Of a stretch of DNA of 64,000 nt, positions 1-64,000 are shown piece by piece (within the stretch, counting starts at the first letter, position 1; the number at the start of each line of letters is the position of its first letter). Below the pieces are notes generated by a model. It made no database searches, was not told the origin of the DNA, and worked only from the letters and a program-made list of their open reading frames with translations. The stretch comes from Mycobacterium basiliense (GTDB lineage Bacteria > Actinomycetota > Actinomycetes > Mycobacteriales > Mycobacteriaceae), in the NCBI RefSeq assembly GCF_900292015.1, contig NZ_LR130759.1, positions 4,960,001-5,024,000 on the forward strand, given 5' to 3'. The translations under genes and the position numbers were made by a program.

Positions 1-1285
1 CCCGCAGATAGAGCACATCCGCGGGCCCCGGGACATTGCTGACGCAGAGGTTGAAGGCGTACGGCCAGGGCGCCTTCACCCCGCTCATGGTGCTGGCCAG
101 CTGTATCCCATAGGGCACCATCAACGCCGCGGTGTAGGCCAGGATGGTCTCTTTGTCCATGGTCTTGAGCTGGGCTTTTGCCATGCGGGTCGAGGCGGTG
201 ACGACCTGCAGGCGCTGCACCGGATCGGAAATGTCCGTGCCCAACGTCGCCAGGATGGTCGCCACGGCGTTGCCGCCGCCTTCGTCGTCTTTGGGTCGGA
301 CGTTGACCGGCAAGACCGCGATCAGCGACTTGTCGGGCAGCTCACCAAGCTCGCGCAGGAAGCGGCGTAGACCGCCGCCGATGATCGCCACCGCGACGTC
401 GTTCACCGTTGCATCATTTTGGGCGCCAATAGCTTTCAGCCGATCTAGCGAGTATTGCTGGGTGGCGAAGCGGCGGTTGCGGCTGATGCGGGTGTTAAGT
501 ATGCAGTGCGGGGCCTGCACCGAGCTGATGAGGTCGCGGTATTCGTGGTCGCTGCGCAGCTGGGTGTTGACGAGCGCCTTGGTGAGGTCGATCGTGGATC
601 GTCCCGCGTTGGCCACCGACCCGAGCACGCTACCCACGCCGCTTACCAGGCCGCCGAGGCCCTTGACCATGTCGCCTACGCCGCTGAGCATGCTGCCCGC
701 CCCACTCATCAGGCCCGCGCCGGTGGTTTGCTCGGCTTCGGCGGGCCCCCGGTCTGACAGCGGAATGTTGAAGAACAACGGATAGGTGGTGTCGTGCGGG
801 TCGGTAGACATGCTGCGGGCCAACATTTTCTGACCGGTGTACCCGTCCACCAGCGAATGGTGCATCTTGATGTAGATGGCGAACCGCCCGCCTTCCAGTC
901 CCTCGATGAAGTGCATTTCCCACGGCGGACGGCTCAGGTCCAGGGCATGGCTATGTAGGCGGGACACCAAGATTCCGAGTTCACGCTCGTCGCCCGGACT
1001 GGCCAGCGCCGAGCGCCGCACGTGATAGTCCAGATCGAAATTCTCGTCGAAAACCCATGACTGCGTGGGGCTGTAAAGCAGATCGGGATGGCTGAGTTTG
1101 AGATTCCACGGCTCCACCACCTCGTTGGCCCTGCTGTCGTCCACAAGTCCGCGTAGGAAATCCGGCGGCGCGTCCGCTGGCGGCGCGAACGGCATCAGCG
1201 CGCCTACGTGCATCATGGTGCTCGGCGATTCGGAGAAGAGGAAGAACATGTCTTGCGGTCCCAGCCGCCTGGCGGTCTTGCCCAT
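1..1285 (-). CDS. Wax ester synthase/diacylglycerol acyltransferase (WS/DGAT), C-terminus outside the window
   Basis: Partial gene: 428 residues are visible from the ATG at 1285 and the C-terminus lies beyond base 1. The family catalytic signature HHSLVDG (HHxxxDG) is at residues 142-148. The N-terminus (MGKTARRLGPQDMFFL) is typical of mycobacterial WS/DGATs. These enzymes join fatty acyl-CoA to diacylglycerol or a fatty alcohol, making storage lipid at the membrane. Position and sequence match H37Rv Rv3480c. A Gly/Val-rich linker near residues 190-225 precedes the second half. The gene is divergent from the MFS exporter gene at 1421. Confidence 0.93.
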   Translation of the reverse strand, partial: MGKTARRLGPQDMFFLFSESPSTMMHVGALMPFAPPADAPPDFLRGLVDDSRANEVVEPWNLKLSHPDLLYSPTQSWVFDENFDLDYHVRRSALASPGDERELGILVSRLHSHALDLSRPPWEMHFIEGLEGGRFAIYIKMHHSLVDGYTGQKMLARSMSTDPHDTTYPLFFNIPLSDRGPAEAEQTTGAGLMSGAGSMLSGVGDMVKGLGGLVSGVGSVLGSVANAGRSTIDLTKALVNTQLRSDHEYRDLISSVQAPHCILNTRISRNRRFATQQYSLDRLKAIGAQNDATVNDVAVAIIGGGLRRFLRELGELPDKSLIAVLPVNVRPKDDEGGGNAVATILATLGTDISDPVQRLQVVTASTRMAKAQLKTMDKETILAYTAALMVPYGIQLASTMSGVKAPWPYAFNLCVSNVPGPADVLYLR

Positions 1286-1420
1286 GTGACCACTCCTTCA
1301 GTGCCGGTGTCGTCGCGCACCGAGCCGGTCAGCGATGGCACAGAACGTTTCCAGGATTCGACCGTAACCCAACCCGCGGTCGTCCACGCCCGCGGTTTCC
1401 GGTGGGGGCATTGCCCCGCG

Positions 1421-3151
1421 ATGTCGACGACACGGGACCAGACATATCGGGCGCCGCCCGGCCCGGCGGCCACCCCATTGGACGGCGACGCCGGCAGATA
1501 CAGTGACAAGATGCGTCGGCGGGCGGGTCGGCCGCCGCGGCTACCGAAGACCGTTGCCAGTGCGGGCGCCGCGGGCGAATCGCGACTGGACGGTGACGCC
1601 CGGGCCGACGACTATCCCATCGGGCTGGATTCCAGGCTTTTGATGACCACGCTGACGTGCCTGATGCTTCCGGTGATGGTCACCTTGGATACCACCGTCG
1701 TCAACGTGGCGCAGCGGACCTTCATCGACGAATTCTCCTCCACCCAAGCAGTCGTCGCATGGACGTCGACCGGCTACACCCTGTCACTGGCGGCGGTGAT
1801 TCCGCTCACCGGCTGGGCGGCCAACCGGTTGGGCACCAAACGGTTGGTGGTGGCCTCGGTGTTGCTGTTCACCCTGGGATCGTTGTTGTGCGCACTGGCC
1901 TCGAATATCGCACTGTTGGTGACCTTTCGGGCCGTGCAGGGTGTGGGTGGGGGAATACTCATCCCACTGCAGCTCATCATTCTGGCTCGTGCGGCCGGTC
2001 CGGCGCGGTTGGGCCGGGTGCTGACGATCAGCATGATCACCGTGTTACTGACCCCGATCGCCGGGCCCATCCTGGGCGGCTGGCTGATCGACGCCTTCGG
2101 CTGGCCATGGATCTTTCTGATCAACCTCCCGATGGGTGCACTCACTTTGGTATTGGCGGGATTCGTTCTGCCCAAGGATGATCCGATGCCCGCGGAGCCG
2201 CTGGACGTGCTGGGCATGGCGTTGCTGTCTCCAGGCCTGGTGTTGTTTCTCTACGGCCTGTCAGAGATACCCGGACTCGACACCTTCGCCAATCCGCATG
2301 CCTGGGTGCCGGTGATTGCGGGCGTGCTATTGATCGGCGCATTCATCCTCCACGCGCTGCACCGGGCCAACCATGCCCTGATCGATTTGCGCCTACTCCA
2401 AAACCGGACGGTGGCCGCGGCCAACGCCACCAGGTTCATGTTTGCCGTCACCTTTTTCGGCAGCTGCCTGCTATTTCCGGCGTATTTCCAGCAGGTGCTC
2501 GGAAAGACACCCTTCCAATCGGGATTGCTGCTGATCCCGCAAACACTGGCCGCCGCCGCGGCCATGCCGATCGTCGGGCGGGCCATGGAAAAGCACGGGC
2601 CGCGCGGTGTGGTGTTGATCGGTACCAGTGTGATCCTCACGGGCATGGGCATCTTTATCTACGCGATGAGCAGACAGCACGTACACCTAGCGATACTGCT
2701 GGCCGGGCTCGCGACATTCGGCGTCGGCAGCTCCTGCATGATGGTTCCGGTCTCTTGGTCGGCCGTGCGCACGCTGAACTCCAGCGAAGTCGCGCACGGC
2801 TCAACGTTATTCAATGTCAACCACAACGTCGCCGCCGCTGCCGGCGCCGCACTGATGTCGGTGATCCTCACCAGCAGATTCGACGACAGCGCCATCATCA
2901 CCGTGGCCGAACACGCGGACAGCGTCCACCAGGACGGCCTCGTTGGACGGGTCGGGCAACCCATCCCGTCGCGCCTGCCCGCGCAGGCTTTCCCGCCCGA
3001 CGCCTCCGAGCAGCTCACCAACGAATTGTCCCTGGCCTACGCCGGAGTCTTCCTGGTCGCCATGATCGTGGTCGCGGCCACCGCGATACCGGCATCGTTC
3101 CTACCTAAACGTCCCACGGCCCGGGTGGAGTTGGCGCAGCCCGATCCGTAG
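1421..3151 (+). CDS. MFS drug/solute exporter, DHA2 (14-helix, EmrB/QacA) type
   Basis: About 576 residues. A hydrophilic N-terminal stretch of some 70 residues precedes a long series of membrane helices. A motif-A loop (GWAANRLGTKR, near residue 130) follows helix 2. A motif-C antiporter signature (GPILGGW, near residue 215) lies in helix 5. Length and helix number fit proton-driven DHA2 exporters; the substrate cannot be read from sequence. The start is uncertain: ATG at 1421 and ATG at 1511 are both in frame and neither has a strong ribosome site. H37Rv does not have this gene next to Rv3480c as far as I recall, so it may be accessory. Confidence 0.85.
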   Translation: MSTTRDQTYRAPPGPAATPLDGDAGRYSDKMRRRAGRPPRLPKTVASAGAAGESRLDGDARADDYPIGLDSRLLMTTLTCLMLPVMVTLDTTVVNVAQRTFIDEFSSTQAVVAWTSTGYTLSLAAVIPLTGWAANRLGTKRLVVASVLLFTLGSLLCALASNIALLVTFRAVQGVGGGILIPLQLIILARAAGPARLGRVLTISMITVLLTPIAGPILGGWLIDAFGWPWIFLINLPMGALTLVLAGFVLPKDDPMPAEPLDVLGMALLSPGLVLFLYGLSEIPGLDTFANPHAWVPVIAGVLLIGAFILHALHRANHALIDLRLLQNRTVAAANATRFMFAVTFFGSCLLFPAYFQQVLGKTPFQSGLLLIPQTLAAAAAMPIVGRAMEKHGPRGVVLIGTSVILTGMGIFIYAMSRQHVHLAILLAGLATFGVGSSCMMVPVSWSAVRTLNSSEVAHGSTLFNVNHNVAAAAGAALMSVILTSRFDDSAIITVAEHADSVHQDGLVGRVGQPIPSRLPAQAFPPDASEQLTNELSLAYAGVFLVAMIVVAATAIPASFLPKRPTARVELAQPDP

Positions 3152-3202
3152 CCCGACCGGGCGGTATGCCCGCCCCGATCCGGGCGCCGAGCGCCAGCGG
3201 TG

Positions 3203-3619
3203 TCACCTGCCGTCAGTCGCCGACGTTGTGCCCGGCGCCGCCATCTTCAGGATGGCCGAAGCCAAGGGGTAATCGGCGCCCTCGCGTTGCTCGATGTAGC
3301 GCCGAATCCGTTCGTTGCCAAATAGCGCCGACCCGGCTTGCTCCATGTATAGCCGCATCTCATCGATGTCCAGCAGGATCAATTCGTCCTCGCCGCGCCA
3401 GCCGAAGGCAATCTGCAGGACGCGTGCCGAGATGCCGAAGTACTCCCCGATCGCGATCAGCTCGGCGTAGTCGGGAAAGTCTTCGGCGTCCTTGCGCCGG
3501 GAGTAGGTGGCCTTCGGCAGGTTGAGCGCGGAACCGATTTCGCTGTCCGGGATATCGCGGTTGAGCAGCCACTCAAGGACACGGCCAAGGTCTTTACCTG
3601 CACGGTTCAGTCTCGGCAT
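3203..3619 (-). CDS. Small HTH (immunity-repressor-like) DNA-binding protein
   Basis: 138 residues, ATG at 3619. The first half has the pattern of an XRE/Cro-type helix-turn-helix: the helix around DSEIGSALNLPKATYSRRK (about residues 25-43) resembles a recognition helix and is followed by FPDYAELIAIGEYFGIS. The second half is charged and helical with no recognised domain. Mycobacterial genomes carry similar proteins annotated as immunity repressors, but the target is unknown. It is divergent from the secreted-protein gene at 3826 across an A+T-rich 206-bp gap holding an inverted repeat, so it could regulate both. Convergent with the MFS gene, 51 bp away. Confidence 0.65.
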   Translation of the reverse strand: MPRLNRAGKDLGRVLEWLLNRDIPDSEIGSALNLPKATYSRRKDAEDFPDYAELIAIGEYFGISARVLQIAFGWRGEDELILLDIDEMRLYMEQAGSALFGNERIRRYIEQREGADYPLASAILKMAAPGTTSATDGR

Positions 3620-3719
3620 TTCACCAACCTATTTCTGGTTTCGGTTCCAGTCAACTTTGGCGCGCCAGCGGATCACAGACACCCTGCAGCCACCTCAGTT
3701 GATATTTTCGGGACGACTA

Positions 3720-3733
3720 TTCCATTTTTGGAA
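3720..3733. promoter_or_regulatory. Inverted repeat in the divergent promoter region, possible operator
   Basis: TTCCA-TTTT-TGGAA, perfect 5-bp arms around a 4-T loop, in an A+T-rich island (3690-3750) unlike the surrounding G+C-rich DNA. It lies between the HTH gene (leftward from 3619) and the secreted-protein gene (rightward from 3826). This is the expected place for an autoregulatory operator. Only the symmetry is seen; binding is inference. Confidence 0.35.
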
Positions 3734-3755
3734 CATCTATCGTAAAGTTACTCGC

Positions 3756-3821
3756 ATGGGCCCCCAGACGGCACGGAAGACCGTCACAGGAAACGGGATC
3801 CTCACTATAGATCGGGGCTAG
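3756..3821 (+). other. Possible 21-codon leader ORF
   Basis: ATG at 3756 to TAG at 3821 ends 4 nt before the ATG of the secreted-protein gene at 3826. It encodes a short basic/polar peptide (begins MGPQTARK). There is no clear ribosome site, so it may be leaderless, or simply the true 5' UTR. The tight spacing suggests translational coupling if it is expressed. Confidence 0.25.
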
Positions 3822-3825
3822 TGCG

Positions 3826-4212
3826 ATGACCGATGGCGCAGCGACCTTCAACCACCCGCAGCAGGCAACCCGGCGCTCCATCGTGGGGCGGCTGCCCCGC
3901 GTGTTGCTTGGCATCGCCGCCGGAGCGACCGTAATGGTTGCCGCGCCCGCCAATGCCGACCCCGGCGAGGGTTCCGGTCCGTCCTACCAACTGGGCTACA
4001 ACAAGGCGGTCGAGGACGGCCGCTACACGGTGACCAGATTGCGGGCAATGGGATTCCCCGATGCGGCAACGGTCATCTCCGGCCAGACACACAATGTCTG
4101 TGCCAGGGAGTTGGCGTCCGTCCGGGAGGTCGACGGTGTCAATGACGAGGACTTCCTTCGGGGCTGCGCCAGCGGCGTGCAGAGTCTGGTCATCACCGGA
4201 GTTGCCGGCTGA
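3826..4212 (+). CDS. Small secreted protein, DUF732-like
   Basis: 128 residues. The N-terminus has a twin arginine (TRRSIVGR, about residues 15-22), a hydrophobic core and an Ala-rich cleavage site (PANA followed by DP, about residue 45), so it is exported by Sec or possibly Tat. The mature part is about 85 residues with two cysteines (in NVCAREL and LRGCASG) that could form a disulfide. The FLRGC context resembles the mycobacterial DUF732 secreted family. ATG start at 3826 is preceded by a weak purine-rich stretch. Function unknown. Confidence 0.65.
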   Translation: MTDGAATFNHPQQATRRSIVGRLPRVLLGIAAGATVMVAAPANADPGEGSGPSYQLGYNKAVEDGRYTVTRLRAMGFPDAATVISGQTHNVCARELASVREVDGVNDEDFLRGCASGVQSLVITGVAG

Positions 4213-4279
4213 CGTTGCTCCGGAACGGACCAGAGCCGAATTCTGACATTTGGGCGGACAGCGCGCTTACGATGCCGGA

Positions 4280-4543
4280 GTGACCACACAAGAGTCGCTC
4301 AACAACGCCCTAGAAGATCTCAAATCCCGGGTTGCGGCTGTCGAAAAGTCGCAGGCCGACTACCGCTCCCTGGTCGAGGCGATCACAGCGTTCGGCAACA
4401 CCCAACAGATGCTTGCCGACGTGCTTCGTGCATACGGCGGCGAGGTGCGAGCCACGGCCGACGACTCCAACAATCGCATCCGCGCTATCGAGGCATCCAC
4501 GTTGGAGATCAAGAACCTGCTGGTGAAAGCGCTCGAGCGATAA
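4280..4543 (+). CDS. Hypothetical helical (coiled-coil) protein
   Basis: 87 residues if the GTG at 4280 is used, preceded by GCCGGA; a TTG at 4250 would add 10 residues. The sequence is one long amphipathic helix pattern (LKSRVAAVEKSQADYRSLVE, then NNRIRAIEASTLEIKNLL) with heptad-like hydrophobic spacing, few glycines and no cysteine. No signal peptide or membrane helix. It lies 67 bp after the secreted-protein gene and could be co-transcribed. No function recognised. Confidence 0.55.
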   Translation: MTTQESLNNALEDLKSRVAAVEKSQADYRSLVEAITAFGNTQQMLADVLRAYGGEVRATADDSNNRIRAIEASTLEIKNLLVKALER

Positions 4544-4597
4544 TCCGAATCTTCTTGGCGGACAAGTCCTTTTCACATCCGCAAGCCGAAAAGCAGC

Positions 4598-5473
4598 TTA
4601 CCCGCGGTCCACACGCCGGCTGAGGAAGTCCAAGACGGCATCGGCGAAGACGTCGTTTCGGTCACCCGCCACCATATGCCCGGCGCCGCGCACATCGGTG
4701 AACTCGATTTGCGGGAAACGGGCCAAGAACTCATCGGCACGCTCCTGGCTGACCAAATCACTCATCTGGCCCCGAATGAGCAGCATCGGTACGCCGTCGC
4801 GCAGGATCGCCTCGACGGCGGTGTACAGGCGCTCGGACTCGGTCACCTCGATCGGGGGAAACGCTGCGGTGCCGCTGATGAACTGCGGGTCCCAGTGCCA
4901 ATACCAGCGATCACCGCGCCGGCGCAGGTTGGTGGTCAGCCCATCCAGGTCGACGGGCCGAGGTCGATGCGGGTTGTACTCGGCAATCATGTCGGCGACT
5001 TCGTCCAGTGAGCCGAAGCCCGATTCCACCCGATCAGCCATGAACGCATGTACCCGATTCGCCCCGGAGGGATCCATGTTCGGCACGATGTCAACGAGCA
5101 CGACCGCGCTGGCGATACCCGGGGAAACCTCCCCGGCCAGCAGCATCGTGGTGAACCCGCCCAGTGAGGCGCCCACCAGCACCGGTTTGGCGGGCAGACC
5201 GCGCAGCACCTCCTGCACGTCGCCGGCGAAGCTCACCACGCGGTAGTCGCCGTCAACCGACCAGTCGGATTCGCCATGGCCCCGCAAGTCGATCGTGACG
5301 GCCTGCCAACCTCGCTCGGCCACGGCTGCGGCCGCCCGGCCCCACGAGCGGCGGGTCTGACCCCCGCCGTGCAAGAACACCACGGCACGCGCATGCCCAT
5401 CACCCAACCGATCGGCGACGATACGGACACCCCCCGTTCCCCGAACAGCGAACGGCTCCGGCGCGGCCACCAT
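4598..5473 (-). CDS. Alpha/beta-fold hydrolase
   Basis: 291 residues, ATG at 5473 (an in-frame GTG sits just upstream). Oxyanion loop HGGGQ near residue 35, nucleophile elbow GASLGG near residue 102, acid candidate Asp in RGQMSDLVS and catalytic His in GAGHMVAGD near the C-terminus: a complete Ser-Asp-His triad. The fold is that of small esterases, lipases and C-C hydrolases; the substrate cannot be assigned. No signal peptide, so cytoplasmic. It ends convergently with the helical protein gene. Confidence 0.85.
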   Translation of the reverse strand: MVAAPEPFAVRGTGGVRIVADRLGDGHARAVVFLHGGGQTRRSWGRAAAAVAERGWQAVTIDLRGHGESDWSVDGDYRVVSFAGDVQEVLRGLPAKPVLVGASLGGFTTMLLAGEVSPGIASAVVLVDIVPNMDPSGANRVHAFMADRVESGFGSLDEVADMIAEYNPHRPRPVDLDGLTTNLRRRGDRWYWHWDPQFISGTAAFPPIEVTESERLYTAVEAILRDGVPMLLIRGQMSDLVSQERADEFLARFPQIEFTDVRGAGHMVAGDRNDVFADAVLDFLSRRVDRG

Positions 5474-5582
5474 CACCCGATAGTAAGACGCACGTCTCGG
5501 CCGCCCCCGCGAGGTCGCACCACGCTGGGCCCGGCTCCAACCCAGGCGGCGGCGCCCGCCCCAAACGCCGCTCAGGCCATCG

Positions 5583-6275
5583 TCATAAGGCGCTGATTCC
5601 GTTGTAGAGCACCATCAACCCGATAAGGACCAGAACGACCGCTAGCATCGCCGCGTTGTTCTTCTCCATCCAGTCCTTGAGTCGGGTCAGCGGCTCATCA
5701 AGGCGATCACCGGCACTCACAAACGCCACGATGGGAACGATGACCGTCGATGCCGAAATCGCAACAAAGATCGCGGCGCACACCCATTTACCCGCCAGCC
5801 CGAGCGCACTCGTGCCAATGCCCAACCCGGCCGCCAGACAAATAATCAGGACCTCGGGGCGCACCACCACCAGCACGGCCGCGGTTATCGCCGCCCGCCG
5901 CGGTGTGATGGTCGAAAACGAACGCATCCAGCGCGGGGATTCGGTGAATCCGTGCCGGGTCTGCCAGCGATAGATACCGAAGAGAATCAACGCCGAACCA
6001 AGGATCACGCGCAGCCAGGAAGCCCAGCCCGGCGGCGCTTTCTGATGCAGACCGCCAAGCATGCCCGAGCCTAGGACAAAGATCGCGGTGACCGCGGCCA
6101 ACCCGAGCAACCAACCGGCCAAAAACGCCAGACTCGCCGGGCGTGGTCGCGGCGAGTGCAGCACCAACACCGCCGGAATGACCGTTATCGGGGAAACCGC
6201 AATTACGAGGGCAAGCGGAACAAGACTGGTCAGCAATGAACCCCAACTTCCTGTCACGGGCAGCAATCTTCGCAT
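5583..6275 (-). CDS. GAP/SfLAP-family integral membrane protein
   Basis: 230 residues, ATG at 6275. About six hydrophobic segments, including an N-terminal one (LVPLALVIAVSPITVIPAVL) and a final one (AMLAVVLVLIGLMVLYNGI). The pattern SPITVIPAVLVL and the charged central loop fit the mycobacterial GAP family (peptidoglycolipid/sulfolipid-addressing proteins, PF11139), which are distantly LysE-like and help place lipids at the cell surface. Which lipid it serves cannot be told. Confidence 0.7.
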   Translation of the reverse strand: MRRLLPVTGSWGSLLTSLVPLALVIAVSPITVIPAVLVLHSPRPRPASLAFLAGWLLGLAAVTAIFVLGSGMLGGLHQKAPPGWASWLRVILGSALILFGIYRWQTRHGFTESPRWMRSFSTITPRRAAITAAVLVVVRPEVLIICLAAGLGIGTSALGLAGKWVCAAIFVAISASTVIVPIVAFVSAGDRLDEPLTRLKDWMEKNNAAMLAVVLVLIGLMVLYNGISAL

Positions 6276-6794
6276 CGTCTCAAACCACTGACCACCACAA
6301 TCCGCCAGGCCACACTAGTTTCACCGAATGAGAGCCTCCTGGCGGCCAGCTAGTCGAACGACAGCCCCCGTGCGTGCCGCCATCGAAATCCCGCTTCGCC
6401 AACCAAGATTTCGCACGACGGGCGCTGGCCCGGGGGGTAAGTATCGGTGCCGGAACGGATTTCGCTGTGCCGACCCATGACTCCGTCCACAGGCGGTCGG
6501 CGCCGCGTTCAAAAGTGCATCTCTGCGAACCCGGCGCCGCCGTATCTCCGCGCACTCGGCCGAGACACTATTCATCGCCACCTTAGACGGCACGCGCACT
6601 CGCCATGGAAGACCGGTTCGGCAACTTCGCCGTGGGCAAAGACGCCGACTTCGTGGTCGTGGCCCCCGCCGCACGCCAGCCCTGAACGCCACGCTGATGT
6701 GATCCACAGACCCGACGATATGCGTGAGCCGTCGGGTTGAGACCTGATCATCTACAGCCGTCCAGGAACGCCGTCTACAACCGCCACCGAGTGA
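6276..6794. other. 519-bp interval without an intact gene
   Basis: The left 95 bp is the upstream region of the leftward GAP-family gene and holds nothing I recognise. About 6370-6685 is a degraded rightward amidohydrolase/guanine deaminase remnant (separate entry). The last 100 bp, 6690-6794, follows that remnant up to the 3' end of the TDT transporter and shows no convincing terminator. Confidence 0.6.
6370..6685 (+). pseudogene. Decayed C-terminal fragment of a guanine deaminase-like amidohydrolase
   Basis: Three pieces match a guanine deaminase in order but in different frames. At about 6374-6470, PPSKSRFANQDF...GVSIGAGTDF resembles the conserved CPTSN...GVxxGLGTD segment. At about 6567-6600, LFIATLDGTR resembles LYLATLGGAR. 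At 6605-6685, MEDRFGNFAVGKDADFVVV resembles the C-terminal IGNFEVGKDADFVVLD signature and ends at a TGA. A frameshift separates the second and third pieces (one base too many before GCACTCGCC). The N-terminal two-thirds, with the zinc HxH motif, is absent. Assigned from remembered family motifs, not alignment. Confidence 0.6.
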
Positions 6795-7946
6795 TCAGGA
6801 CACCGGGTCCTTACTGGCCTTGATCGGCGCAGTGCTCGGCGGCAATTTGAGCAGGTTGCCGCGCAGGCTGCCGCGCACGGTGCGGATGGTCACCAGCACC
6901 CAGGTGGTCAGCAGGCCGGCATAGGCAATCGCGGCAGCCACCTTGAACGCCGGGAGATGAGTGTGCAAGGCCAACTGACAAGTACCGGTGACAAAGGTGC
7001 CAACGGGAAAGGTCAGGCTCCACCAGGTCAGGGCGAAGGGCATGCCACGCCGCAGCGTACGCACCGTCAGCGAGCTGGCGAGCGCAATCCACAGCACCGC
7101 AAAGCCCCAGACCGGAACGCCGAAGACGATCGCGAACGCCTGCATGTCCTCGGCCAGTTTCTGATCAACGGCCCCAGTCGCGGCGCCGGCACCCAGCAGC
7201 CCGGCCGCGGTGACCGATTGGCCAAGCGGCCCAAGCACGATCCATAGCGTCGGCACTCGTGCCGTGCCGGAAGTGCCGTAGAGCACCAGCCGGCTCCAAA
7301 TCATCGCAATGATATTCAGCGAAGCCAGCAAGGACAGTCCAAACATCGCGTAGCAGCCGTACAGCATGGTCTCGCGACCCGTTCCCGGCGGCATGTGCGG
7401 GAGCAGCAGCGCACCGGTCGCGGCCGAAACCATCGGCGGGACCACCGGCATGAGCCAACCACCGAATGCCGCGTCGGGCTCGACGCGGAGCTGAGTGAAC
7501 ATCAAGAACGGAATGCTGACAGCGGTGAACAGGCCACCCAGCGTGCCCGCCGTCCACAGCACCCAGTGCAGGTCGACAGCGACGCGTTGGCCGATGAGGT
7601 CCCCGCAGGCCAGCACCCCTCCGGCGCCGACCGTCATCAGCGCCATGGGCGCCGCACCGTAAAAGTGGGCCATCTGCGGATTGCGGGCGTGGGCGCGCGC
7701 CACCGTGGGATGACGCAACCAGTGACCGCCCACCAGCACGATCAGCACGCCGAGCAAGACGGCGGCGATCACCCACACCACCTCGGTAAACCCGCGTAGT
7801 CCCGGCACGTGCAGCGGCAGGGTAGCCCCGGCGACCGCAACGATTCCGGTGCCCATTACCGAGGCGAACCAGTTGGGCCCGATATTGCCTAGCACTTCGA
7901 CGCGCGTACGCAGCGATGGGGCCTCGTCCGAGCTTGCAACGGCCAT
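6795..7946 (-). CDS. TDT/SLAC1-TehA family transporter
   Basis: 383 residues, ATG at 7946, about ten transmembrane helices. The first membrane segment carries NWFASVMGTGIVAVAG, a pattern shared by tellurite-resistance/dicarboxylate transporters (TehA, Mae1, SLAC1), and WWSLTFPVGTF near residue 305 is also characteristic of the family. Members act as channels or exporters for small anions, sulfite or C4-dicarboxylates. No neighbouring enzyme points to a substrate. Divergent from the small membrane protein gene at 8060, 113 bp away. Confidence 0.85.
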   Translation of the reverse strand: MAVASSDEAPSLRTRVEVLGNIGPNWFASVMGTGIVAVAGATLPLHVPGLRGFTEVVWVIAAVLLGVLIVLVGGHWLRHPTVARAHARNPQMAHFYGAAPMALMTVGAGGVLACGDLIGQRVAVDLHWVLWTAGTLGGLFTAVSIPFLMFTQLRVEPDAAFGGWLMPVVPPMVSAATGALLLPHMPPGTGRETMLYGCYAMFGLSLLASLNIIAMIWSRLVLYGTSGTARVPTLWIVLGPLGQSVTAAGLLGAGAATGAVDQKLAEDMQAFAIVFGVPVWGFAVLWIALASSLTVRTLRRGMPFALTWWSLTFPVGTFVTGTCQLALHTHLPAFKVAAAIAYAGLLTTWVLVTIRTVRGSLRGNLLKLPPSTAPIKASKDPVS

Positions 7947-8059
7947 AGCTGACAGACCCTAATGCAGCAACAAGCCGCTGCGAACCGGTGGACGAGGGCA
8001 TCGCGGAATGCCGCATACACTGCCTTGCAGTAGTGCCTCCTTAGGAACGAGGTTCGCAT

Positions 8060-8302
8060 TTGACCAGAGCCCCACTGGCGGTCTGGATTGCCGTTGTACT
8101 GCTGGTTGCCGCGCTGGCTATGCCGATCAAGCAACGGTGCGGTGCCCCGGGCCGCAGGTGCGCTACCGCGGTCGATACGCACGGATATATTCACTACTAC
8201 TACGAAATCGAACCATTCGGCGTATTCCTCCTTGAGCACGCCTTGGGTTCGAATATCCCGTTGTATTACACGTCGGGAGACGAAATAGTGAAACTCCAGT
8301 GA
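8060..8302 (+). CDS. Small membrane-anchored or secreted hypothetical protein
   Basis: 80 residues from a TTG at 8060, chosen because AGGAACGAGG lies 8-18 nt upstream. Residues 5-22 (PLAVWIAVVLLVAALAMP) form a signal peptide or anchor. The rest holds a CGAPGRRC pair of cysteines followed by a Tyr-rich part (HYYYEIEPFG). No family recognised. It is 35 bp before the next secreted-protein gene on the same strand, suggesting a two-gene unit. Confidence 0.5.
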   Translation: MTRAPLAVWIAVVLLVAALAMPIKQRCGAPGRRCATAVDTHGYIHYYYEIEPFGVFLLEHALGSNIPLYYTSGDEIVKLQ

Positions 8303-8337
8303 TTTCCCGTCAGGAACAGTCTGGAGGTACGCGGCCG

Positions 8338-8763
8338 ATGGTCCACCGGATCACCCGACGGGTCAGCCCGATCAACTGCGCTGCGGCCGCGATGCTCGCC
8401 TCGACGATGCTGATTTGCAGTACCTATGCCGCCCCCGGCGCGCCCGCCGTCGTACTCACCAACCCGAGCGGAGGCTGGTGCGGCCCAACGCGTTCGTGCC
8501 CCGCGGACCCGGCACCCGATGCACCCATGGGTGGGGATCAAGCGACCGCGGAACGGCAGATCATTGACGGCTACGTCACCAAGCAGATCGGTTGCACACC
8601 CGACCTCACACCGCACCCGCAAGCTGTCAACTGGAATCCGCCCGGCTTCACAGCGTACGTGGGCGGTTCGGGCAACATCGTCGACGACGATTCCCGGCTG
8701 GGCGGCCAGTTCACCGCCGACTACGTCAACGGCCGCTGGCACATCGCCTACCTGTATTGCTGA
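8338..8763 (+). CDS. Small secreted hypothetical protein
   Basis: 141 residues from ATG 8338, preceded by a good ribosome site (GGAGG at 8323-8327). A basic start (MVHRITRR), hydrophobic core and Ala-rich end near residue 32 (TYAAPGAP) make a signal peptide. The mature part has four cysteines (WCGPTRSC, IGC and the C-terminal LYC), suggesting two disulfides, and ends exactly on YC. It resembles the many small Cys-containing secreted proteins of mycobacteria; no function known. Confidence 0.65.
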   Translation: MVHRITRRVSPINCAAAAMLASTMLICSTYAAPGAPAVVLTNPSGGWCGPTRSCPADPAPDAPMGGDQATAERQIIDGYVTKQIGCTPDLTPHPQAVNWNPPGFTAYVGGSGNIVDDDSRLGGQFTADYVNGRWHIAYLYC

Positions 8764-8789
8764 GGGCGCCGTAGTGCGGTCGGCAGGGG

Positions 8790-9548
8790 TCACGAGCCGT
8801 GGCAGATTTGCGGCGCGAACTTCACTGTGGTGGTCGACGGCGTATTGAACTGCGAATCGACGGTCAGCACGGGATCCACCGGTTGGTTGTCGATCCGCAG
8901 TCGACGGAGGTCGAGATTGATCTGAATGGTGTCGGGCGCGGTCTTGCGGGCGTTGGTATCCCGGTCGGGCCGCATGGATGCGTCGCTGTTGTTGGACGCC
9001 AACGTGCTGACGATGGCAAGGTCGTCGGTGTCCTCTTCCGGACCCAGCTCGACAAACTTCTTGCCGTTGTTGGCGAGGCTGTATGTCAGGACGTAGCCGA
9101 CAAATCCCGACGCGTGGGTGCCCGTTGGCGACGGGGGCAACGGTTGTACAAATCGGATCACCAGCTCCAGTACGCCGCTGCGCGGATGCTGAACAATCAC
9201 CGAAGCCACGGTGATGCTCTCGGGCGGCCTTGGTCCAGCCTGTATCTGACAGTTGAGCTGGCTGGGCAACTGCGTCCAATTGTCGTTGCGCGGCGAGTTT
9301 AGCCAGACCGCAAGCCCAATTCCGACCACCGGCAGCACCAATGCGACGGGCAGCGCTATCCGCACCACCGCAGGAATCGCGGACCAGACCCGACGCATCC
9401 GATCCGCAATGGCCGCCAGTCGCGATCGCGGCAGCGAACGGTGCGCCCGACAATGTTTGGTCCAGTGTTCACCGTCCCAATATCTTTGTCCCCCTGAACC
9501 GTCGGGATTGGCATACCATCCTGCCGGCGGTGCAGTCGGCACGGTCAC
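8790..9548 (-). CDS. DUF2510 membrane protein (Rv3482c-like)
   Basis: 252 residues from GTG 9548 (TGGAGC just upstream). Residues about 7-32 are a DUF2510 module (PPAGWYANPDGSG...RYWDGEHWT), a Trp-rich motif common at actinobacterial membrane-protein N-termini. A single membrane helix follows (about residues 62-84, VVRIALPVALVLPVVGIGLAV). An extracytoplasmic domain of about 165 residues comes last. The product and place match H37Rv Rv3482c. It is 55 bp downstream of the next gene on the same strand; both are probably envelope proteins linked to the divergent cpsA. Confidence 0.75.
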   Translation of the reverse strand: MTVPTAPPAGWYANPDGSGGQRYWDGEHWTKHCRAHRSLPRSRLAAIADRMRRVWSAIPAVVRIALPVALVLPVVGIGLAVWLNSPRNDNWTQLPSQLNCQIQAGPRPPESITVASVIVQHPRSGVLELVIRFVQPLPPSPTGTHASGFVGYVLTYSLANNGKKFVELGPEEDTDDLAIVSTLASNNSDASMRPDRDTNARKTAPDTIQINLDLRRLRIDNQPVDPVLTVDSQFNTPSTTTVKFAPQICHGS

Positions 9549-9603
9549 GCTCCATTCAACGTCAGGGTCTTCGGTCGGCTGCGGCTGGTCACGGCGCGCC
9601 GGA

Positions 9604-10284
9604 TCACGGCGGCGTATTCAACGAGTCCGGCGGCGGATCGAGCATCTGGACGTGGTCCGCTTGCCATTGAAAACCAACGGTGGTCAAGGTGCCATCCAGG
9701 CAGGTGTCGCAGCTCTGATTCGCCCGATAGGTGAGGACCACCAGGTCGTCGGTGGAAGCCGGCGCCTCCAACTCGGTGAACGGGTAAGCCTCAGACGTGG
9801 CGGTGCCGACGAATGCTCCGCGATGAAACATCAGCACCTGATCGGGTGAACTGCGGGTGGAGTCCTGCACGGTCACCACGACTGCGGACAACTCCGCGCA
9901 CGAGTCGTAGTTGCTGGATTCCGGGGCGGGATTCCACGGTCTACCCGTCTTCCTGTCCGGGGGCAGCTTGGCTAGCGCCGCTGACACCGCGGCGGCCTCG
10001 TCCGGTCCGCACGCCCCGGGTGCGTTGGAGGCCGCAGACGTTGTCGACGTGGGGTTCGGTTGCACGGTCGTCGGCGCCGCCGGACTTGGGATCGACCCGC
10101 GCTTGCCCACAAACACCACGAAGCCCACAGAGACCACTAAGCCGACACAGATGAGCCCAAGCAGCACCGGCAGCCAGATGCCGCGGCCAGACCGGCGTGC
10201 CGTCGCCGGTGGTGTCGTATCGACGGCATCGGACGGCTCATAGGCCGGCGGAGGCCAGTTGGGGTCGATCTCGCCAGACGACAT
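9604..10284 (-). CDS. Single-pass membrane protein (Rv3483c-like)
   Basis: 226 residues from ATG 10284 with GGGAAAT upstream; longer in-frame starts exist but lack a ribosome site. The cytoplasmic N-terminus is Pro-rich (PNWPPPAYEP), followed by one helix (about residues 35-58), a Pro/Thr/Ser-rich linker and an extracytoplasmic domain with cysteines in PGACGPDEA, YDSCAEL and the CDTC pair near the C-terminus. This architecture suggests a surface-exposed, disulfide-stabilised domain. Matches H37Rv Rv3483c by position. Function unknown. Confidence 0.75.
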   Translation of the reverse strand: MSSGEIDPNWPPPAYEPSDAVDTTPPATARRSGRGIWLPVLLGLICVGLVVSVGFVVFVGKRGSIPSPAAPTTVQPNPTSTTSAASNAPGACGPDEAAAVSAALAKLPPDRKTGRPWNPAPESSNYDSCAELSAVVVTVQDSTRSSPDQVLMFHRGAFVGTATSEAYPFTELEAPASTDDLVVLTYRANQSCDTCLDGTLTTVGFQWQADHVQMLDPPPDSLNTPP

Positions 10285-10548
10285 ATTTCCCGGGATCCTC
10301 CCCAATACCCTTCCGACACTTCCCCGGCGTTCCGAGCTTGCCGAATTGCAGCCAGAACCTGCAGGTAGCGGGCATGAGCCGGGCGGGCGGCCGGTCTGCT
10401 CCAATGGGTGAATCTGCCCACATCAACGCAACTGGAGTGTGGGCTCCACAGCAATCTACCGCATACTAGACGGCATGCTGCAAGCGACGACGCCGCAAAC
10501 CACTGGCCGAGCGCCACGTGGTTTGTCGGCGATCGGTCGGGGCTTGTG

Positions 10549-12096
10549 ATGACGCGTTCCCGCAGCAAGGCCCGCCATCGGGCGGTCCGAAAGCCGTCGC
10601 GCATCCGTCAACGGCTGTCGCGCAGCTTCATGACGCTGACATCAATCGTCGCCCTGGGCATGACAGGAGCTGGGTACTGGGTGGCGCACGGCGCGCTCGG
10701 TGGCATCACCATTTCTCAGGCCCTTACCGCGGAGGATCCACGTTCCACGGGCAACAACATGAATATCCTGCTGATCGGGCTGGATTCCCGCAAGGACCAG
10801 GAAGGCAATGACCTGCCCTGGTCCGTCTTGAAGCACCTACACGCGGGCGATTCCGATCAGGGTGGCTACAACACCAACACCCTGATACTCGTGCACGTAG
10901 GAGCGGACGGCAACGTGGTCGCCTTCTCCATCCCCCGCGACGACTGGGTGCCCTTCACGGGGGTTCCGGGATACACCCACATCAAGATCAAAGAGGCCTA
11001 CGGGCTTACCAAGCAATACGTCGCGCAAAAGCTCGCCGATCAGGGCGTGAGCAGCCAGCGAGAACTGGAAACCCGGGGGCGTGAAGCCGGTCGGGCCGCA
11101 ACCCTGCGCGCGGTACGAAGTCTGACCGGCGTTCCGATCGACTACTTCGCCGAGATCAACCTGGCCGGTTTCTATGATCTGGCCCAGACTTTGGGCGGCG
11201 TCGAGGTGTGTCTGAACCACGCCGTGTACGACTCATATTCGGGAGCCGACTTCCCGGCCGGCCGCCAGCGGTTGGACGCCTCCCAGGCGCTGGCGTTCGT
11301 GCGGCAGCGCCATGGCCTGGACAACGGGGACTTGGACCGTACCCATCGACAGCAGGCGTTCCTGTCGTCGGCGATGCGGGACCTGCAGGATTCAGGCACG
11401 TTCACCAACCTCGACAGGCTGGACGGCCTGATGGCCGTGGCGCGCAAGGATGTCGTCCTGTCAGCCGGTTGGGATGAAGATCTGTTCCGCCGTATGGGAG
11501 ACCTGGCCGGCGGAAACGTCGAGTTCAGGACGCTGCCCGTGGTCCGCTACGACAACATCGACGGCCAAGACGTCAACATCGTCGACCCGGCCGCGATCAA
11601 AGCCGAGGTGGCCGCCGCCATCGGCCGCGCCCCGACGCCCACCCCAACCGCGACGACCGCCAAACCCAACCCGTCCACCGTCGTCGACGTAGTCAATGCC
11701 GGCAGCATCAGTGGGCTGGCCAGCCAGGTGTCCAGCGCGCTGCGCAAGCACGGCTACACCGCTGGTCAGGTTCGCGACCGTGCATCCGGTGACCCGACGT
11801 CGACCACGATCGAGTACGGCGTGGGCGCACAAGCCGACGCGCTGAATCTGGGCACCCTGATCGGCGTCGACGCCGCCGCGCAGCCGGATCCCAGCATCGA
11901 ACCCGGCCACATCCAAGTGACCGTGGACACCAACTTTTCCATGCCGGCGCCGGACGACTACCAAGACGGCAGCACAACGCCCACCACCACGTACAGCAAG
12001 CCCAACACGTACTACAACGGCGGTGCCACCACCGCCTACCCGGCACCCGACCGCGGAAAACCGATCGACGGTGGCGGCGTTCCCTGCGTCAACTAG
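10549..12096 (+). CDS. cpsA: LytR-CpsA-Psr (LCP) cell-wall ligase CpsA
   Basis: 515 residues from ATG 10549; an in-frame start at 10408 has no support. A basic N-terminus and one helix (about residues 29-47) anchor it. The LCP domain (about residues 70-265) shows NILLIGLDSR, SIPRDDWVP and the RQRHGLDNGDLDRTHRQQ block, carrying the Asp/Arg residues that bind pyrophosphate lipid donors. A Thr/Pro linker leads to a LytR_C domain (about residues 376-460, VVDVVNAGSISGLA). LCP enzymes attach arabinogalactan or other polymers to peptidoglycan. M. tuberculosis CpsA (Rv3484) is also reported to block LC3-associated phagocytosis. Divergent from the Rv3483c-like gene. Confidence 0.93.
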   Translation: MTRSRSKARHRAVRKPSRIRQRLSRSFMTLTSIVALGMTGAGYWVAHGALGGITISQALTAEDPRSTGNNMNILLIGLDSRKDQEGNDLPWSVLKHLHAGDSDQGGYNTNTLILVHVGADGNVVAFSIPRDDWVPFTGVPGYTHIKIKEAYGLTKQYVAQKLADQGVSSQRELETRGREAGRAATLRAVRSLTGVPIDYFAEINLAGFYDLAQTLGGVEVCLNHAVYDSYSGADFPAGRQRLDASQALAFVRQRHGLDNGDLDRTHRQQAFLSSAMRDLQDSGTFTNLDRLDGLMAVARKDVVLSAGWDEDLFRRMGDLAGGNVEFRTLPVVRYDNIDGQDVNIVDPAAIKAEVAAAIGRAPTPTPTATTAKPNPSTVVDVVNAGSISGLASQVSSALRKHGYTAGQVRDRASGDPTSTTIEYGVGAQADALNLGTLIGVDAAAQPDPSIEPGHIQVTVDTNFSMPAPDDYQDGSTTPTTTYSKPNTYYNGGATTAYPAPDRGKPIDGGGVPCVN

Positions 12097-12102
12097 CCGC
12101 AA

Positions 12103-12894
12103 TCAGGCGTGCGTTCCGCCATCGATGCGGATCTCGGTGCCCGTAATGAAGGCCCCGTCGGCGGACACCAGCATGGCAATCACCCCGGCCACCGCCGCAG
12201 GATCAGCCATTCCGGCACCGCTGGATTTCACGCTGGTAGGCAGGATCGGCAGCAACCGGCTAAACAGCGACCAGTTGGCGTCCTGCGGGATATATCCGCC
12301 AGTGGCGTCGGTGATGCCGGACTTGATGCTGCCCGGTGCCACGCATACCGCGCGCAGCCCGGCACTCGCGTACTCGAGTGCCAACGAATGGGTGAACGCC
12401 TGGACTCCGCCTTTGCTCGCCGCGTAGGCGGCCATGTAGGGGTGTGCAAAGGACGCCGAGGTCGAGCTGAAATTCACGATCGTGCTGCGCTGATTTTCCA
12501 GTAACGCCGGCAGCGCCTCGCGAACGACCAGAAAGGTGCCGGTTAGGTTAACCGCGAGGATCTGATTCCACTGCTCGGTGCTGGTCTGGTGGGTATGTGC
12601 GGCGCGCAGCATGCCGGCGGCGTTGACCAGCGCGTCCAGGCCGCCCAGGGTGGTTACCGCGGAGCGCACCCCATCGATCACCGAATGCTCGTCGGCGACG
12701 TTCATTTCGTACCGGGTGAACCTCGCGTCATTCGCCGCCTCGACCGCTCTTGCCTGGGTGGACGCCAGACCGGCGACAACGACGTCCGCCCCGGCCACCG
12801 CGGCGCCCTCGTCCAGCAGCCGCAGCACGGTGGCCTGGCCGATGCCGGATCCCGCGCCGGTTACCAATATTCGCTGGCCCTTGAGCCGCTTCAC
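12103..12894 (-). CDS. Short-chain dehydrogenase/reductase
   Basis: 263 residues. The cofactor motif VTGAGSGIGQ is near residue 12, NAAGM marks the central strand, and the active site is Ser (NFSSTSA) with YAASK near residue 156. The GTG start at 12894 overlaps the stop of the upstream SDR (GTGA), so the two are translationally coupled. Length and motifs are complete for a classical NAD(P)-dependent oxidoreductase; the substrate is not deducible. One of this pair corresponds in position to H37Rv Rv3485c. It ends 6 bp from the stop of cpsA (convergent). Confidence 0.88.
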   Translation of the reverse strand: MKRLKGQRILVTGAGSGIGQATVLRLLDEGAAVAGADVVVAGLASTQARAVEAANDARFTRYEMNVADEHSVIDGVRSAVTTLGGLDALVNAAGMLRAAHTHQTSTEQWNQILAVNLTGTFLVVREALPALLENQRSTIVNFSSTSASFAHPYMAAYAASKGGVQAFTHSLALEYASAGLRAVCVAPGSIKSGITDATGGYIPQDANWSLFSRLLPILPTSVKSSGAGMADPAAVAGVIAMLVSADGAFITGTEIRIDGGTHA

Positions 12895-13727
12895 GGGACC
12901 AGCCCGCGCAGCCCGTCGGAGCCGAACACCGGTTCCAGCATCGCTGAGAAGTCTGGGCCCCGTCGCAGCATTTGGCCACCATCGACATTGATGACCTGCC
13001 CGGTGACAAAGCTGGCGGCATCGCTGAGCAAAAACATCGCCAAGTTGGCGACGTCCTCTACCTCACCCACCCGTGGCAACGGCGTGCAGATCGCGTAGTC
13101 CCGACTCAGCTCGGGTGATTCGGTGACCGGCGCGACGAGCTCGGTACGGATCAGGCCCGGGCGGATGCTGTTCACCCGGACCCAGGACGGCCCCAGCTCG
13201 TCGGCCGCCAACTGCATCAAGTGGTCGACGGCCGATTTGGTCACCCCGTACGCGCCAAACCAGCGATGGGTGTTGCTGGCCGCGATCGACGAGATGCCGA
13301 CAAATGACCCGCCGCCGCCGCGCACCATCTCCCGGGCGGCGTGCTTGAGGACATACATGGTCCCGTTGACGTTGAGGTCGACGGTGCGACGCCAGGCTGC
13401 GGAATCGATTTGGGTGACCGGCCCGATGGTCTCCGACCCGCCTGCGCAATGCACCACGCCATGCAATCGACCATGCCAGGCCGTGACCGCGTCCACGGCG
13501 CGCGATGCCTCCTCCTCGTCGGTGACATTGGCGGGTTCAAAGCGAATGGAACTACCGTGGCCGGTCAGGGTCTCAAGTTGCTGTACGGCACCTGCCAGCC
13601 GGTCGGGGTTGCGGCCCACGATCATGACCGAGGCTCCAGCTGCCACCAGACCGGCAGCCACCCCTTTCCCGATGCCACTGCCACCGCCGGTGACCAAATA
13701 GGTCCGGTCCTGGAACGAAAGCTGCAT
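12891..13727 (-). CDS. Short-chain dehydrogenase/reductase
   Basis: 278 residues from ATG 13727 with GAGGGG upstream. VTGGGSGIGKG near residue 13, HCAGG at the central strand, and ISSIAAS with YGVTKSA as the Ser/Tyr/Lys active site. The C-terminal INVDGGQML is typical of the 2,4-dienoyl-CoA reductase/FabG-like branch, and with the neighbouring crotonase suggests fatty-acyl or sterol CoA metabolism (inference). First gene of a two-SDR operon. An inverted repeat and a near-KstR site lie just upstream. Confidence 0.88.
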   Translation of the reverse strand: MQLSFQDRTYLVTGGGSGIGKGVAAGLVAAGASVMIVGRNPDRLAGAVQQLETLTGHGSSIRFEPANVTDEEEASRAVDAVTAWHGRLHGVVHCAGGSETIGPVTQIDSAAWRRTVDLNVNGTMYVLKHAAREMVRGGGGSFVGISSIAASNTHRWFGAYGVTKSAVDHLMQLAADELGPSWVRVNSIRPGLIRTELVAPVTESPELSRDYAICTPLPRVGEVEDVANLAMFLLSDAASFVTGQVINVDGGQMLRRGPDFSAMLEPVFGSDGLRGLVP

Positions 13728-13748
13728 GTGAACCCCTCTCGCCGAAAC

Positions 13749-13773
13749 TGCAACAGGTTCTCGTTATAGAACC
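13749..13773. promoter_or_regulatory. Inverted repeat and near-consensus KstR-type site upstream of the SDR pair
   Basis: Two overlapping signals lie 22-46 nt upstream of the SDR start at 13727. TGCAACAGGTTCTC (13749-13762) fits TNNAACNNGTTNNA at 7 of 8 fixed positions; the last base is C. GGTTCT-cgttat-AGAACC (13756-13773) is a perfect 6-bp inverted repeat. The position is right for a TetR-type operator on the SDR promoter. Binding is inferred. Confidence 0.4.
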
Positions 13774-13976
13774 ATGGCGGCCGTCACTCGGGCCGGTCGA
13801 GTCCCACCTACCGCGACACATAAACGTCGTACACGACGCGCCGCAGATCGTTGCCATGGTTTATGACTCGCGACATCGCGCCAAGACGGCCCGCGGTGCG
13901 GAGCGTCGGGCGGGGACCTGTGAGCCCAGGTCCCGGGCGGTCAGCGACTAAGTACGGCCACCGGTCTTCGGGCCGG

Positions 13977-14912
13977 CTACGGCGTATCGCGGCGGGCCAC
14001 TTTGGTCGGTTTGCCTGTGCGCCAGTCCTCGACGTCGGGTGGCAGACCAATTGGGTACCTGTTCTCGTTGTGGGCCGCCCAGTGCGCGTGCCCCAACTCG
14101 TGGACATGAAATGCGTGCCGCAGCGCTTCGGTGAATCCCATCGCGTCGGAGGCGGCATTGACCGAGTCCTTGACCAACAAGGCCGCCATAGTGGGCCGCT
14201 CGGCAATGCGCCGCGCGAACTCCAACGTCTTCTCCGCCAGTTCGTCGACCGGAAAAACCTTGGACACCATGCCGAGGCGATAGGCCTCGTCGGCGTCCAG
14301 CGAATCACCGGTCAGCAGAAGTTCTTTGGCCTTGCGAGGACCGAACTCCCAAGGGTGGGCATAGTATTCGACACCCGGCATGCCGAGCCGTACCGCGACC
14401 ACGTCACTGAACCTGGCGTTGTCCGCGGCAACGATCAGATCGCAAGCCCAGATCAGCATCAGGGCCGCCGAGATCGCGTTGCCCTGCACTTGAGCGATGG
14501 TGATCTTTCGCAGGTCACGCCAGCGACAAGTGTTCTGGAAGTAAAAATGCCACTCCTGCAGGTACAGCTTCTCCATAACCGCGTCGCGAGTTGCGCCATG
14601 GGAGCGGAAGGTCGGATGCTGCGCCGGCCCGGGCTTGCGCTCCAGCATCGCCTCCTCCGACCCCAAGTCGTGTCCGGCGGAGAAGTTCTTGCCCCGCGCG
14701 GCCAGGATCACCACGCGAACGGTGTCATCCGCCTCGGCACGGCAGAACGCCTCATCGAGTTGGACCAACAGAGTGCGATTTTGCGCGTTGTGGGCCTCGG
14801 GCCGGTTGAGCCAGATCCGGGCAATGCGGCCCTCCTCGAGGGTTTCGTAGGCCACCAGCTCGGCCGGTGCGGCGCTGTTCGCCTGGATACCGGCTTGGTC
14901 GGAGAGTGTCAT
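13977..14912 (-). CDS. Enoyl-CoA hydratase/isomerase (crotonase) family protein
   Basis: 311 residues from ATG 14912, preceded by GGTGGGCGGA. The crotonase core has LNRPEAHNAQN near residue 36, the oxyanion segment GKNFSAGHDLGSE near residue 73, and QGNAISAALMLIWACDLIVA. The usual first oxyanion motif is clear. The helix normally carrying catalytic Glu reads FSDVVAVRLGMPGVEYYAHPWE, so the catalytic residues differ from a classical hydratase and the reaction is uncertain. Longer than typical EchA proteins (about 250-260) because of insertions near residues 85-115 and a C-terminal extension. Same strand as the SDRs, 249 bp upstream. Confidence 0.8.
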   Translation of the reverse strand: MTLSDQAGIQANSAAPAELVAYETLEEGRIARIWLNRPEAHNAQNRTLLVQLDEAFCRAEADDTVRVVILAARGKNFSAGHDLGSEEAMLERKPGPAQHPTFRSHGATRDAVMEKLYLQEWHFYFQNTCRWRDLRKITIAQVQGNAISAALMLIWACDLIVAADNARFSDVVAVRLGMPGVEYYAHPWEFGPRKAKELLLTGDSLDADEAYRLGMVSKVFPVDELAEKTLEFARRIAERPTMAALLVKDSVNAASDAMGFTEALRHAFHVHELGHAHWAAHNENRYPIGLPPDVEDWRTGKPTKVARRDTP

Positions 14913-14989
14913 TCCGCCCACCTAACTTGTCACGGGGCTTGCATCGATCTTTACAGATTACGTCCGGCGTGTAAGCGGTTGGCCGCCGG

Positions 14990-15796
14990 TCACGGCTTGG
15001 ATCGGGCCGGTGCGACACCTTGGCCGCGATGCCCCAGCGGCCGCAGCCGATGGTCGCGGGTGAACACCAGACGGACCAGGCCAAGGCCCACGACGACGGT
15101 GGTGGTAGCCACCGAGCTGAGCACCAGGAACATCACAATCGCCTGTACCAGCACCGCTTGCACCGGCGGTACGCCAGCAAGGATGAGACCGGTCATGGCG
15201 CCCGGCAGAAACACCAGCCCGGTGGCCTTGGTGGTTTCGATTTGCGGGGAGATGGCCGATCGCAACGCGATTCTCAGGTAGGGGGAAGCGGCCTGCCGAG
15301 AGGGCTGGCCGAGGGCGAGTCTGGCTTCGACCTCGTCCCGCTTGTCGCGCAGCTCGTCGACCAGGCGCCGGGCCACCAGCACCATGGCCGTCATCGAGTT
15401 GCCGATCATCATCCCCGCGATCGGCACCAGCGTCCGGGCCTGCAGCGGGAATACCCGCAGACCGAATATCACGCCTAGCGTGATCGCCGCCGCGGATGCG
15501 AACGCGGCGATCGCCAGCGGCGCCAGCCAGGGCACCTCGGGCGCCCGTCGGCGAGCGACATCGCCCGCATAGGCGATCATGCCGACGATCCACATCCACG
15601 ACCACCACAACGACCGGCCTGGGTCAAACAGCAACGTCAAGGCACCACCCACCAGAAGCAACTGGACCAGGGCGCGGGCAGCCGCCCACACCACTTGGCG
15701 TTCCAGCCCTAGCCGCTGCCACAGCGAGATCGCCGCCGCAACCACCACCAAGGCCAGCGACGTCGCCAGCCCAAGCCAACCGATCTGGCCGTTCAT
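14990..15796 (-). CDS. UPF0014/FetB-like ABC transporter permease
   Basis: 268 residues from ATG 15796, which overlaps the stop of the ATPase gene (ATGA). About seven membrane helices. The conserved family segment IAGMMIGNSMTAMVLVARRL lies near residue 125, and LPGAMTGLILAGVPPVQA near residue 202. E. coli FetB (YbbM) is the partner of FetA in an exporter linked to iron and peroxide resistance; that role is transferred only by family. Forms an operon with the ATPase just upstream. Confidence 0.85.
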   Translation of the reverse strand: MNGQIGWLGLATSLALVVVAAAISLWQRLGLERQVVWAAARALVQLLLVGGALTLLFDPGRSLWWSWMWIVGMIAYAGDVARRRAPEVPWLAPLAIAAFASAAAITLGVIFGLRVFPLQARTLVPIAGMMIGNSMTAMVLVARRLVDELRDKRDEVEARLALGQPSRQAASPYLRIALRSAISPQIETTKATGLVFLPGAMTGLILAGVPPVQAVLVQAIVMFLVLSSVATTTVVVGLGLVRLVFTRDHRLRPLGHRGQGVAPARSKP

Positions 15797-16485
15797 CACG
15801 TCGTCGGCCCGTCGTCCGACTTGCTCGCGACCGGGCCAACGCCCAGGCAGCGGCCCCTTTCGACGCACAGAACCCGGTCCGCGGCCCGCTTTGCCTGGGC
15901 CGGATCGTGGGTGACCCAGAGCGCGGGAATCCCATCGGCGGCCAGCTGCCGGACCACGCGCTCGATAGCCTCGGCCGCATCGGTGTCGACGGCCGACGTG
16001 GGTTCATCCAGCAGCAACACCTCCGGTTGCGCCATCAGGGTGCGGGCCAGGCACATGCGTTGCGCCTCCCCACCCGACAGCGCGGTCGCATCTCGGTCCA
16101 GCCACGATCGCGACCCTGATCGGTCGCCCCATCCGGTGAGCGCCACCCGGGCCAACGATTCCGCCATCCGCTCGTCGGAGGCATCCGGCTGGGCGACGCG
16201 AAGGTTGTCGGCCACGGTGCCCGGGAACGGCGTGGGACGCTGAAAGCACATGCCCACCCGGCGCCGCAGCCACAATGGGTCGGTCGCGCCGATGTCTTTC
16301 CCTCGAAACAACACCCGCCCACCCACTGGCACCTCCAGTCGATTGCAGAGGCGCAACAACGTCGATTTCCCGGCGCCCGAGGGACCGACCACCGCGGTCA
16401 CGCCCTGGCCAGGAATCGAAGCGCTGAACCCGTCCAAGGCTCGCATCCGGTCGCGCTCCACCACCACGTCGCGAAACTCGAACAT
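15796..16485 (-). CDS. ABC transporter ATP-binding protein (FetA-like)
   Basis: 229 residues from ATG 16485; a GTG at 16509 is an alternative. Walker A GPSGAGKS near residue 34, Q-loop CFQRP, signature LSGGEAQRM near residue 136, Walker B VLLLDEPTSAVD, and the switch His in WVTHDPAQ. Complete and of normal length for a small ATPase subunit. Its stop overlaps the permease start, so the pair is co-translated and probably forms a FetAB-type exporter. Divergent from the DoxX gene, 107 bp away. H37Rv does not have this pair here as far as I recall. Confidence 0.88.
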   Translation of the reverse strand: MFEFRDVVVERDRMRALDGFSASIPGQGVTAVVGPSGAGKSTLLRLCNRLEVPVGGRVLFRGKDIGATDPLWLRRRVGMCFQRPTPFPGTVADNLRVAQPDASDERMAESLARVALTGWGDRSGSRSWLDRDATALSGGEAQRMCLARTLMAQPEVLLLDEPTSAVDTDAAEAIERVVRQLAADGIPALWVTHDPAQAKRAADRVLCVERGRCLGVGPVASKSDDGPTT

Positions 16486-16592
16486 CACATCCGCTGAGTC
16501 CCCATCCACCACGGCACCCTTCCACTCGCTGCGCCGGCCGAGCCAGCCGGTAAGCTCGGCTCCACTATCGGAAAACGATATCGGAGACCGAG

Positions 16593-17132
16593 TTGGACGT
16601 AGCGAGTTGGGCCCGAACACCGCGAATGTCATGGCGGCGACTCCTGGGCGCGCAGGGATCACCCGCGGCGATCTGTATAAGACTGATGGTGGGGTTGGTG
16701 TTCCTCAGCGAGGGCATCCAAAAGTTCCTGTTCCCACACCAGCTAGGGCCGGGCCGCTTCGAGCGGATCGGCATCCCCGCCGCCACGTTCTTGGCCAATC
16801 TGGACGGAGTGATCGAGATCGTCTGCGGCACTCTGATCGTCGTGGGCATGGTGACCCGGGCCGCGGCGATTCCCCTACTCATCGACATCGTGGGCGCGAT
16901 AGTGCTGACAAAACTCCCAGAACTGCAACCGGGCGGGTTTCTCGGGGTGGAAGGCTTCTGGGGCATGGCTCATGATGCCCGCACCGACCTGTCGATGCTG
17001 CTCGGATTGGCCTTCCTGCTGTGGTCTGGCCCCGGCCGCTGGTCGGTGGATGCCCGACTCGCAACCGAATGCCCCAGCCCCCCTGAGCACCGCAAGCCCC
17101 CCGCCGGAACCAGCGCGAGGCGCACGAGGTAG
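16593..17132 (+). CDS. DoxX-family membrane protein (Rv3486-like)
   Basis: 179 residues from TTG 16593, chosen for GGAG at 16583-16586; ATG 16626 would give 168. The DoxX hallmark is IRLMVGLVFLSEGIQKFLFP near the N-terminus, followed by three more hydrophobic segments and the family block GGFLGVEGFWGMAHDARTDLSM. DoxX proteins act in membrane-associated redox complexes; M. tuberculosis DoxX forms one with SodA and SseA (that is Rv0431/Rv2674-type biology, not necessarily this paralogue). In H37Rv lipF lies between this gene and the PadR gene; here only 83 bp separate them. Confidence 0.82.
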   Translation: MDVASWARTPRMSWRRLLGAQGSPAAICIRLMVGLVFLSEGIQKFLFPHQLGPGRFERIGIPAATFLANLDGVIEIVCGTLIVVGMVTRAAAIPLLIDIVGAIVLTKLPELQPGGFLGVEGFWGMAHDARTDLSMLLGLAFLLWSGPGRWSVDARLATECPSPPEHRKPPAGTSARRTR

Positions 17133-17215
17133 CCGATGTCGCCCCCGCTCGTAAGCTTGAGCACCACAGAATCGCAAGTCGATATCGGTTTGGCCAGCTG
17201 TCGGAGGTGGTGTCG

Positions 17216-17518
17216 TTGCGGGAGTTCCAGCGGGCCGCGGTGCGATTGCACATCCTGCATCACGCCGCGGCCGACGAGGTCCACGGCGCCTGGCTGACCG
17301 AGGAGCTGAGCCGCCACGGCTACCGGGTCAGCCCAGGCACCCTGTATCCCACCCTGCACCGGCTCGAGGCCGACGGTTTGCTGGTGTCCGAGCATCAGGT
17401 CGTCGACGGCCGCACCCGCCGGGTCTATCAGGCCACCCCGGCCGGGCTGGCGGCGCTGACCGAGGATCGCCGCGCGCTGCGCGAGCTCGCCCGGGAAGTG
17501 CTCGGCAGCGATATCTAG
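17216..17518 (+). CDS. PadR-family transcriptional regulator (Rv3488-like)
   Basis: 100 residues from TTG 17216, selected because GGAGG at 17203-17207 is 8 nt upstream and the protein then begins MREFQRAAV like Rv3488. Winged-helix domain: HGAWLTEELSRHGYRVSPGTLYPTLHRLEADGLL is the classic PadR core, with the wing in VVDGRTRRVYQATPAG. Short-form PadR-s2 type with a reduced C-terminal dimer helix. H37Rv Rv3488 is reported to bind metals such as cadmium. It may control itself, the DoxX gene or the divergent ABC pair. Confidence 0.85.
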   Translation: MREFQRAAVRLHILHHAAADEVHGAWLTEELSRHGYRVSPGTLYPTLHRLEADGLLVSEHQVVDGRTRRVYQATPAGLAALTEDRRALRELAREVLGSDI

Positions 17519-17575
17519 CGGCCGCACCACGTCGGCAGCCGGCAACACGGCCCGGCCTTGGCTTACAGTTGTGTA

Positions 17576-17740
17576 ATGCCTACAAAAACTGACCATGGCG
17601 ATATCGGCGACGTGGAGCCGCTGGCCGACAGCACCGCCAACCAGGCCAGGCGTGTCGTCGCCGCATACGCAAACGATGCCGACGAGTGCCGCGTTTTCTT
17701 ATCCATGCTCGGTATTGGACCGGCGAAGTCTGAGAGCTAA
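17576..17740 (+). CDS. 54-residue conserved hypothetical (Rv3489-like)
   Basis: ATG 17576 to TAA 17740, 54 residues, the same length as H37Rv Rv3489. The N-terminal half is acidic; the second half (ANQARRVVAAYANDADECRV) looks like an amphipathic helix. Its stop codon directly abuts the ATG of otsA (no intervening base), so otsA is probably translated by coupling from this gene. No function is known; the conserved length and position argue that it is real. Confidence 0.72.
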   Translation: MPTKTDHGDIGDVEPLADSTANQARRVVAAYANDADECRVFLSMLGIGPAKSES

Positions 17741-19231
17741 ATGGCTCCCAGAGGACACCGGTCCGCGGAGCCAACACGAACGGAGATCTTCGGCGACTCC
17801 GATTTTGTAGTCGTTGCCAACCGATTGCCCGTGGATCAGGAGCGCCTTCCCGACGGCACCACAACCTGGAAACGCAGCCCCGGCGGGCTCGTGACCGCCC
17901 TGGAACCGCTGCTGCGACGACGGCGCGGCGCCTGGGTGGGCTGGCCCGGCGTGATCGAAACCGATGTCGACGTCCTCGACGAGCCCATCGCCGAAGACGA
18001 ACTGCAACTTCACCCGGTGCGGCTCAGCGCCGAGGACGTCGCCCAGTACTACGAGGGCTTTTCCAACGCCACGCTATGGCCGCTGTATCACGACGTCATA
18101 GTCCGGCCGCAATACCACCGGGAATGGTGGGATCGCTACGTCGATGTGAACCGCCGGTTCGCCGAGGCCACCGCCCGTGCGACGGCCCACGGCGGCACCG
18201 TGTGGGTCCAGGACTATCAGCTGCAACTGGTCCCAAAGATGCTCCGCGCGATGCGGCCGGACGTGACCATCGGCTTTTTCCTGCACATCCCGTTCCCGCC
18301 GGTCGAGCTGTTCATGCAACTGCCTTGGCGGACCGAGATCATCCAGGGACTGCTGGGTGCCGACCTGGTCGGTTTCCATCTGCCAGGTGGTGCGCAGAAC
18401 TTCTTGATCCTGTCGCGGCGCCTGGTGGGGGCCGACACCTCGCGCGGGACGGTCGGTGTGCGGTCCCGGTTCGGCGAGGTCATGCTCGGATCCCGCACCA
18501 TCCGGGTCGGCGCCTTTCCCATCTCGATCGACTCCGGCGCACTTGACCATGCGGCCCGCGATCGCAACATCAGGCGCCGCGCCCGCGAGATTCGCACCGA
18601 ACTGGGCAATCCCCGCAAGATCCTGCTGGGTGTCGACCGGCTCGACTACACCAAGGGCATCGACGTCCGACTCAAGGCCTTTGCCGAGCTGCTCGCCGAG
18701 GAACGGGTCAAACGCGATGACACCGTCCTGGTCCAGTTGGCGACACCGAGCCGCGAACGGGTGGAGAGCTACCAGATTCTGCGCAACGACATCGAACGCC
18801 AGGTCGGCCACATCAACGGTGAGTACGCCGAGGTCGGCCACCCGGTGGTGCACTACCTGCATCGCCCGGTGCCGCGTGACGAACTCATCGCGTTCTTTGT
18901 GGCCAGCGACGTCATGCTGGTCACCCCGCTGCGGGACGGCATGAACCTGGTGGCCAAGGAGTACGTCGCGTGCCGCAGCGATCTCGGTGGGGCCCTAGTT
19001 CTCAGTGAATTCACCGGAGCCGCGGCCGAACTTCGGCACGCCTATCTGGTCAACCCGCACGACTTGGAAGGCGTCAAAGACGGGATCGACGAGGCGCTCA
19101 ACCAGACCGCGGAGGCCGGGCGGCGACGGATGCGGTCAATGCGACGCCAGGTGCTCGCCCACGATGTGGACCGGTGGGCGAAGGCATTCCTGGACGCTCT
19201 CGCGGAGGCAAATCCGCACGACACCAACTAG
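17741..19231 (+). CDS. otsA: Trehalose-6-phosphate synthase
   Basis: 496 residues, GT20 family. It joins UDP- or ADP-glucose with glucose-6-phosphate to give trehalose 6-phosphate in the cytosol, feeding trehalose for mycolyl glycolipids. Visible motifs: VVANRLPV (residue 23 on), [30 protein letters not shown] (nucleotide-sugar side), VGAFPISID, and the donor-site block [18 protein letters not shown] near residue 300, then [14 protein letters not shown] near residue 400. Near-identical in layout to Rv3490. Starts immediately after the Rv3489-like stop. Confidence 0.97.
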
Positions 19232-19300
19232 CTAGGCTCGGGCCATGGTGTTGCCGCCGGATCGCTGTGATACTCGATGCAGCGTGAAGGGAGGATCGCG

Positions 19301-19879
19301 ATGAAGATCCGTCGCATGCTGGCCGCCACCGCCACCATCTGCACAGCCACCGCGGTGGGAATCGCGCTGGACTCGGGAAACCCCGCGCACGCGCTCGGAC
19401 CACCGCCGGATGGCGCCTATACCTTCAACCAGGCAGGCGTATCCGGCGTTACCTGGACGATCACGGCACTGTGCGATCAGCCCTCCGGCACCCGAAACAT
19501 GAACGACTATTCCGACCCCGTCGTTTGGGCATTTAACTGTGCGCTGAACGTGGTCAGTACGACACCCGAGCAGATCACCCGCGCCGACCGGCTACAAAAC
19601 TTCAGCGGCAGGGCTCGGCTGTCCAGCGTGTTATGGACCTTCCAGGTAAACAAGCCGGAGGGCGTGTTGTGTCCGGACGGCAGCACCGCGCCGTCCACCG
19701 AAACCTATGCCTTCAGCGACGAGAACCTCAGCGGCACGCACACCACCTTGCACGGCGCGGTCTGCGGTCTGGCGCCGGACATGAAGAAGGAATCGTTCTC
19801 GCTGCAGATGGTGGGCCCCCCACCCAGTCCGATCGAACGTTATCCGTTGTACTGCAACGGCATTGCCATGTGCTATTGA
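19301..19879 (+). CDS. Secreted hypothetical protein (Rv3491-like)
   Basis: 192 residues from ATG 19301 with a strong ribosome site (GGGAGG, 19290-19295). The signal peptide runs to about residue 33 (MKIRRMLAATATIC... then NPAHA). The mature part has six cysteines (LCDQ, FNCAL, LCPDG, VCGL, YCNG, CY end), suggesting three disulfides. The length equals H37Rv Rv3491. Similar Cys-rich secreted mycobacterial proteins end in a CY-type tail. Function unknown. Lies 69 bp after otsA on the same strand. Confidence 0.75.
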   Translation: MKIRRMLAATATICTATAVGIALDSGNPAHALGPPPDGAYTFNQAGVSGVTWTITALCDQPSGTRNMNDYSDPVVWAFNCALNVVSTTPEQITRADRLQNFSGRARLSSVLWTFQVNKPEGVLCPDGSTAPSTETYAFSDENLSGTHTTLHGAVCGLAPDMKKESFSLQMVGPPPSPIERYPLYCNGIAMCY

Positions 19880-19920
19880 GCCGTCCGGCGTCGGGGCGGA
19901 GCCGGTGTGGCGCCCTCGGA

Positions 19921-20421
19921 TCAGATTGGCGTGATATAGGCGATCAGCCACTTTCCATCTATCCGCTTGAAGTCCACCCGTAGCCGGCTGCCGTCGTACA
20001 GTGGCTGGCGCGACTTGTCGGTGACCGTGCGATTCATGTAGACCATCACCGACGCCGAATTCCGTTTCGCCACCATGACGCCCACGCCAACGACGTTGGC
20101 CTGGACCACTACCTCGCGTTTCTTGGCCTCCGGAATGATTTGGGCGTTGGCGCTCTTCTGGAATTCCTCGCGGTAATCCGGCGTGAGCATGGGATATGCC
20201 GCGGTAAGACTGCGCTCCACCGTCTGGTAGTCGTAGGCGAAGACTTGGGGTATCTCCCGCGCGGCCAATCCCGGCAACTCTGCCCGCGCCGCGGCCTCGC
20301 CCTGGGCCTCCACCCGGTCCCAGTAGAACCAGCCGCCGGCAGCGGCCAGCCCCACGATGACGACAACGAGCAAGCCGCCGGCGGCAGTGAGCGCCCACCG
20401 CCGCCACTGCCTCAATCGCAT
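19921..20421 (-). CDS. Mce-associated membrane protein (Rv3492c-like)
   Basis: 166 residues from ATG 20421. One N-terminal helix (about residues 11-33), then an extracytoplasmic domain of the Mce-associated (Mas, VirB8/NTF2-like) type: YDYQTVERSLTAAYPMLTPDY is the recognisable motif, and IDGKWLIAYITPI ends the last strand. Such proteins stabilise Mce complexes. The start codon shares one base with the stop of the gene upstream (TGATG), so it is translationally coupled. Last gene of the mce4 train. Confidence 0.85.
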   Translation of the reverse strand: MRLRQWRRWALTAAGGLLVVVIVGLAAAGGWFYWDRVEAQGEAAARAELPGLAAREIPQVFAYDYQTVERSLTAAYPMLTPDYREEFQKSANAQIIPEAKKREVVVQANVVGVGVMVAKRNSASVMVYMNRTVTDKSRQPLYDGSRLRVDFKRIDGKWLIAYITPI

Positions 20422-21131
20422 CAGTTGCCCCCGTCCGGGTACTTCAGGTCGTAGCCGGTCATCCGTCCGGTTTCGTCCTCGTGCACGATGACGCGCAGCC
20501 GGTAAGGCATCGACGGCTTGTTGACACCGTCGATGTCGGCGACCGTCACCCGCACCGATACCAGCACCGATGCGTTGTCGCTGATGTTGTCGATTTCTTC
20601 TAGCGCCGCGCCGTTGATGACGGCCTCCGACGTCGCATTGGTGGCCCGAAACAGACCCTTGAGGTTTTCCACGTTGTTGTTGGCGCTCAACATTCCGCGC
20701 AGTGGGCCACTGGTACCGCCCACGAACCGGTTGACGGCCTCGTCGATGGTGTCCGGGGTGTAGCTGAACATGTTGACCACCGTCTGGGTCGCGGTGTCGA
20801 CAAAACGCTGCCGACGTGCCTGCGCGGCCTCGGCGTCACGGTGCTGGGAAACCAGAACGAGCACACAGCTGGCCAGCGCGGCGATCAGCAACACCGCGGC
20901 GACCGCGGACAGCCACCCGACCAGCTTGCGGTGGGCCGGCCGCCGCGGCGGTGGCCGCACCGCCTTCAGCGGCTTGGCCGGCCGCTTCCGATCGGCGGGA
21001 GGGGAATTGACCTTAACCGTGGTTTCGCGCGCATCGCCGCCGGTGACCTCGCTGTTCGCCGGACCCGCGGCGCGAGACGCGCGCCGCCGCACACGCGCCG
21101 TCGGCTGTTGTTCTGTTTCCGCCACGTCCAC
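20421..21131 (-). CDS. Mce-associated membrane protein (Rv3493c-like)
   Basis: About 236 residues from GTG 21131, chosen because GGGG is 7 nt upstream; GTG at 21134 or 21125 is also possible. The N-terminal half is a basic, Pro/Arg-rich cytoplasmic tail (KPLKAVRPPPRRPAHRK), then one helix (LVGWLSAVAAVLLIAALASC), then a Mas-type domain with FVDTATQTVVNMFSYTPDTI, matching the Rv3492c paralogue. Follows mce4F by about 10 bp. Likely part of the Mce4 sterol importer as an accessory subunit. Confidence 0.82.
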   Translation of the reverse strand: MDVAETEQQPTARVRRRASRAAGPANSEVTGGDARETTVKVNSPPADRKRPAKPLKAVRPPPRRPAHRKLVGWLSAVAAVLLIAALASCVLVLVSQHRDAEAAQARRQRFVDTATQTVVNMFSYTPDTIDEAVNRFVGGTSGPLRGMLSANNNVENLKGLFRATNATSEAVINGAALEEIDNISDNASVLVSVRVTVADIDGVNKPSMPYRLRVIVHEDETGRMTGYDLKYPDGGN

Positions 21132-21141
21132 CACGTGGCCC

Positions 21142-22812
21142 CTACATGGGCCTGGGAGCAAGCATAAGGTCCACCCAATTCTCCGCACTGGAAGCGCCGT
21201 TGATGCCAGCCGCGAAGATACCAGTGCCACCCGCCGGGTCCGTAAAGATTCCGGTCATCTGGTCATAGGTGGTATAGGCCGGGCCACTGGCCTGTGGTTC
21301 CGGTCCGGTACCCACCGGTGGGGGCGGCGGCGGCAGCGTCTTGGGGTACGGAATCTGCGGCGGCTCCGGTGGATAATCCGGCGGCATCCACGACGTAAAC
21401 GGCGGGGGCGGCCCGTTGTCGTTGGGCGGCGGCGCGGGCTGCGCCGGCTGGTGCGGCGCCGGCCCGGGACCGGGGGTTACGCCCGGCGGCGGCGGACCGA
21501 CAATCGGGGTACCCGGATCGGGATCGGCGTCCGGCGGGATGTAGGGAAACTTGTTGGGCGGCAACACATTCAGCCCGTCAGTTACCGGTGTGCCGTAGGG
21601 GACGGGCGGTCCGCGCCAGGGATTGCGGCCAACCGGTACGTAGCCCTTCGGGTCACGACAGAGCTGAATCGTGGGCGCCCGCTTGCCCGGGAACTCCTGG
21701 CATGGGTAGTTACGCGCGCCGCGCACCGTGGTGGCGTCGTTCTGGGCCACCTTGCAATACATGTCCGACGGCAGTTCGCGCAGCGACTCATCGGCGGGCG
21801 ACCTGATCAGCGGCGGGGGCAGAAAGCCCACGTTGCATGGTGGTGGGTCATTCAGGTCGATCTTGAAGTCCAATTTGGCGCCCTCGTCCTGCGGCACGCC
21901 GCCGGCAGCCGTGGTGATCGCGGCGAACAAGGCCGGCAAGACCACCAACAGCTGCTCGATCGATTTGTGATAGATCACGCCCACCCGCCCCAGGTTGGCC
22001 AGGCTGGCCGCCAACGCCGGGAAGGAGGGACGGATTCCGGAGAATGCGGTGTTGGCCTCGTCGATGGCATCGGGGGCGGTGGCCAGCGTGCCCCGCAGTT
22101 GCGGGTCGGCCTGACGGAGTTGGGAGGTGAACCTGGCCAGCCCATCGGCGAGTGACTTGATGTCCCCTCCGGCGCGAACCTGGGCTTGCAGGAACGGACC
22201 GACTTGATCGATCAGCTGAGATACCTGCGGGTAGTCGGCATTGGCCTCGTCGACGAGCAATCGTGCCGATTCGATCAACCGGGCCAACTCCGGACCCGTG
22301 CCGTTGGTCGCCTGGAACGCCTCGTGCAACACCTCCCGTAACCGGGTATCGCCGAGGCTGTTGACCAGCGTCTCGGCCTGATGCAACAGGTCGGCGACAT
22401 CCTGACCGATACGGGTGTTCTTGCGTTCGATTTGAGATCCGTTGCGCAACTTGCCCGGCGCCGGATTGTCCGGCGGCACCAAATCGATGTATTGCTCGCC
22501 GATGGCGGACACACTCTTCACGCTGGCAATCACGTTGGACGGGATGGGCGTGCCACTGTTGAGCCGCATTCGCGCGGTGACACCATTGGGGTTTAGTTCG
22601 ACTGACTCCACCCGCCCCACGGCAACACCGCGGTAGGTGACGTTGGCGTTCTTGTACAGGCCACCGCCGGCAACGAAATCGGCGCTCGCGTGGTAGGTAC
22701 CAAGGCCGAAGGTGGCGGGCAGCCGCAAGTAGAAGATGCCCATCACGATCAGCGTGACGACGGTGATCAGCGCAAATATCGCCAGCTGAATCTTGGTGAG
22801 TCTGTCGATCAT
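21142..22812 (-). CDS. mce4F: Mce family protein Mce4F
   Basis: 556 residues from ATG 22812. N-terminal anchor helix (about residues 10-29), MCE/MlaD domain (about 38-118, with YKNANVTYRGVAVGRVESV), a helical Mce domain, then a long Pro-rich tail (about residues 395-520) with many PPPP runs. The tail is typical of the last Mce subunit and may span the periplasm or contact peptidoglycan. One of six subunits of the sterol-importing Mce4 assembly. Starts 19 bp after lprN. Confidence 0.93.
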   Translation of the reverse strand: MIDRLTKIQLAIFALITVVTLIVMGIFYLRLPATFGLGTYHASADFVAGGGLYKNANVTYRGVAVGRVESVELNPNGVTARMRLNSGTPIPSNVIASVKSVSAIGEQYIDLVPPDNPAPGKLRNGSQIERKNTRIGQDVADLLHQAETLVNSLGDTRLREVLHEAFQATNGTGPELARLIESARLLVDEANADYPQVSQLIDQVGPFLQAQVRAGGDIKSLADGLARFTSQLRQADPQLRGTLATAPDAIDEANTAFSGIRPSFPALAASLANLGRVGVIYHKSIEQLLVVLPALFAAITTAAGGVPQDEGAKLDFKIDLNDPPPCNVGFLPPPLIRSPADESLRELPSDMYCKVAQNDATTVRGARNYPCQEFPGKRAPTIQLCRDPKGYVPVGRNPWRGPPVPYGTPVTDGLNVLPPNKFPYIPPDADPDPGTPIVGPPPPGVTPGPGPAPHQPAQPAPPPNDNGPPPPFTSWMPPDYPPEPPQIPYPKTLPPPPPPVGTGPEPQASGPAYTTYDQMTGIFTDPAGGTGIFAAGINGASSAENWVDLMLAPRPM

Positions 22813-22831
22813 CGTCGGACCCCTACTGTCC

Positions 22832-23986
22832 CTACTGTCCTGAAGCCGTACCGGGCGGGATGCTGAATGGATCGGCCGCCTGTCCGGACAGATTGGCCAG
22901 TTCGCCGACCAGGAAGTCGGGCGGGTTCAGGATCTCGTCCATGTGCGCCATGTTCGGATCGAAGTACGCCGTGGTGAAGAACGTCTCGCCGATGCGGCGC
23001 AGGGTCAGGTCGAATGTGGTGAACACGTTTAGGTAATCGCCGCGCACCGCCTGCTTGATGCCGAAATTCGGGAACGGAAAGGTCAGCAGCAACTGCAGCG
23101 AGGTGATGAATTCCTTGCGATTGTCGTTGAGAGCCTTGACGACCGAGTACAGCGCCTTGAGGTCTTCGGCAAAGTCCACCTTGGTCTTGGACAGTACGTG
23201 TGAGGTGACCATGGCCAGCCGCTTGAGTGAGGTGAACGCCTCGACGATATCGCCCCGGTTCTTGTTGAGCACCCGGACCGCGTCGGGCAAGGTGTCCAGC
23301 GCCCGGCCGAGGCTGTCGCGATCCTTGTTCAGGATCGCGGCGAACCTATTGAGCCCGTCGACCGCATCGATGATGTCGTTAACCTGCTTCTTGAGTCCTG
23401 CCGTCAGCTCCGCCAGCCTGGGGACAAGGTCGATGAACTGCCCCTGCCGGCCCGCCAAAGCCTGATAGGCCTCATCGGTGATGTCTTCCAGCGCACCGAC
23501 ATTGCCTTTGTTCACCACCACGCCAAGCGCCGAGAACACCTCCTCGGTGGTGGGCGCGCGGCCGGTGCGCGACTCCGGGATGACTGACTTGTCCACCAGC
23601 CGGCCCTCGGCCGGTTCATCCGCCGGCGCGGCCAGCTCGATGTGCATCGAACCCAGCAGCGACGTCTGGGAGACCTTCGCGGTGGCGTTCGCCGGCAACA
23701 CCACGTTCTCGTCCAATGCCAGCTTGACCGCGGCAAAGAAGGATCCGTCGGGCCGTTGCACGGCTCGGATGCCGGCAACACTGCCAACGGTGACATCATC
23801 GACCATCACCGGTGAATTCTGCGGCATCGTTGCCACGTCAGGCATTTCCACCGTGACCGAATACGCGCCGCTGCCATGGCCGGCGGTTCCGGGCATTGGC
23901 AGCGAGTTCAGCCCGCTGTACTGGCAACCGGCGAGCAGCGCGCAACCAGCCACAAACACACTGCCGCGCAACCAGATTCGTTTCAT
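22832..23986 (-). CDS. lprN: Mce family lipoprotein LprN (Mce4E)
   Basis: 384 residues. The signal sequence ends in a lipobox, LLAGC with acyl-accepting Cys21, so this is the lipoprotein subunit in the E position of the operon. The MCE domain follows (PVMVDDVTVGSVAGIRAV, about residues 60-78) and then the helical region. The ATG at 23986 overlaps the mce4D stop by 4 nt (ATGA), giving fixed stoichiometric translation. Part of the Mce4 cholesterol importer. Confidence 0.93.
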   Translation of the reverse strand: MKRIWLRGSVFVAGCALLAGCQYSGLNSLPMPGTAGHGSGAYSVTVEMPDVATMPQNSPVMVDDVTVGSVAGIRAVQRPDGSFFAAVKLALDENVVLPANATAKVSQTSLLGSMHIELAAPADEPAEGRLVDKSVIPESRTGRAPTTEEVFSALGVVVNKGNVGALEDITDEAYQALAGRQGQFIDLVPRLAELTAGLKKQVNDIIDAVDGLNRFAAILNKDRDSLGRALDTLPDAVRVLNKNRGDIVEAFTSLKRLAMVTSHVLSKTKVDFAEDLKALYSVVKALNDNRKEFITSLQLLLTFPFPNFGIKQAVRGDYLNVFTTFDLTLRRIGETFFTTAYFDPNMAHMDEILNPPDFLVGELANLSGQAADPFSIPPGTASGQ

Positions 23987-25416
23987 CCGCCCGCCCCCTG
24001 CTCCGCGGGTAGCGGCGCCCCGGATGCTGGACTCGATAGACCGGCGCCCGGCCCGGCGGGTGCCCCTGCGGGCGGCGGTCCCGGCGCGGGACCGTACCCC
24101 GGAGGAGATCCGGGCGCAGGCCCCGGGGCCTGCGGGACAAACAGACTCTGCAGATCGGTGGTGTTGCCCGGCGCAGGCTGCGTCGCACCTCTAGCCGGTA
24201 CCCAGGTCAGCTCCGGCACCGGCGTCTCCGCCTTCGCCTGGGTGGCCGGGGTGTCGTAGATGACCTGGCCTTTGTAGGCGGTGATGGTGTTGAGCGGGTG
24301 GAACATGATCGGCGGGTAATTCGCCGTAAGCCGCCGCAGCACCGGCCCCAGCCGCTCTCGGCACAGTTCCGCGCGCCGATAGTAATCGGGCGCCGCCGAT
24401 CCGGCGGCGGTGTCGAAGGAGCCGCCGCAGATGAACTGCACCGGGTTGGCGAAGTTGGGTATCGACAGCAGACCGTTCAACGTGCCCTGCGCGGGGTCAT
24501 AGATGTTGTAGAAGTTGGCGATACCAGGTCCGGCCACATGCAATACCTGCTCGATGTTGTCGCTTTGGTCGCTCAGGGTTTGGGTGAGGTCACCCAGCTG
24601 GTTGACCGTTTCGATCAGCGTCGAGTTGTTCTCGTGCAGGAAGCCGCGCACATCGGAAAGTGCCTGGTTGAGTGTGCCCAGGGTGTGATCAAGATTGCGT
24701 GAGCTGTCGGCGAGCACCTGAGACACCCTGGCCACGTGACCGGCGAACTGCACGATCTGTTCGTTGCTCTGCGACAGCGCCTCAACCAGCACCTGCAGGT
24801 TTTTGACGGTGCCAAAGATATCGTTGCGTGAGTCGCCCAGGCGCCCAGCGACCTGCGAAAGTTCCTGCAAGGCATTGTGGAACGATTCGCCATTGCCGTC
24901 GAGGGTGTCCGCGGCCTGGTTGATCGCCAGCCCCAGTGGGCCCTGAAGTTCGCCGGCGGCAGGACTGAGCTGAACAGCCAACTTGGTCAGCGCTTCCTTG
25001 ACCTCGTCCCACTCCACCGGAACTCCGGTGCGAGACAACTCGATGCTGGCCCCGTCCGGCAGCACGGCTCCTCCGGTGTAGACCGGGGTGAGCTGAATGA
25101 ACCGCGCCGCCACCAAGTTCGGCGAAATGATCAGCGCCTGGGCGTCGCGGGGAATCTTGACGTCCTTGGACACCGACATGGTGATTTTGACGTCGGTCGG
25201 CCGTGGCTCGATCGAGTCGATCTCACCGACCGGGACACCCAGGATGCGGACCTCATCACCCGGATAGATGCCGACCGCGGAGGTAAAGTACGCGACAATT
25301 TTGCGACCGCGCTCGCCGGCGGAGAACAACACGTAAACGCCGCCCACCAACGCGGCAACCAACGCGACGATGATCATCGCCCGCATACCCCGACCGCCGA
25401 AACGTTGCTTCATCAT
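23983..25416 (-). CDS. mce4D: Mce family protein Mce4D
   Basis: 477 residues from ATG 25416, which overlaps the mce4C stop by 4 nt (ATGA); a second ATG follows immediately. Anchor helix (about residues 13-29), MCE domain with YPGDEVRILGVPVGEIDSI near residue 52, helical domain, and a Gly/Pro-rich C-terminal tail (about 425-470, repeated GPAPG) resembling the Mce4F tail. Subunit of the Mce4 complex. Confidence 0.93.
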   Translation of the reverse strand: MMKQRFGGRGMRAMIIVALVAALVGGVYVLFSAGERGRKIVAYFTSAVGIYPGDEVRILGVPVGEIDSIEPRPTDVKITMSVSKDVKIPRDAQALIISPNLVAARFIQLTPVYTGGAVLPDGASIELSRTGVPVEWDEVKEALTKLAVQLSPAAGELQGPLGLAINQAADTLDGNGESFHNALQELSQVAGRLGDSRNDIFGTVKNLQVLVEALSQSNEQIVQFAGHVARVSQVLADSSRNLDHTLGTLNQALSDVRGFLHENNSTLIETVNQLGDLTQTLSDQSDNIEQVLHVAGPGIANFYNIYDPAQGTLNGLLSIPNFANPVQFICGGSFDTAAGSAAPDYYRRAELCRERLGPVLRRLTANYPPIMFHPLNTITAYKGQVIYDTPATQAKAETPVPELTWVPARGATQPAPGNTTDLQSLFVPQAPGPAPGSPPGYGPAPGPPPAGAPAGPGAGLSSPASGAPLPAEQGAGG

Positions 25417-26480
25417 GGTGATTTCGGCCTGATGATCCAGCGCTCCTGAATGAGCCCGCGTAGGTAATCGGCGAAGCTGTCCGGCAGCTTGCCAGGTTGG
25501 AAGACGAGGTCGAACACCATGCCGACCATCGGCGCCGGCAGCACACTGTAGACGTTGACGTTGAACCCGGGGCCCGAGCCGACCACTTCACCTAGGGTGG
25601 TGGCGTAGGCGGGCAGTCGCTTGAGCGCCTCGGTGATGTAGTCCCGGCGCTCATTGAGGTTGGCCAGCACCAGATTCAGCTTGCTCAGCGCCGGGCCGAA
25701 TTCCTTGCGGTTGTCGTTGACGAATCCGGAAAGCTGCGCCGAGACGTCATCGATTCCCGAGATCAGCGCGCTGAGGGCGGAGCGTCGCTCATCCAGGGCG
25801 GCGAACAACTGATTGCCGTCCACAATCAGCTTGTTGACCTGCGTGGCGCGCTGGGACAACACCCCGGTGACCGTCTTTGCGTGCGCCAACAGGCCCTGCA
25901 GCGCTTCATCGCGCGTGTTGAGAGTGCGCGAGAGCGACGTCACCCCGTCCAGCGCACCGCGCAATTGCGGTGTGGCGTCGTGCAGCGTGTCGGTGAGGAC
26001 CCCCAACGCCTGCTCGAGTTGAGGCTTGTTCAGATTGTTGGCGCTTTGGCCCAAATCCTGCAACGCGCCGTTGAGGGTGTAGGGCGTGGTGGTCCTGCTC
26101 AGGGGAATCGCCGTCGCCGTTCCATTGCCCGCCGGGGTCACCGCGATAGACCGTTCGCCGAGGATGGTGTCGGTTCGGATGGCCGCCAGCGACTGGTCAC
26201 CAACCACCACATTGCGGTCCACACTGAAGGTGATCTTGGCGCTGTCCCCGGCCAGACTCACGTCCGTGACGCTGCCGACCTTGAAGCCCGAGACGTAGAC
26301 GTTGTTTCCCGGCGTAATGCCGCCGGCGTCGGTGAAGTAGGCGTTGTAGGTCTTGCCCTGCGGAAAGAACGGCAGTCCGCTGTAACCGAACGCAATGAGC
26401 ACCACGCAGACCACCAGCACCAGCCCGAAGATGCCGGTGCGCAACGGGTCGCGGTCGTGTTTGCTACTTGGCAAAAGCAC
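25413..26480 (-). CDS. mce4C: Mce family protein Mce4C
   Basis: 355 residues. Anchor helix (about residues 17-35, FGLVLVVCVVLIAFGYSGL), MCE domain with PGNNVYVSGFKVGSVTDVSL near residue 57, then long alpha-helical segments (LGQSANNLNKPQLEQALGVL). The start overlaps mce4B by 17 nt, so the genes are coupled. Subunit of the Mce4 sterol importer. Confidence 0.93.
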   Translation of the reverse strand: MLLPSSKHDRDPLRTGIFGLVLVVCVVLIAFGYSGLPFFPQGKTYNAYFTDAGGITPGNNVYVSGFKVGSVTDVSLAGDSAKITFSVDRNVVVGDQSLAAIRTDTILGERSIAVTPAGNGTATAIPLSRTTTPYTLNGALQDLGQSANNLNKPQLEQALGVLTDTLHDATPQLRGALDGVTSLSRTLNTRDEALQGLLAHAKTVTGVLSQRATQVNKLIVDGNQLFAALDERRSALSALISGIDDVSAQLSGFVNDNRKEFGPALSKLNLVLANLNERRDYITEALKRLPAYATTLGEVVGSGPGFNVNVYSVLPAPMVGMVFDLVFQPGKLPDSFADYLRGLIQERWIIRPKSP

Positions 26481-27516
26481 ACCTCCCCTTGCTGGGATCC
26501 GGCTGGCCCCCCATCGGGATCAGGATGTCGCTCCCGGCCGGTCCGTTGATCTTGATTGTCACTGTGCAGAAGTAAATGTTGAAAAATGCCCCGTAGGAAC
26601 CCAGCGCGGCCAACCGCAGGTAATCTTCGCCCAGTTGCTCGACATCGTTGTTGATCTCGGCTTTTCGGTCGTCGAGTTCGGTGGCCAGCGGCCGGGCGTT
26701 TTCCAGCACGCCCTGCAAGGGTCGGCGCGAATTCCGCAACAACTCGGTGAGATCGGTCGTCGTGGACGCCAGCGGCGGAATCGCGCCGGCGATCGCGTCC
26801 TTGTTGTCGGCCAGTCCGGTGATCAGCTGCTGCAGCTGGTCGACGCTGGCCGAAAATTGTGCGCTGCGTTGGTCGACGGTGGCCAACACCGAGTTCAGAT
26901 TGTTGATCACGTCGCCGATCAGCTGGTCACGTCGGCTCAGCGCCGTCGAGAAGGCGCTGGTGTCGGCGAGCACGTTGGCCAACGCCCCGCCCTGTCCCTG
27001 CAGCAATTCGATGACGGCACTGGTGATGGTATTGACCTTGTCCGCGTCCAGACCCTTGAGCACCGGCCGCAATCCACCCAGCAGCGCATCCAAATCCAGC
27101 GCGGGTTGCGTGTGCTGGGCGTTTATCGTGCCACCCGGAGGCAACTTCCGCAGCTCGCCGGGACCCGACGTGATCTCCAAATACCGATCGCCGACCAGGT
27201 TTTCGTACCGAATCACCGCGCGGGTCGACGAGTACACCGTGTAGGCCCGGTCGATCGCGAAGGCCACGTCGATGGTGTTGTCCGGGTTGAGTTTGACGTT
27301 TTTGACCGAACCAACGGGCACCCCGGCGATGCGCACCTTCTGGCCGGCCTTCAGCCGCGACGCATCGGTGAAGGTCGCGTGGTAGACGCTGGTGGGCCCG
27401 AAGCGAAAATCACCGAACACCACCACCAAAGCCGCGGCGACCACCAACATGACCACCGCGAAGATGCTCACCTTGATCACCATCGAACGATGCGACGGCA
27501 CTCCCCCCGCCGCCAT
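26464..27516 (-). CDS. mce4B: Mce family protein Mce4B
   Basis: 350 residues. Anchor helix (about residues 12-33, VSIFAVVMLVVAAALVVVFG), MCE domain with KAGQKVRIAGVPVGSVKNV near residue 54, then the helical domain. A Cys pair near the end (NIYFCTV, GRCAFAK) could form a disulfide. The start shares a base with the mce4A stop. Subunit of the Mce4 sterol importer. Confidence 0.93.
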   Translation of the reverse strand: MAAGGVPSHRSMVIKVSIFAVVMLVVAAALVVVFGDFRFGPTSVYHATFTDASRLKAGQKVRIAGVPVGSVKNVKLNPDNTIDVAFAIDRAYTVYSSTRAVIRYENLVGDRYLEITSGPGELRKLPPGGTINAQHTQPALDLDALLGGLRPVLKGLDADKVNTITSAVIELLQGQGGALANVLADTSAFSTALSRRDQLIGDVINNLNSVLATVDQRSAQFSASVDQLQQLITGLADNKDAIAGAIPPLASTTTDLTELLRNSRRPLQGVLENARPLATELDDRKAEINNDVEQLGEDYLRLAALGSYGAFFNIYFCTVTIKINGPAGSDILIPMGGQPDPSKGRCAFAK

Positions 27517-28718
27517 CAGAAGTCGTCCCGTTCTGCAAAGGTGCCGTGGAATAGGAACTGCAACGTCGAGGGCGCATCGACCTGCACCTCGGTGAACGGC
27601 TCGTAAGGAATGTAGGCGTTGTCAGTAACCAAAAACGGTGCCCGATAGAACGACCCGCCGGTTTGCTTGGTCGGAATGTCGGGCAGGCCACGACAGTTCG
27701 GACCACCGGAGGCGTTCACGATCGGCAGGCTCTCCGGGTAGGTGTACGACGGTGCGCCCAACACAAAGTTCGACGAAGTGAACAGTCCGGCCTTGCGCAC
27801 ACCGATCAATGGAGCGAATTCCTTGACACCACGGTCGATCCCCTTGAACAGGCAGCCAAGCTCGGGTGAGTAATCATGAGCCACTTTCAGCGGTGCCCGA
27901 ACCCGGTTGATCGCGTCGATGAAGTTCTGCTCGGCCGGCTCCAGCGTCTCGTAGGCGTTGTTGGCCAGACCGATGGTAGCCAACAGCGTGGTGTTCAAGT
28001 CGTCCTGCTTGTCCACCACCGTCTTGTTGATTGTCGGCAGGCTGTCGAACACGGTGTTCAGATCGGGCGCGGCATCGGCGTAGACGTTGGTCACGATGGC
28101 CGCCTTGCGGAAGTCTTCCTGCAGGGTGGGCAGCTTCGGGTTCGCTTGGCGCGTCAGCGTATTCAGCCCCGAAAGCAGCGCCCCCAAGTCGTCTCCGTGG
28201 CCACGCAGGCCTTCGGACAGTGCGCTCAGCGTTCCGTTCAGCTCCACCGGATCGACCTTGTGCAGCAGGTCGATCAGCGACTGGAACAGCGTGTTGACCT
28301 CGAGCTGCACCTGGGCGGCCGCCACGTGCGCATTCGGACTCAGCGAGGTCGGTGACGGCACCCTGGGGGGGATGAATTCCACCGATTTGGCCCCGAAGAT
28401 GGTGTTTCCGGCGATGTGCACCGTCGCGTTGGATGGGATGAAATGCATCTCCCCGCTTCTGATGGCCAGCTTCAGCCGCGCCTGCTCACCGCTGTAGGTG
28501 ATGTCTTCGACGGTGCCGACCTGGATGCCCCGGTATTTGACCTTGGCCCCCTTTTCCATCACCAGCCCGGCCCGCGGCGACGACACCGTGACGGTGTCGG
28601 TCGAGGTGAAGGCGGAGGTGTAGGACAGGTAGGTCAGGACGGCCGCGGCCACCATCAGCCCGGCCAGCAGCGCCGCCGCCACCCGCACGCTGGTGCGTCG
28701 CGATCCGCCGCTTGCCAT
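27516..28718 (-). CDS. mce4A: Mce family protein Mce4A
   Basis: 400 residues, ATG 28718, 12 bp after yrbE4B. Basic N-terminus, anchor helix (about residues 12-30), MCE domain with MEKGAKVKYRGIQVGTVEDI near residue 53, then a helical shaft and a C-terminal part with two cysteines (ELGCLFKG, PNCRGLP). First Mce subunit. In M. tuberculosis Mce4 imports cholesterol and is needed for chronic infection. Confidence 0.94.
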   Translation of the reverse strand: MASGGSRRTSVRVAAALLAGLMVAAAVLTYLSYTSAFTSTDTVTVSSPRAGLVMEKGAKVKYRGIQVGTVEDITYSGEQARLKLAIRSGEMHFIPSNATVHIAGNTIFGAKSVEFIPPRVPSPTSLSPNAHVAAAQVQLEVNTLFQSLIDLLHKVDPVELNGTLSALSEGLRGHGDDLGALLSGLNTLTRQANPKLPTLQEDFRKAAIVTNVYADAAPDLNTVFDSLPTINKTVVDKQDDLNTTLLATIGLANNAYETLEPAEQNFIDAINRVRAPLKVAHDYSPELGCLFKGIDRGVKEFAPLIGVRKAGLFTSSNFVLGAPSYTYPESLPIVNASGGPNCRGLPDIPTKQTGGSFYRAPFLVTDNAYIPYEPFTEVQVDAPSTLQFLFHGTFAERDDF

Positions 28719-28730
28719 AGTCTGTTGCCC

Positions 28731-29573
28731 TTATCCGGAGAGGTTGAAGTTGCCGGACGCGCCGTAGACGGCAAGCGAGATGAACAGGGTAATGACGACG
28801 ACCACGATCAGCGAGGTGCGCACAGCCTGACCGACGGCGACCCCCACACCCACCGATCCGCCGCTGGCGTTGTAGCCGTAATAGGTGTGCACCAACATCA
28901 CCGCGATCGACATCACGATGGCCTGCAGGAACGACCACAACAAATCGGAAGGAATTAGGAAGGTATTGAAATAGTGGTCGTAGAGGCCCGCGGACTGCCC
29001 GTTGATAAACACCGTGGTGAAGCGCGCGGCAAAGAACGCGGCCAACACCGCCAGCGAATACAACGGAATGATCGCGACGAGCCCGGCGATCAACCGAGTT
29101 GACACCAGGTACGAGACCGAGTGGACCGCCATGCATTCGACGGCGTCGATCTCCTCGGACACCCGCATGGCGCCTAGCTGGGCGGTGGCGCCCGCGCCAA
29201 TGGTGGCGGCCAGCGCGATGCCGGCAATCACCGGTGCCACCACGCGCACGTTGAGAAACGCCGACAGGAAACCGGTAAGGGCCTCGATACCGATATCGCC
29301 GAGCGATGAGTACCCCTGCACCGCGATGACGCCGCCGGACGCCAGGGTCAAAAACGCGGCGACCCCGACGGTACCGCCAATCATGACGAGAGCTCCCGCG
29401 CCCAGCGTCATCTCGGCAACCAGTCGGATCGTCTCCTTGCGGTAGCGGGTGATGGCGTTGGGGATGTAACGCATGGTTTCGCCGTAGAACAGCGCCTGCT
29501 CGCCGAAGTTGTCGACCGGCGCTTGCAGCCTCGACATCAATCGGCGAAAGCGGATAGTGGCGTCGTAACTCAT
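28731..29573 (-). CDS. yrbE4B: YrbE4B, MlaE-type permease of the Mce4 importer
   Basis: 280 residues, about five to six membrane helices. MlaE-family hallmarks include the EEIDAVECMAVHSVSYLVSTR block near residue 143, the cytoplasmic coupling-helix region that meets the ATPase MceG (encoded elsewhere), and GATAQLGAMRVSEE before it. The C-terminus is hydrophobic. Pairs with YrbE4A, 34 bp upstream. Confidence 0.93.
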   Translation of the reverse strand: MSYDATIRFRRLMSRLQAPVDNFGEQALFYGETMRYIPNAITRYRKETIRLVAEMTLGAGALVMIGGTVGVAAFLTLASGGVIAVQGYSSLGDIGIEALTGFLSAFLNVRVVAPVIAGIALAATIGAGATAQLGAMRVSEEIDAVECMAVHSVSYLVSTRLIAGLVAIIPLYSLAVLAAFFAARFTTVFINGQSAGLYDHYFNTFLIPSDLLWSFLQAIVMSIAVMLVHTYYGYNASGGSVGVGVAVGQAVRTSLIVVVVITLFISLAVYGASGNFNLSG

Positions 29574-29607
29574 CCCGTCATCACCATCGCTTGCTGTCCG
29601 TCATCTG

Positions 29608-30372
29608 TTACCGCGCCGAAATTCTTACGCCGATGGCGGTCATGACCACGTTGATGACGAACAGGCAGATGAACGCGTAGACCACAGTTTCGTTGACCGC
29701 GTTACCCACACCTTTCGGCCCGCCTTTGACGGTCAGGCCTCGGTAGCAGCCGACCAAGCCGGCCATCACTCCGAACAGCAGCGCCTTGAATTCGGCGAGG
29801 ATCAATTCCCGCAACCCGGTGAGCACGGTAAGCCCGTTGACGAACGCTCCGGGGTTGACGCCCTGCAAGAAAACGGAGAAGACATAGCCACCCGACAGAC
29901 CGATCGCGCACACCAGGCCGTTGAGCAGCAGCGCAACCAAGGTCGAAGCGAGAACTCTGGGTACGACCAGACGTTGGATCGGGTCGATACCCAACACCCG
30001 CATTGCATCGATCTCCTCGCGGATGGTCCGGGCACCTAGGTCCGCGCAGATAGCGGTGGCACCGGCCCCGGCCACGACAAGCACGGTGACCACCGGGCCC
30101 AGCTGGGTGATGGTGCCGAACGCAGTTCCGGCGCCGGAGAGGTCAGCGGCACCGATTTCACGCAGCAGGATATTGAGGGTGAACGCGACCAGGACGGTGA
30201 AAGGAATGGAAACCAGCAGCGTCGGCACGAGCGAAACGCGAGCAACCATCCACGTTTGATCCAAGAACTCGCGGAACTGAAACGGCCGCCGGAACATCGC
30301 ACGAGCGGTATCGATGGACATTTCGAAGAACCCGCCCACGGCCCGGGCCGGAACCGCAAGTTGTTGAATCAA
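29608..30372 (-). CDS. yrbE4A: YrbE4A, MlaE-type permease of the Mce4 importer
   Basis: 254 residues, the length of H37Rv YrbE4A, from TTG 30372. About six helices with the MlaE coupling block DLGARTIREEIDAMRVLGID near residue 113. Together with YrbE4B it forms the membrane channel on which the six Mce subunits sit. A 233-bp gap separates it from hsd4A upstream; I see no exact KstR operator there, so the mce4 genes may depend on the promoter upstream of fdxD, or on a site I cannot recognise. Confidence 0.93.
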   Translation of the reverse strand: MIQQLAVPARAVGGFFEMSIDTARAMFRRPFQFREFLDQTWMVARVSLVPTLLVSIPFTVLVAFTLNILLREIGAADLSGAGTAFGTITQLGPVVTVLVVAGAGATAICADLGARTIREEIDAMRVLGIDPIQRLVVPRVLASTLVALLLNGLVCAIGLSGGYVFSVFLQGVNPGAFVNGLTVLTGLRELILAEFKALLFGVMAGLVGCYRGLTVKGGPKGVGNAVNETVVYAFICLFVINVVMTAIGVRISAR

Positions 30373-30605
30373 CTTGGTCCCCCGTCTGCTAGGCGGCGCA
30401 GCCGACTTGTCCCCTGAGCCCCGACCAGGGTTTCAACCCGGCTGCGTGTGAGCCGGCTCATACTAACCCAGAACGACTTGCCCATGTCAATGAACGGAAT
30501 CTCTGTATGATGGGCGCCAATTTAGCTGGTCAAACCACTTGTCGTGCAGCGATTTTGACCCTGGTTCCAACCCGTGGCCGGCCGTGCGGCACAGACCCCG
30601 GAACA

Positions 30606-31523
30606 CTAATTGGCCATTAGACCGGTGGCCGCAAAGTTGAGATCCGCATCGCGGCCAGCGAAGTAGTCGTGCAACGTCGCGCTCAGCTGGGTTGCCTCCC
30701 ACGCCGGCCCGTCCGCGCTGAACCGATGCTCCACGCTCGGCGCCGACACCAAAGTCACTTGCGGGCCGTACACAATGAACAGCTGCCCGTTGACCTCCGC
30801 AGCCCCGGGGGACGCCAGAAACTGCACCAGGGTGACCACGTGCTCGGGCGACAGCGGGTCGACCTCGCCCTCGCCGATATCTGGCGCGGCACCGAAAACA
30901 TCGGCTGTCATCGCGGTGCGCGCCCTCGGGCAGATCGCATTGGCGCACACGCCGTAGCGGCCCAGCGCCCGCGCCGCGGACAAGGTAAGCGCGGTGATAC
31001 CCGCCTTGGCGGCACCGTAGTTGGCCTGCCCCACCGGGCCCATCAACCCGGCCTCCGACGAGGTATTGATCAACCGACCGTAGATTGAGCCGTCCGTGGT
31101 TCCCTTTGCTTTGGCGCGCCAGTAGGTGGCCGCGTTTCGGGTGAGCAGGAAGTGGCCGCGCAGGTGCACCGCGATGACCTGGTCCCAGTCCTCGTCGGTC
31201 ATGTTGAACAGCATCCGGTCCCGGGTGATGCCGGCGTTGTTGACAACGATGTCCAGCCCGCCCAGTCCTTCGGCACTGGCGATCAGCTCGTCGGCGGTTG
31301 CGCGCTGGCTAACGTCGCCGGCAACGGCCACCGCCTTGGCCCCGGCGGCGCTAATCTCGTCGATAACGTCGGAGGCGTCCAGGGCGGTGCGGATGTCATT
31401 GACGACGACGGTGGCTCCGAGCCTGGCCAGGCCCACCGCCTCGGCGCGGCCCAGCCCCGCTGCCGCGCCGGTCACCACCGCGACCCTTCCGGACAGATCG
31501 GTCGCGTTCGTGCTGCTAGTCAA
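30606..31523 (-). CDS. hsd4A: Hsd4A, steroid side-chain 3-hydroxyacyl-CoA dehydrogenase (SDR)
   Basis: 305 residues from TTG 31523, which gives the N-terminus TSSTNATDLSGRVAVVTG known for this protein; there is no ATG nearby. Cofactor loop TGAAAGLG near residue 18, NNAGI near residue 95, active-site Ser in NTSSEAG and YGAAK near residue 165. About 35 residues longer at the C-terminus than a plain SDR. Homologue of Rv3502c, which oxidises 3-hydroxy steroid-CoA esters in side-chain beta-oxidation and is also described as a 17-beta-HSD. 104 bp after fdxD on the same strand. Confidence 0.9.
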   Translation of the reverse strand: MTSSTNATDLSGRVAVVTGAAAGLGRAEAVGLARLGATVVVNDIRTALDASDVIDEISAAGAKAVAVAGDVSQRATADELIASAEGLGGLDIVVNNAGITRDRMLFNMTDEDWDQVIAVHLRGHFLLTRNAATYWRAKAKGTTDGSIYGRLINTSSEAGLMGPVGQANYGAAKAGITALTLSAARALGRYGVCANAICPRARTAMTADVFGAAPDIGEGEVDPLSPEHVVTLVQFLASPGAAEVNGQLFIVYGPQVTLVSAPSVEHRFSADGPAWEATQLSATLHDYFAGRDADLNFAATGLMAN

Positions 31524-31627
31524 TTTATGAATACCTCTAGTTTCCGGGTACCCGAGGCTGGCCGCCGAGTCGGGCACAGTTGCGGGGTCTAGATTTCCAG
31601 GTCCTGCCCAGTCCGCTCCGCTCCTGC

Positions 31628-31819
31628 CTAGTCCTCGCGCAACAGGGCGGCGCGTGGACATTCGGCGATGGCCTGCTCCGCCAGCGCCTCCTGATCGGCC
31701 GGGACGGGGTCCACCTTCACGACGGCGTAATCCTCGTCGTCCAGGTCGAAGATATCCGGCGCAATCCCCAAGCACACCGCGTTGCCTTCGCACCGGTCAC
31801 GGTCCACTATCACTCGCAC
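31628..31819 (-). CDS. fdxD: Ferredoxin FdxD (3Fe-4S)
   Basis: 63 residues. Three cluster cysteines: Cys10 and Cys16 (CEGNAVC) and Cys54 (ECPRA). The position of a fourth ligand is not Cys, which fits a single 3Fe-4S ferredoxin. Acidic overall (DLDDED). The protein matches Rv3503c, which donates electrons to sterol cytochromes P450 such as CYP142 and CYP125. Divergent from fadE26 across the KstR operator; likely first gene of the leftward hsd4A unit. Confidence 0.92.
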   Translation of the reverse strand: MRVIVDRDRCEGNAVCLGIAPDIFDLDDEDYAVVKVDPVPADQEALAEQAIAECPRAALLRED

Positions 31820-31927
31820 GGCATCCTCCTTGAACCCGGCTCAGCACCTGATCAGTGTCTAGCACCACCATAGGACCCACCGCCGAGCTCCAGTGATACC
31901 GATCCGACCGTCGCTGGATTCCCAGAC

Positions 31928-31941
31928 TAGAACGTGTTACA
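31928..31941. promoter_or_regulatory. KstR operator between fdxD and fadE26
   Basis: TAGAACGTGTTACA fits the KstR consensus TNNAACNNGTTNNA at every fixed base. It is centred between the divergent fdxD (start 31819) and fadE26 (start 32046), 104-108 bp from each, so one bound KstR could repress both directions. KstR is released by 3-oxo-cholestenoyl-CoA type ligands (family knowledge). Confidence 0.88.
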
Positions 31942-32045
31942 ACCGGGATAACGCGTGGGTCGCCGCTGGCTCAGTTGCGGCCGATGCGCGATGGCACGTC
32001 ATCGCTGGTGACCCAAATACGATTGTTCGACCGAAGGCGGCAGGA

Positions 32046-33227
32046 ATGCGCATCAGCTACACACCTGAGCAGGAGGAGCTGCGTCGCGAGCTGCGGACGT
32101 ACTTCTCACAACTGATGACCCCGGAGCGGCGCGAGGCGCTGAGCTCGGTACAAGGTGAGTACGGCACCGGCAACGTATACCGAGAAACTGTCGCGCAGAT
32201 GGGCAAGGACGGCTGGCTCACGCTCAACTGGCCCAAGGAGTACGGCGGCCAGGACCGCTCCCCGATGGACTCGCTGATCTTCACCGATGAGGCCGCGCTT
32301 GCGGGCGCTCCGGTGCCATTCCTGACCATCAACAGCGTCGCGCCCACGATCATGGCGTTTGGAACCGACGAGCAGAAGAAGTTCTTCCTGCCCAAGATTG
32401 CGGCCGGGGACCTGCACTTCTCGATCGGCTACTCCGAACCCGGCGCCGGCACCGATCTCGCCAACCTGCGTACCACCGCGGTACGCGACGGCGACGACTA
32501 TGTCATCAACGGCCAGAAGATGTGGACCAGCCTGATCGCCTACGCCGACTATGTCTGGCTGGCGGTGCGCACCAACCCCGAAGCCAAAAAGCACCGTGGC
32601 ATTTCGATGCTGATCGTGCCGACCACCGCCGAGGGTTTCTCCTGGACACCGGTGCACACTATGGCCGGCCCCGACACCAGCGCCACCTACTACACCGACG
32701 TACGGGTGCCGGTGACCAATCTGGTCGGTGAAGAGAACGCGGGCTGGAAGCTGGTGACCAACCAGCTCAACCACGAACGCGTCGCGCTCGTGTCACCGGC
32801 GCCGATCTTCCTGTGCCTGCGAGAGGTGCGGGAGTGGGCACAGAACACCAAGGACGTCACCGGAGCGCGGCTCATCGACTCCGAATGGGTGCAGCTCAAC
32901 CTGGCCCGGGTACACGCCAAGGCCGAGGTCCTCAAGTTGATCAACTGGGAGCTCGCGTCGTCGGAAAACGAATCCCCGTCACCGGCCGATGCCTCCGCGG
33001 CCAAGGTGTTCGGGACCGAACTGGCCACCGAGGCCTACCGGCTGCTGATGGAGGTGCTGGGCACCGCGGCCACGCTGCGCCAGGACTCCCCCGGTGCCCT
33101 ACTGCGCGGCCGGGTCGAGCGGATGCACCGCGCGTGCCTGATCTTGACCTTCGGGGGCGGGACCAACGAAGTCCAGCGCGACATTATCGGCATGGTCGCG
33201 TTGGGATTGCCCCGAGCCAGCCGCTGA
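32046..33227 (+). CDS. fadE26: Acyl-CoA dehydrogenase FadE26 (ChsE4)
   Basis: 393 residues from ATG 32046 with GGCAGG upstream; longer in-frame reading crosses the operator and is rejected. Conserved GYSEPGAGTDLANLRT near residue 128 (flavin/substrate segment), the NGQKMWTS strand, and catalytic Glu244 in NHERVAL. This is equivalent to Glu247 of M. tuberculosis ChsE4, offset by a three-residue gap. FadE26 and FadE27 form an alpha2-beta2 enzyme that starts beta-oxidation of the C8 cholesterol side chain (3-oxocholest-4-en-26-oyl-CoA). First gene of the fadE26-fadE27-fadD17 operon. Confidence 0.95.
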   Translation: MRISYTPEQEELRRELRTYFSQLMTPERREALSSVQGEYGTGNVYRETVAQMGKDGWLTLNWPKEYGGQDRSPMDSLIFTDEAALAGAPVPFLTINSVAPTIMAFGTDEQKKFFLPKIAAGDLHFSIGYSEPGAGTDLANLRTTAVRDGDDYVINGQKMWTSLIAYADYVWLAVRTNPEAKKHRGISMLIVPTTAEGFSWTPVHTMAGPDTSATYYTDVRVPVTNLVGEENAGWKLVTNQLNHERVALVSPAPIFLCLREVREWAQNTKDVTGARLIDSEWVQLNLARVHAKAEVLKLINWELASSENESPSPADASAAKVFGTELATEAYRLLMEVLGTAATLRQDSPGALLRGRVERMHRACLILTFGGGTNEVQRDIIGMVALGLPRASR

Positions 33228-33238
33228 AAGGATCAACC

Positions 33239-34336
33239 ATGGACTTCTCGACAACCGAAGCGGCGCAGGATCTCGGCGGCCTGGTGGACACCATCGTCGA
33301 CGCGGTGTGCACCCCCGAGCATCAGCGCGAACTCGACAAGCTGGAGCAACGGGTCGATCGCAAGTTGTGGCGCAAGCTCATCGATTCCGACATCCTGACC
33401 AGCGCGGCCGCCACCCAAGTGGGCGGCGATGGTTTCGGGTTGCTCGAGCAGATCGCCATCCTGGTGGCGCTGGGCCACCAACTGGCCGCCGTTCCGTACC
33501 TAGATTCGGTGGTAGTGGCCGCCGGCGCACTGGCCCGGTTCGGCGCCGAAGGCCTGCAGCAGGACTGGGGCGTGCCCGCGGTCAACGGCGAGAAGATCCT
33601 CACGGTCGCCCTCGACGGCGAGATGGGCGAGGGCCCGGTGCGAGCCACCGGGGCCGGTGACGGCTATCGCCTGACCGGTACCCGGACCCAGATCGGTTAC
33701 GGCCCGGCGGCGGACGCGTTTTTGGTACCAGCAGAAACCGATTCCGGCACCGCCGTTTTCCTTGTCGCTGCCGACGACCCGGCGGTCACGGTGACGCCTC
33801 TGCAGACCACTGGCCTGGGCAGCGTCGGCCATCTGGCTTTGGACGGGACCCGGCTGGACGCTGCGCGCAAGGTCGGCGGAAGCGATGTCGCCGTTTGGCT
33901 CCGTACTATTTCGACGCTGGGCCGCAGCGCATTTCAGCTCGGCGTGCTCGAACGCGGGCTACAAATGACGGCCGAATACGCTCGCACCCGTGAACAGTTC
34001 GACCGCCCGATCGGCAGCTTTCAAGCAGTGGGGCAGCGGTTGGCCGACGGCTATATCGACGTCAAAGGGCTGCGACTGACACTCACCCAAGCAGCCTGGC
34101 GAGTATCGGAGGACCTTCCCGCAGAGATTGACGTGGCGTCGGCAGCTTTCTGGGCCGCCGATGCCGGACACCGTGTCGCGCACACCATCGTGCATGTCCA
34201 CGGCGGGGTCGGCGTCGACACCGATCACCCGGTGCACCGCTACTTTCTAGCTGCCAAAGAGACCGAGTTTGCCCTGGGCGGTGCCACCGGACAGCTGCGC
34301 CGGATCGGCCGCGAACTGGCCGAAGCCCCCGCCTAG
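33239..34336 (+). CDS. fadE27: Acyl-CoA dehydrogenase FadE27 (ChsE5)
   Basis: 365 residues, ATG 33239, 11 bp after fadE26 with GAAAGG upstream. A partner-type ACAD: the C-terminal FAD/dimer region is intact (RTREQFDRPIGSFQAVGQRL near residue 252; HVHGGVGVDTDHPVHRYF near the end). The fadE26 active-site Glu block is replaced by WLRTISTLGRSAFQLGV, so it should not be catalytic alone. It completes the heterotetramer with FadE26. Confidence 0.94.
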   Translation: MDFSTTEAAQDLGGLVDTIVDAVCTPEHQRELDKLEQRVDRKLWRKLIDSDILTSAAATQVGGDGFGLLEQIAILVALGHQLAAVPYLDSVVVAAGALARFGAEGLQQDWGVPAVNGEKILTVALDGEMGEGPVRATGAGDGYRLTGTRTQIGYGPAADAFLVPAETDSGTAVFLVAADDPAVTVTPLQTTGLGSVGHLALDGTRLDAARKVGGSDVAVWLRTISTLGRSAFQLGVLERGLQMTAEYARTREQFDRPIGSFQAVGQRLADGYIDVKGLRLTLTQAAWRVSEDLPAEIDVASAAFWAADAGHRVAHTIVHVHGGVGVDTDHPVHRYFLAAKETEFALGGATGQLRRIGRELAEAPA

Positions 34337-34372
34337 GAAGGCCCCGACCAGGAGCGCGGCAGGATGTCCTAA

Positions 34373-35875
34373 ATGAGTGACCTAACCGTAACGCAACTCC
34401 TGGCGCCGCTAGCCGAAATCGACGATCGGGGTGTCTATTTCGAGGACACGTTTACCAGCTGGCACGACCACCTTCAGCACGGCGCGGCGATCGCGGCGGC
34501 ATTGCGTGAGCGCCTGAATCCCGCACGCCCACCACACGTGGGGGTGCTGCTGCAGAACACCCCGTTCTTTTCGGCGATGTTGGTCGCGGCCGGGATGTCA
34601 GGGATCATTCCTGTTGGCCTCAATCCGGTGCGCCGCGGCAGCGCGCTGGTTCGTGACATCGAGCACGCGCACTGCCAAGCGGTGCTCGCCGATTCCGAAT
34701 CGGCTGCGACGCTGGGCGAAATCGAACACATAAACGTCGATTCCGTCGAGTGGACTGAAGAGGTTGCCGCCCAGCGGGATACGAAGATCACGTTTCAATC
34801 TGCCTTGCCAGAAGATCATTTCATGTTGATTTACACCTCGGGCACCAGCGGCGATCCAAAGGCGGTGAAGTGCAGCCACAGCAAAGTCGCGATCGCCGGA
34901 CTAACAATGACACAGCGCTTCGGGCTCGGCCGCGACGACGTCTGCTACGTGTCGATGCCGTTGTTCCACTCCAACGCGGTCCTGGTCGGGTGGGCGGTGG
35001 CACTGGCGTGTCAGGGGTCCATGGCGTTGCGGCGCAAGTTCTCTGCGTCGCGGTTCCTGGTAGATGTCCGCCGCTACGGCGCAACCTACGCCAACTATGT
35101 GGGCAAGCCGTTGTCGTACGTGCTTGCCACACCCGAACAACCCGACGACGCGGATAACCCGCTGCGCGCGGTGTACGGCAACGAGGGCGTACCCGCCGAC
35201 GTCGAGCGATTTGGCCGCCGGTTCGGTTGTGTCGTGCAGGACGGCTTCGGTTCCACCGAAGGTGGGGTGGCCATCGCACGCACTCCCGACACCCCCGAAG
35301 GCGCACTGGGGCCACTGCCCGACGGCGTCCAGATCATCGACCCCGACACCGGCGAACGATGCCCGCCCGGCGTGGTCGGGGAGCTGGTCAACACCTCCGG
35401 ACCGGGCCGGTTCGAGGGTTACTACAACGATGAAGCCGCCACCGCCGAGCGGATGGCCGGCGGCAGCTACCACAGCGGTGACCTGGCCTACCAGGACCCG
35501 GCGGGCTATGCGTACTTCGCTGGCCGGCTCGGCGATTGGATGCGCGTCGACGGTGAAAACCTCGGCACCGCACCGATCGAGCGGGTGCTGCTGCGCTACC
35601 CCGGGTCCGCCGAGGTTGCGGTGTATGCGGTGCCTGATCCGGTGGTAGGCGACCAGGTGATGGCCGCATTCGTGATGGCCCCTGGCACAGAGTTCGATGC
35701 CGACGAGTTCGCAGCCTTCCTGGCCGAACAGTCCGACCTCGGACCCAAGCAGTGGCCGTCCTATGTCCGAGTCAGCTCAGCGCTGCCGCGCACAATGACC
35801 TTCAAAGTGCTCAAACGACGGCTTGCGGCCGAGGGTATCGACTGCGGCGATCCCGTCTGGTCGATTCGGCAATAA
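34373..35875 (+). CDS. fadD17: Steroid side-chain acyl-CoA ligase FadD17
   Basis: 500 residues from ATG 34373, AGGA upstream. Adenylate-forming enzyme: P-loop YTSGTSGDPKAVK near residue 151, GFGSTEGG near residue 289, SGDLAYQDPAGYAYFAGR with the hinge GDWMRVDGEN near residue 388, and a C-terminal lobe ending PRTMTFKVLKRRL with the catalytic Lys. The M. tuberculosis orthologue activates the shortened C5 side chain (24-oate) formed in cholesterol breakdown. Third gene of the KstR-controlled operon. Confidence 0.94.
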   Translation: MSDLTVTQLLAPLAEIDDRGVYFEDTFTSWHDHLQHGAAIAAALRERLNPARPPHVGVLLQNTPFFSAMLVAAGMSGIIPVGLNPVRRGSALVRDIEHAHCQAVLADSESAATLGEIEHINVDSVEWTEEVAAQRDTKITFQSALPEDHFMLIYTSGTSGDPKAVKCSHSKVAIAGLTMTQRFGLGRDDVCYVSMPLFHSNAVLVGWAVALACQGSMALRRKFSASRFLVDVRRYGATYANYVGKPLSYVLATPEQPDDADNPLRAVYGNEGVPADVERFGRRFGCVVQDGFGSTEGGVAIARTPDTPEGALGPLPDGVQIIDPDTGERCPPGVVGELVNTSGPGRFEGYYNDEAATAERMAGGSYHSGDLAYQDPAGYAYFAGRLGDWMRVDGENLGTAPIERVLLRYPGSAEVAVYAVPDPVVGDQVMAAFVMAPGTEFDADEFAAFLAEQSDLGPKQWPSYVRVSSALPRTMTFKVLKRRLAAEGIDCGDPVWSIRQ

Positions 35876-36022
35876 CCGGCCCGCCAGCCTGCTAGAAATA
35901 ATTCACGGGTGGCCAATTCACGTTTCGCGGCCCGGCGGTGTGTCGCTGCCACTCAACGAAATGCGCGCCGCAGTCTGCGCAATTGGCGCAATTTGGTTCG
36001 CCAGAAACGGCCGATGAATTTC

Positions 36023-36043
36023 CCGGATCGCGATACGATCCGG
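36023..36043. promoter_or_regulatory. Perfect inverted repeat upstream of the first PE_PGRS gene
   Basis: CCGGATCG-cgata-CGATCCGG: 8-bp perfect arms, 5-base loop, 50 nt before the PE_PGRS start and about 150 nt after the fadD17 stop. There is no T-run, so a classical intrinsic terminator is unlikely. An operator or mRNA hairpin is more plausible. A direct repeat GCGCAATTGGCGCAATT lies about 40 bp further upstream. Confidence 0.4.
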
Positions 36044-36092
36044 CTCGGATAAGTGCTCAGAATCGCGCCTCTATTCAGCGTAAGGTTGCCGA

Positions 36093-39000
36093 ATGTCGTA
36101 CCTGCTTGCTGCGCCAGAGACGATGACGGCAGTCGCCGCCGATTTGGCCAGTCTTGGCTCGTCGATCGCTGCCGCCAACGCGGCCGCGGCCAGCCGTACG
36201 ACAACAGTATTGACCGCTGCCGCCGACGAGGTATCCACGGCCATTGCCACGCTCTTCTCCCAGCACGCCGCGGGCTACCAGACGATGGCCGCGCAGGTGG
36301 CGACGTTTCATAGCCAGTTGACGCAAACCCTGAACACGGCCGGGTGGTCATACGCCGCCGCAGAGGCGGCCAACGCATCGCCGCTGGAATCGGCGATTAA
36401 TGCGATAAGTGCGCCGGCGCAAACTTTCCTGTCGCGCCCACTGATCGGCAACGGCGCCAACGCGACGACACCCGGCGGCAACGGCGGAGACGGCGGTTGG
36501 TTGTTTGGCAGCGGCGGCAACGGGGCCGCCGGGGCCGCCGGCCAGGCCGGTGGGCACGGCGGCTCGGCCGGGCTGTGGGGCAATGGTGGCGCGGGCGGCA
36601 CCGGCGGCACGGGCGGCGCTGCCGGCGGTAACGGCGGCAGCGGCGGGCTGCTATTCGGCGCCGGCGGCGCCGGCGGCACGGGCGGCACCGGCGCCACTGG
36701 TTCCATGGGTGGTACCGGCGGCAACGGGGGCAATAGCGCGTGGTTAATAGGCGGCGGCGGCGTCGGCGGGGCCGGCGGCATGGGCGGAACCGACGGCGGT
36801 ACCGGCGGCTACGGCGGTAACGGCGGCGACGGCGCGTGGTTGATTGGCGCCGGTGGGGCGGGCGGAGCCGGTGGCATCGGGGCGACGGGCACCGCAGGCG
36901 GTGGGAATGCCGGTAACGGAGGCACCGGCGGCAACGGCGGCGCGGGTGGACTGTTCATGAACGGCGGGGACGGCGGCGCGGGCGGCCAGGGCGGGGACGG
37001 CACGGCAGGTTCGGCCGCGGCCAGCGCCGGCGGGACCGGAGGAAATGGCGGCCTGGGTGGCAACGGCGGCGCCGGGGGCACGGGCGGTGCTGGGCCGGTG
37101 TTGTTCGGCCACGGTGGCGCCGGCGGCCTCGGCGGCCAGGGCGGCACCGGCGGCATGGGTGGCACCGGCGGCGCCGGCACCAACACCATCACCGCCGGCA
37201 CCGGAGGTGACGGCGGAAATGGCGGGGCGGCCGGCAATGGCGGTGCGGCCGGAGCCGCCGGACTGCTGACCAACGCCGGCCTTGCTGGCACGTTCGGAGC
37301 CGGCGGCACCGGCGGCACCGGCGGCACCGGCGGTGCCGGCGCGATGGGCAGCAACGGCGTCAACCTGGGCGACGACGGCACCGCCGGCTTGGGGGGCGGC
37401 CAAGGCGGTAACGGCGGCAACGGCGGAGCTGCCGTCGGCGGTGGCGTCGCCGGCAACGGCGGGCAGGGCGGCGCCGGCGGTCAAGGCGGAGGCGGAGGCG
37501 ACGGCGCCAACGGAGTCGCCGGTGGCGGCGTCGCCGGCGCTGGTGGCAACGGCGGTAACGGTGGGCTGGGCGGCGAGCCAGGTACCGGTGGTTTCGCCGG
37601 CGCCGGCGGCGGTGGTCAGGCAGGCAGCCTCGGCATCGGCGGCACCGGCGGGACCGGAGGAAATGGCGGCAACGGCAGCAGCGGAGGCGACGGCAGCAAC
37701 GGTGCTACCGCCGCCAACGGGGACCCTGGGGTAGCGGGAGGCGCCGGCGGTAAGGGCGGGGACGGCGGCCAAGGGGGTACCAACGGCACCGGCGGCGACG
37801 GCGGCGACGGCGGCAACGGCGCCGACGGCGGTAGTGGTGGCACCGGCGGCGGGGGGACGTCAACTCAAGCCGGCGGCAACGGTGGCGCGGGGGCCGCTGG
37901 CGGCGACGGCGGCGCGCCCGGAGCGGCCGGCCTGGCCGGTGCGGGTGGTCAAGCAGGCAGCTCTGGCGTTGGCGGCAACGGCGGCTTGGGCGGCAATGGC
38001 GGACAAGGCGGCGACGGCGTCGACGGCGCCGATGGGCTACTTTTCTCCGGCGACGCTGGCGGCGACGGCACCGCGGGCGGCAGTGGTGGTAACGGCGGTT
38101 CGGGCGGGGCCGCCGGCGCGAACGGCGGGACCGGCGGTAGCGGCGGCAACGGCGGCAACGGCGGCCAGGGCGGTAGCGGCGGCGAGGGCGGCAGCGGAAC
38201 CACCGGCATATCCACCGCGCCCGCCGGCGGAGCCGGTGGCGGCGGCGGCAGCGGCGCCAATGGCGGGGCGGGCGGCAACGCCGGCGATGCCGGGGGCATC
38301 GGCGGAACCGGCGGCATCGGCGGCACCGGCGGCAACGCCGGCGTGGGCGGCCAAGGCGGCGCCGGCGGCGCCGCGACGGACCCTGGCCTGGGTGTTGGGA
38401 CTGAGGCAAAGGGCGGGCAAGGAGGTTCCGGCGGCCAAGGCGGCGAGGGCGGGCAAGGCGGCAACGGCGGCGCCGCGGGCGTCGGTGGGCAAGGGGGCGT
38501 CGGCGGAGACGCCGGAAGTGGCGGCGCCGGCGGTAGGGGCGGCGATGGCGGCAACGGTGTGCAGGGCACCACGATCGCGGCCCCCGGATCCGGCGGCGAC
38601 GGCGGTGGTGGCGGCAATGCCGGCAATGGCGGCATTGGCGGCACGGGCGGCGCCGGAGCCACCAACACCCAAGCCGGCAAGGGCGGGACCGGCGGGTCCG
38701 GCGGCAATGCCGGCCGGGGTGGCGACGGCGGCGATGGCGCGTTCGGTGGCCTTACCAGCGATGGCAGGTCAGGTGCGGGCGGCAGCGGTGGCGACGCCGG
38801 CACGGCCGGAAATGGCGGTCAAGGCGGCACCGGCGGCGCTGGGCCCATTCGCGGCAACGGGGGCCTCGGCGGCGACGGCGGCGACGGCGCCGACGGCGGC
38901 GATGGCGCCGCAGGTGCCATCGGCGCACAGTTCGTCCCCGCCAGCAGCTTGCCGACCCCCTCGGGCGGAGCCGGCGGCAGTGGCGGTGGCGGAAGCAACG

Positions 39001-40313
39001 GCGGCGCGCCCGGAGCGGGCGGCAGCCTGGGCACCGGCAGCGGAGGCAGCGCCGGCGCGCAGGGCGCCGGCGGCGACGGCGGAAATGGCGGCAACGGCGG
39101 CAACGGCGGCCAAGGTGCGGGTGCCGTCAATACGGCCTACAGCCCAAACGAGCCCCAGGCCGGGACCGGAACCACCGGCACCTCGGGCACGACGGGCGGT
39201 GACGGGGGCCCCGGCGATGTCGGCATGCCTGACGTCGCCCCGCCGGTAGGAACCCCAATCACGCAAGTCCAGCAGGGCGGAGACGGCGGTGCCGGCGGCG
39301 CTGGGAGCAACGGCAGCGGTGATGCCAGCGGCGGAAAGGGCGGAGCTGGCGGGACCGGCAGCATTCTCGGCGGACCCGGCGGTAACGGCGGCGCCGGCGG
39401 TAACGCCTCGGCCAGCGATACAGCGACGGCCGGTGACGGTGGGCAGGGCGGAGCCGGCGGCGGGTTCGCGGCCGGTGGCAACGGCGGAAACGGCGGCAAC
39501 GTCACCGCCGGATCGACTGGCAGCGTCGCCGGCAACGGCGGTGATGGCGGCAACGCCACGAACGGCACCATCGAAGGTTTTCCCGCTGGTGGCAATGGTG
39601 CTAGCGGGGGGACCGGCGGCAACGGCGGCGACGTGGACCTGGGCGCCACCGGCACCGCCGGCAACGGCGGCAATGGCGGCAACGGCAATGACGGCACCCT
39701 CAATGCCGGCACGGGTGGCAACGGCGGCAACGGCGGCTCGGCCGGCGCCGGCGGTGCCAACGGAGGCAACGGTGGCACCGGGGGTACCGGCGGAAACGGC
39801 GGCAAGGGTGGCAGCGGTGTCATAGGCGGCAGCGGCGGGGGCGGCGGTAACGGCGGCACCAACAACGGCAGCGGTGACAGTGGTAACGGTGGCAACGGCG
39901 GCACCGGCGGCGTCGGCTCTGCGGGTGCGGCCGGCGGCACCGGCGGTCAGGGCGGCAACGGCGGCTCCGCCGGTTCCGGCGGCGGTGTCGCTGGCAACGG
40001 CGGCAGCGGCGGCGCCGGCGGCCAGGGTGGCACCGGCGGCGACGGCGGCGTCGGCGGAGACGGCGGGACGGGCGTCACATCGGGTGCCGGCGGCACCGGC
40101 GGTAACGGAGGCGCCAGCGGTGCCGGTGGGGATGGCGGCAGCGGCGGACTCTCCGGCACCGGACAAGCCGGTGGCGTGGGCGGCGACGGCGACCCGAGCG
40201 AAGACGGGGGCGACGGCCAGGCCGGCACCGGTGCCATCGGCGGTGTGGGCGGCACCGGCGCCACCGGCTCCGATGGCGGCGCCGCCGGTTTGGGCGGCAA
40301 CGCCATAGTGTGA
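36093..40313 (+). CDS. PE_PGRS family protein (at the PE_PGRS53 position)
   Basis: 1406 residues from ATG 36093 (AAGG upstream). The PE domain is residues 1 to about 100 ([20 protein letters not shown]...), with the type VII export motif YxxxE at Tyr87-Glu91 (YAAAE). The linker [15 protein letters not shown] near residues 114-128 is the GRPLI-type outer-membrane anchor. About 1270 residues of Gly-Gly-X/Gly-Ala repeats follow, irregular, with no long fixed period, ending GGNAIV. It should be exported by ESX-5 to the cell surface. Near in size and place to Rv3507. Gly-rich GGXGXD pieces could bind calcium. Confidence 0.93.
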
Positions 40314-40384
40314 GCCACGTCCGTCCGCCATGGCGGGGACAGTGCGCGTCGGGACCATTCCGCTTTATCCGCGACCGGCGGCGG

Positions 40385-41932
40385 CTATCCCAATAGCGAT
40401 GGCACCACCGCGTCGATCAAGTGCGGCCCCGGTTCGGCCACCGACTCGCGCAGGGCGTCGGCGAACTCTTCACACGTGCTAACGCGTCGCGCCGGGACAC
40501 CCATACCTTCGGCAAGCCTGACGAAATCCATTGTCGGGCGGGATATGTCGAGAAGATCTAACGCTTTGGGGCCGGGCGCCGATCCCGCGCCGACGCGTTG
40601 CAGCTCGACCCGCAGTATGTCGTAGGCGCCGTTGTTGTAGATCACGGTTGTGACGTTGAGGTTCTCTCGCGCCTGGGTCCACAAACCCGAAATCGTGTAC
40701 ATCGCCGACCCGTCGGACTGCAGGCACAGCACCGGACGCTCCGGCGCGGCGACGGCGGCGCCCACCGCCGCCGGAATGCCATAGCCGATCGCCCCGCCGG
40801 TCAACGTCAGCCAGTCATGAGCGGGCGCTCCTGCGGTCGCCTGCGGCAGCATCACGCCGGAGGTGTTGGACTCGTCGACGACAATCGCCGCGTCAGGCAT
40901 CAGCGCGCCGATCACGTCGGCCGCCGTTATCGAGGTCAGCGAGCCCGTCGGCAGTTCGGGTCGCCACGCACTCGCTACCGGTGCGCTTGTCCCCGGCGCC
41001 AGCTCGTCAGCCAACGCGACCAAGGCGTCGGCCGCTCCCCTGTGCTCGGCGAGCACGTGTACCGCGCAGCCGGCCGGCACCAGGTCGCTCGCCATGCCCG
41101 GGTAAGCGAAGAACGACACCGGTGATTTGGCCCCGGCCAGCACCAGGTGCTTTGCGCCGTCGAGTTGCGCGGCGGCCGCCTCCGCGAAATACCCGAGGCG
41201 CTCGACCGCCGGGACCCCGGCACCGCGCTCCAGCCGAGTGGGAAACGTCTCGCACAACCAACGGGCCCCGGTTGCCTCTGCGATCCGAGCGGCCGCGGCC
41301 AAACCCGGCCCACGGGTCGCATCCCCGCCGACCAGGATCATGGCCGGCTCTGCCGAACGCAGCACCTTCGCAATCGTCCCGAGATCGGTCGTGGTTGGCG
41401 CGGGCTGTGCGGGTTTCAGTGCGGCCGGCCCAGCGCCATCGGACCAGGACGCATCCGCGGGCAGAATCACCGTCGAAATCTGCGGACCCGACCGGCTCGC
41501 CACGATGGCCTCCGCGGTATCCGCCCCGACGTCCGTCGCCGTCTGGGTCCGGCGCACCCACCCCGACACCGTGCCCGCGATCGCGTCGATATCGGATTCC
41601 AAAGGGGCGTCGTACTTCTTGTGATACGTCGCATGGTCACCGACGACAACCACCATCGGCACCCGAGCTCGGCGCGCATTGTGCAGGTTGGCCAACCCGT
41701 TGCCCAGTCCGGGGCCCAGGTGGAGCAGCACCGCCGCGGGCCGGTCTGCGATGCGGGCATACCCGTCAGCGGCTCCGGTGGCCACGCCCTCGAAGAGGGT
41801 CAGCACCCCGCGCATGTTTGGGACGGTGTCCAGCGCCGCCACAAAATGCATCTCCGACGTGCCGGGATTGGCGAAGCAGACGTCGACACCGCCGTCGACC
41901 AAGGTGTTGATCAGGGCCTGAGCACCGTTCAC
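40385..41932 (-). CDS. ilvX: Thiamin-diphosphate enzyme IlvX (acetolactate synthase-like)
   Basis: 515 residues from GTG 41932, equal to H37Rv IlvX (Rv3509c). Three-domain ThDP enzyme. The activating Glu lies in LFEGVATGAADGYAR (near residue 50). The ThDP/Mg motif is a variant, LQSDGSAMYTISGLW...VIYNN near residue 430, with SDG in place of GDG. The N-terminus FANPGTSEMHFVAAL is closer to benzoylformate/oxalyl-CoA decarboxylases than to true acetolactate synthases. No regulatory subunit gene is adjacent, so a branched-chain amino-acid role is doubtful. Follows the amidohydrolase gene by 4 bp, probably co-translated. Confidence 0.9.
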   Translation of the reverse strand: MNGAQALINTLVDGGVDVCFANPGTSEMHFVAALDTVPNMRGVLTLFEGVATGAADGYARIADRPAAVLLHLGPGLGNGLANLHNARRARVPMVVVVGDHATYHKKYDAPLESDIDAIAGTVSGWVRRTQTATDVGADTAEAIVASRSGPQISTVILPADASWSDGAGPAALKPAQPAPTTTDLGTIAKVLRSAEPAMILVGGDATRGPGLAAAARIAEATGARWLCETFPTRLERGAGVPAVERLGYFAEAAAAQLDGAKHLVLAGAKSPVSFFAYPGMASDLVPAGCAVHVLAEHRGAADALVALADELAPGTSAPVASAWRPELPTGSLTSITAADVIGALMPDAAIVVDESNTSGVMLPQATAGAPAHDWLTLTGGAIGYGIPAAVGAAVAAPERPVLCLQSDGSAMYTISGLWTQARENLNVTTVIYNNGAYDILRVELQRVGAGSAPGPKALDLLDISRPTMDFVRLAEGMGVPARRVSTCEEFADALRESVAEPGPHLIDAVVPSLLG

Positions 41933-41936
41933 CTGT

Positions 41937-42776
41937 CTACTCCTTTGCTGGGGTTCGATTAGCGAGCCCGAAGACTCGCTCGGCGTTGGCGTACAGAAAG
42001 TCGCGTCGAGCCTCGTCGGCCAGGCCGAGTTCGTCAAGGCCCGCCAAAGCGTGGGAGTGGGCGATCATCGGGTAGTTGGTACCGAAGAGGACCTTCCGCT
42101 GCCCGGTGCCGGTTTTCATGAACCGGACCAGCTCGTCGGGCAGCCGCTTGATCGTGTAGGCGGAGGTGTCGATGTAGACGTTCTCGTGCTTGCGGGCGAC
42201 AGCAACCATCTCTTCGGTCCACGGATAGCCGACGTGGCCACACACGATCGCCAGCTCCAGAAAATCGAGTGCGACCTGATCGATGTAGGGGATCGGGCGC
42301 CCGGTCTCCGATGGTCGCAACGGGCCGGTGTGCCCTACCTGGGTGCAAAACGGCACTGCCGATTCCACGCACTCGGCGAAAAGCGGATAGTAGCGCCGAT
42401 CGGTGGGTGGCGCGTTCCACAGCCAAGGGACCACCCGCAGGCCGACGAATCCGTCATCGTGCACGCGGCGCCGCAGCTCGCGAACCGCTTGCATCGGATG
42501 ATCGAGGTCGACCGCGGCGAGACCGGCAAACCTGTTTGGGTGCAACCGAACCCATTGTGCGACCTCATCATTGGAGACCAATTCCTGGCCGCCCGGAGCG
42601 TGCCATGCGCTAAGCAAACCCACCCCAACATCGGCGGCATCCATCGAGGCGATGGTCACCTCGATGGGAATCTCGGAATCTGGCGTTGAACCACCGGTCC
42701 AGCGGCGCAGCGAGGCCAACATGTCGCTGCGCAGAAACCGTTGCGAAGGATGCTGCATCCATACATCGATCGTCAT
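41937..42776 (-). CDS. Amidohydrolase family protein (Rv3510c-like)
   Basis: 279 residues, ATG 42776. TIM-barrel amidohydrolase-2 (ACMSD/decarboxylase-like) pattern: TIDVWMQHP at the N-terminus, FCTQVGHTGP near residue 140, and CGHVGYPWTEEM...YIDTSAYTIKRLP near residue 180. LFGTNYPMIAH comes near the end, where canonical members have a metal-binding Asp (GSDYP). The usual HxH is absent (VWM instead), so the metal centre is altered. Paired with ilvX, it suggests a small decarboxylation or C-C lyase pathway; substrate unknown. Confidence 0.85.
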   Translation of the reverse strand: MTIDVWMQHPSQRFLRSDMLASLRRWTGGSTPDSEIPIEVTIASMDAADVGVGLLSAWHAPGGQELVSNDEVAQWVRLHPNRFAGLAAVDLDHPMQAVRELRRRVHDDGFVGLRVVPWLWNAPPTDRRYYPLFAECVESAVPFCTQVGHTGPLRPSETGRPIPYIDQVALDFLELAIVCGHVGYPWTEEMVAVARKHENVYIDTSAYTIKRLPDELVRFMKTGTGQRKVLFGTNYPMIAHSHALAGLDELGLADEARRDFLYANAERVFGLANRTPAKE

Positions 42777-42996
42777 CGCGATTTGACTGTAGACGCCGTG
42801 GTGACGCTGACGTGGTGAACCAGCGAAAGGCCGTCTCCCCCGCGCTCGGCACTCGGGCCCATCGCGGCGGACCGAGGCGAATTAGATATCCGTAAAACGA
42901 AGACAATGACGTTCGCGAAAATTATGCTTCTCGCTAGCGATCCCGGCGTGGGGCGGAGATTGTCAAGTCCGTCTGCGCCGTTTGGAGAGTGCCGCT

Positions 42997-45900
42997 GTGT
43001 CGTATGTCTTCGTGTCCCCTGAAGTCGTTTCGGCAGCAGCGGGGGATCTAGCTAGCATCGGTTCTACGGTCAGCCTGGCCAACGCGGCGGTGTCGGCGGC
43101 GACGACCGAGCTGCTCGCGGCCGGCGCCGATGAGGTCTCGATACGAATCGCGGCGCTGTTCGGCGGCCACGGCCTCGAATATCAAGCCGTCAGCGCTCAG
43201 GTTGCGCAGTTCCAGGAGCGATTCATCCAAACGCTGCGGGCCGGCGCCGGCTCATATTCATGGGCCGAGGCCCAAAACGCCGAAGAAGCGTTGTTCGGTT
43301 TGATCAATGCGCCGACCCAGGCGCTGTTGGGGCGCCCACTAATCGGTGACGGTGCCAACGCAACCACCCCTGGCCGCGCCGGGGGCGACGGCGGGATCCT
43401 GTTCGGTAGCGGCGGCAACGGTGCACCTGGTGGACCGCAGCAGGCTGGCGGTGCCGGTGGGTCTGCGGGCATGTGGGGCAACGGCGGCATCGGCGGTGCC
43501 GGCGGTGTCGGCGCGAACGGCGGAGCCGGTGGCAACGGCGGATGGCTGTTGGGTGTAGGCGGCGCCGGGGGCCCCGGTGGAGCCGGTGGAGCCACCGGCG
43601 GCGCTGGCGGTAACGGCGGAATCCTATGGGGCGGCGGCGGTGTCGGCGGCAGTGGAGGGGCCGGCGGCGGCACCGGCGGCGCCGGCGGACGCGGCGAATT
43701 GCTATTCGGCGCCGGCGGCGCGGGCGGCGCCGGCGGCGCGGACGGGGGCACGGGCGGGGCCGGCGGCGACGGCGGAGTCCTATGGGGTGGCGGCGGTACA
43801 GGCGGAGCTGGCGGGGCCGGCGGCGGCACCGGCGGCGCCGGCGGACGCGGCGAATTGCTATTCGGCGCCGGCGGCGCGGGCGGGGCCGGCGGCACCGGCG
43901 GGGGTGCGGGTGGGGCCGGCGGCGACGGCGGGCTCTTGATTGGCGGTGGCGGAGCTGGCGGCGCCGGTGGAGTCGGCGGCGGCACCGGCGGTGCCGGCGG
44001 GCGCGCCGAGTTCCTGTTCGGCGCGGGCGGCGCCGGCGGCGCCGGCGGAGCGGGCACCGACACTGCTCCAGGTGGTGGCTCCGGCGGTGCCGGCGGCGCC
44101 GGCGGAGCGGGCGGAGCCGGCTGGTTGTTCAGCCACGGCGGCGCCGGTGGCGCTGGCGGTGCTGGTGGGGCAGGCGGCTCGGGCAGCAACGGCGGGCCGC
44201 TAGGCGGTACCGGTGGAGCCGGGGGTACGGGCGGTGCGGGTGGAGCCGGCGGCCACGGAGCTTTGCTGTTCGGCGGCGCAGGAGGCGGGGGCGTTGGCGG
44301 CGCCGGCGGGATCGGTGGCACCGGCGGCACCGGTGCCGACGGCGATCTAGCCGGCCTGGGCGGTATCGGCGGCACTGGCGGCACCGGCGGCGTTGGGGGT
44401 ACCTCAGGCCAAGGGGGGGCCGGTGGTGCTGCCGGTCAATTCTTTAGTTCCGGGGGCGCCGCGGGCGGCACGGGCACTAACGGCGCCGGGGGTTCCGGCG
44501 GTGCTGGTGGGGCCGGGGCTGCCGGCGCCGACGCAGCGCCTGGCTCCGGGGCTACCGGTGGAGCCGGCTTTGCCGGGGGTGCCGGCGGCGCGGGTGGGGA
44601 CGGCGGCGGAACTGGTGCCAGCCAAGGTGCTGGCGGCGTAGGCGGTCACGGTGGCGTTGGCGGTGGCGGTGGCACCGGTGGGGATGGGATCGATAACAGC
44701 GCCAACCCCGGTGTGGCCGGGGGTGACGGTGGTGGCGGCGGTAAAGGTGGAGCCGGCGGCGCCGCCGGGCTCGGTGGTAATGGTCTGGGTGGGCAAGCGG
44801 CCTCCGGGACTGCTGGCGATGGGGGGTCCGGTGGGATCGGTGGTACCGGCGGCGCTGGTGGGGCTGGGGCGATGGGTGCGGCCGGTGGCGGCACCGGCGA
44901 CCAAGGCGCTACCGGTGGGGCCGGCGGCCAAGGCGGGGATGGCGGGGACGCCGGCAACGCCAACGGCGGCACCGCCGGCCAACAAGGCGCCGGCGGCCAA
45001 GGCGGCACCGGCGGCACCGGCGGTGGCGGCGGACAAGGCGGGAATGGCACTGATAACAGCGCCAACCCCGGCCTGGTCGGCGGTGACGGTGGTATGGGCG
45101 GCACTGGTGGCACCGGCGGCGCCGCAGGCCTCGGCGGGGTCGGCACCGGAGGCCAAGCCGCAGCGGGGACTGCCGGCGATGGCGGCACCGGCGGGATCGG
45201 TGGTACCGGCGGCGCTGGTGGGGCCGGGGCGATGGGTGCGACCGGGGGCGGCACCGGCGACCAAGGCGCTACCGGTGGGGCCGGCGGCCAGGGCGGGGAT
45301 GGCGGGGACGCCGGCAATGCCAACGGCGGCACCGCCGGCCAACAAGGCGCGGGCGGCACCGGCGGGACCGGCGGCACCGGCGGTGGCGGCGGACAAGGCG
45401 GGAATGGCACTGATAACAGCGCCAACCCCGGCCTGGTCGGCGGTGACGGTGGTATGGGCGGCACTGGTGGCACCGGTGGCGCTGCCGGCCTCGGCGGCAA
45501 TGGTTTGGGCGGGCAAGCCGCAGCGGGTACTGCCGGCGATGGCGGCACCGGCGGGATCGGTGGTACCGGCGGCGCTGGTGGGGCTGGGGCGATGGGTGCG
45601 ACCGGGGGCGGCACCGGCGACCAAGGCGCTACCGGTGGGGCCGGCGGCCAAGGCGGGGATGGCGGGGACGCCGGCAACGCCAACGGCGGCACCGCCGGCC
45701 AACAAGGCGCGGGCGGCACCGGCGGCACCGGCGGCACCGGCGGTGGCGGCGGACAAGGCGGGAATGGCACTGATAACAGCGCCAACCCCGGCCTGGTCGG
45801 CGGTGACGGTGGTATGGGCGGCACTGGTGGCACCGGTGGCGCTGCCGGCCTCGGCGGCAATGGTTTGGGCGGGCAAGCCGCAGCGGGTACTGCCGGCGAT

Positions 45901-48900
45901 GGCGGCACCGGCGGGATCGGTGGTACCGGCGGCGCTGGTGGGGCTGGGGCGATGGGTGCGGCCGGTGGCGGCACCGGCGACCAAGGCGCTACCGGTGGGG
46001 CCGGCGGCCAAGGCGGCGACGGCGGGGACGCCGGCAATGCCAACGGCGGCACCGCCGGCCAACAAGGCGCGGGCGGCACCGGCGGCACCGGCGGCACCGG
46101 CGGTGGCGGCGGACAAGGCGGGAATGGCACTGATAACAGCGCCAACCCCGGCCTGGTCGGCGGTGACGGTGGTATGGGCGGCACTGGTGGCACCGGTGGC
46201 GCCGCAGGCCTCGGCGGCAATGGTCTGGGCGGGCAAGCCGCAGCGGGTACTGCCGGCGATGGCGGCACCGGCGGGATCGGTGGTACCGGCGGCGCTGGTG
46301 GGGCTGGGGCGATGGGTGCGGCCGGGGGCGGCACCGGCGACCAAGGCGCTACCGGTGGGGCCGGCGGCCAAGGCGGGGATGGCGGGGACGCCGGCAACGC
46401 CAACGGCGGCACCGCCGGCCAACAAGGCGCGGGCGGCACCGGCGGCACCGGCGGCACCGGCGGCACTGGAGGCACCGGCGGGAATGGCACCGATAACAGC
46501 GCCAACCCCGGCCTGGTCGGCGGTGACGGTGGTATGGGCGGCACTGGTGGCACCGGCGGCGCTGCCGGCCTCGGCGGCAATGGTTTGGGCGGGCAAGCCG
46601 CAGCGGGTACTGCCGGCGATGGCGGCACCGGCGGGATCGGTGGTACCGGCGGCGCTGGTGGGGCTGGGGCGATGGGTGCGACCGGGGGCGGCACCGGCGA
46701 CCAAGGCGCTACCGGTGGGGCCGGCGGCCAGGGCGGGGATGGCGGGGACGCCGGCAATGCCAACGGCGGCACCGCCGGCCAACAAGGCGCGGGCGGCACC
46801 GGCGGGACCGGCGGCACCGGCGGCACTGGAGGCACCGGCGGGAATGGCACTGATAACAGCGCCAACCCCGGCCTGGTCGGCGGTGACGGTGGTATGGGCG
46901 GCACTGGTGGCACCGGTGGCGCTGCCGGCCTCGGCGGCAATGGTTTGGGCGGGCAAGCGGCCTCCGGGACTGCCGGCGATGGCGGCACCGGCGGGATCGG
47001 TGGTACCGGCGGCGCTGGTGGGGCTGGGGCGATGGGTGCGACCGGGGGCGGCACCGGCGACCAAGGCGCTACCGGCGGGGCCGGCGGCCAAGGCGGGGAT
47101 GGCGGGGACGCCGGCAACGCCAACGGCGGCACCGCCGGCCAACAAGGCGCGGGCGGCACCGGCGGCACCGGCGGCACCGGCGGTGGCGGCGGACAAGGCG
47201 GTGCCGGTACCGATAACAGCGCCAACCCCGGCCTGGTCGGCGGTGACGGTGGTATGGGCGGCACTGGTGGCACCGGTGGCGCTGCCGGCCTCGGCGGCAA
47301 TGGTTTGGGCGGGCAAGCCGCAGCGGGTACTGCCGGCGATGGCGGCACCGGTGGGATCGGTGGTACCGGCGGCGCTGGTGGGGCTGGGGCGATGGGTGCG
47401 GCCGGGGGCGGCACCGGCGACCAAGGCGCTACCGGTGGGGCCGGCGGCCAAGGCGGGGATGGCGGGGACGCCGGCAACGCCAACGGCGGCACCGCCGGCC
47501 AACAAGGCGCGGGCGGCACCGGCGGCACCGGCGGCACCGGCGGCACTGGAGGCACCGGCGGGAATGGCACTGATAACAGCGCCAACCCCGGCCTGGTCGG
47601 CGGTGACGGTGGTATGGGCGGCACTGGTGGCACCGGTGGCGCTGCCGGCCTCGGCGGCAATGGTTTGGGCGGGCAAGCCGCAGCGGGTACTGCCGGCGAT
47701 GGCGGCACCGGTGGGATCGGTGGTACCGGCGGCGCTGGTGGGGCCGGGGCGATGGGTGCGACCGGGGGCGGCACCGGCGACCAAGGCGCTACCGGTGGGG
47801 CCGGCGGCCAAGGCGGCGACGGCGGGGACGCCGGCAACGCCAACGGCGGCACCGCCGGCCAACAAGGCGCGGGCGGCACCGGCGGCACCGGCGGCACCGG
47901 CGGCACTGGAGGCACCGGCGGGAATGGCACCGACAACAGCGCCAACCCCGGCCTGGTCGGCGGCCAAGGCGGCAAAGGCGGCACTGGTGGCACCGGCGGC
48001 GCCGCCGGCCTCGGCGGGGTCGGCACCGGAGGCCAAGCCGCAGCGGGTACTGCCGGCGATGGCGGCACCGGCGGGATCGGTGGTACCGGCGGCGCTGGTG
48101 GGGCCGGGGCGATGGGTGCGACCGGGGGCGGCACCGGCGACCAAGGCGCTACCGGCGGGGCCGGCGGCCAAGGCGGCGACGGCGGGGACGCCGGCAACGC
48201 CAACGGCGGCACCGCCGGCCAACAAGGCGCCGGCGGCCAAGGCGGCACCGGCGGCACCGGCGGTGGCGGCGGCCAAGGCGGGAATGGCACCGACAACAGC
48301 GCCAACCCCGGCCTGGTCGGCGGCCAAGGCGGCAAAGGCGGCACTGGTGGCACCGGCGGCGCCGCAGGCCTCGGCGGGGTCGGCACCGGAGGCCAAGCCG
48401 CAGCGGGGACTGCCGGCGATGGCGGCACCGGCGGCAAGGGTGGTACCGGCGGCGCTGGTGGGGCCGGGGCGATGGGTGCGACCGGGGGCGGCACCGGCGA
48501 CCAAGGCGCTACCGGCGGGGCCGGCGGCCAAGGCGGCAACGGCGGGGACGCCGGCAACGCCAACGGCGGCACCGCCGGCCAACAAGGCGCGGGCGGCACC
48601 GGCGGCACCGGCGGCACCGGCGGTGGCGGCGGACAAGGCGGTGCCGGTACCGATAACAGCGCCAACCCCGGCCTGGTCGGCGGTGACGGTGGTATGGGCG
48701 GCACTGGTGGCACCGGCGGCGCCGCCGGGCTCGGCGGCAATGGTCTGGGCGGGCAAGCGGCCTCCGGCACCGCCGGGGACGGCGGCACCGGCGGACAAGG
48801 CGGCACCGGCGGACAAGGCGGGGCCGGCAGCACCGGCGCCGCCAACGGCGGCACCGGCGGACAAGGCGCCACCGGGGGCGCCGGCGGCCAAGGCGGCAAC

Positions 48901-51900
48901 GGCGGCGACGCCGGCAACGCCAACGGCGGCACCGCCGGCCAACAAGGCGCGGGCGGCACCGGCGGCACCGGCGGCACCGGCGGCACTGGAGGCACCGGCG
49001 GGAATGGCACCGACAACAGCGCCAACCCCGGCCTGGTCGGCGGTGACGGTGGTATGGGCGGCACTGGTGGCACCGGCGGCGCCGCAGGCCTCGGCGGCAA
49101 TGGTCTGGGTGGGCAAGCGGCCTCCGGGACTGCCGGCGATGGCGGCACCGGCGGGATCGGTGGTACCGGCGGCGCTGGTGGGGCCGGGGCGATGGGTGCG
49201 ACCGGGGGCGGCACCGGCGACCAAGGCGCTACCGGCGGGGCCGGCGGCCAAGGCGGCGACGGCGGGGACGCCGGCAACGCCAACGGCGGCACCGCCGGCC
49301 AACAAGGCGCGGGCGGCACCGGCGGCACCGGCGGCACCGGCGGTGGCGGCGGACAAGGCGGGAATGGCACCGACAACAGCGCCAACCCCGGCCTGGTCGG
49401 CGGTGACGGTGGTATGGGCGGCACTGGTGGCACCGGTGGCGCCGCCGGCCTCGGCGGCAATGGTTTGGGCGGGCAAGCCGCAGCGGGTACTGCCGGCGAT
49501 GGCGGCGCCGGCGGCAAGGGTGGTACCGGCGGCGCTGGTGGGGCCGGGGCGATGGGTGCGACCGGGGGCGGCACCGGCGACCAAGGCGCTACCGGCGGGG
49601 CCGGCGGCCAAGGCGGCGACGGCGGGGACGCCGGCAACGCCAACGGCGGCACCGCCGGCCAACAAGGCGCCGGCGGCCAAGGCGGCACCGGCGGCACCGG
49701 CGGTGGCGGCGGACAAGGCGGGAATGGCACTGATAACAGCGCCAACCCCGGCCTGGTCGGCGGTGACGGTGGTATGGGCGGCACTGGTGGCACCGGCGGC
49801 GCCGCAGGCCTCGGCGGGGTCGGCACCGGAGGCCAAGCCGCAGCGGGGACTGCCGGCGATGGCGGCACCGGCGGGATCGGTGGTACCGGCGGCGCTGGTG
49901 GGGCCGGGGCGATGGGTGCGACCGGGGGCGGCACCGGCGACCAAGGCGCTACCGGCGGGGCCGGCGGCCAAGGCGGCGACGGCGGGGACGCCGGCAACGC
50001 CAACGGCGGCACCGCCGGCCAACAAGGCGCCGGCGGCCAAGGCGGCACCGGCGGCACCGGCGGTGGCGGCGGACAAGGCGGGAATGGCACCGACAACAGC
50101 GCCAACCCCGGCCTGGTCGGCGGCCAAGGCGGCAAAGGCGGCACTGGTGGCACCGGCGGCGCCGCCGGCCTCGGCGGCAATGGTTTGGGCGGGCAAGCCG
50201 CAGCGGGTACTGCCGGGGACGGCGGCACCGGCGGCAAGGGTGGTACCGGCGGCGCTGGTGGGGCCGGGGCGATGGGTGCGACCGGTGGCGGCACCGGCGA
50301 CCAAGGCGCTACCGGCGGGGCCGGCGGCCAAGGCGGCGACGGCGGGGACGCCGGCAACGCCAACGGCGGCACCGCCGGCCAACAAGGCGCGGGCGGCACC
50401 GGCGGCACCGGCGGCACCGGCGGTGGCGGCGGACAAGGCGGGAATGGCACCGACAACAGCGCCAACCCCGGCCTGGTCGGCGGTGACGGTGGTATGGGCG
50501 GCACTGGTGGCACCGGTGGCGCTGCCGGCCTCGGCGGCAATGGTTTGGGCGGGCAAGCCGCAGCGGGTACTGCCGGCGATGGCGGCACCGGCGGGATCGG
50601 TGGTACCGGCGGCGCTGGTGGGGCCGGGGCGATGGGTGCGACCGGGGGCGGCACCGGCGACCAAGGCGCTACCGGCGGGGCCGGCGGCCAAGGCGGCGAC
50701 GGCGGGGACGCCGGCAACGCCAACGGCGGCACCGCCGGCCAACAAGGCGCGGGCGGCACCGGCGGCACCGGCGGCACCGGCGGCACTGGAGGCACCGGCG
50801 GGAATGGCACCGACAACAGCGCCAACCCCGGCCTGGTCGGCGGTGACGGTGGTATGGGCGGCACTGGTGGCACCGGCGGCGCCGCCGGCCTCGGCGGCAA
50901 TGGTTTGGGCGGGCAAGCCGCAGCGGGTACTGCCGGCGATGGCGGCACCGGCGGCAAGGGTGGTACCGGCGGCGCTGGTGGGGCCGGGGCGATGGGTGCG
51001 ACCGGGGGCGGCACCGGCGACCAAGGCGCTACCGGTGGGGCCGGCGGCCAAGGCGGCGACGGCGGGGACGCCGGCAACGCCAACGGCGGCACCGCCGGCC
51101 AACAAGGCGCGGGCGGCCAAGGCGGCACCGGCGGCACCGGCGGTGGCGGCGGCCAAGGCGGTGCCGGTACCGATAACAGCGCCAACCCCGGCCTGGTCGG
51201 CGGCCAAGGCGGCAAAGGCGGCACTGGTGGCACCGGCGGCGCCGCAGGCCTCGGCGGGGTCGGCACCGGAGGCCAAGCCGCCTCCGGCACCGCCGGGGAC
51301 GGCGGCACCGGCGGACAAGGCGGCACCGGCGGACAAGGCGGGGCCGGCAGCACCGGCGCCGCCAACGGCGGCACCGGCGGACAAGGCGCCACCGGGGGCG
51401 CCGGCGGCCAAGGCGGCAACGGCGGCGACGCCGGCAACGCCAACGGCGGCACCGCCGGCCAACAAGGCGCCGGCGGCACCGGCGGCACCGGCGGCACCGG
51501 CGGCACTGGAGGCACCGGCGGGAATGGCACCGATAACAGCGCCAACCCCGGCCTGGTCGGCGGTGACGGTGGTATGGGCGGCACTGGTGGCACCGGTGGC
51601 GCCGCCGGGCTCGGCGGCAATGGTCTGGGTGGGCAAGCGGCCTCCGGGACTGCCGGCGATGGCGGCACCGGCGGCAAGGGTGGTACCGGCGGCGCTGGTG
51701 GGGCCGGGGCGATGGGTGCGGCCGGTGGCGGCACCGGCGACCAAGGCGCTACCGGCGGGGCCGGCGGCCAAGGCGGGGATGGCGGGGACGCCGGCAACGC
51801 CAACGGCGGCACCGCCGGCCAACAAGGCGCGGGCGGCACCGGCGGCACCGGCGGCACCGGCGGCACTGGAGGCACCGGCGGGAATGGCACCGACAACAGC

Positions 51901-54900
51901 GCCAACCCCGGCCTGGTCGGCGGCCAAGGCGGCAAAGGCGGCACTGGTGGCACCGGCGGCGCCGCCGGCCTCGGCGGGGTCGGCACCGGAGGCCAAGCCG
52001 CAGCGGGTACTGCCGGCGATGGCGGCACCGGCGGGATCGGTGGTACCGGCGGCGCTGGTGGGGCCGGGGCGATGGGTGCGACCGGGGGCGGCACCGGCGA
52101 CCAAGGCGCTACCGGCGGGGCCGGCGGCCAAGGCGGCGACGGCGGGGACGCCGGCAACGCCAACGGCGGCACCGCCGGCCAACAAGGCGCCGGCGGCCAA
52201 GGCGGCACCGGCGGCACCGGCGGTGGCGGCGGACAAGGCGGGAATGGCACCGACAACAGCGCCAACCCCGGCCTGGTCGGCGGCGACGGTGGTATGGGCG
52301 GCACTGGTGGCACCGGCGGCGCCGCCGGCCTCGGCGGGGTCGGCACCGGAGGCCAAGCCGCAGCGGGTACTGCCGGCGATGGCGGCACCGGCGGCAAGGG
52401 TGGTACCGGCGGCGCTGGTGGGGCCGGGGCGATGGGTGCGACCGGGGGCGGCACCGGCGACCAAGGCGCTACCGGTGGGGCCGGCGGCCAAGGCGGCGAC
52501 GGCGGGGACGCCGGCAACGCCAACGGCGGCACCGCCGGCCAACAAGGCGCGGGCGGCACCGGCGGCACCGGCGGCACCGGCGGTGGCGGCGGCCAAGGCG
52601 GGAATGGCACTGATAACAGCGCCAACCCCGGTGTAGCCGGCGGCAAAGGCGGCACCGGCGGCACCGGCGGCACCGGCGGCGCCGCAGGCCTCGGCGGTAC
52701 CGGCACCGGCGGACAAGCCGCAGCGGGTACTGCCGGCGATGGCGGCACCGGCGGCAAGGGTGGTACCGGCGGCGCTGGTGGGGCCGGGGCGATGGGTGCG
52801 GCCGGTGGCGGCACCGGCGACCAAGGCGCTACCGGCGGGGCCGGCGGCCAAGGCGGCGACGGCGGGGACGCCGGCAACGCCAACGGCGGCACCGCCGGCC
52901 AACAAGGCGCGGGCGGCACCGGCGGCACCGGCGGCACCGGCGGCACTGGAGGCACCGGCGGGAATGGCACCGATAACAGCGCCAACCCCGGCCTGGTCGG
53001 CGGTGACGGTGGTATGGGCGGCACTGGTGGCACCGGTGGCGCCGCCGGCCTCGGCGGCAATGGTCTGGGCGGGCAAGCCGCAGCGGGTACTGCCGGCGAT
53101 GGCGGCACCGGCGGGATCGGTGGTACCGGCGGCGCTGGTGGGGCCGGGGCGATGGGTGCGACCGGGGGCGGCACCGGCGACCAAGGCGCTACCGGTGGGG
53201 CCGGCGGCCAAGGCGGCGACGGCGGGGACGCCGGCAACGCCAACGGCGGCACCGCCGGCCAACAAGGCGCGGGCGGCACCGGCGGCACCGGCGGCACCGG
53301 CGGTGGCGGCGGACAAGGCGGGAATGGCACCGACAACAGCGCCAACCCCGGCCTGGTCGGCGGTGACGGTGGTATGGGCGGCACTGGTGGCACCGGTGGC
53401 GCTGCCGGCCTCGGCGGCAATGGTTTGGGCGGGCAAGCCGCAGCGGGTACTGCCGGCGATGGCGGCACCGGCGGGATCGGTGGTACCGGCGGCGCTGGTG
53501 GGGCCGGGGCGATGGGTGCGACCGGGGGCGGCACCGGCGACCAAGGCGCTACCGGCGGGGCCGGCGGCCAAGGCGGCGACGGCGGGGACGCCGGCAACGC
53601 CAACGGCGGCACCGCCGGCCAACAAGGCGCGGGCGGCACCGGCGGCACCGGCGGCACCGGCGGCACTGGAGGCACCGGCGGGAATGGCACCGACAACAGC
53701 GCCAACCCCGGCCTGGTCGGCGGTGACGGTGGTATGGGCGGCACTGGTGGCACCGGCGGCGCCGCCGGCCTCGGCGGCAATGGTTTGGGCGGGCAAGCCG
53801 CAGCGGGTACTGCCGGCGATGGCGGCACCGGCGGCAAGGGTGGTACCGGCGGCGCTGGTGGGGCCGGGGCGATGGGTGCGACCGGGGGCGGCACCGGCGA
53901 CCAAGGCGCTACCGGTGGGGCCGGCGGCCAAGGCGGCGACGGCGGGGACGCCGGCAACGCCAACGGCGGCACCGCCGGCCAACAAGGCGCGGGCGGCCAA
54001 GGCGGCACCGGCGGCACCGGCGGTGGCGGCGGCCAAGGCGGTGCCGGTACCGATAACAGCGCCAACCCCGGCCTGGTCGGCGGCCAAGGCGGCAAAGGCG
54101 GCACTGGTGGCACCGGCGGCGCCGCAGGCCTCGGCGGGGTCGGCACCGGAGGCCAAGCCGCCTCCGGCACCGCCGGGGACGGCGGCACCGGCGGACAAGG
54201 CGGCACCGGCGGACAAGGCGGGGCCGGCAGCACCGGCGCCGCCAACGGCGGCACCGGCGGACAAGGCGCCACCGGGGGCGCCGGCGGCCAAGGCGGCAAC
54301 GGCGGCGACGCCGGCAACGCCAACGGCGGCACCGCCGGCCAACAAGGCGCGGGCGGCACCGGCGGCACCGGCGGCACCGGCGGCACTGGAGGCACCGGCG
54401 GGAATGGCACCGATAACAGCGCCAACCCCGGCCTGGTCGGCGGTGACGGTGGTATGGGCGGCACTGGTGGCACCGGTGGCGCCGCCGGGCTCGGCGGCAA
54501 TGGTCTGGGTGGGCAAGCGGCCTCCGGGACTGCCGGCGATGGCGGCACCGGCGGCAAGGGTGGTACCGGCGGCGCTGGTGGGGCCGGGGCGATGGGTGCG
54601 ACCGGGGGCGGCACCGGCGACCAAGGCGCTACCGGCGGGGCCGGCGGCCAAGGCGGCGACGGCGGGGACGCCGGCAACGCCAACGGCGGCACCGCCGGCC
54701 AACAAGGCGCCGGCGGCCAAGGCGGCACCGGCGGCACCGGCGGTGGCGGCGGACAAGGCGGGAATGGCACCGACAACAGCGCCAACCCCGGCCTGGTCGG
54801 CGGCCAAGGCGGCAAAGGCGGCACTGGTGGCACCGGCGGCGCCGCAGGCCTCGGCGGGGTCGGCACCGGAGGCCAAGCCGCAGCGGGGACTGCCGGCGAT

Positions 54901-57900
54901 GGCGGCACCGGCGGGATCGGTGGTACCGGCGGCGCTGGTGGGGCCGGGGCGATGGGTGCGACCGGGGGCGGCACCGGCGACCAAGGCGCTACCGGCGGGG
55001 CCGGCGGCCAAGGCGGCGACGGCGGGGACGCCGGCAACGCCAACGGCGGCACCGCCGGCCAACAAGGCGCGGGCGGCACCGGCGGCACCGGCGGCACCGG
55101 CGGCACTGGAGGCACCGGCGGGAATGGCACCGATAACAGCGCCAACCCCGGCCTGGTCGGCGGTGACGGTGGTATGGGCGGCACTGGTGGCACCGGTGGC
55201 GCCGCCGGGCTCGGCGGCAATGGTTTGGGCGGGCAAGCCGCAGCGGGTACTGCCGGCGATGGCGGCACCGGCGGCAAGGGTGGTACCGGCGGCGCTGGTG
55301 GGGCCGGGGCGATGGGTGCGGCCGGGGGCGGCACCGGCGACCAAGGCGCTACCGGTGGGGCCGGCGGCCAAGGCGGGGATGGCGGGGACGCCGGCAACGC
55401 CAACGGCGGCACCGCCGGCCAACAAGGCGCGGGCGGCACCGGCGGCACCGGCGGCACCGGCGGCACTGGAGGCACCGGCGGGAATGGCACTGATAACAGC
55501 GCCAACCCCGGCCTGGTCGGCGGCCAAGGCGGCAAAGGCGGCACTGGTGGCACCGGCGGCGCCGCCGGGCTCGGTGGGGTCGGCACCGGAGGCCAAGCCG
55601 CAGCGGGTACTGCCGGCGATGGCGGCACCGGCGGGATCGGTGGTACCGGCGGCGCTGGTGGGGCCGGGGCGATGGGTGCGACCGGGGGCGGCACCGGCGA
55701 CCAAGGCGCTACCGGTGGGGCCGGCGGCCAAGGCGGCGACGGCGGGGACGCCGGCAACGCCAACGGCGGCACCGCCGGCCAACAAGGCGCGGGCGGCCAA
55801 GGCGGCACCGGCGGCACCGGCGGTGGCGGCGGACAAGGCGGGAATGGCACCGACAACAGCGCCAACCCCGGCCTGGTCGGCGGCGACGGTGGTATGGGCG
55901 GCACTGGTGGCACCGGCGGCGCCGCCGGCCTCGGCGGGGTCGGCACCGGAGGCCAAGCCGCAGCGGGTACTGCCGGCGATGGCGGCACCGGCGGGATCGG
56001 TGGTACCGGCGGCGCTGGTGGGGCCGGGGCGATGGGTGCGACCGGGGGCGGCACCGGCGACCAAGGCGCTACCGGTGGGGCCGGCGGCCAAGGCGGCGAC
56101 GGCGGGGACGCCGGCAACGCCAACGGCGGCACCGCCGGCCAACAAGGCGCGGGCGGCACCGGCGGCACCGGCGGCACCGGCGGCACTGGAGGCACCGGCG
56201 GGAATGGCACCGACAACAGCGCCAACCCCGGCCTGGTCGGCGGTGACGGTGGTATGGGCGGCACTGGTGGCACCGGCGGCGCCGCCGGCCTCGGCGGCAA
56301 TGGTTTGGGCGGGCAAGCCGCAGCGGGTACTGCCGGCGATGGCGGCACCGGCGGCAAGGGTGGTACCGGCGGCGCTGGTGGGGCCGGGGCGATGGGTGCG
56401 ACCGGGGGCGGCACCGGCGACCAAGGCGCTACCGGTGGGGCCGGCGGCCAAGGCGGCGACGGCGGGGACGCCGGCAACGCCAACGGCGGCACCGCCGGCC
56501 AACAAGGCGCGGGCGGCCAAGGCGGCACCGGCGGCACCGGCGGTGGCGGCGGCCAAGGCGGTGCCGGTACCGATAACAGCGCCAACCCCGGCCTGGTCGG
56601 CGGCCAAGGCGGCAAAGGCGGCACTGGTGGCACCGGCGGCGCCGCAGGCCTCGGCGGGGTCGGCACCGGAGGCCAAGCCGCCTCCGGCACCGCCGGGGAC
56701 GGCGGCACCGGCGGACAAGGCGGCACCGGCGGACAAGGCGGGGCCGGCAGCACCGGCGCCGCCAACGGCGGCACCGGCGGACAAGGCGCCACCGGGGGCG
56801 CCGGCGGCCAAGGCGGCAACGGCGGCGACGCCGGCAACGCCAACGGCGGCACCGCCGGCCAACAAGGCGCCGGCGGCACCGGCGGCACCGGCGGCACCGG
56901 CGGCACTGGAGGCACCGGCGGGAATGGCACCGACAACAGCGCCAACCCCGGCCTGGTCGGCGGCCAAGGCGGCAAAGGCGGCACTGGTGGCACCGGCGGC
57001 GCCGCAGGCCTCGGCGGTACCGGCACCGGCGGACAAGCCGCCTCCGGCACCGCCGGCGACGGTGGCACCGGCGGACAAGGCGGCAGCGGCGGCACCGGCG
57101 GCGTTGGCAGCGCAGGCGCCGCCAACGGCGGCAACGGCGGACAAGGCGCCACCGGGGGCGCCGGCGGCCAAGGTGGCACCGGCGGTGCGGCCGGTTCCGG
57201 TACCGGTGGCAAGCAGGGAGTCGGCGGCCTCGGCGGAAACGGCGGCAACGGCGGCAACGGCGGCAACGGCGGCGCCGGCACCGACAACAGCGCCAATATG
57301 ACGGCGAAAGCCGGCGGCGACGGCGGCCAGGGCGGCCAGGGCGGCGCCGGCGGCGCCGCCGGCGCCGGCGGTAGCGGCTCGGTCACGGGTGGCAACGGCA
57401 CCGGCGGGACCGGCGGCACCGGTGGTGTGGGCGGCACCGGCGGCCACGGCGGCCAGGGCCCCCTCAATAGCGACCCCGGTGGCATTGGGGGCAAGGGCGG
57501 CGACGGCGGCACCGGCGGTACCGGCGGCGCTGGCATAGGTGCCACCGGCGGAGGCATCGGTGGGATCGGCGGCGCGGCAGGCGACGGTGGCACTGGCGGA
57601 GACGGCGGCGAGGTCGGTGGCCCCGGCGGCGTCGGCGGAGCTGCCGGCACCGGCGGCACCGGCGGCACCGGCGGCATCGGCGGCGGCTCCGGTGGCAAAG
57701 GCGGCGCTGGCGGCAACGGCGGAAACGGCGGCATAGGCGACCCTCGGGTCGGTGGTTCTGGCGGCGACGGGGGCGCCGGCGGCAAGGGCGGCGCTGCCGG
57801 TGCTGGCGGGAAGGGCGGCGACGCTGGTGCCGGCGGTAATGGCAACGGCGGTGCCGGCGGGAGCGGAGGCATTGGCGGCACCGGCGGTATCGGCGGAGAC

Positions 57901-59139
57901 GCCGAGCCCGGCGCCGGGGGCAAGGGCGGAGCTGGCGGCGCGGGCGGTACCGGCGGTACTGCCGGCGCCGGCGGCAGCGGGTCCGGTGCAGGAGCTAACG
58001 GTGGCTCCGGTAGCGGTGGCGGCGGCGGAAACGGCGGCACCGGCGGGGCCGGCAGCACGGGCGCAAACGCAAACGCCGGTAGCGGGGCCGCCGGCGGTGT
58101 GGGCTTTGCCGGGGGCGCCGGCGGAGCCGGCGGGACCGGCGGCGCCGGCATTGGTGGGACCGGTGGCGGAAACGGCGGAAACGGCGGAAACGGCGGCATC
58201 GCCGGAAACGGCGGAAACGGCGGATCCGGCGGGACCAACCAAAACGGCGGCAACGGCGGAGCCGGCGGGACCGGCGGTGCAGGTGGTGCCGCCGGCTCCG
58301 GCGGTGCCGGCGGTGGGGCCAACGGTACCGGTGGAACTGGAGGTGCCGGAGGAAGTGGCGGCAACGGCGGAAAGGGCGGCGCCGTAAACGGCAATGGCAC
58401 AGCTGGCCGCCCCGGCGGAATCGGTGGTAGGGGCGGTGACGGCGGTACCGGCGGTGCCGGCATCGGTTCCACTGGTGGTGGCACCGGCGGAGCCGGCGGC
58501 CACGCCGGCAACGGCGGCGACGGCGGTGCTGGCGGTAACCGCACCTCTGGGAATGGGACCGGCGGTATCGGCGGTATGGGCGGTGCGGCCGGCACGGGGG
58601 GCAACGGCGGAGCCGGAGGAACTGGCGGCGGCAACGGCGGTACCGCCGGCGACGGTGGCAGCGGCGGTGGCGGCGGCGCAGGCGGCAACGCCCGTGCCGC
58701 CGGTACGGGCACTGGCGGCGCGGGCGGCGCGGGTGGCGCCGCCGGTAACGGCGGCACGGGCGGCAACGCCGGTGTCGGCGGGAACGGCAACGGAGGGGCA
58801 GGTGGCACCGGCGGCGCCGGCGGCGGTGGTGGCATCGGCGGGACCGGCGGCGGCAACGGCAGCGGAGGCGCGGGCGGCGGTGGCGGCGCTGGTGCAGTTG
58901 GTGGCACCGGCGGTGCAGGTGGTAGCGGTGCCGGTACCGGCACCGGCGGAACCGGTGGCGGCGGCGGCCACGGCGGAAACGGGGGCAAGGGCGGCGCTGG
59001 CGACGGTGGCGTCGTTCCCGGCATCAACGGCACCAGCGGGGGTGTCGGCACGGCCGGCAAGGGCCCTTCCGGTGTCCTGGGCGGGACCGGCGGAACCGGG
59101 GGCAAAGCCGGCACCGGTGGCAGCGGAGGCCAACCCTGA
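42997..59139 (+). CDS. Giant PE_PGRS protein with 120-residue tandem repeats
   Basis: 5380 residues from GTG 42997 (GGAGAG, 8 nt upstream); the frame upstream has a TTG at 42982 with no ribosome site. The PE domain ([20 protein letters not shown]) has YxxxE at Tyr87-Glu91 and [16 protein letters not shown] near residue 111. Gly-Ala repeats with a 52-residue period run from about residue 208 to 365. A 35-copy array of a 120-residue unit fills about residues 569-4765, then an irregular PGRS tail to GGSGGQP. It occupies the place of PE_PGRS55/56/57 and fadD18 in H37Rv. Estimated mass near 0.4 MDa. Predicted surface protein exported by ESX-5. The assembly of the array needs long-read support. Confidence 0.9.
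43621..44090 (+). repeat. 156-bp (52-residue) tandem repeat in the N-terminal PGRS
   Basis: About three copies: ILWGG at 43621, VLWGG at 43777 and LLIGG at 43933, spaced exactly 156 bp. Each unit has a second hydrophobic mark, ELLFGAGG or EFLFGAGG, near its centre. Separate from and unlike the 360-bp array downstream. Confidence 0.8.
50341..51720 (+). repeat. Higher-order duplicated block, copy A
   Basis: Matches 53221-54600 (2880 bp = 8 units away) over 1380 bp with one difference, C at 51471 against G at 54351. Its part 50701-51533 is identical to 56101-56933 (15 units away). Confidence 0.85.
53221..54600 (+). repeat. Higher-order duplicated block, copy B
   Basis: Near-identical to copy A at 50341-51720. 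Units 25-27 here repeat the allele order of units 17-19. Confidence 0.85.
56101..56933 (+). repeat. Higher-order duplicated block, copy C
   Basis: Identical by eye over 833 bp to 50701-51533, and one base different from 53581-54413. Covers parts of units 32-34. Confidence 0.82.
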
Positions 59140-59283
59140 TCGGGCGAGGGCAGCGATACAGCGATAGCCGTGACAAGTCTGCTCAGTTGGCGGCCAAGCT
59201 GTTTGCCTATTCAGGCAAAGGCCGATTCGCAGGCGTTGGCGACTCGACCTGGAATACGTTTTCGGCCGGCTAGGCGATACCCA

Positions 59284-60930
59284 TCATCCGCCGGCCGCCA
59301 CATGGCTCGCATGCACGTCATCGGCGGGGCGAGCCTCCGTCTGTTCCTTGGCCCAGCGGTAATCGGGCTTGCCCGCGGGTGAGCGCTTCACCTCGTCGAC
59401 AAACCAAAGACTGCGCGGCACTTTGTATCCCGCGATCTCAGAGCGCACGAAGCTATCCAATTCAGCCAGCGACGGGCGGCAGCCGGACCGGGCTTGCACG
59501 ACCGCAGCCACGTGCTGCCCGTACCGCGGATCGGGCACCCCGACCACCAAGGCGTCGAACACGTCGGGATGGCCTTTCAACGCCGCTTCGACTTCTTCGG
59601 GGTAGATCTTTTCACCACCGCTGTTGATGGACACCGAGCCACGACCCAGCATGGTGACAGTACCGTCTTCCTCGACCTGTGCGTAGTCACCCGGAATCGC
59701 ATAGCGCACACCATTGATCGTGCGGAACGTCTCGGCGGTCTTCTTCTCGTCCTTGTAGTAGCCGACGGGAATGTTGCCTTTCTTGGCGATGAAGCCGCGC
59801 ACGCCCGACCCGGGCTGCACCTCGTTACCGTCCTCATCGAGTACGACGGTGCGATGGTCAATGCTCACGCGCGGACCACCACTGTGCGGCGCCCCCGAGG
59901 CGACGATGCTGGTGCCGCCAAATCCGGTCTCCGACGAGCCAATTGAGTCCGTGATAACCCGATTCGGCAGCAGTTCAAGGAGTTTCTCTTTAATACTCGG
60001 CGAGAACAAGGCCGCGGTGCTGGCCAGCAGAAATAGCGAAGAAAGATCGTAGTCGTTGTCTTTCTGCAGCGCATCGAGTAGCGGCCGGGCCATGGCATCG
60101 CCAGTGAAGAACAAGAGGCTTACTTTGTGCTTGTGGATCGTGCGCCATACCTCGTCGGCATTGAATTCCGGTGCTAGAACCGTGGTTTGACCCGAGAAGA
60201 TCGACATCCAGGTGGCCGACTGGGTGGCGCCGTGGATCATCGGCGGAATTGGATAGCGGATCATCGGCGGGTTGGCGGCGGCGGCTTTCGCCAGGTCGTA
60301 TTCGTCCTTGACGAATTCTCCTGTCGCGAAGTCGGTTCCACCAAAAAGCACCCGGTAGATGTCCTCATGGCGCCACATCACGCCCTTCGGAAAGCCGGTC
60401 GTACCACCGGTATACAGCAGGTAGATGGCGTCGGCGCTGCGTTCGCCGAAGTCGCGCTCGGGTGAACTGTCAGCGATCGCCGAGTAGAACTCGACGCCGC
60501 CGTAGCGCTGGTAGTCCGTATCGCTGCCATCCTCGACGACCAGGATCGTCTTCACGTTGGGGGTTTCGGGCAACACGTTGGCCACGCGGTCCGAGTACTG
60601 CCGCTCGTGGACCAGCGCCACCATGTCGGAGTTGTCGAACAGGTATCGAAGTTCCCCTTCGACATACCGAAAGTTGACGTTCACCAGAATGGCGCCCGCC
60701 TTGATGATGCCGAGCATCGCGATGACGATCTCGATGCGGTTGCGGCAGTAAAGACCGACCTTGTCGTCCTGCTGGACGCCCTGGCCGATCAGATAGTGCG
60801 CAAGACGGTTGGCTTTCTCCTCCAGTTGGGCGTAGGTCAGCTGCTCATCGCCGCAGATGAGGGCTACGCGGTCAGGCACAGCGTCGATGGCGTGCTCAGC
60901 GAGATCGGCAATATTCAGGGCCACGGCCAC
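59284..60930 (-). CDS. fadD19: Steroid side-chain acyl-CoA ligase FadD19
   Basis: 548 residues from GTG 60930, the same length and N-terminus (VAVALNIADLAEHAID) as Rv3515c. Motifs: YTGGTTGFPKGVM near residue 175, SIGSSETGFGG near residue 320, hinge YAQVEEDGTVTMLGRGS with INSGGEK near residue 440, and the C-terminal catalytic Lys in RSPAGKPDY. FadD19 makes the CoA ester of the C26/C27 cholestenoate side chain, the step before FadE26-FadE27. There is no ribosome site before the GTG and the KstR operator ends 5 nt away, which suggests a leaderless transcript. The paralogue fadD18 of H37Rv is absent here. Confidence 0.95.
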   Translation of the reverse strand: MAVALNIADLAEHAIDAVPDRVALICGDEQLTYAQLEEKANRLAHYLIGQGVQQDDKVGLYCRNRIEIVIAMLGIIKAGAILVNVNFRYVEGELRYLFDNSDMVALVHERQYSDRVANVLPETPNVKTILVVEDGSDTDYQRYGGVEFYSAIADSSPERDFGERSADAIYLLYTGGTTGFPKGVMWRHEDIYRVLFGGTDFATGEFVKDEYDLAKAAAANPPMIRYPIPPMIHGATQSATWMSIFSGQTTVLAPEFNADEVWRTIHKHKVSLLFFTGDAMARPLLDALQKDNDYDLSSLFLLASTAALFSPSIKEKLLELLPNRVITDSIGSSETGFGGTSIVASGAPHSGGPRVSIDHRTVVLDEDGNEVQPGSGVRGFIAKKGNIPVGYYKDEKKTAETFRTINGVRYAIPGDYAQVEEDGTVTMLGRGSVSINSGGEKIYPEEVEAALKGHPDVFDALVVGVPDPRYGQHVAAVVQARSGCRPSLAELDSFVRSEIAGYKVPRSLWFVDEVKRSPAGKPDYRWAKEQTEARPADDVHASHVAAGG

Positions 60931-60935
60931 CAAAC

Positions 60936-60949
60936 TAGAACGTGTTACA
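60936..60949. promoter_or_regulatory. KstR operator between fadD19 and echA19
   Basis: TAGAACGTGTTACA, the same 14 bases as the fdxD/fadE26 operator and a full match to TNNAACNNGTTNNA. It lies 5 nt upstream of the fadD19 start and 46 nt upstream of echA19, so it should cover both promoters. Confidence 0.88.
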
Positions 60950-60995
60950 TTTCTTGACAAGCGAACGCGCAGATGTCGAACGAGAGGCGGTTACC

Positions 60996-61808
60996 GTGGT
61001 CGAGACACCAGCAAACGAGGAGTCCGGACCCGACGCGCTAGTGGAACAGCGCGGGCACACCCTGATCGTGACCATGAACCGACCGTCGCGGCGTAATGCT
61101 CTAAGTGGTGAAATGATGCAAATCATGGTCGACGCATGGGACCGCGTCGACAACGATCCCGACATCCGTTGCTGCATCCTGACCGGTGCCGGTGGCTACT
61201 TCTGCGCTGGCATGGACCTCAAGGCGGCAACCCACAAGCCGCCCGGCGACTCCTTCAAAGACGGCAGCTACGACCCGTCGCGCATTGACGCCCTGCTCAA
61301 AGGCCGCAGGCTTACGAAACCCCTCATTGCTGCCGTCGAAGGCCCCGCAATCGCCGGCGGGACCGAGATCCTGCAGGGCACCGACATCCGCATCGCCGGC
61401 GAGAGCGCAAAATTCGGCATCTCCGAGGCCAAGTGGAGCCTATATCCGATGGGCGGTTCGGCGGTTCGGCTAGTGCGCCAAATCCCCTACACGGTGGCCT
61501 GCGACTTGCTGCTTACCGGACGGCACATCACCGCGGCCGAGGCAAAGGAGATGGGCCTAATCGGATACGTCGTGCCCGACGGGCAGGCACTGACCAGAGC
61601 GCTCGAGATCGCGGAGGTCATTGCGGCCAATGGGCCGTTGGCCGTGCAGGCGATCCTGCGGACCGTCCGGGAGACCGAGGGTATGGCCGAGAACGATGCG
61701 TTCAAGATCGACACTCAAATCGGTATCCAGGTCTTCCTGTCCGACGACGCCAAGGAAGGTCCGCGTGCATTCGCGGAGAAGCGCACGCCCAACTTCCAGA
61801 ACCGCTAA
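60996..61808 (+). CDS. echA19: Enoyl-CoA hydratase EchA19
   Basis: 270 residues from GTG 60996 with GAGGCGG upstream; an ATG at 60942 lies inside the KstR operator and is rejected. Crotonase fold: [11 protein letters not shown] near residue 26, oxyanion loop [13 protein letters not shown] near residue 66, [20 protein letters not shown] near residue 112, and [15 protein letters not shown] with the catalytic Glu. Orthologue of Rv3516, which hydrates enoyl-CoA intermediates of the cholesterol side chain. Divergent from fadD19 at a shared KstR site. Confidence 0.95.
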
Positions 61809-61818
61809 CCTCCCACGC

Positions 61819-61880
61819 CCAGCGTGAACTGACTGCGAAAAATGGGCGACAATTCCGCACTGACTTCACGTTCGGTGAGG
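61819..61880. repeat. Imperfect palindromic repeat, left flank of the DUF559-like gene
   Basis: About 60 bp; AGCGTGAACTGACTGCGAAA pairs imperfectly with the end of the element (CGCACTGACTTCACGTT). A related element flanks the other side of the next gene (62743-62805). It ends about 30 nt before the start codon at 61910 and probably holds the promoter or forms a hairpin after echA19. Confidence 0.6.
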
Positions 61881-61909
61881 CTGTCGGTCCCCCACGGCAC
61901 ACTGCCTGC

Positions 61910-62752
61910 ATGGCGGATCCGTTTATCGGCAGCGAGGCGATCACTTCCGGCACGTTGACGCCCTACCGGCTGCGAAGCAAATTCACTGCGATCCACCCTG
62001 ACGTCTACGTCGCTCCTGGCACTACTCTTACAGCGACGACACGTGCGCATGCCGCTTGGCTGTGGTCGCGCAGGCGTGGTGTGATCGGCGGACGATCGGC
62101 AGCGGCATTGCACGGCGCCAAGTGGGTCGACCATCGGGCGCCTGCGCAATTGTTATACGGACATCGCCGTCCCCCTATGGGTATCGAAACATGGTCGGAT
62201 CGTGTTGCCGACGACGAAGTCGAACTGATTGGCGGTCTAACGGCGACCACCGCGGCGCGCACCGCCTTAGACCTGGCCTGTCGGTACCCGATCAGCAAGG
62301 CGGTCACGGCCGTCGATGCACTCAGCCGGGCAACCAGACTTAAGATCTCCGATGCCGAACTACTCGCCGACCGTTACCAGGGACACCGAAACATCCGGCG
62401 TGCCCGACACACACTCTCCCTGGTCGACCCCGGTGCGGAGTCGCCCCGCGAGACGTGGCTGCGGTTACTGCTCATCGAGGCCGGCTACCCAAGGCCACAG
62501 ACCCAGATCCCGGTTTACGACGAGTACGGCCAGCTGATTGCCGTACTCGATATGGGTTGGGCGGACATAAAAGTCGCGGTCGAATACGAAGGTGACCACC
62601 ACCGGATAAGTCGCAGACAATTCAACAGGGACATCGTGCGCATCGAGACGCTGACCACCGAGCTGGGCTGGATCGTCGTCCGGGTCACCGTCGAGGATGT
62701 ACCAGGCGGGATACTGCGTCGGGTAGCCGCGGCCTGGGCTCGCCGAGCGTGA
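61910..62752 (+). CDS. AbiEi/DUF559-like protein (Rv3517-like)
   Basis: 280 residues from ATG 61910 (279 in H37Rv Rv3517). The N-terminal half (LTPYRLRSKFTAIHPDVYVAP, near residues 14-34, then AAWLWSRRRGVIGGRSAAALHG) resembles the AbiEi-type winged-helix region of abortive-infection antitoxins. The C-terminal part resembles a PD-(D/E)XK DUF559 nuclease: VLDMGWADIKVAVEYEGDHH near residue 210 gives the D...ExE/K-type core, then WIVVRVTVEDV. Mycobacteria have many such single-gene copies. The stop codon lies inside the right flanking repeat. It sits among KstR cholesterol genes without an obvious link. Confidence 0.75.
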   Translation: MADPFIGSEAITSGTLTPYRLRSKFTAIHPDVYVAPGTTLTATTRAHAAWLWSRRRGVIGGRSAAALHGAKWVDHRAPAQLLYGHRRPPMGIETWSDRVADDEVELIGGLTATTAARTALDLACRYPISKAVTAVDALSRATRLKISDAELLADRYQGHRNIRRARHTLSLVDPGAESPRETWLRLLLIEAGYPRPQTQIPVYDEYGQLIAVLDMGWADIKVAVEYEGDHHRISRRQFNRDIVRIETLTTELGWIVVRVTVEDVPGGILRRVAAAWARRA

Positions 62753-62805
62753 ACTCAGTGCGAGGTTTCGACAGATTTTTCGCAATCACGTCACACTCGG
62801 CGAGA
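62743..62805. repeat. Imperfect palindromic repeat, right flank; possible bidirectional terminator
   Basis: CGAGCGTGAACTCAGTGCGA pairs imperfectly with TCGCAATCACGTCACACTCG across a short T-rich loop (ATTTTT). It overlaps the last codons of the DUF559-like gene and ends 4 bp from the stop of cyp142, filling the convergent gap of the two genes. Related to the repeat at 61819-61880. Confidence 0.6.
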
Positions 62806-62808
62806 GAA

Positions 62809-64000
62809 TCACCCCAGCGGCGCGCTCGGCGTGAACACGACGGGCATGGATTCCAAACCACTGACGAAGTTCGCTGGTCGCAGCGGCAACGCCGAGTCCT
62901 CGGAGGCCAGCCGCAGGTCCGGCAACCGTTGCACTACCCGATCCGTCATCAACGACAGCTCAAGGCGGGCCAGCTGATTGCCTAAGCAGAAATGGGTGCC
63001 AAAACCGAAAGCCAGATGACTGTTCGGGTTTCGCTGGATATCAAACGTCTCCGGGTCGGAGAACACCGCCTCATCGAAGTTCGCCGACTCGAAGAGCAGC
63101 ATCATCTTTTCACCTTCGCGCAACGCGGTCCCGTGAAACTCGGTATCCGAGGTCAACACCCGACACATGTTTTTCACCGGCGCGGTCCAGCGCAGCATCT
63201 CCTCGATAGCGCCGGGCAGCAACGCACGATCACCCTGCAGCAGGTCCCATTGGTCCCGGTTGCGTAACAGCTGCTCCGTTCCCCCGCTCAGGGTGTGCCT
63301 GGTTGTCTCGTCGCCGCCGATCAAGATGAGCAGAGTCTCCATGACCAGCTCGTCGTCGGTCAACCGCTCACCGTCCACTTCGGAACTAACCAGCACGCTG
63401 ACCAGGTCGTCGGTGGACTCCCTACGACGAGCCGCGATGGTAGCCCTGGTGAACTCGTTATAGGCGGCGAATGCATCTATGGTGACTTGAAAATCCTCTT
63501 GCGATACATGCGAACTCAGAAACGTCACCAGGTCATCGGACCATCGCAGGAACATGTCCCGCTGTTCGGGACGCACGCCGAGCATGTCGCCGATGACCGC
63601 CATCGGCAGCGGCGCGGCCAAGTCGCGTACGAAGTCGCATTCACCGCGCTCGCACACCGCGTCGATCAGCGTGTCGCACAGGTGCCCTATCGAAAGCTCC
63701 TTGTCCTTGACCCGCTTGCGAGTAAACCCCGCATTAACTAGCTTGCGCCGCAACAGATGCGCGGGATCATCCATATCGATCATCATCGGCAGCGCGTCCT
63801 GGTCGGGACGGATACCGCCAGCGTTGGAGAACAATTCGGGTTGGCGCTCAGCGTCAATCACGGCCTGATAGGTCGATGCCGCGGCCAGGCCGTTGCGGTC
63901 CCGGAACACCGGCTGGTTTGCCCGCATCCACCGATATGCCTCTCGCGCTTCATGACTGGCGTAAAAGTTGCCGTCGGTCAGGTCGACGTCGGGTTTGGTC
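62809..64000 (-). CDS. cyp142: Cytochrome P450 CYP142 (cholesterol 26/27-hydroxylase); start codon cut by the window edge
   Basis: 396 residues are visible; base 64000 is the G of what is probably the ATG, so only two bases are missing and the protein is likely 397 residues (MTKPDVDL...). I-helix LILIGGDETTRHT, K-helix EEMLRW, heme loop FGFGTHFCLG with the axial Cys at about residue 339, ERR-type Arg segment. Orthologue of Rv3518c, which oxidises the C26/C27 terminus of cholesterol and cholestenone with FdxD-type electron donation. Product feeds FadD19. Confidence 0.95.
   Translation of the reverse strand, partial: TKPDVDLTDGNFYASHEAREAYRWMRANQPVFRDRNGLAAASTYQAVIDAERQPELFSNAGGIRPDQDALPMMIDMDDPAHLLRRKLVNAGFTRKRVKDKELSIGHLCDTLIDAVCERGECDFVRDLAAPLPMAVIGDMLGVRPEQRDMFLRWSDDLVTFLSSHVSQEDFQVTIDAFAAYNEFTRATIAARRRESTDDLVSVLVSSEVDGERLTDDELVMETLLILIGGDETTRHTLSGGTEQLLRNRDQWDLLQGDRALLPGAIEEMLRWTAPVKNMCRVLTSDTEFHGTALREGEKMMLLFESANFDEAVFSDPETFDIQRNPNSHLAFGFGTHFCLGNQLARLELSLMTDRVVQRLPDLRLASEDSALPLRPANFVSGLESMPVVFTPSAPLG

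Follow-up and report, generated by a model that had tools for sequence, protein, structure and literature searches.

A giant PE_PGRS gene of Mycobacterium basiliense with 34 units of exactly 120 residues, probably homogenised by in-register recombination

Introduction

The locus described here raises the question of how a repeat unit of 120 residues can recur 34 times in a single gene without any change in length. The gene lies in a window of 64,000 bp from Mycobacterium basiliense (contig NZ_LR130759.1, positions 4,960,001 to 5,024,000), a species found in human lungs. The original prediction had recognised a PE_PGRS protein with an undescribed organisation, and had proposed that its array was either amplified very recently or held at 120 residues by a strong structural need. 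No description of this organisation was found in the literature searched.

Results

A PE_PGRS gene of 5,380 residues

The giant PE_PGRS gene (42997-59139, + strand, as are all its segments below) has a GTG start and encodes 5,380 aa in one open reading frame of more than 16 kb without an internal stop, as predicted. None of the other PE matches of its own genome, 134 in all with 150 of 186 candidates scored, lies in a longer open frame. The ORF listing puts the gene start at an in-frame TTG, position 42982. The PE domain (residues 4-94, 43006-43278; Pfam PF00934, 117 bits, cut-off 22) is separated by a GRPLI motif (residues 112-116, 43330-43344) from a pre-array PGRS region (residues 121-480, 43357-44436) with F/W/Y in its loops, and PF21526 was matched at residues 116-184 (41.6 bits, cut-off 27). 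The YxxxD/E motif, a type VII secretion signal, was read from the translation as YSWAE (residues 87-91), near the end of the PE domain, through which export by type VII (ESX-5) secretion is predicted. Gly made up 51-58% of every segment past residue 120. The PE domain, GRPLI, the Gly-rich PGRS and YxxxD/E thus place the gene in the PE_PGRS family, and it resembles M. tuberculosis PE_PGRS33 and Wag22 in its PE domain, GRPLI, GGX-rich PGRS and F/W/Y loops after GRPLI. In contrast to PE_PGRS33 of H37Rv, which has 498 residues, and to Wag22, with 54 predicted PGII helices (PMC10216338), it combines 5,380 residues with a regular 34-unit array devoid of aromatics.

The gene order in the window was FadD17 (NF005897, 983 bits, cut-off 850), another PE_PGRS (36093-40313), a TPP enzyme, an amidohydrolase (41937-42776, - strand, PF04909), the giant PE_PGRS, an acyl-CoA synthetase (59284-60960, - strand, PF00501 and NF005863), EchA19 (NF051848, 446 bits, cut-off 400) and a P450. 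From this order we take the synthetase to be fadD19-like; it served as the synteny anchor, and was present in all of the genomes asked (n = 41/41, own included). M. tuberculosis PE_PGRS53-57 sit between fadD17 and fadD19, a position that corresponds to this one by gene order and not by sequence.

Regularity and reality of the array

The marker A[AS]GTAGDGG occurred 35 times, with 34 spacings of exactly 120 residues each, and Tandem Repeats Finder reported a period of 360 at 44659-57074 (34.5 copies, 90% matches, 0% indels), confirming the fixed 360-bp interval. The 35 repeats first proposed agree with the marker count, whereas the array itself was counted as 34 core units (44797-57036, residues 601-4680, no indels), flanked at either end by one diverged copy. 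The core represents about three quarters of the protein, and its units share a mean pairwise DNA identity of 91% (minimum 79%). The left edge unit (44437-44796) contains three F/W/Y, counted over residues 482-601; the right edge unit (57037-57387) has 117 residues and is followed by an irregular C-terminal PGRS (57388-59136).

A DNA search with one unit against its own genome (best 40 of 366 candidate stretches) found 34 places with at least 83% identity, all within the giant PE_PGRS, the next-ranked being the two edge units with 71%. The array was compared with itself at seven shifts, every 3 bp from 351 to 369, and only the shift of 360 produced 90-bp windows with more than 80% identity (10,394 windows), which excludes a chance origin of the period. 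There were 31 distinct sequences among the 34 core units, and the longest exact repeat in the array was 1,154 bp, so long reads could anchor it. The usual PacBio read is longer than this repeat. According to the published genome description, the assembly combined PacBio RSII reads (mean 140x) with Illumina data, and was resolved as a single scaffold (PMC6331445).

Exact repeats of 1,154, 857 and 794 bp were detected at distances of 8, 15 and 7 units, respectively. Counting from 0, units 16, 17 and 18 differed from units 24, 25 and 26 by 0, 0 and 1 nt, and the identical units were 16/24 and 17/25/32. The 1,154-bp block at 50317-51470, repeated eight units on at 53197-54350, suggests a multi-unit duplication; the longest unit run was reached in 83 of 2,000 shuffled unit orders, the block signal being modest on its own. 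A wrong unit count is plausibly conceivable only at the 7- and 8-unit blocks.

Related arrays at the same chromosomal site

Arrays of this type, built from units of another length, occupy the corresponding locus in some other species. Beside the same synthetase, units of 119 residues were found in genomes G202 and G120 (M. gordonae DSM 44160), of 118/119 in G047, of 118 in G057 (M. attenuatum MK41) and G218 (M. gastri DSM 43505), of 115 in G236 and of 111 in G064, the M. gastri and M. attenuatum matches consisting of a few units at contig ends. The homologous tandem module was also present in G026 and G194, and the arrays of all these genomes often had one length each; G026 has an open frame of 5,585 aa with 116-residue units, and G202 showed a 357-bp periodicity across 19.6 kb, so the array is not unique. 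Several lengths were mixed within the second locus of G236 (115, 116, 118, 119 and others), within G194 (114, 113 and 111) and within G006. The long-period PGRS arrays of other Mycobacterium thus have units mostly of 111-119 residues, compared with 120 here; short stretches of 120 residues occurred in G227 and G271 as well. The scoring of unit matches did not correct for composition, so the weak, irregular ones may reflect mere Gly-richness. Array copies were spread over several reading frames in G202, G006 and G236, and near-identical units were observed in G064 and G236. In G350, a 4.4-Mb genome, the 20 kb beside the synthetase contained no strong unit match.

In the protein database, the full protein, searched with its region 1-720 and with its region 3000-3480, gave no match at E 0.001 (1,228 and 1,243 candidates scored, respectively), a result for which low-complexity correction is suspected. 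A unit pattern scan of genome contigs yielded 597 pattern matches and no relatives by tblastn. Among 396 sampled genomes of the genus, 371 matched rpoB at E 1e-300 (own included), and the best other genome had 91% identity, indicating that no close relative of the M. basiliense genome was in the sample. Its nearest kin are given as M. marinum and M. ulcerans (PMC6331445), and both were absent from the 80 of 570 named loci that were retained, a set that may lack entries lying very close to the window.

Probable homogenisation among units

In a tree with 311 foreign units, taken from ten other genomes, the 34 core units formed an exclusive clade (FastTree support 0.976), in accordance with the original view that they belong to this lineage. 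Amino acid identity was 0.944 within the core (minimum 0.858) and 0.687 to foreign units (maximum 0.795). Both edge units fell outside the core clade, the left one with a mean identity to the core of 0.69 (best foreign unit 0.71), and the right one with 0.71 (best foreign unit 0.73). The nearest neighbour carried the same array label for 322 of the 349 units from our genome and the ten others. In the clade test, exclusive groups were formed only by our core, the fadD19-side array of G236 and G194; in the nearest-neighbour comparison of the 349 units, G271 and the second G026 locus were exclusive too. The units of G202, G120, G047 and G006 intermixed, and those of G026, G064 and the second G236 locus were not exclusive either.

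For variable sites of the core, linkage (r2) was 0.635 at distances of up to 15 bp and had dropped to 0.036 beyond 220 bp, a decay matched by none of 2,000 position permutations, and all four gametes were present at 1,896 of 3,486 site pairs. The decay was seen in all seven testable arrays, own included (0/1,000 permutations each; weakest in G120), an eighth being left out for having too few variable sites. The exclusive clade, the edge units outside it and the linkage decay within units are together the signature of recombination in register or of gene conversion. Concertedly evolving repeat arrays are in general homogenised by recombination between repeats, and the core has their features: greater likeness within than between species, diverged edges and exchange between units. 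The core units are mosaics of shared variants, most likely produced by in-register recombination among 360-bp units. Such exchange, viewed here in one strain, would gain or lose whole units, and the same exchange would hold their length constant. It resembles the gene conversion between pe_pgrs27 and pe_pgrs28 that occurs in M. tuberculosis (PMC12046097) in homogenising through recombination between repeats, and differs in taking place inside one gene, among 34 in-frame units.

Composition and possible fold

Aromatic residues (F/W/Y) numbered 12 in residues 121-481, three in the left edge unit, none in the 4,080-residue core and one in the 582 C-terminal residues. The core has a net charge of -162 and four GGX runs per unit. 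The lack of F/W/Y in the core, against 12 in the 361 PGRS residues nearer the PE domain, suggests a sail followed by a hydrophilic rod: residues 121-480 may dock in the mycomembrane, by analogy with the published sail model, and the acidic, aromatic-free array is a putative long poly-Gly-II rod or spacer with a length set by unit number. The PGRS is described as a modular PGII sandwich, tolerant of even helix numbers (PMC10216338; PMC9436101); since the four GGX runs per unit are even, gain or loss of a unit would keep its strand direction. AlphaFold2 gave no usable model for three units (mean pLDDT 36.0 with a 23-row alignment, three rows filler, and 31.8 with 34 rows, two filler). A reading of the unit as a doubled hairpin of ~60 residues was unsupported in our array, its score being reached in 262 of 1,000 shuffles; elsewhere, this happened in 0/1,000 in the second G236 locus and G064, and in 1 to 229/1,000 in the other ten.

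Discussion

A structural need for units of exactly 120 residues, any other length breaking the repeating fold or a lateral lattice, would explain the 34 units free of indels, and would agree with residues being under purifying selection (dN/dS 0.23, from 557 unit pairs) and with the few consensus Gly positions that vary (2/63). It is nevertheless unlikely. At least 111 substitutions have occurred in the core, and related arrays showed 57 substitutions per indel, a ratio based on 13 representatives that are not independent of each other; 1.6-2.1 indels were expected and the probability of none was 0.12-0.20, so their absence is not surprising and does not demand a need for 120 residues. Homologous arrays with units of 119, 118, 116, 115, 114 and 111 residues, of which several are regular and several lie at the same locus, together with the mixed lengths in the second G236 locus, G194 and G006, likewise argue that this length is not special. 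In a narrower form, the module may have to keep its four GGX runs, its three variable-length sites being free to change. Of the pe/ppe structural variants in one study, 17/25 were in frame, which its authors attribute to mechanism (PMC12817950).

A mainly very recent origin of the array by amplification, or a partial artefact from assembling a long repeat, is about as improbable. The identical units and the 1,154-bp block point in this direction, as do the near-identical units of G064 and G236, and the frame-broken arrays of G202, G006 and G236 hint at poor assembly or decay of such loci; however, a mean dS of 0.23 between core units speaks against simple recency, as do the 31 distinct units, and an exact repeat shorter than the usual PacBio read in a single-scaffold assembly speaks against an artefact. 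Selection that acts through recombination to keep the units diverse, for antigenic variety or as a decoy, seems more improbable still: 20 of the 120 residue positions vary, and PE_PGRS proteins have been discussed as immune decoys (PMC9436101), but the dN/dS is low and 68% of pairwise differences (12,237/18,004) lie at third codon positions. Of the original interpretation, the PE_PGRS identity, the size, the fixed interval and the lineage-specific units were upheld; its two explanations, length constraint and simple recency, were wrong or went too far.

In-register recombination is the preferred reading; a broader proposal is advanced only tentatively. A 'rod PGRS' class of surface proteins may exist across slow-growing mycobacteria, in which an aromatic-footed sail would anchor an aromatic-free poly-Gly-II rod of four-strand modules of 111-120 residues, its reach tuned strain by strain through in-register module gain or loss; the fadD19-side site would be a shared hot spot, masked in draft assemblies because contigs end inside the arrays.

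The locus offers a natural experiment on PGRS growth, with one site, several species, one module and different unit lengths, and a recombination footprint that is legible within one gene. Structural constraint and homogenisation, which are easily conflated, are told apart by this array, from which the length of a surface-type protein would be expected to vary in a way invisible to short reads.

Structure and setting of the giant PE_PGRS gene

The giant PE_PGRS open reading frame (42997-59139, plus strand, 5,380 residues) carries a PE domain (PF00934, 117 bits), a GRPLI motif (residues 112-116) and a PGRS domain matching PF21526 (41.6 bits). M. basiliense 901379 is listed as a slow grower from human lungs (PMC6331445, Table 5 for the genome). 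The genome is a single contig of 5,607,630 bases, and the giant frame, 5,409 residues from stop to stop, was the longest among the 134 PE matches listed for it (150 of 186 candidates scored), the next-longest among them having 3,198 and 2,606 residues. The surrounding gene order is FadD17, PE_PGRS, TPP enzyme, amidohydrolase, giant gene, acyl-CoA synthetase, EchA19 and P450, which we take to be the counterpart of the M. tuberculosis region that holds PE_PGRS53-57, the synthetase (59284-60960, minus strand) presumably being fadD19. No long-period array was detected in the neighboring PE_PGRS gene (36093-40313, plus strand, 1,406 residues). Opposite the giant gene, the minus strand is open over 4,909 residues (44404-59133), as would presumably follow from GGX codons combined with a period that is a multiple of three.

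The fixed spacing of the original prediction was confirmed: 35 markers delimit 34 intervals, each of exactly 120 residues. The core consists of 34 units (44797-57036; 31 distinct sequences) with a mean DNA identity of 91% (minimum 79%), 97 variable sites out of 360 and no indels, and is flanked on each side by one diverged copy with 71% DNA identity. When the own genome was searched at the DNA level with the unit, 34 places reached ≥83% identity, every one in the giant gene (best 40 of 366 candidates). Exact multi-unit repeats of 1,154, 857 and 794 bp were found in the core at distances of 8, 15 and 7 units, respectively; the block structure alone is modest evidence, since 83 of 2,000 shuffles of unit order reached the longest run of similar pairs. 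The array is real and well formed, and constitutes a new variant within PE_PGRS.

Related arrays in other Mycobacterium genomes

Unit matches were present in 41 of the 396 sampled genomes of the genus, own included; 11 candidate stretches were scored per genome, so that unit counts in this survey are floors. Longer stretches were analyzed from 24 of the other 40 matching genomes. Regular arrays, taken as those with eight or more spacings of equal length, had units of 119 residues in G202, G047 and M. gordonae DSM 44160 (G120), 116 in G026 (118 at a second locus), 115 in G064 and G236, and 114 in G194, and short stretches with 120-residue spacing occurred in G227 and G271. The giant gene is neither the sole such array nor the longest, as G026 contains an open frame of 5,585 residues, with a 348-bp periodicity across at least 22 kb. 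No account of such long-period arrays was found in the literature searched, which took in few subscription papers.

Equal-length units were nearly identical in the 345-bp arrays of G064 (C2:51879-61315; 26 units, pi = 0.001) and G236 (C1:5872656-5887548; 8 units, pi = 0.000), a pattern that amplification in the very recent past or an assembly effect would explain. The own genome also has a second PE_PGRS cluster (5.28-5.335 Mb; stretch 5270001-5290000 analyzed), which includes the 3,198-residue open frame, 354-bp repeats at 5282114-5283635, 600/606-bp repeats and weaker DNA matches to the 360-bp unit.

The acyl-CoA synthetase was present in all the genomes asked (41/41), and the adjacent locus was compared in 21 other genomes (20 regions plus G120), several regions being cut by contig ends. 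Long regular arrays lay beside it in three (G202 and G120, 119 residues; G236, 115), and at least two successive equal spacings in six (118 in G047, M. gastri DSM 43505 and M. attenuatum MK41; 119 in G006; 111 in G064 and G194). Nine had irregular matches only (G227, G105, G284, G029, G326, G235, G113, G026 and G210), and three (G023, G229 and G350) had no unit match above 100 bits. Taken together, one site holds modules of a common kind in several species, and their unit lengths differ between lineages.

The same-locus arrays of G202, G006 and G236 are broken across several reading frames (spacings of, e.g., 356, 353 and 344 bp), through either decay or sequencing error. On the synthetase side, G064 (C1:5560662-5565574) has a different long module, a 585-bp (195-residue) repeat. 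The draft contigs of G047, G113, G326, M. gastri and M. attenuatum stop no more than about 6 kb from the synthetase, inside a Gly-rich frame running off the contig; draft genomes can therefore hide such arrays.

Probable exchange between units and constancy of unit length

In a comparison with 311 units drawn from ten other genomes, the 34 core units grouped exclusively with one another (clade support 0.976), the edge units being about equally near to the best foreign unit and to the core. Units of G202, G120, G047 and G006 intermixed in the tree, and the sets from G026, G064 and the second G236 locus were also non-exclusive; for 322 of 349 units the nearest neighbor bore the same array label. 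Linkage within the core (r2) was 0.635 for variable sites no more than 15 bp apart and 0.036 for those separated by over 220 bp, a decay that permuting the site positions 2,000 times never reproduced, and all four combinations occurred at 1,896 of 3,486 core site pairs. Linkage decayed in all seven testable arrays, own included (0/1,000 permutations each, weakest in G120); units of an eighth, G064, were too alike for the test. The simplest reading of these sequence patterns is that array units swap short tracts in register, which would make unit length uniform along an array and leave it free to differ between lineages, as is observed.

The original prediction held that the absence of length change implied very recent amplification or a structural need for the 120-residue unit. 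Across all pairs of 13 representative units, one per array (the window's and 12 others), 8,195 substitutions accompanied 143 indel events (57 to 1). Applied to the 97 to 120 substitution events of the core (minimum count 111), this ratio predicts 1.6 to 2.1 indels and a probability of 0.12-0.20 for none; the figure is rough because representative pairs are non-independent. On this rough estimate, the constant 360-bp length would need no special cause. Gaps among the 13 units were confined to three places (around the NGG in the AGNANGG loop, within and after TDNSAN, and at the end of the unit), once the shifted unit ends of the G236 array were set aside. Mean dN was 0.052 and mean dS 0.226 (557 unit pairs), and only 2 of 63 glycine positions varied, indicating that the residues are still under constraint.

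Likely role

PGRS domains have been modeled as a poly-Gly-II sandwich with an aromatic edge docking in the mycomembrane, and described as tolerating gain or loss of an even helix number (PMC9436101, PMC10216338). Two structure predictions on array units yielded no usable model. Within each unit, GGX triplets form four runs, each at least three triplets long (residues 9-23, 40-51, 66-83 and 95-109). The giant protein has 12 F/W/Y residues in 121-481, three in the left edge unit and none in 602-4681, where the net charge is -162. By analogy with the published models, we infer a putative docked sail bearing a long hydrophilic rod, the length of which would follow the number of units.
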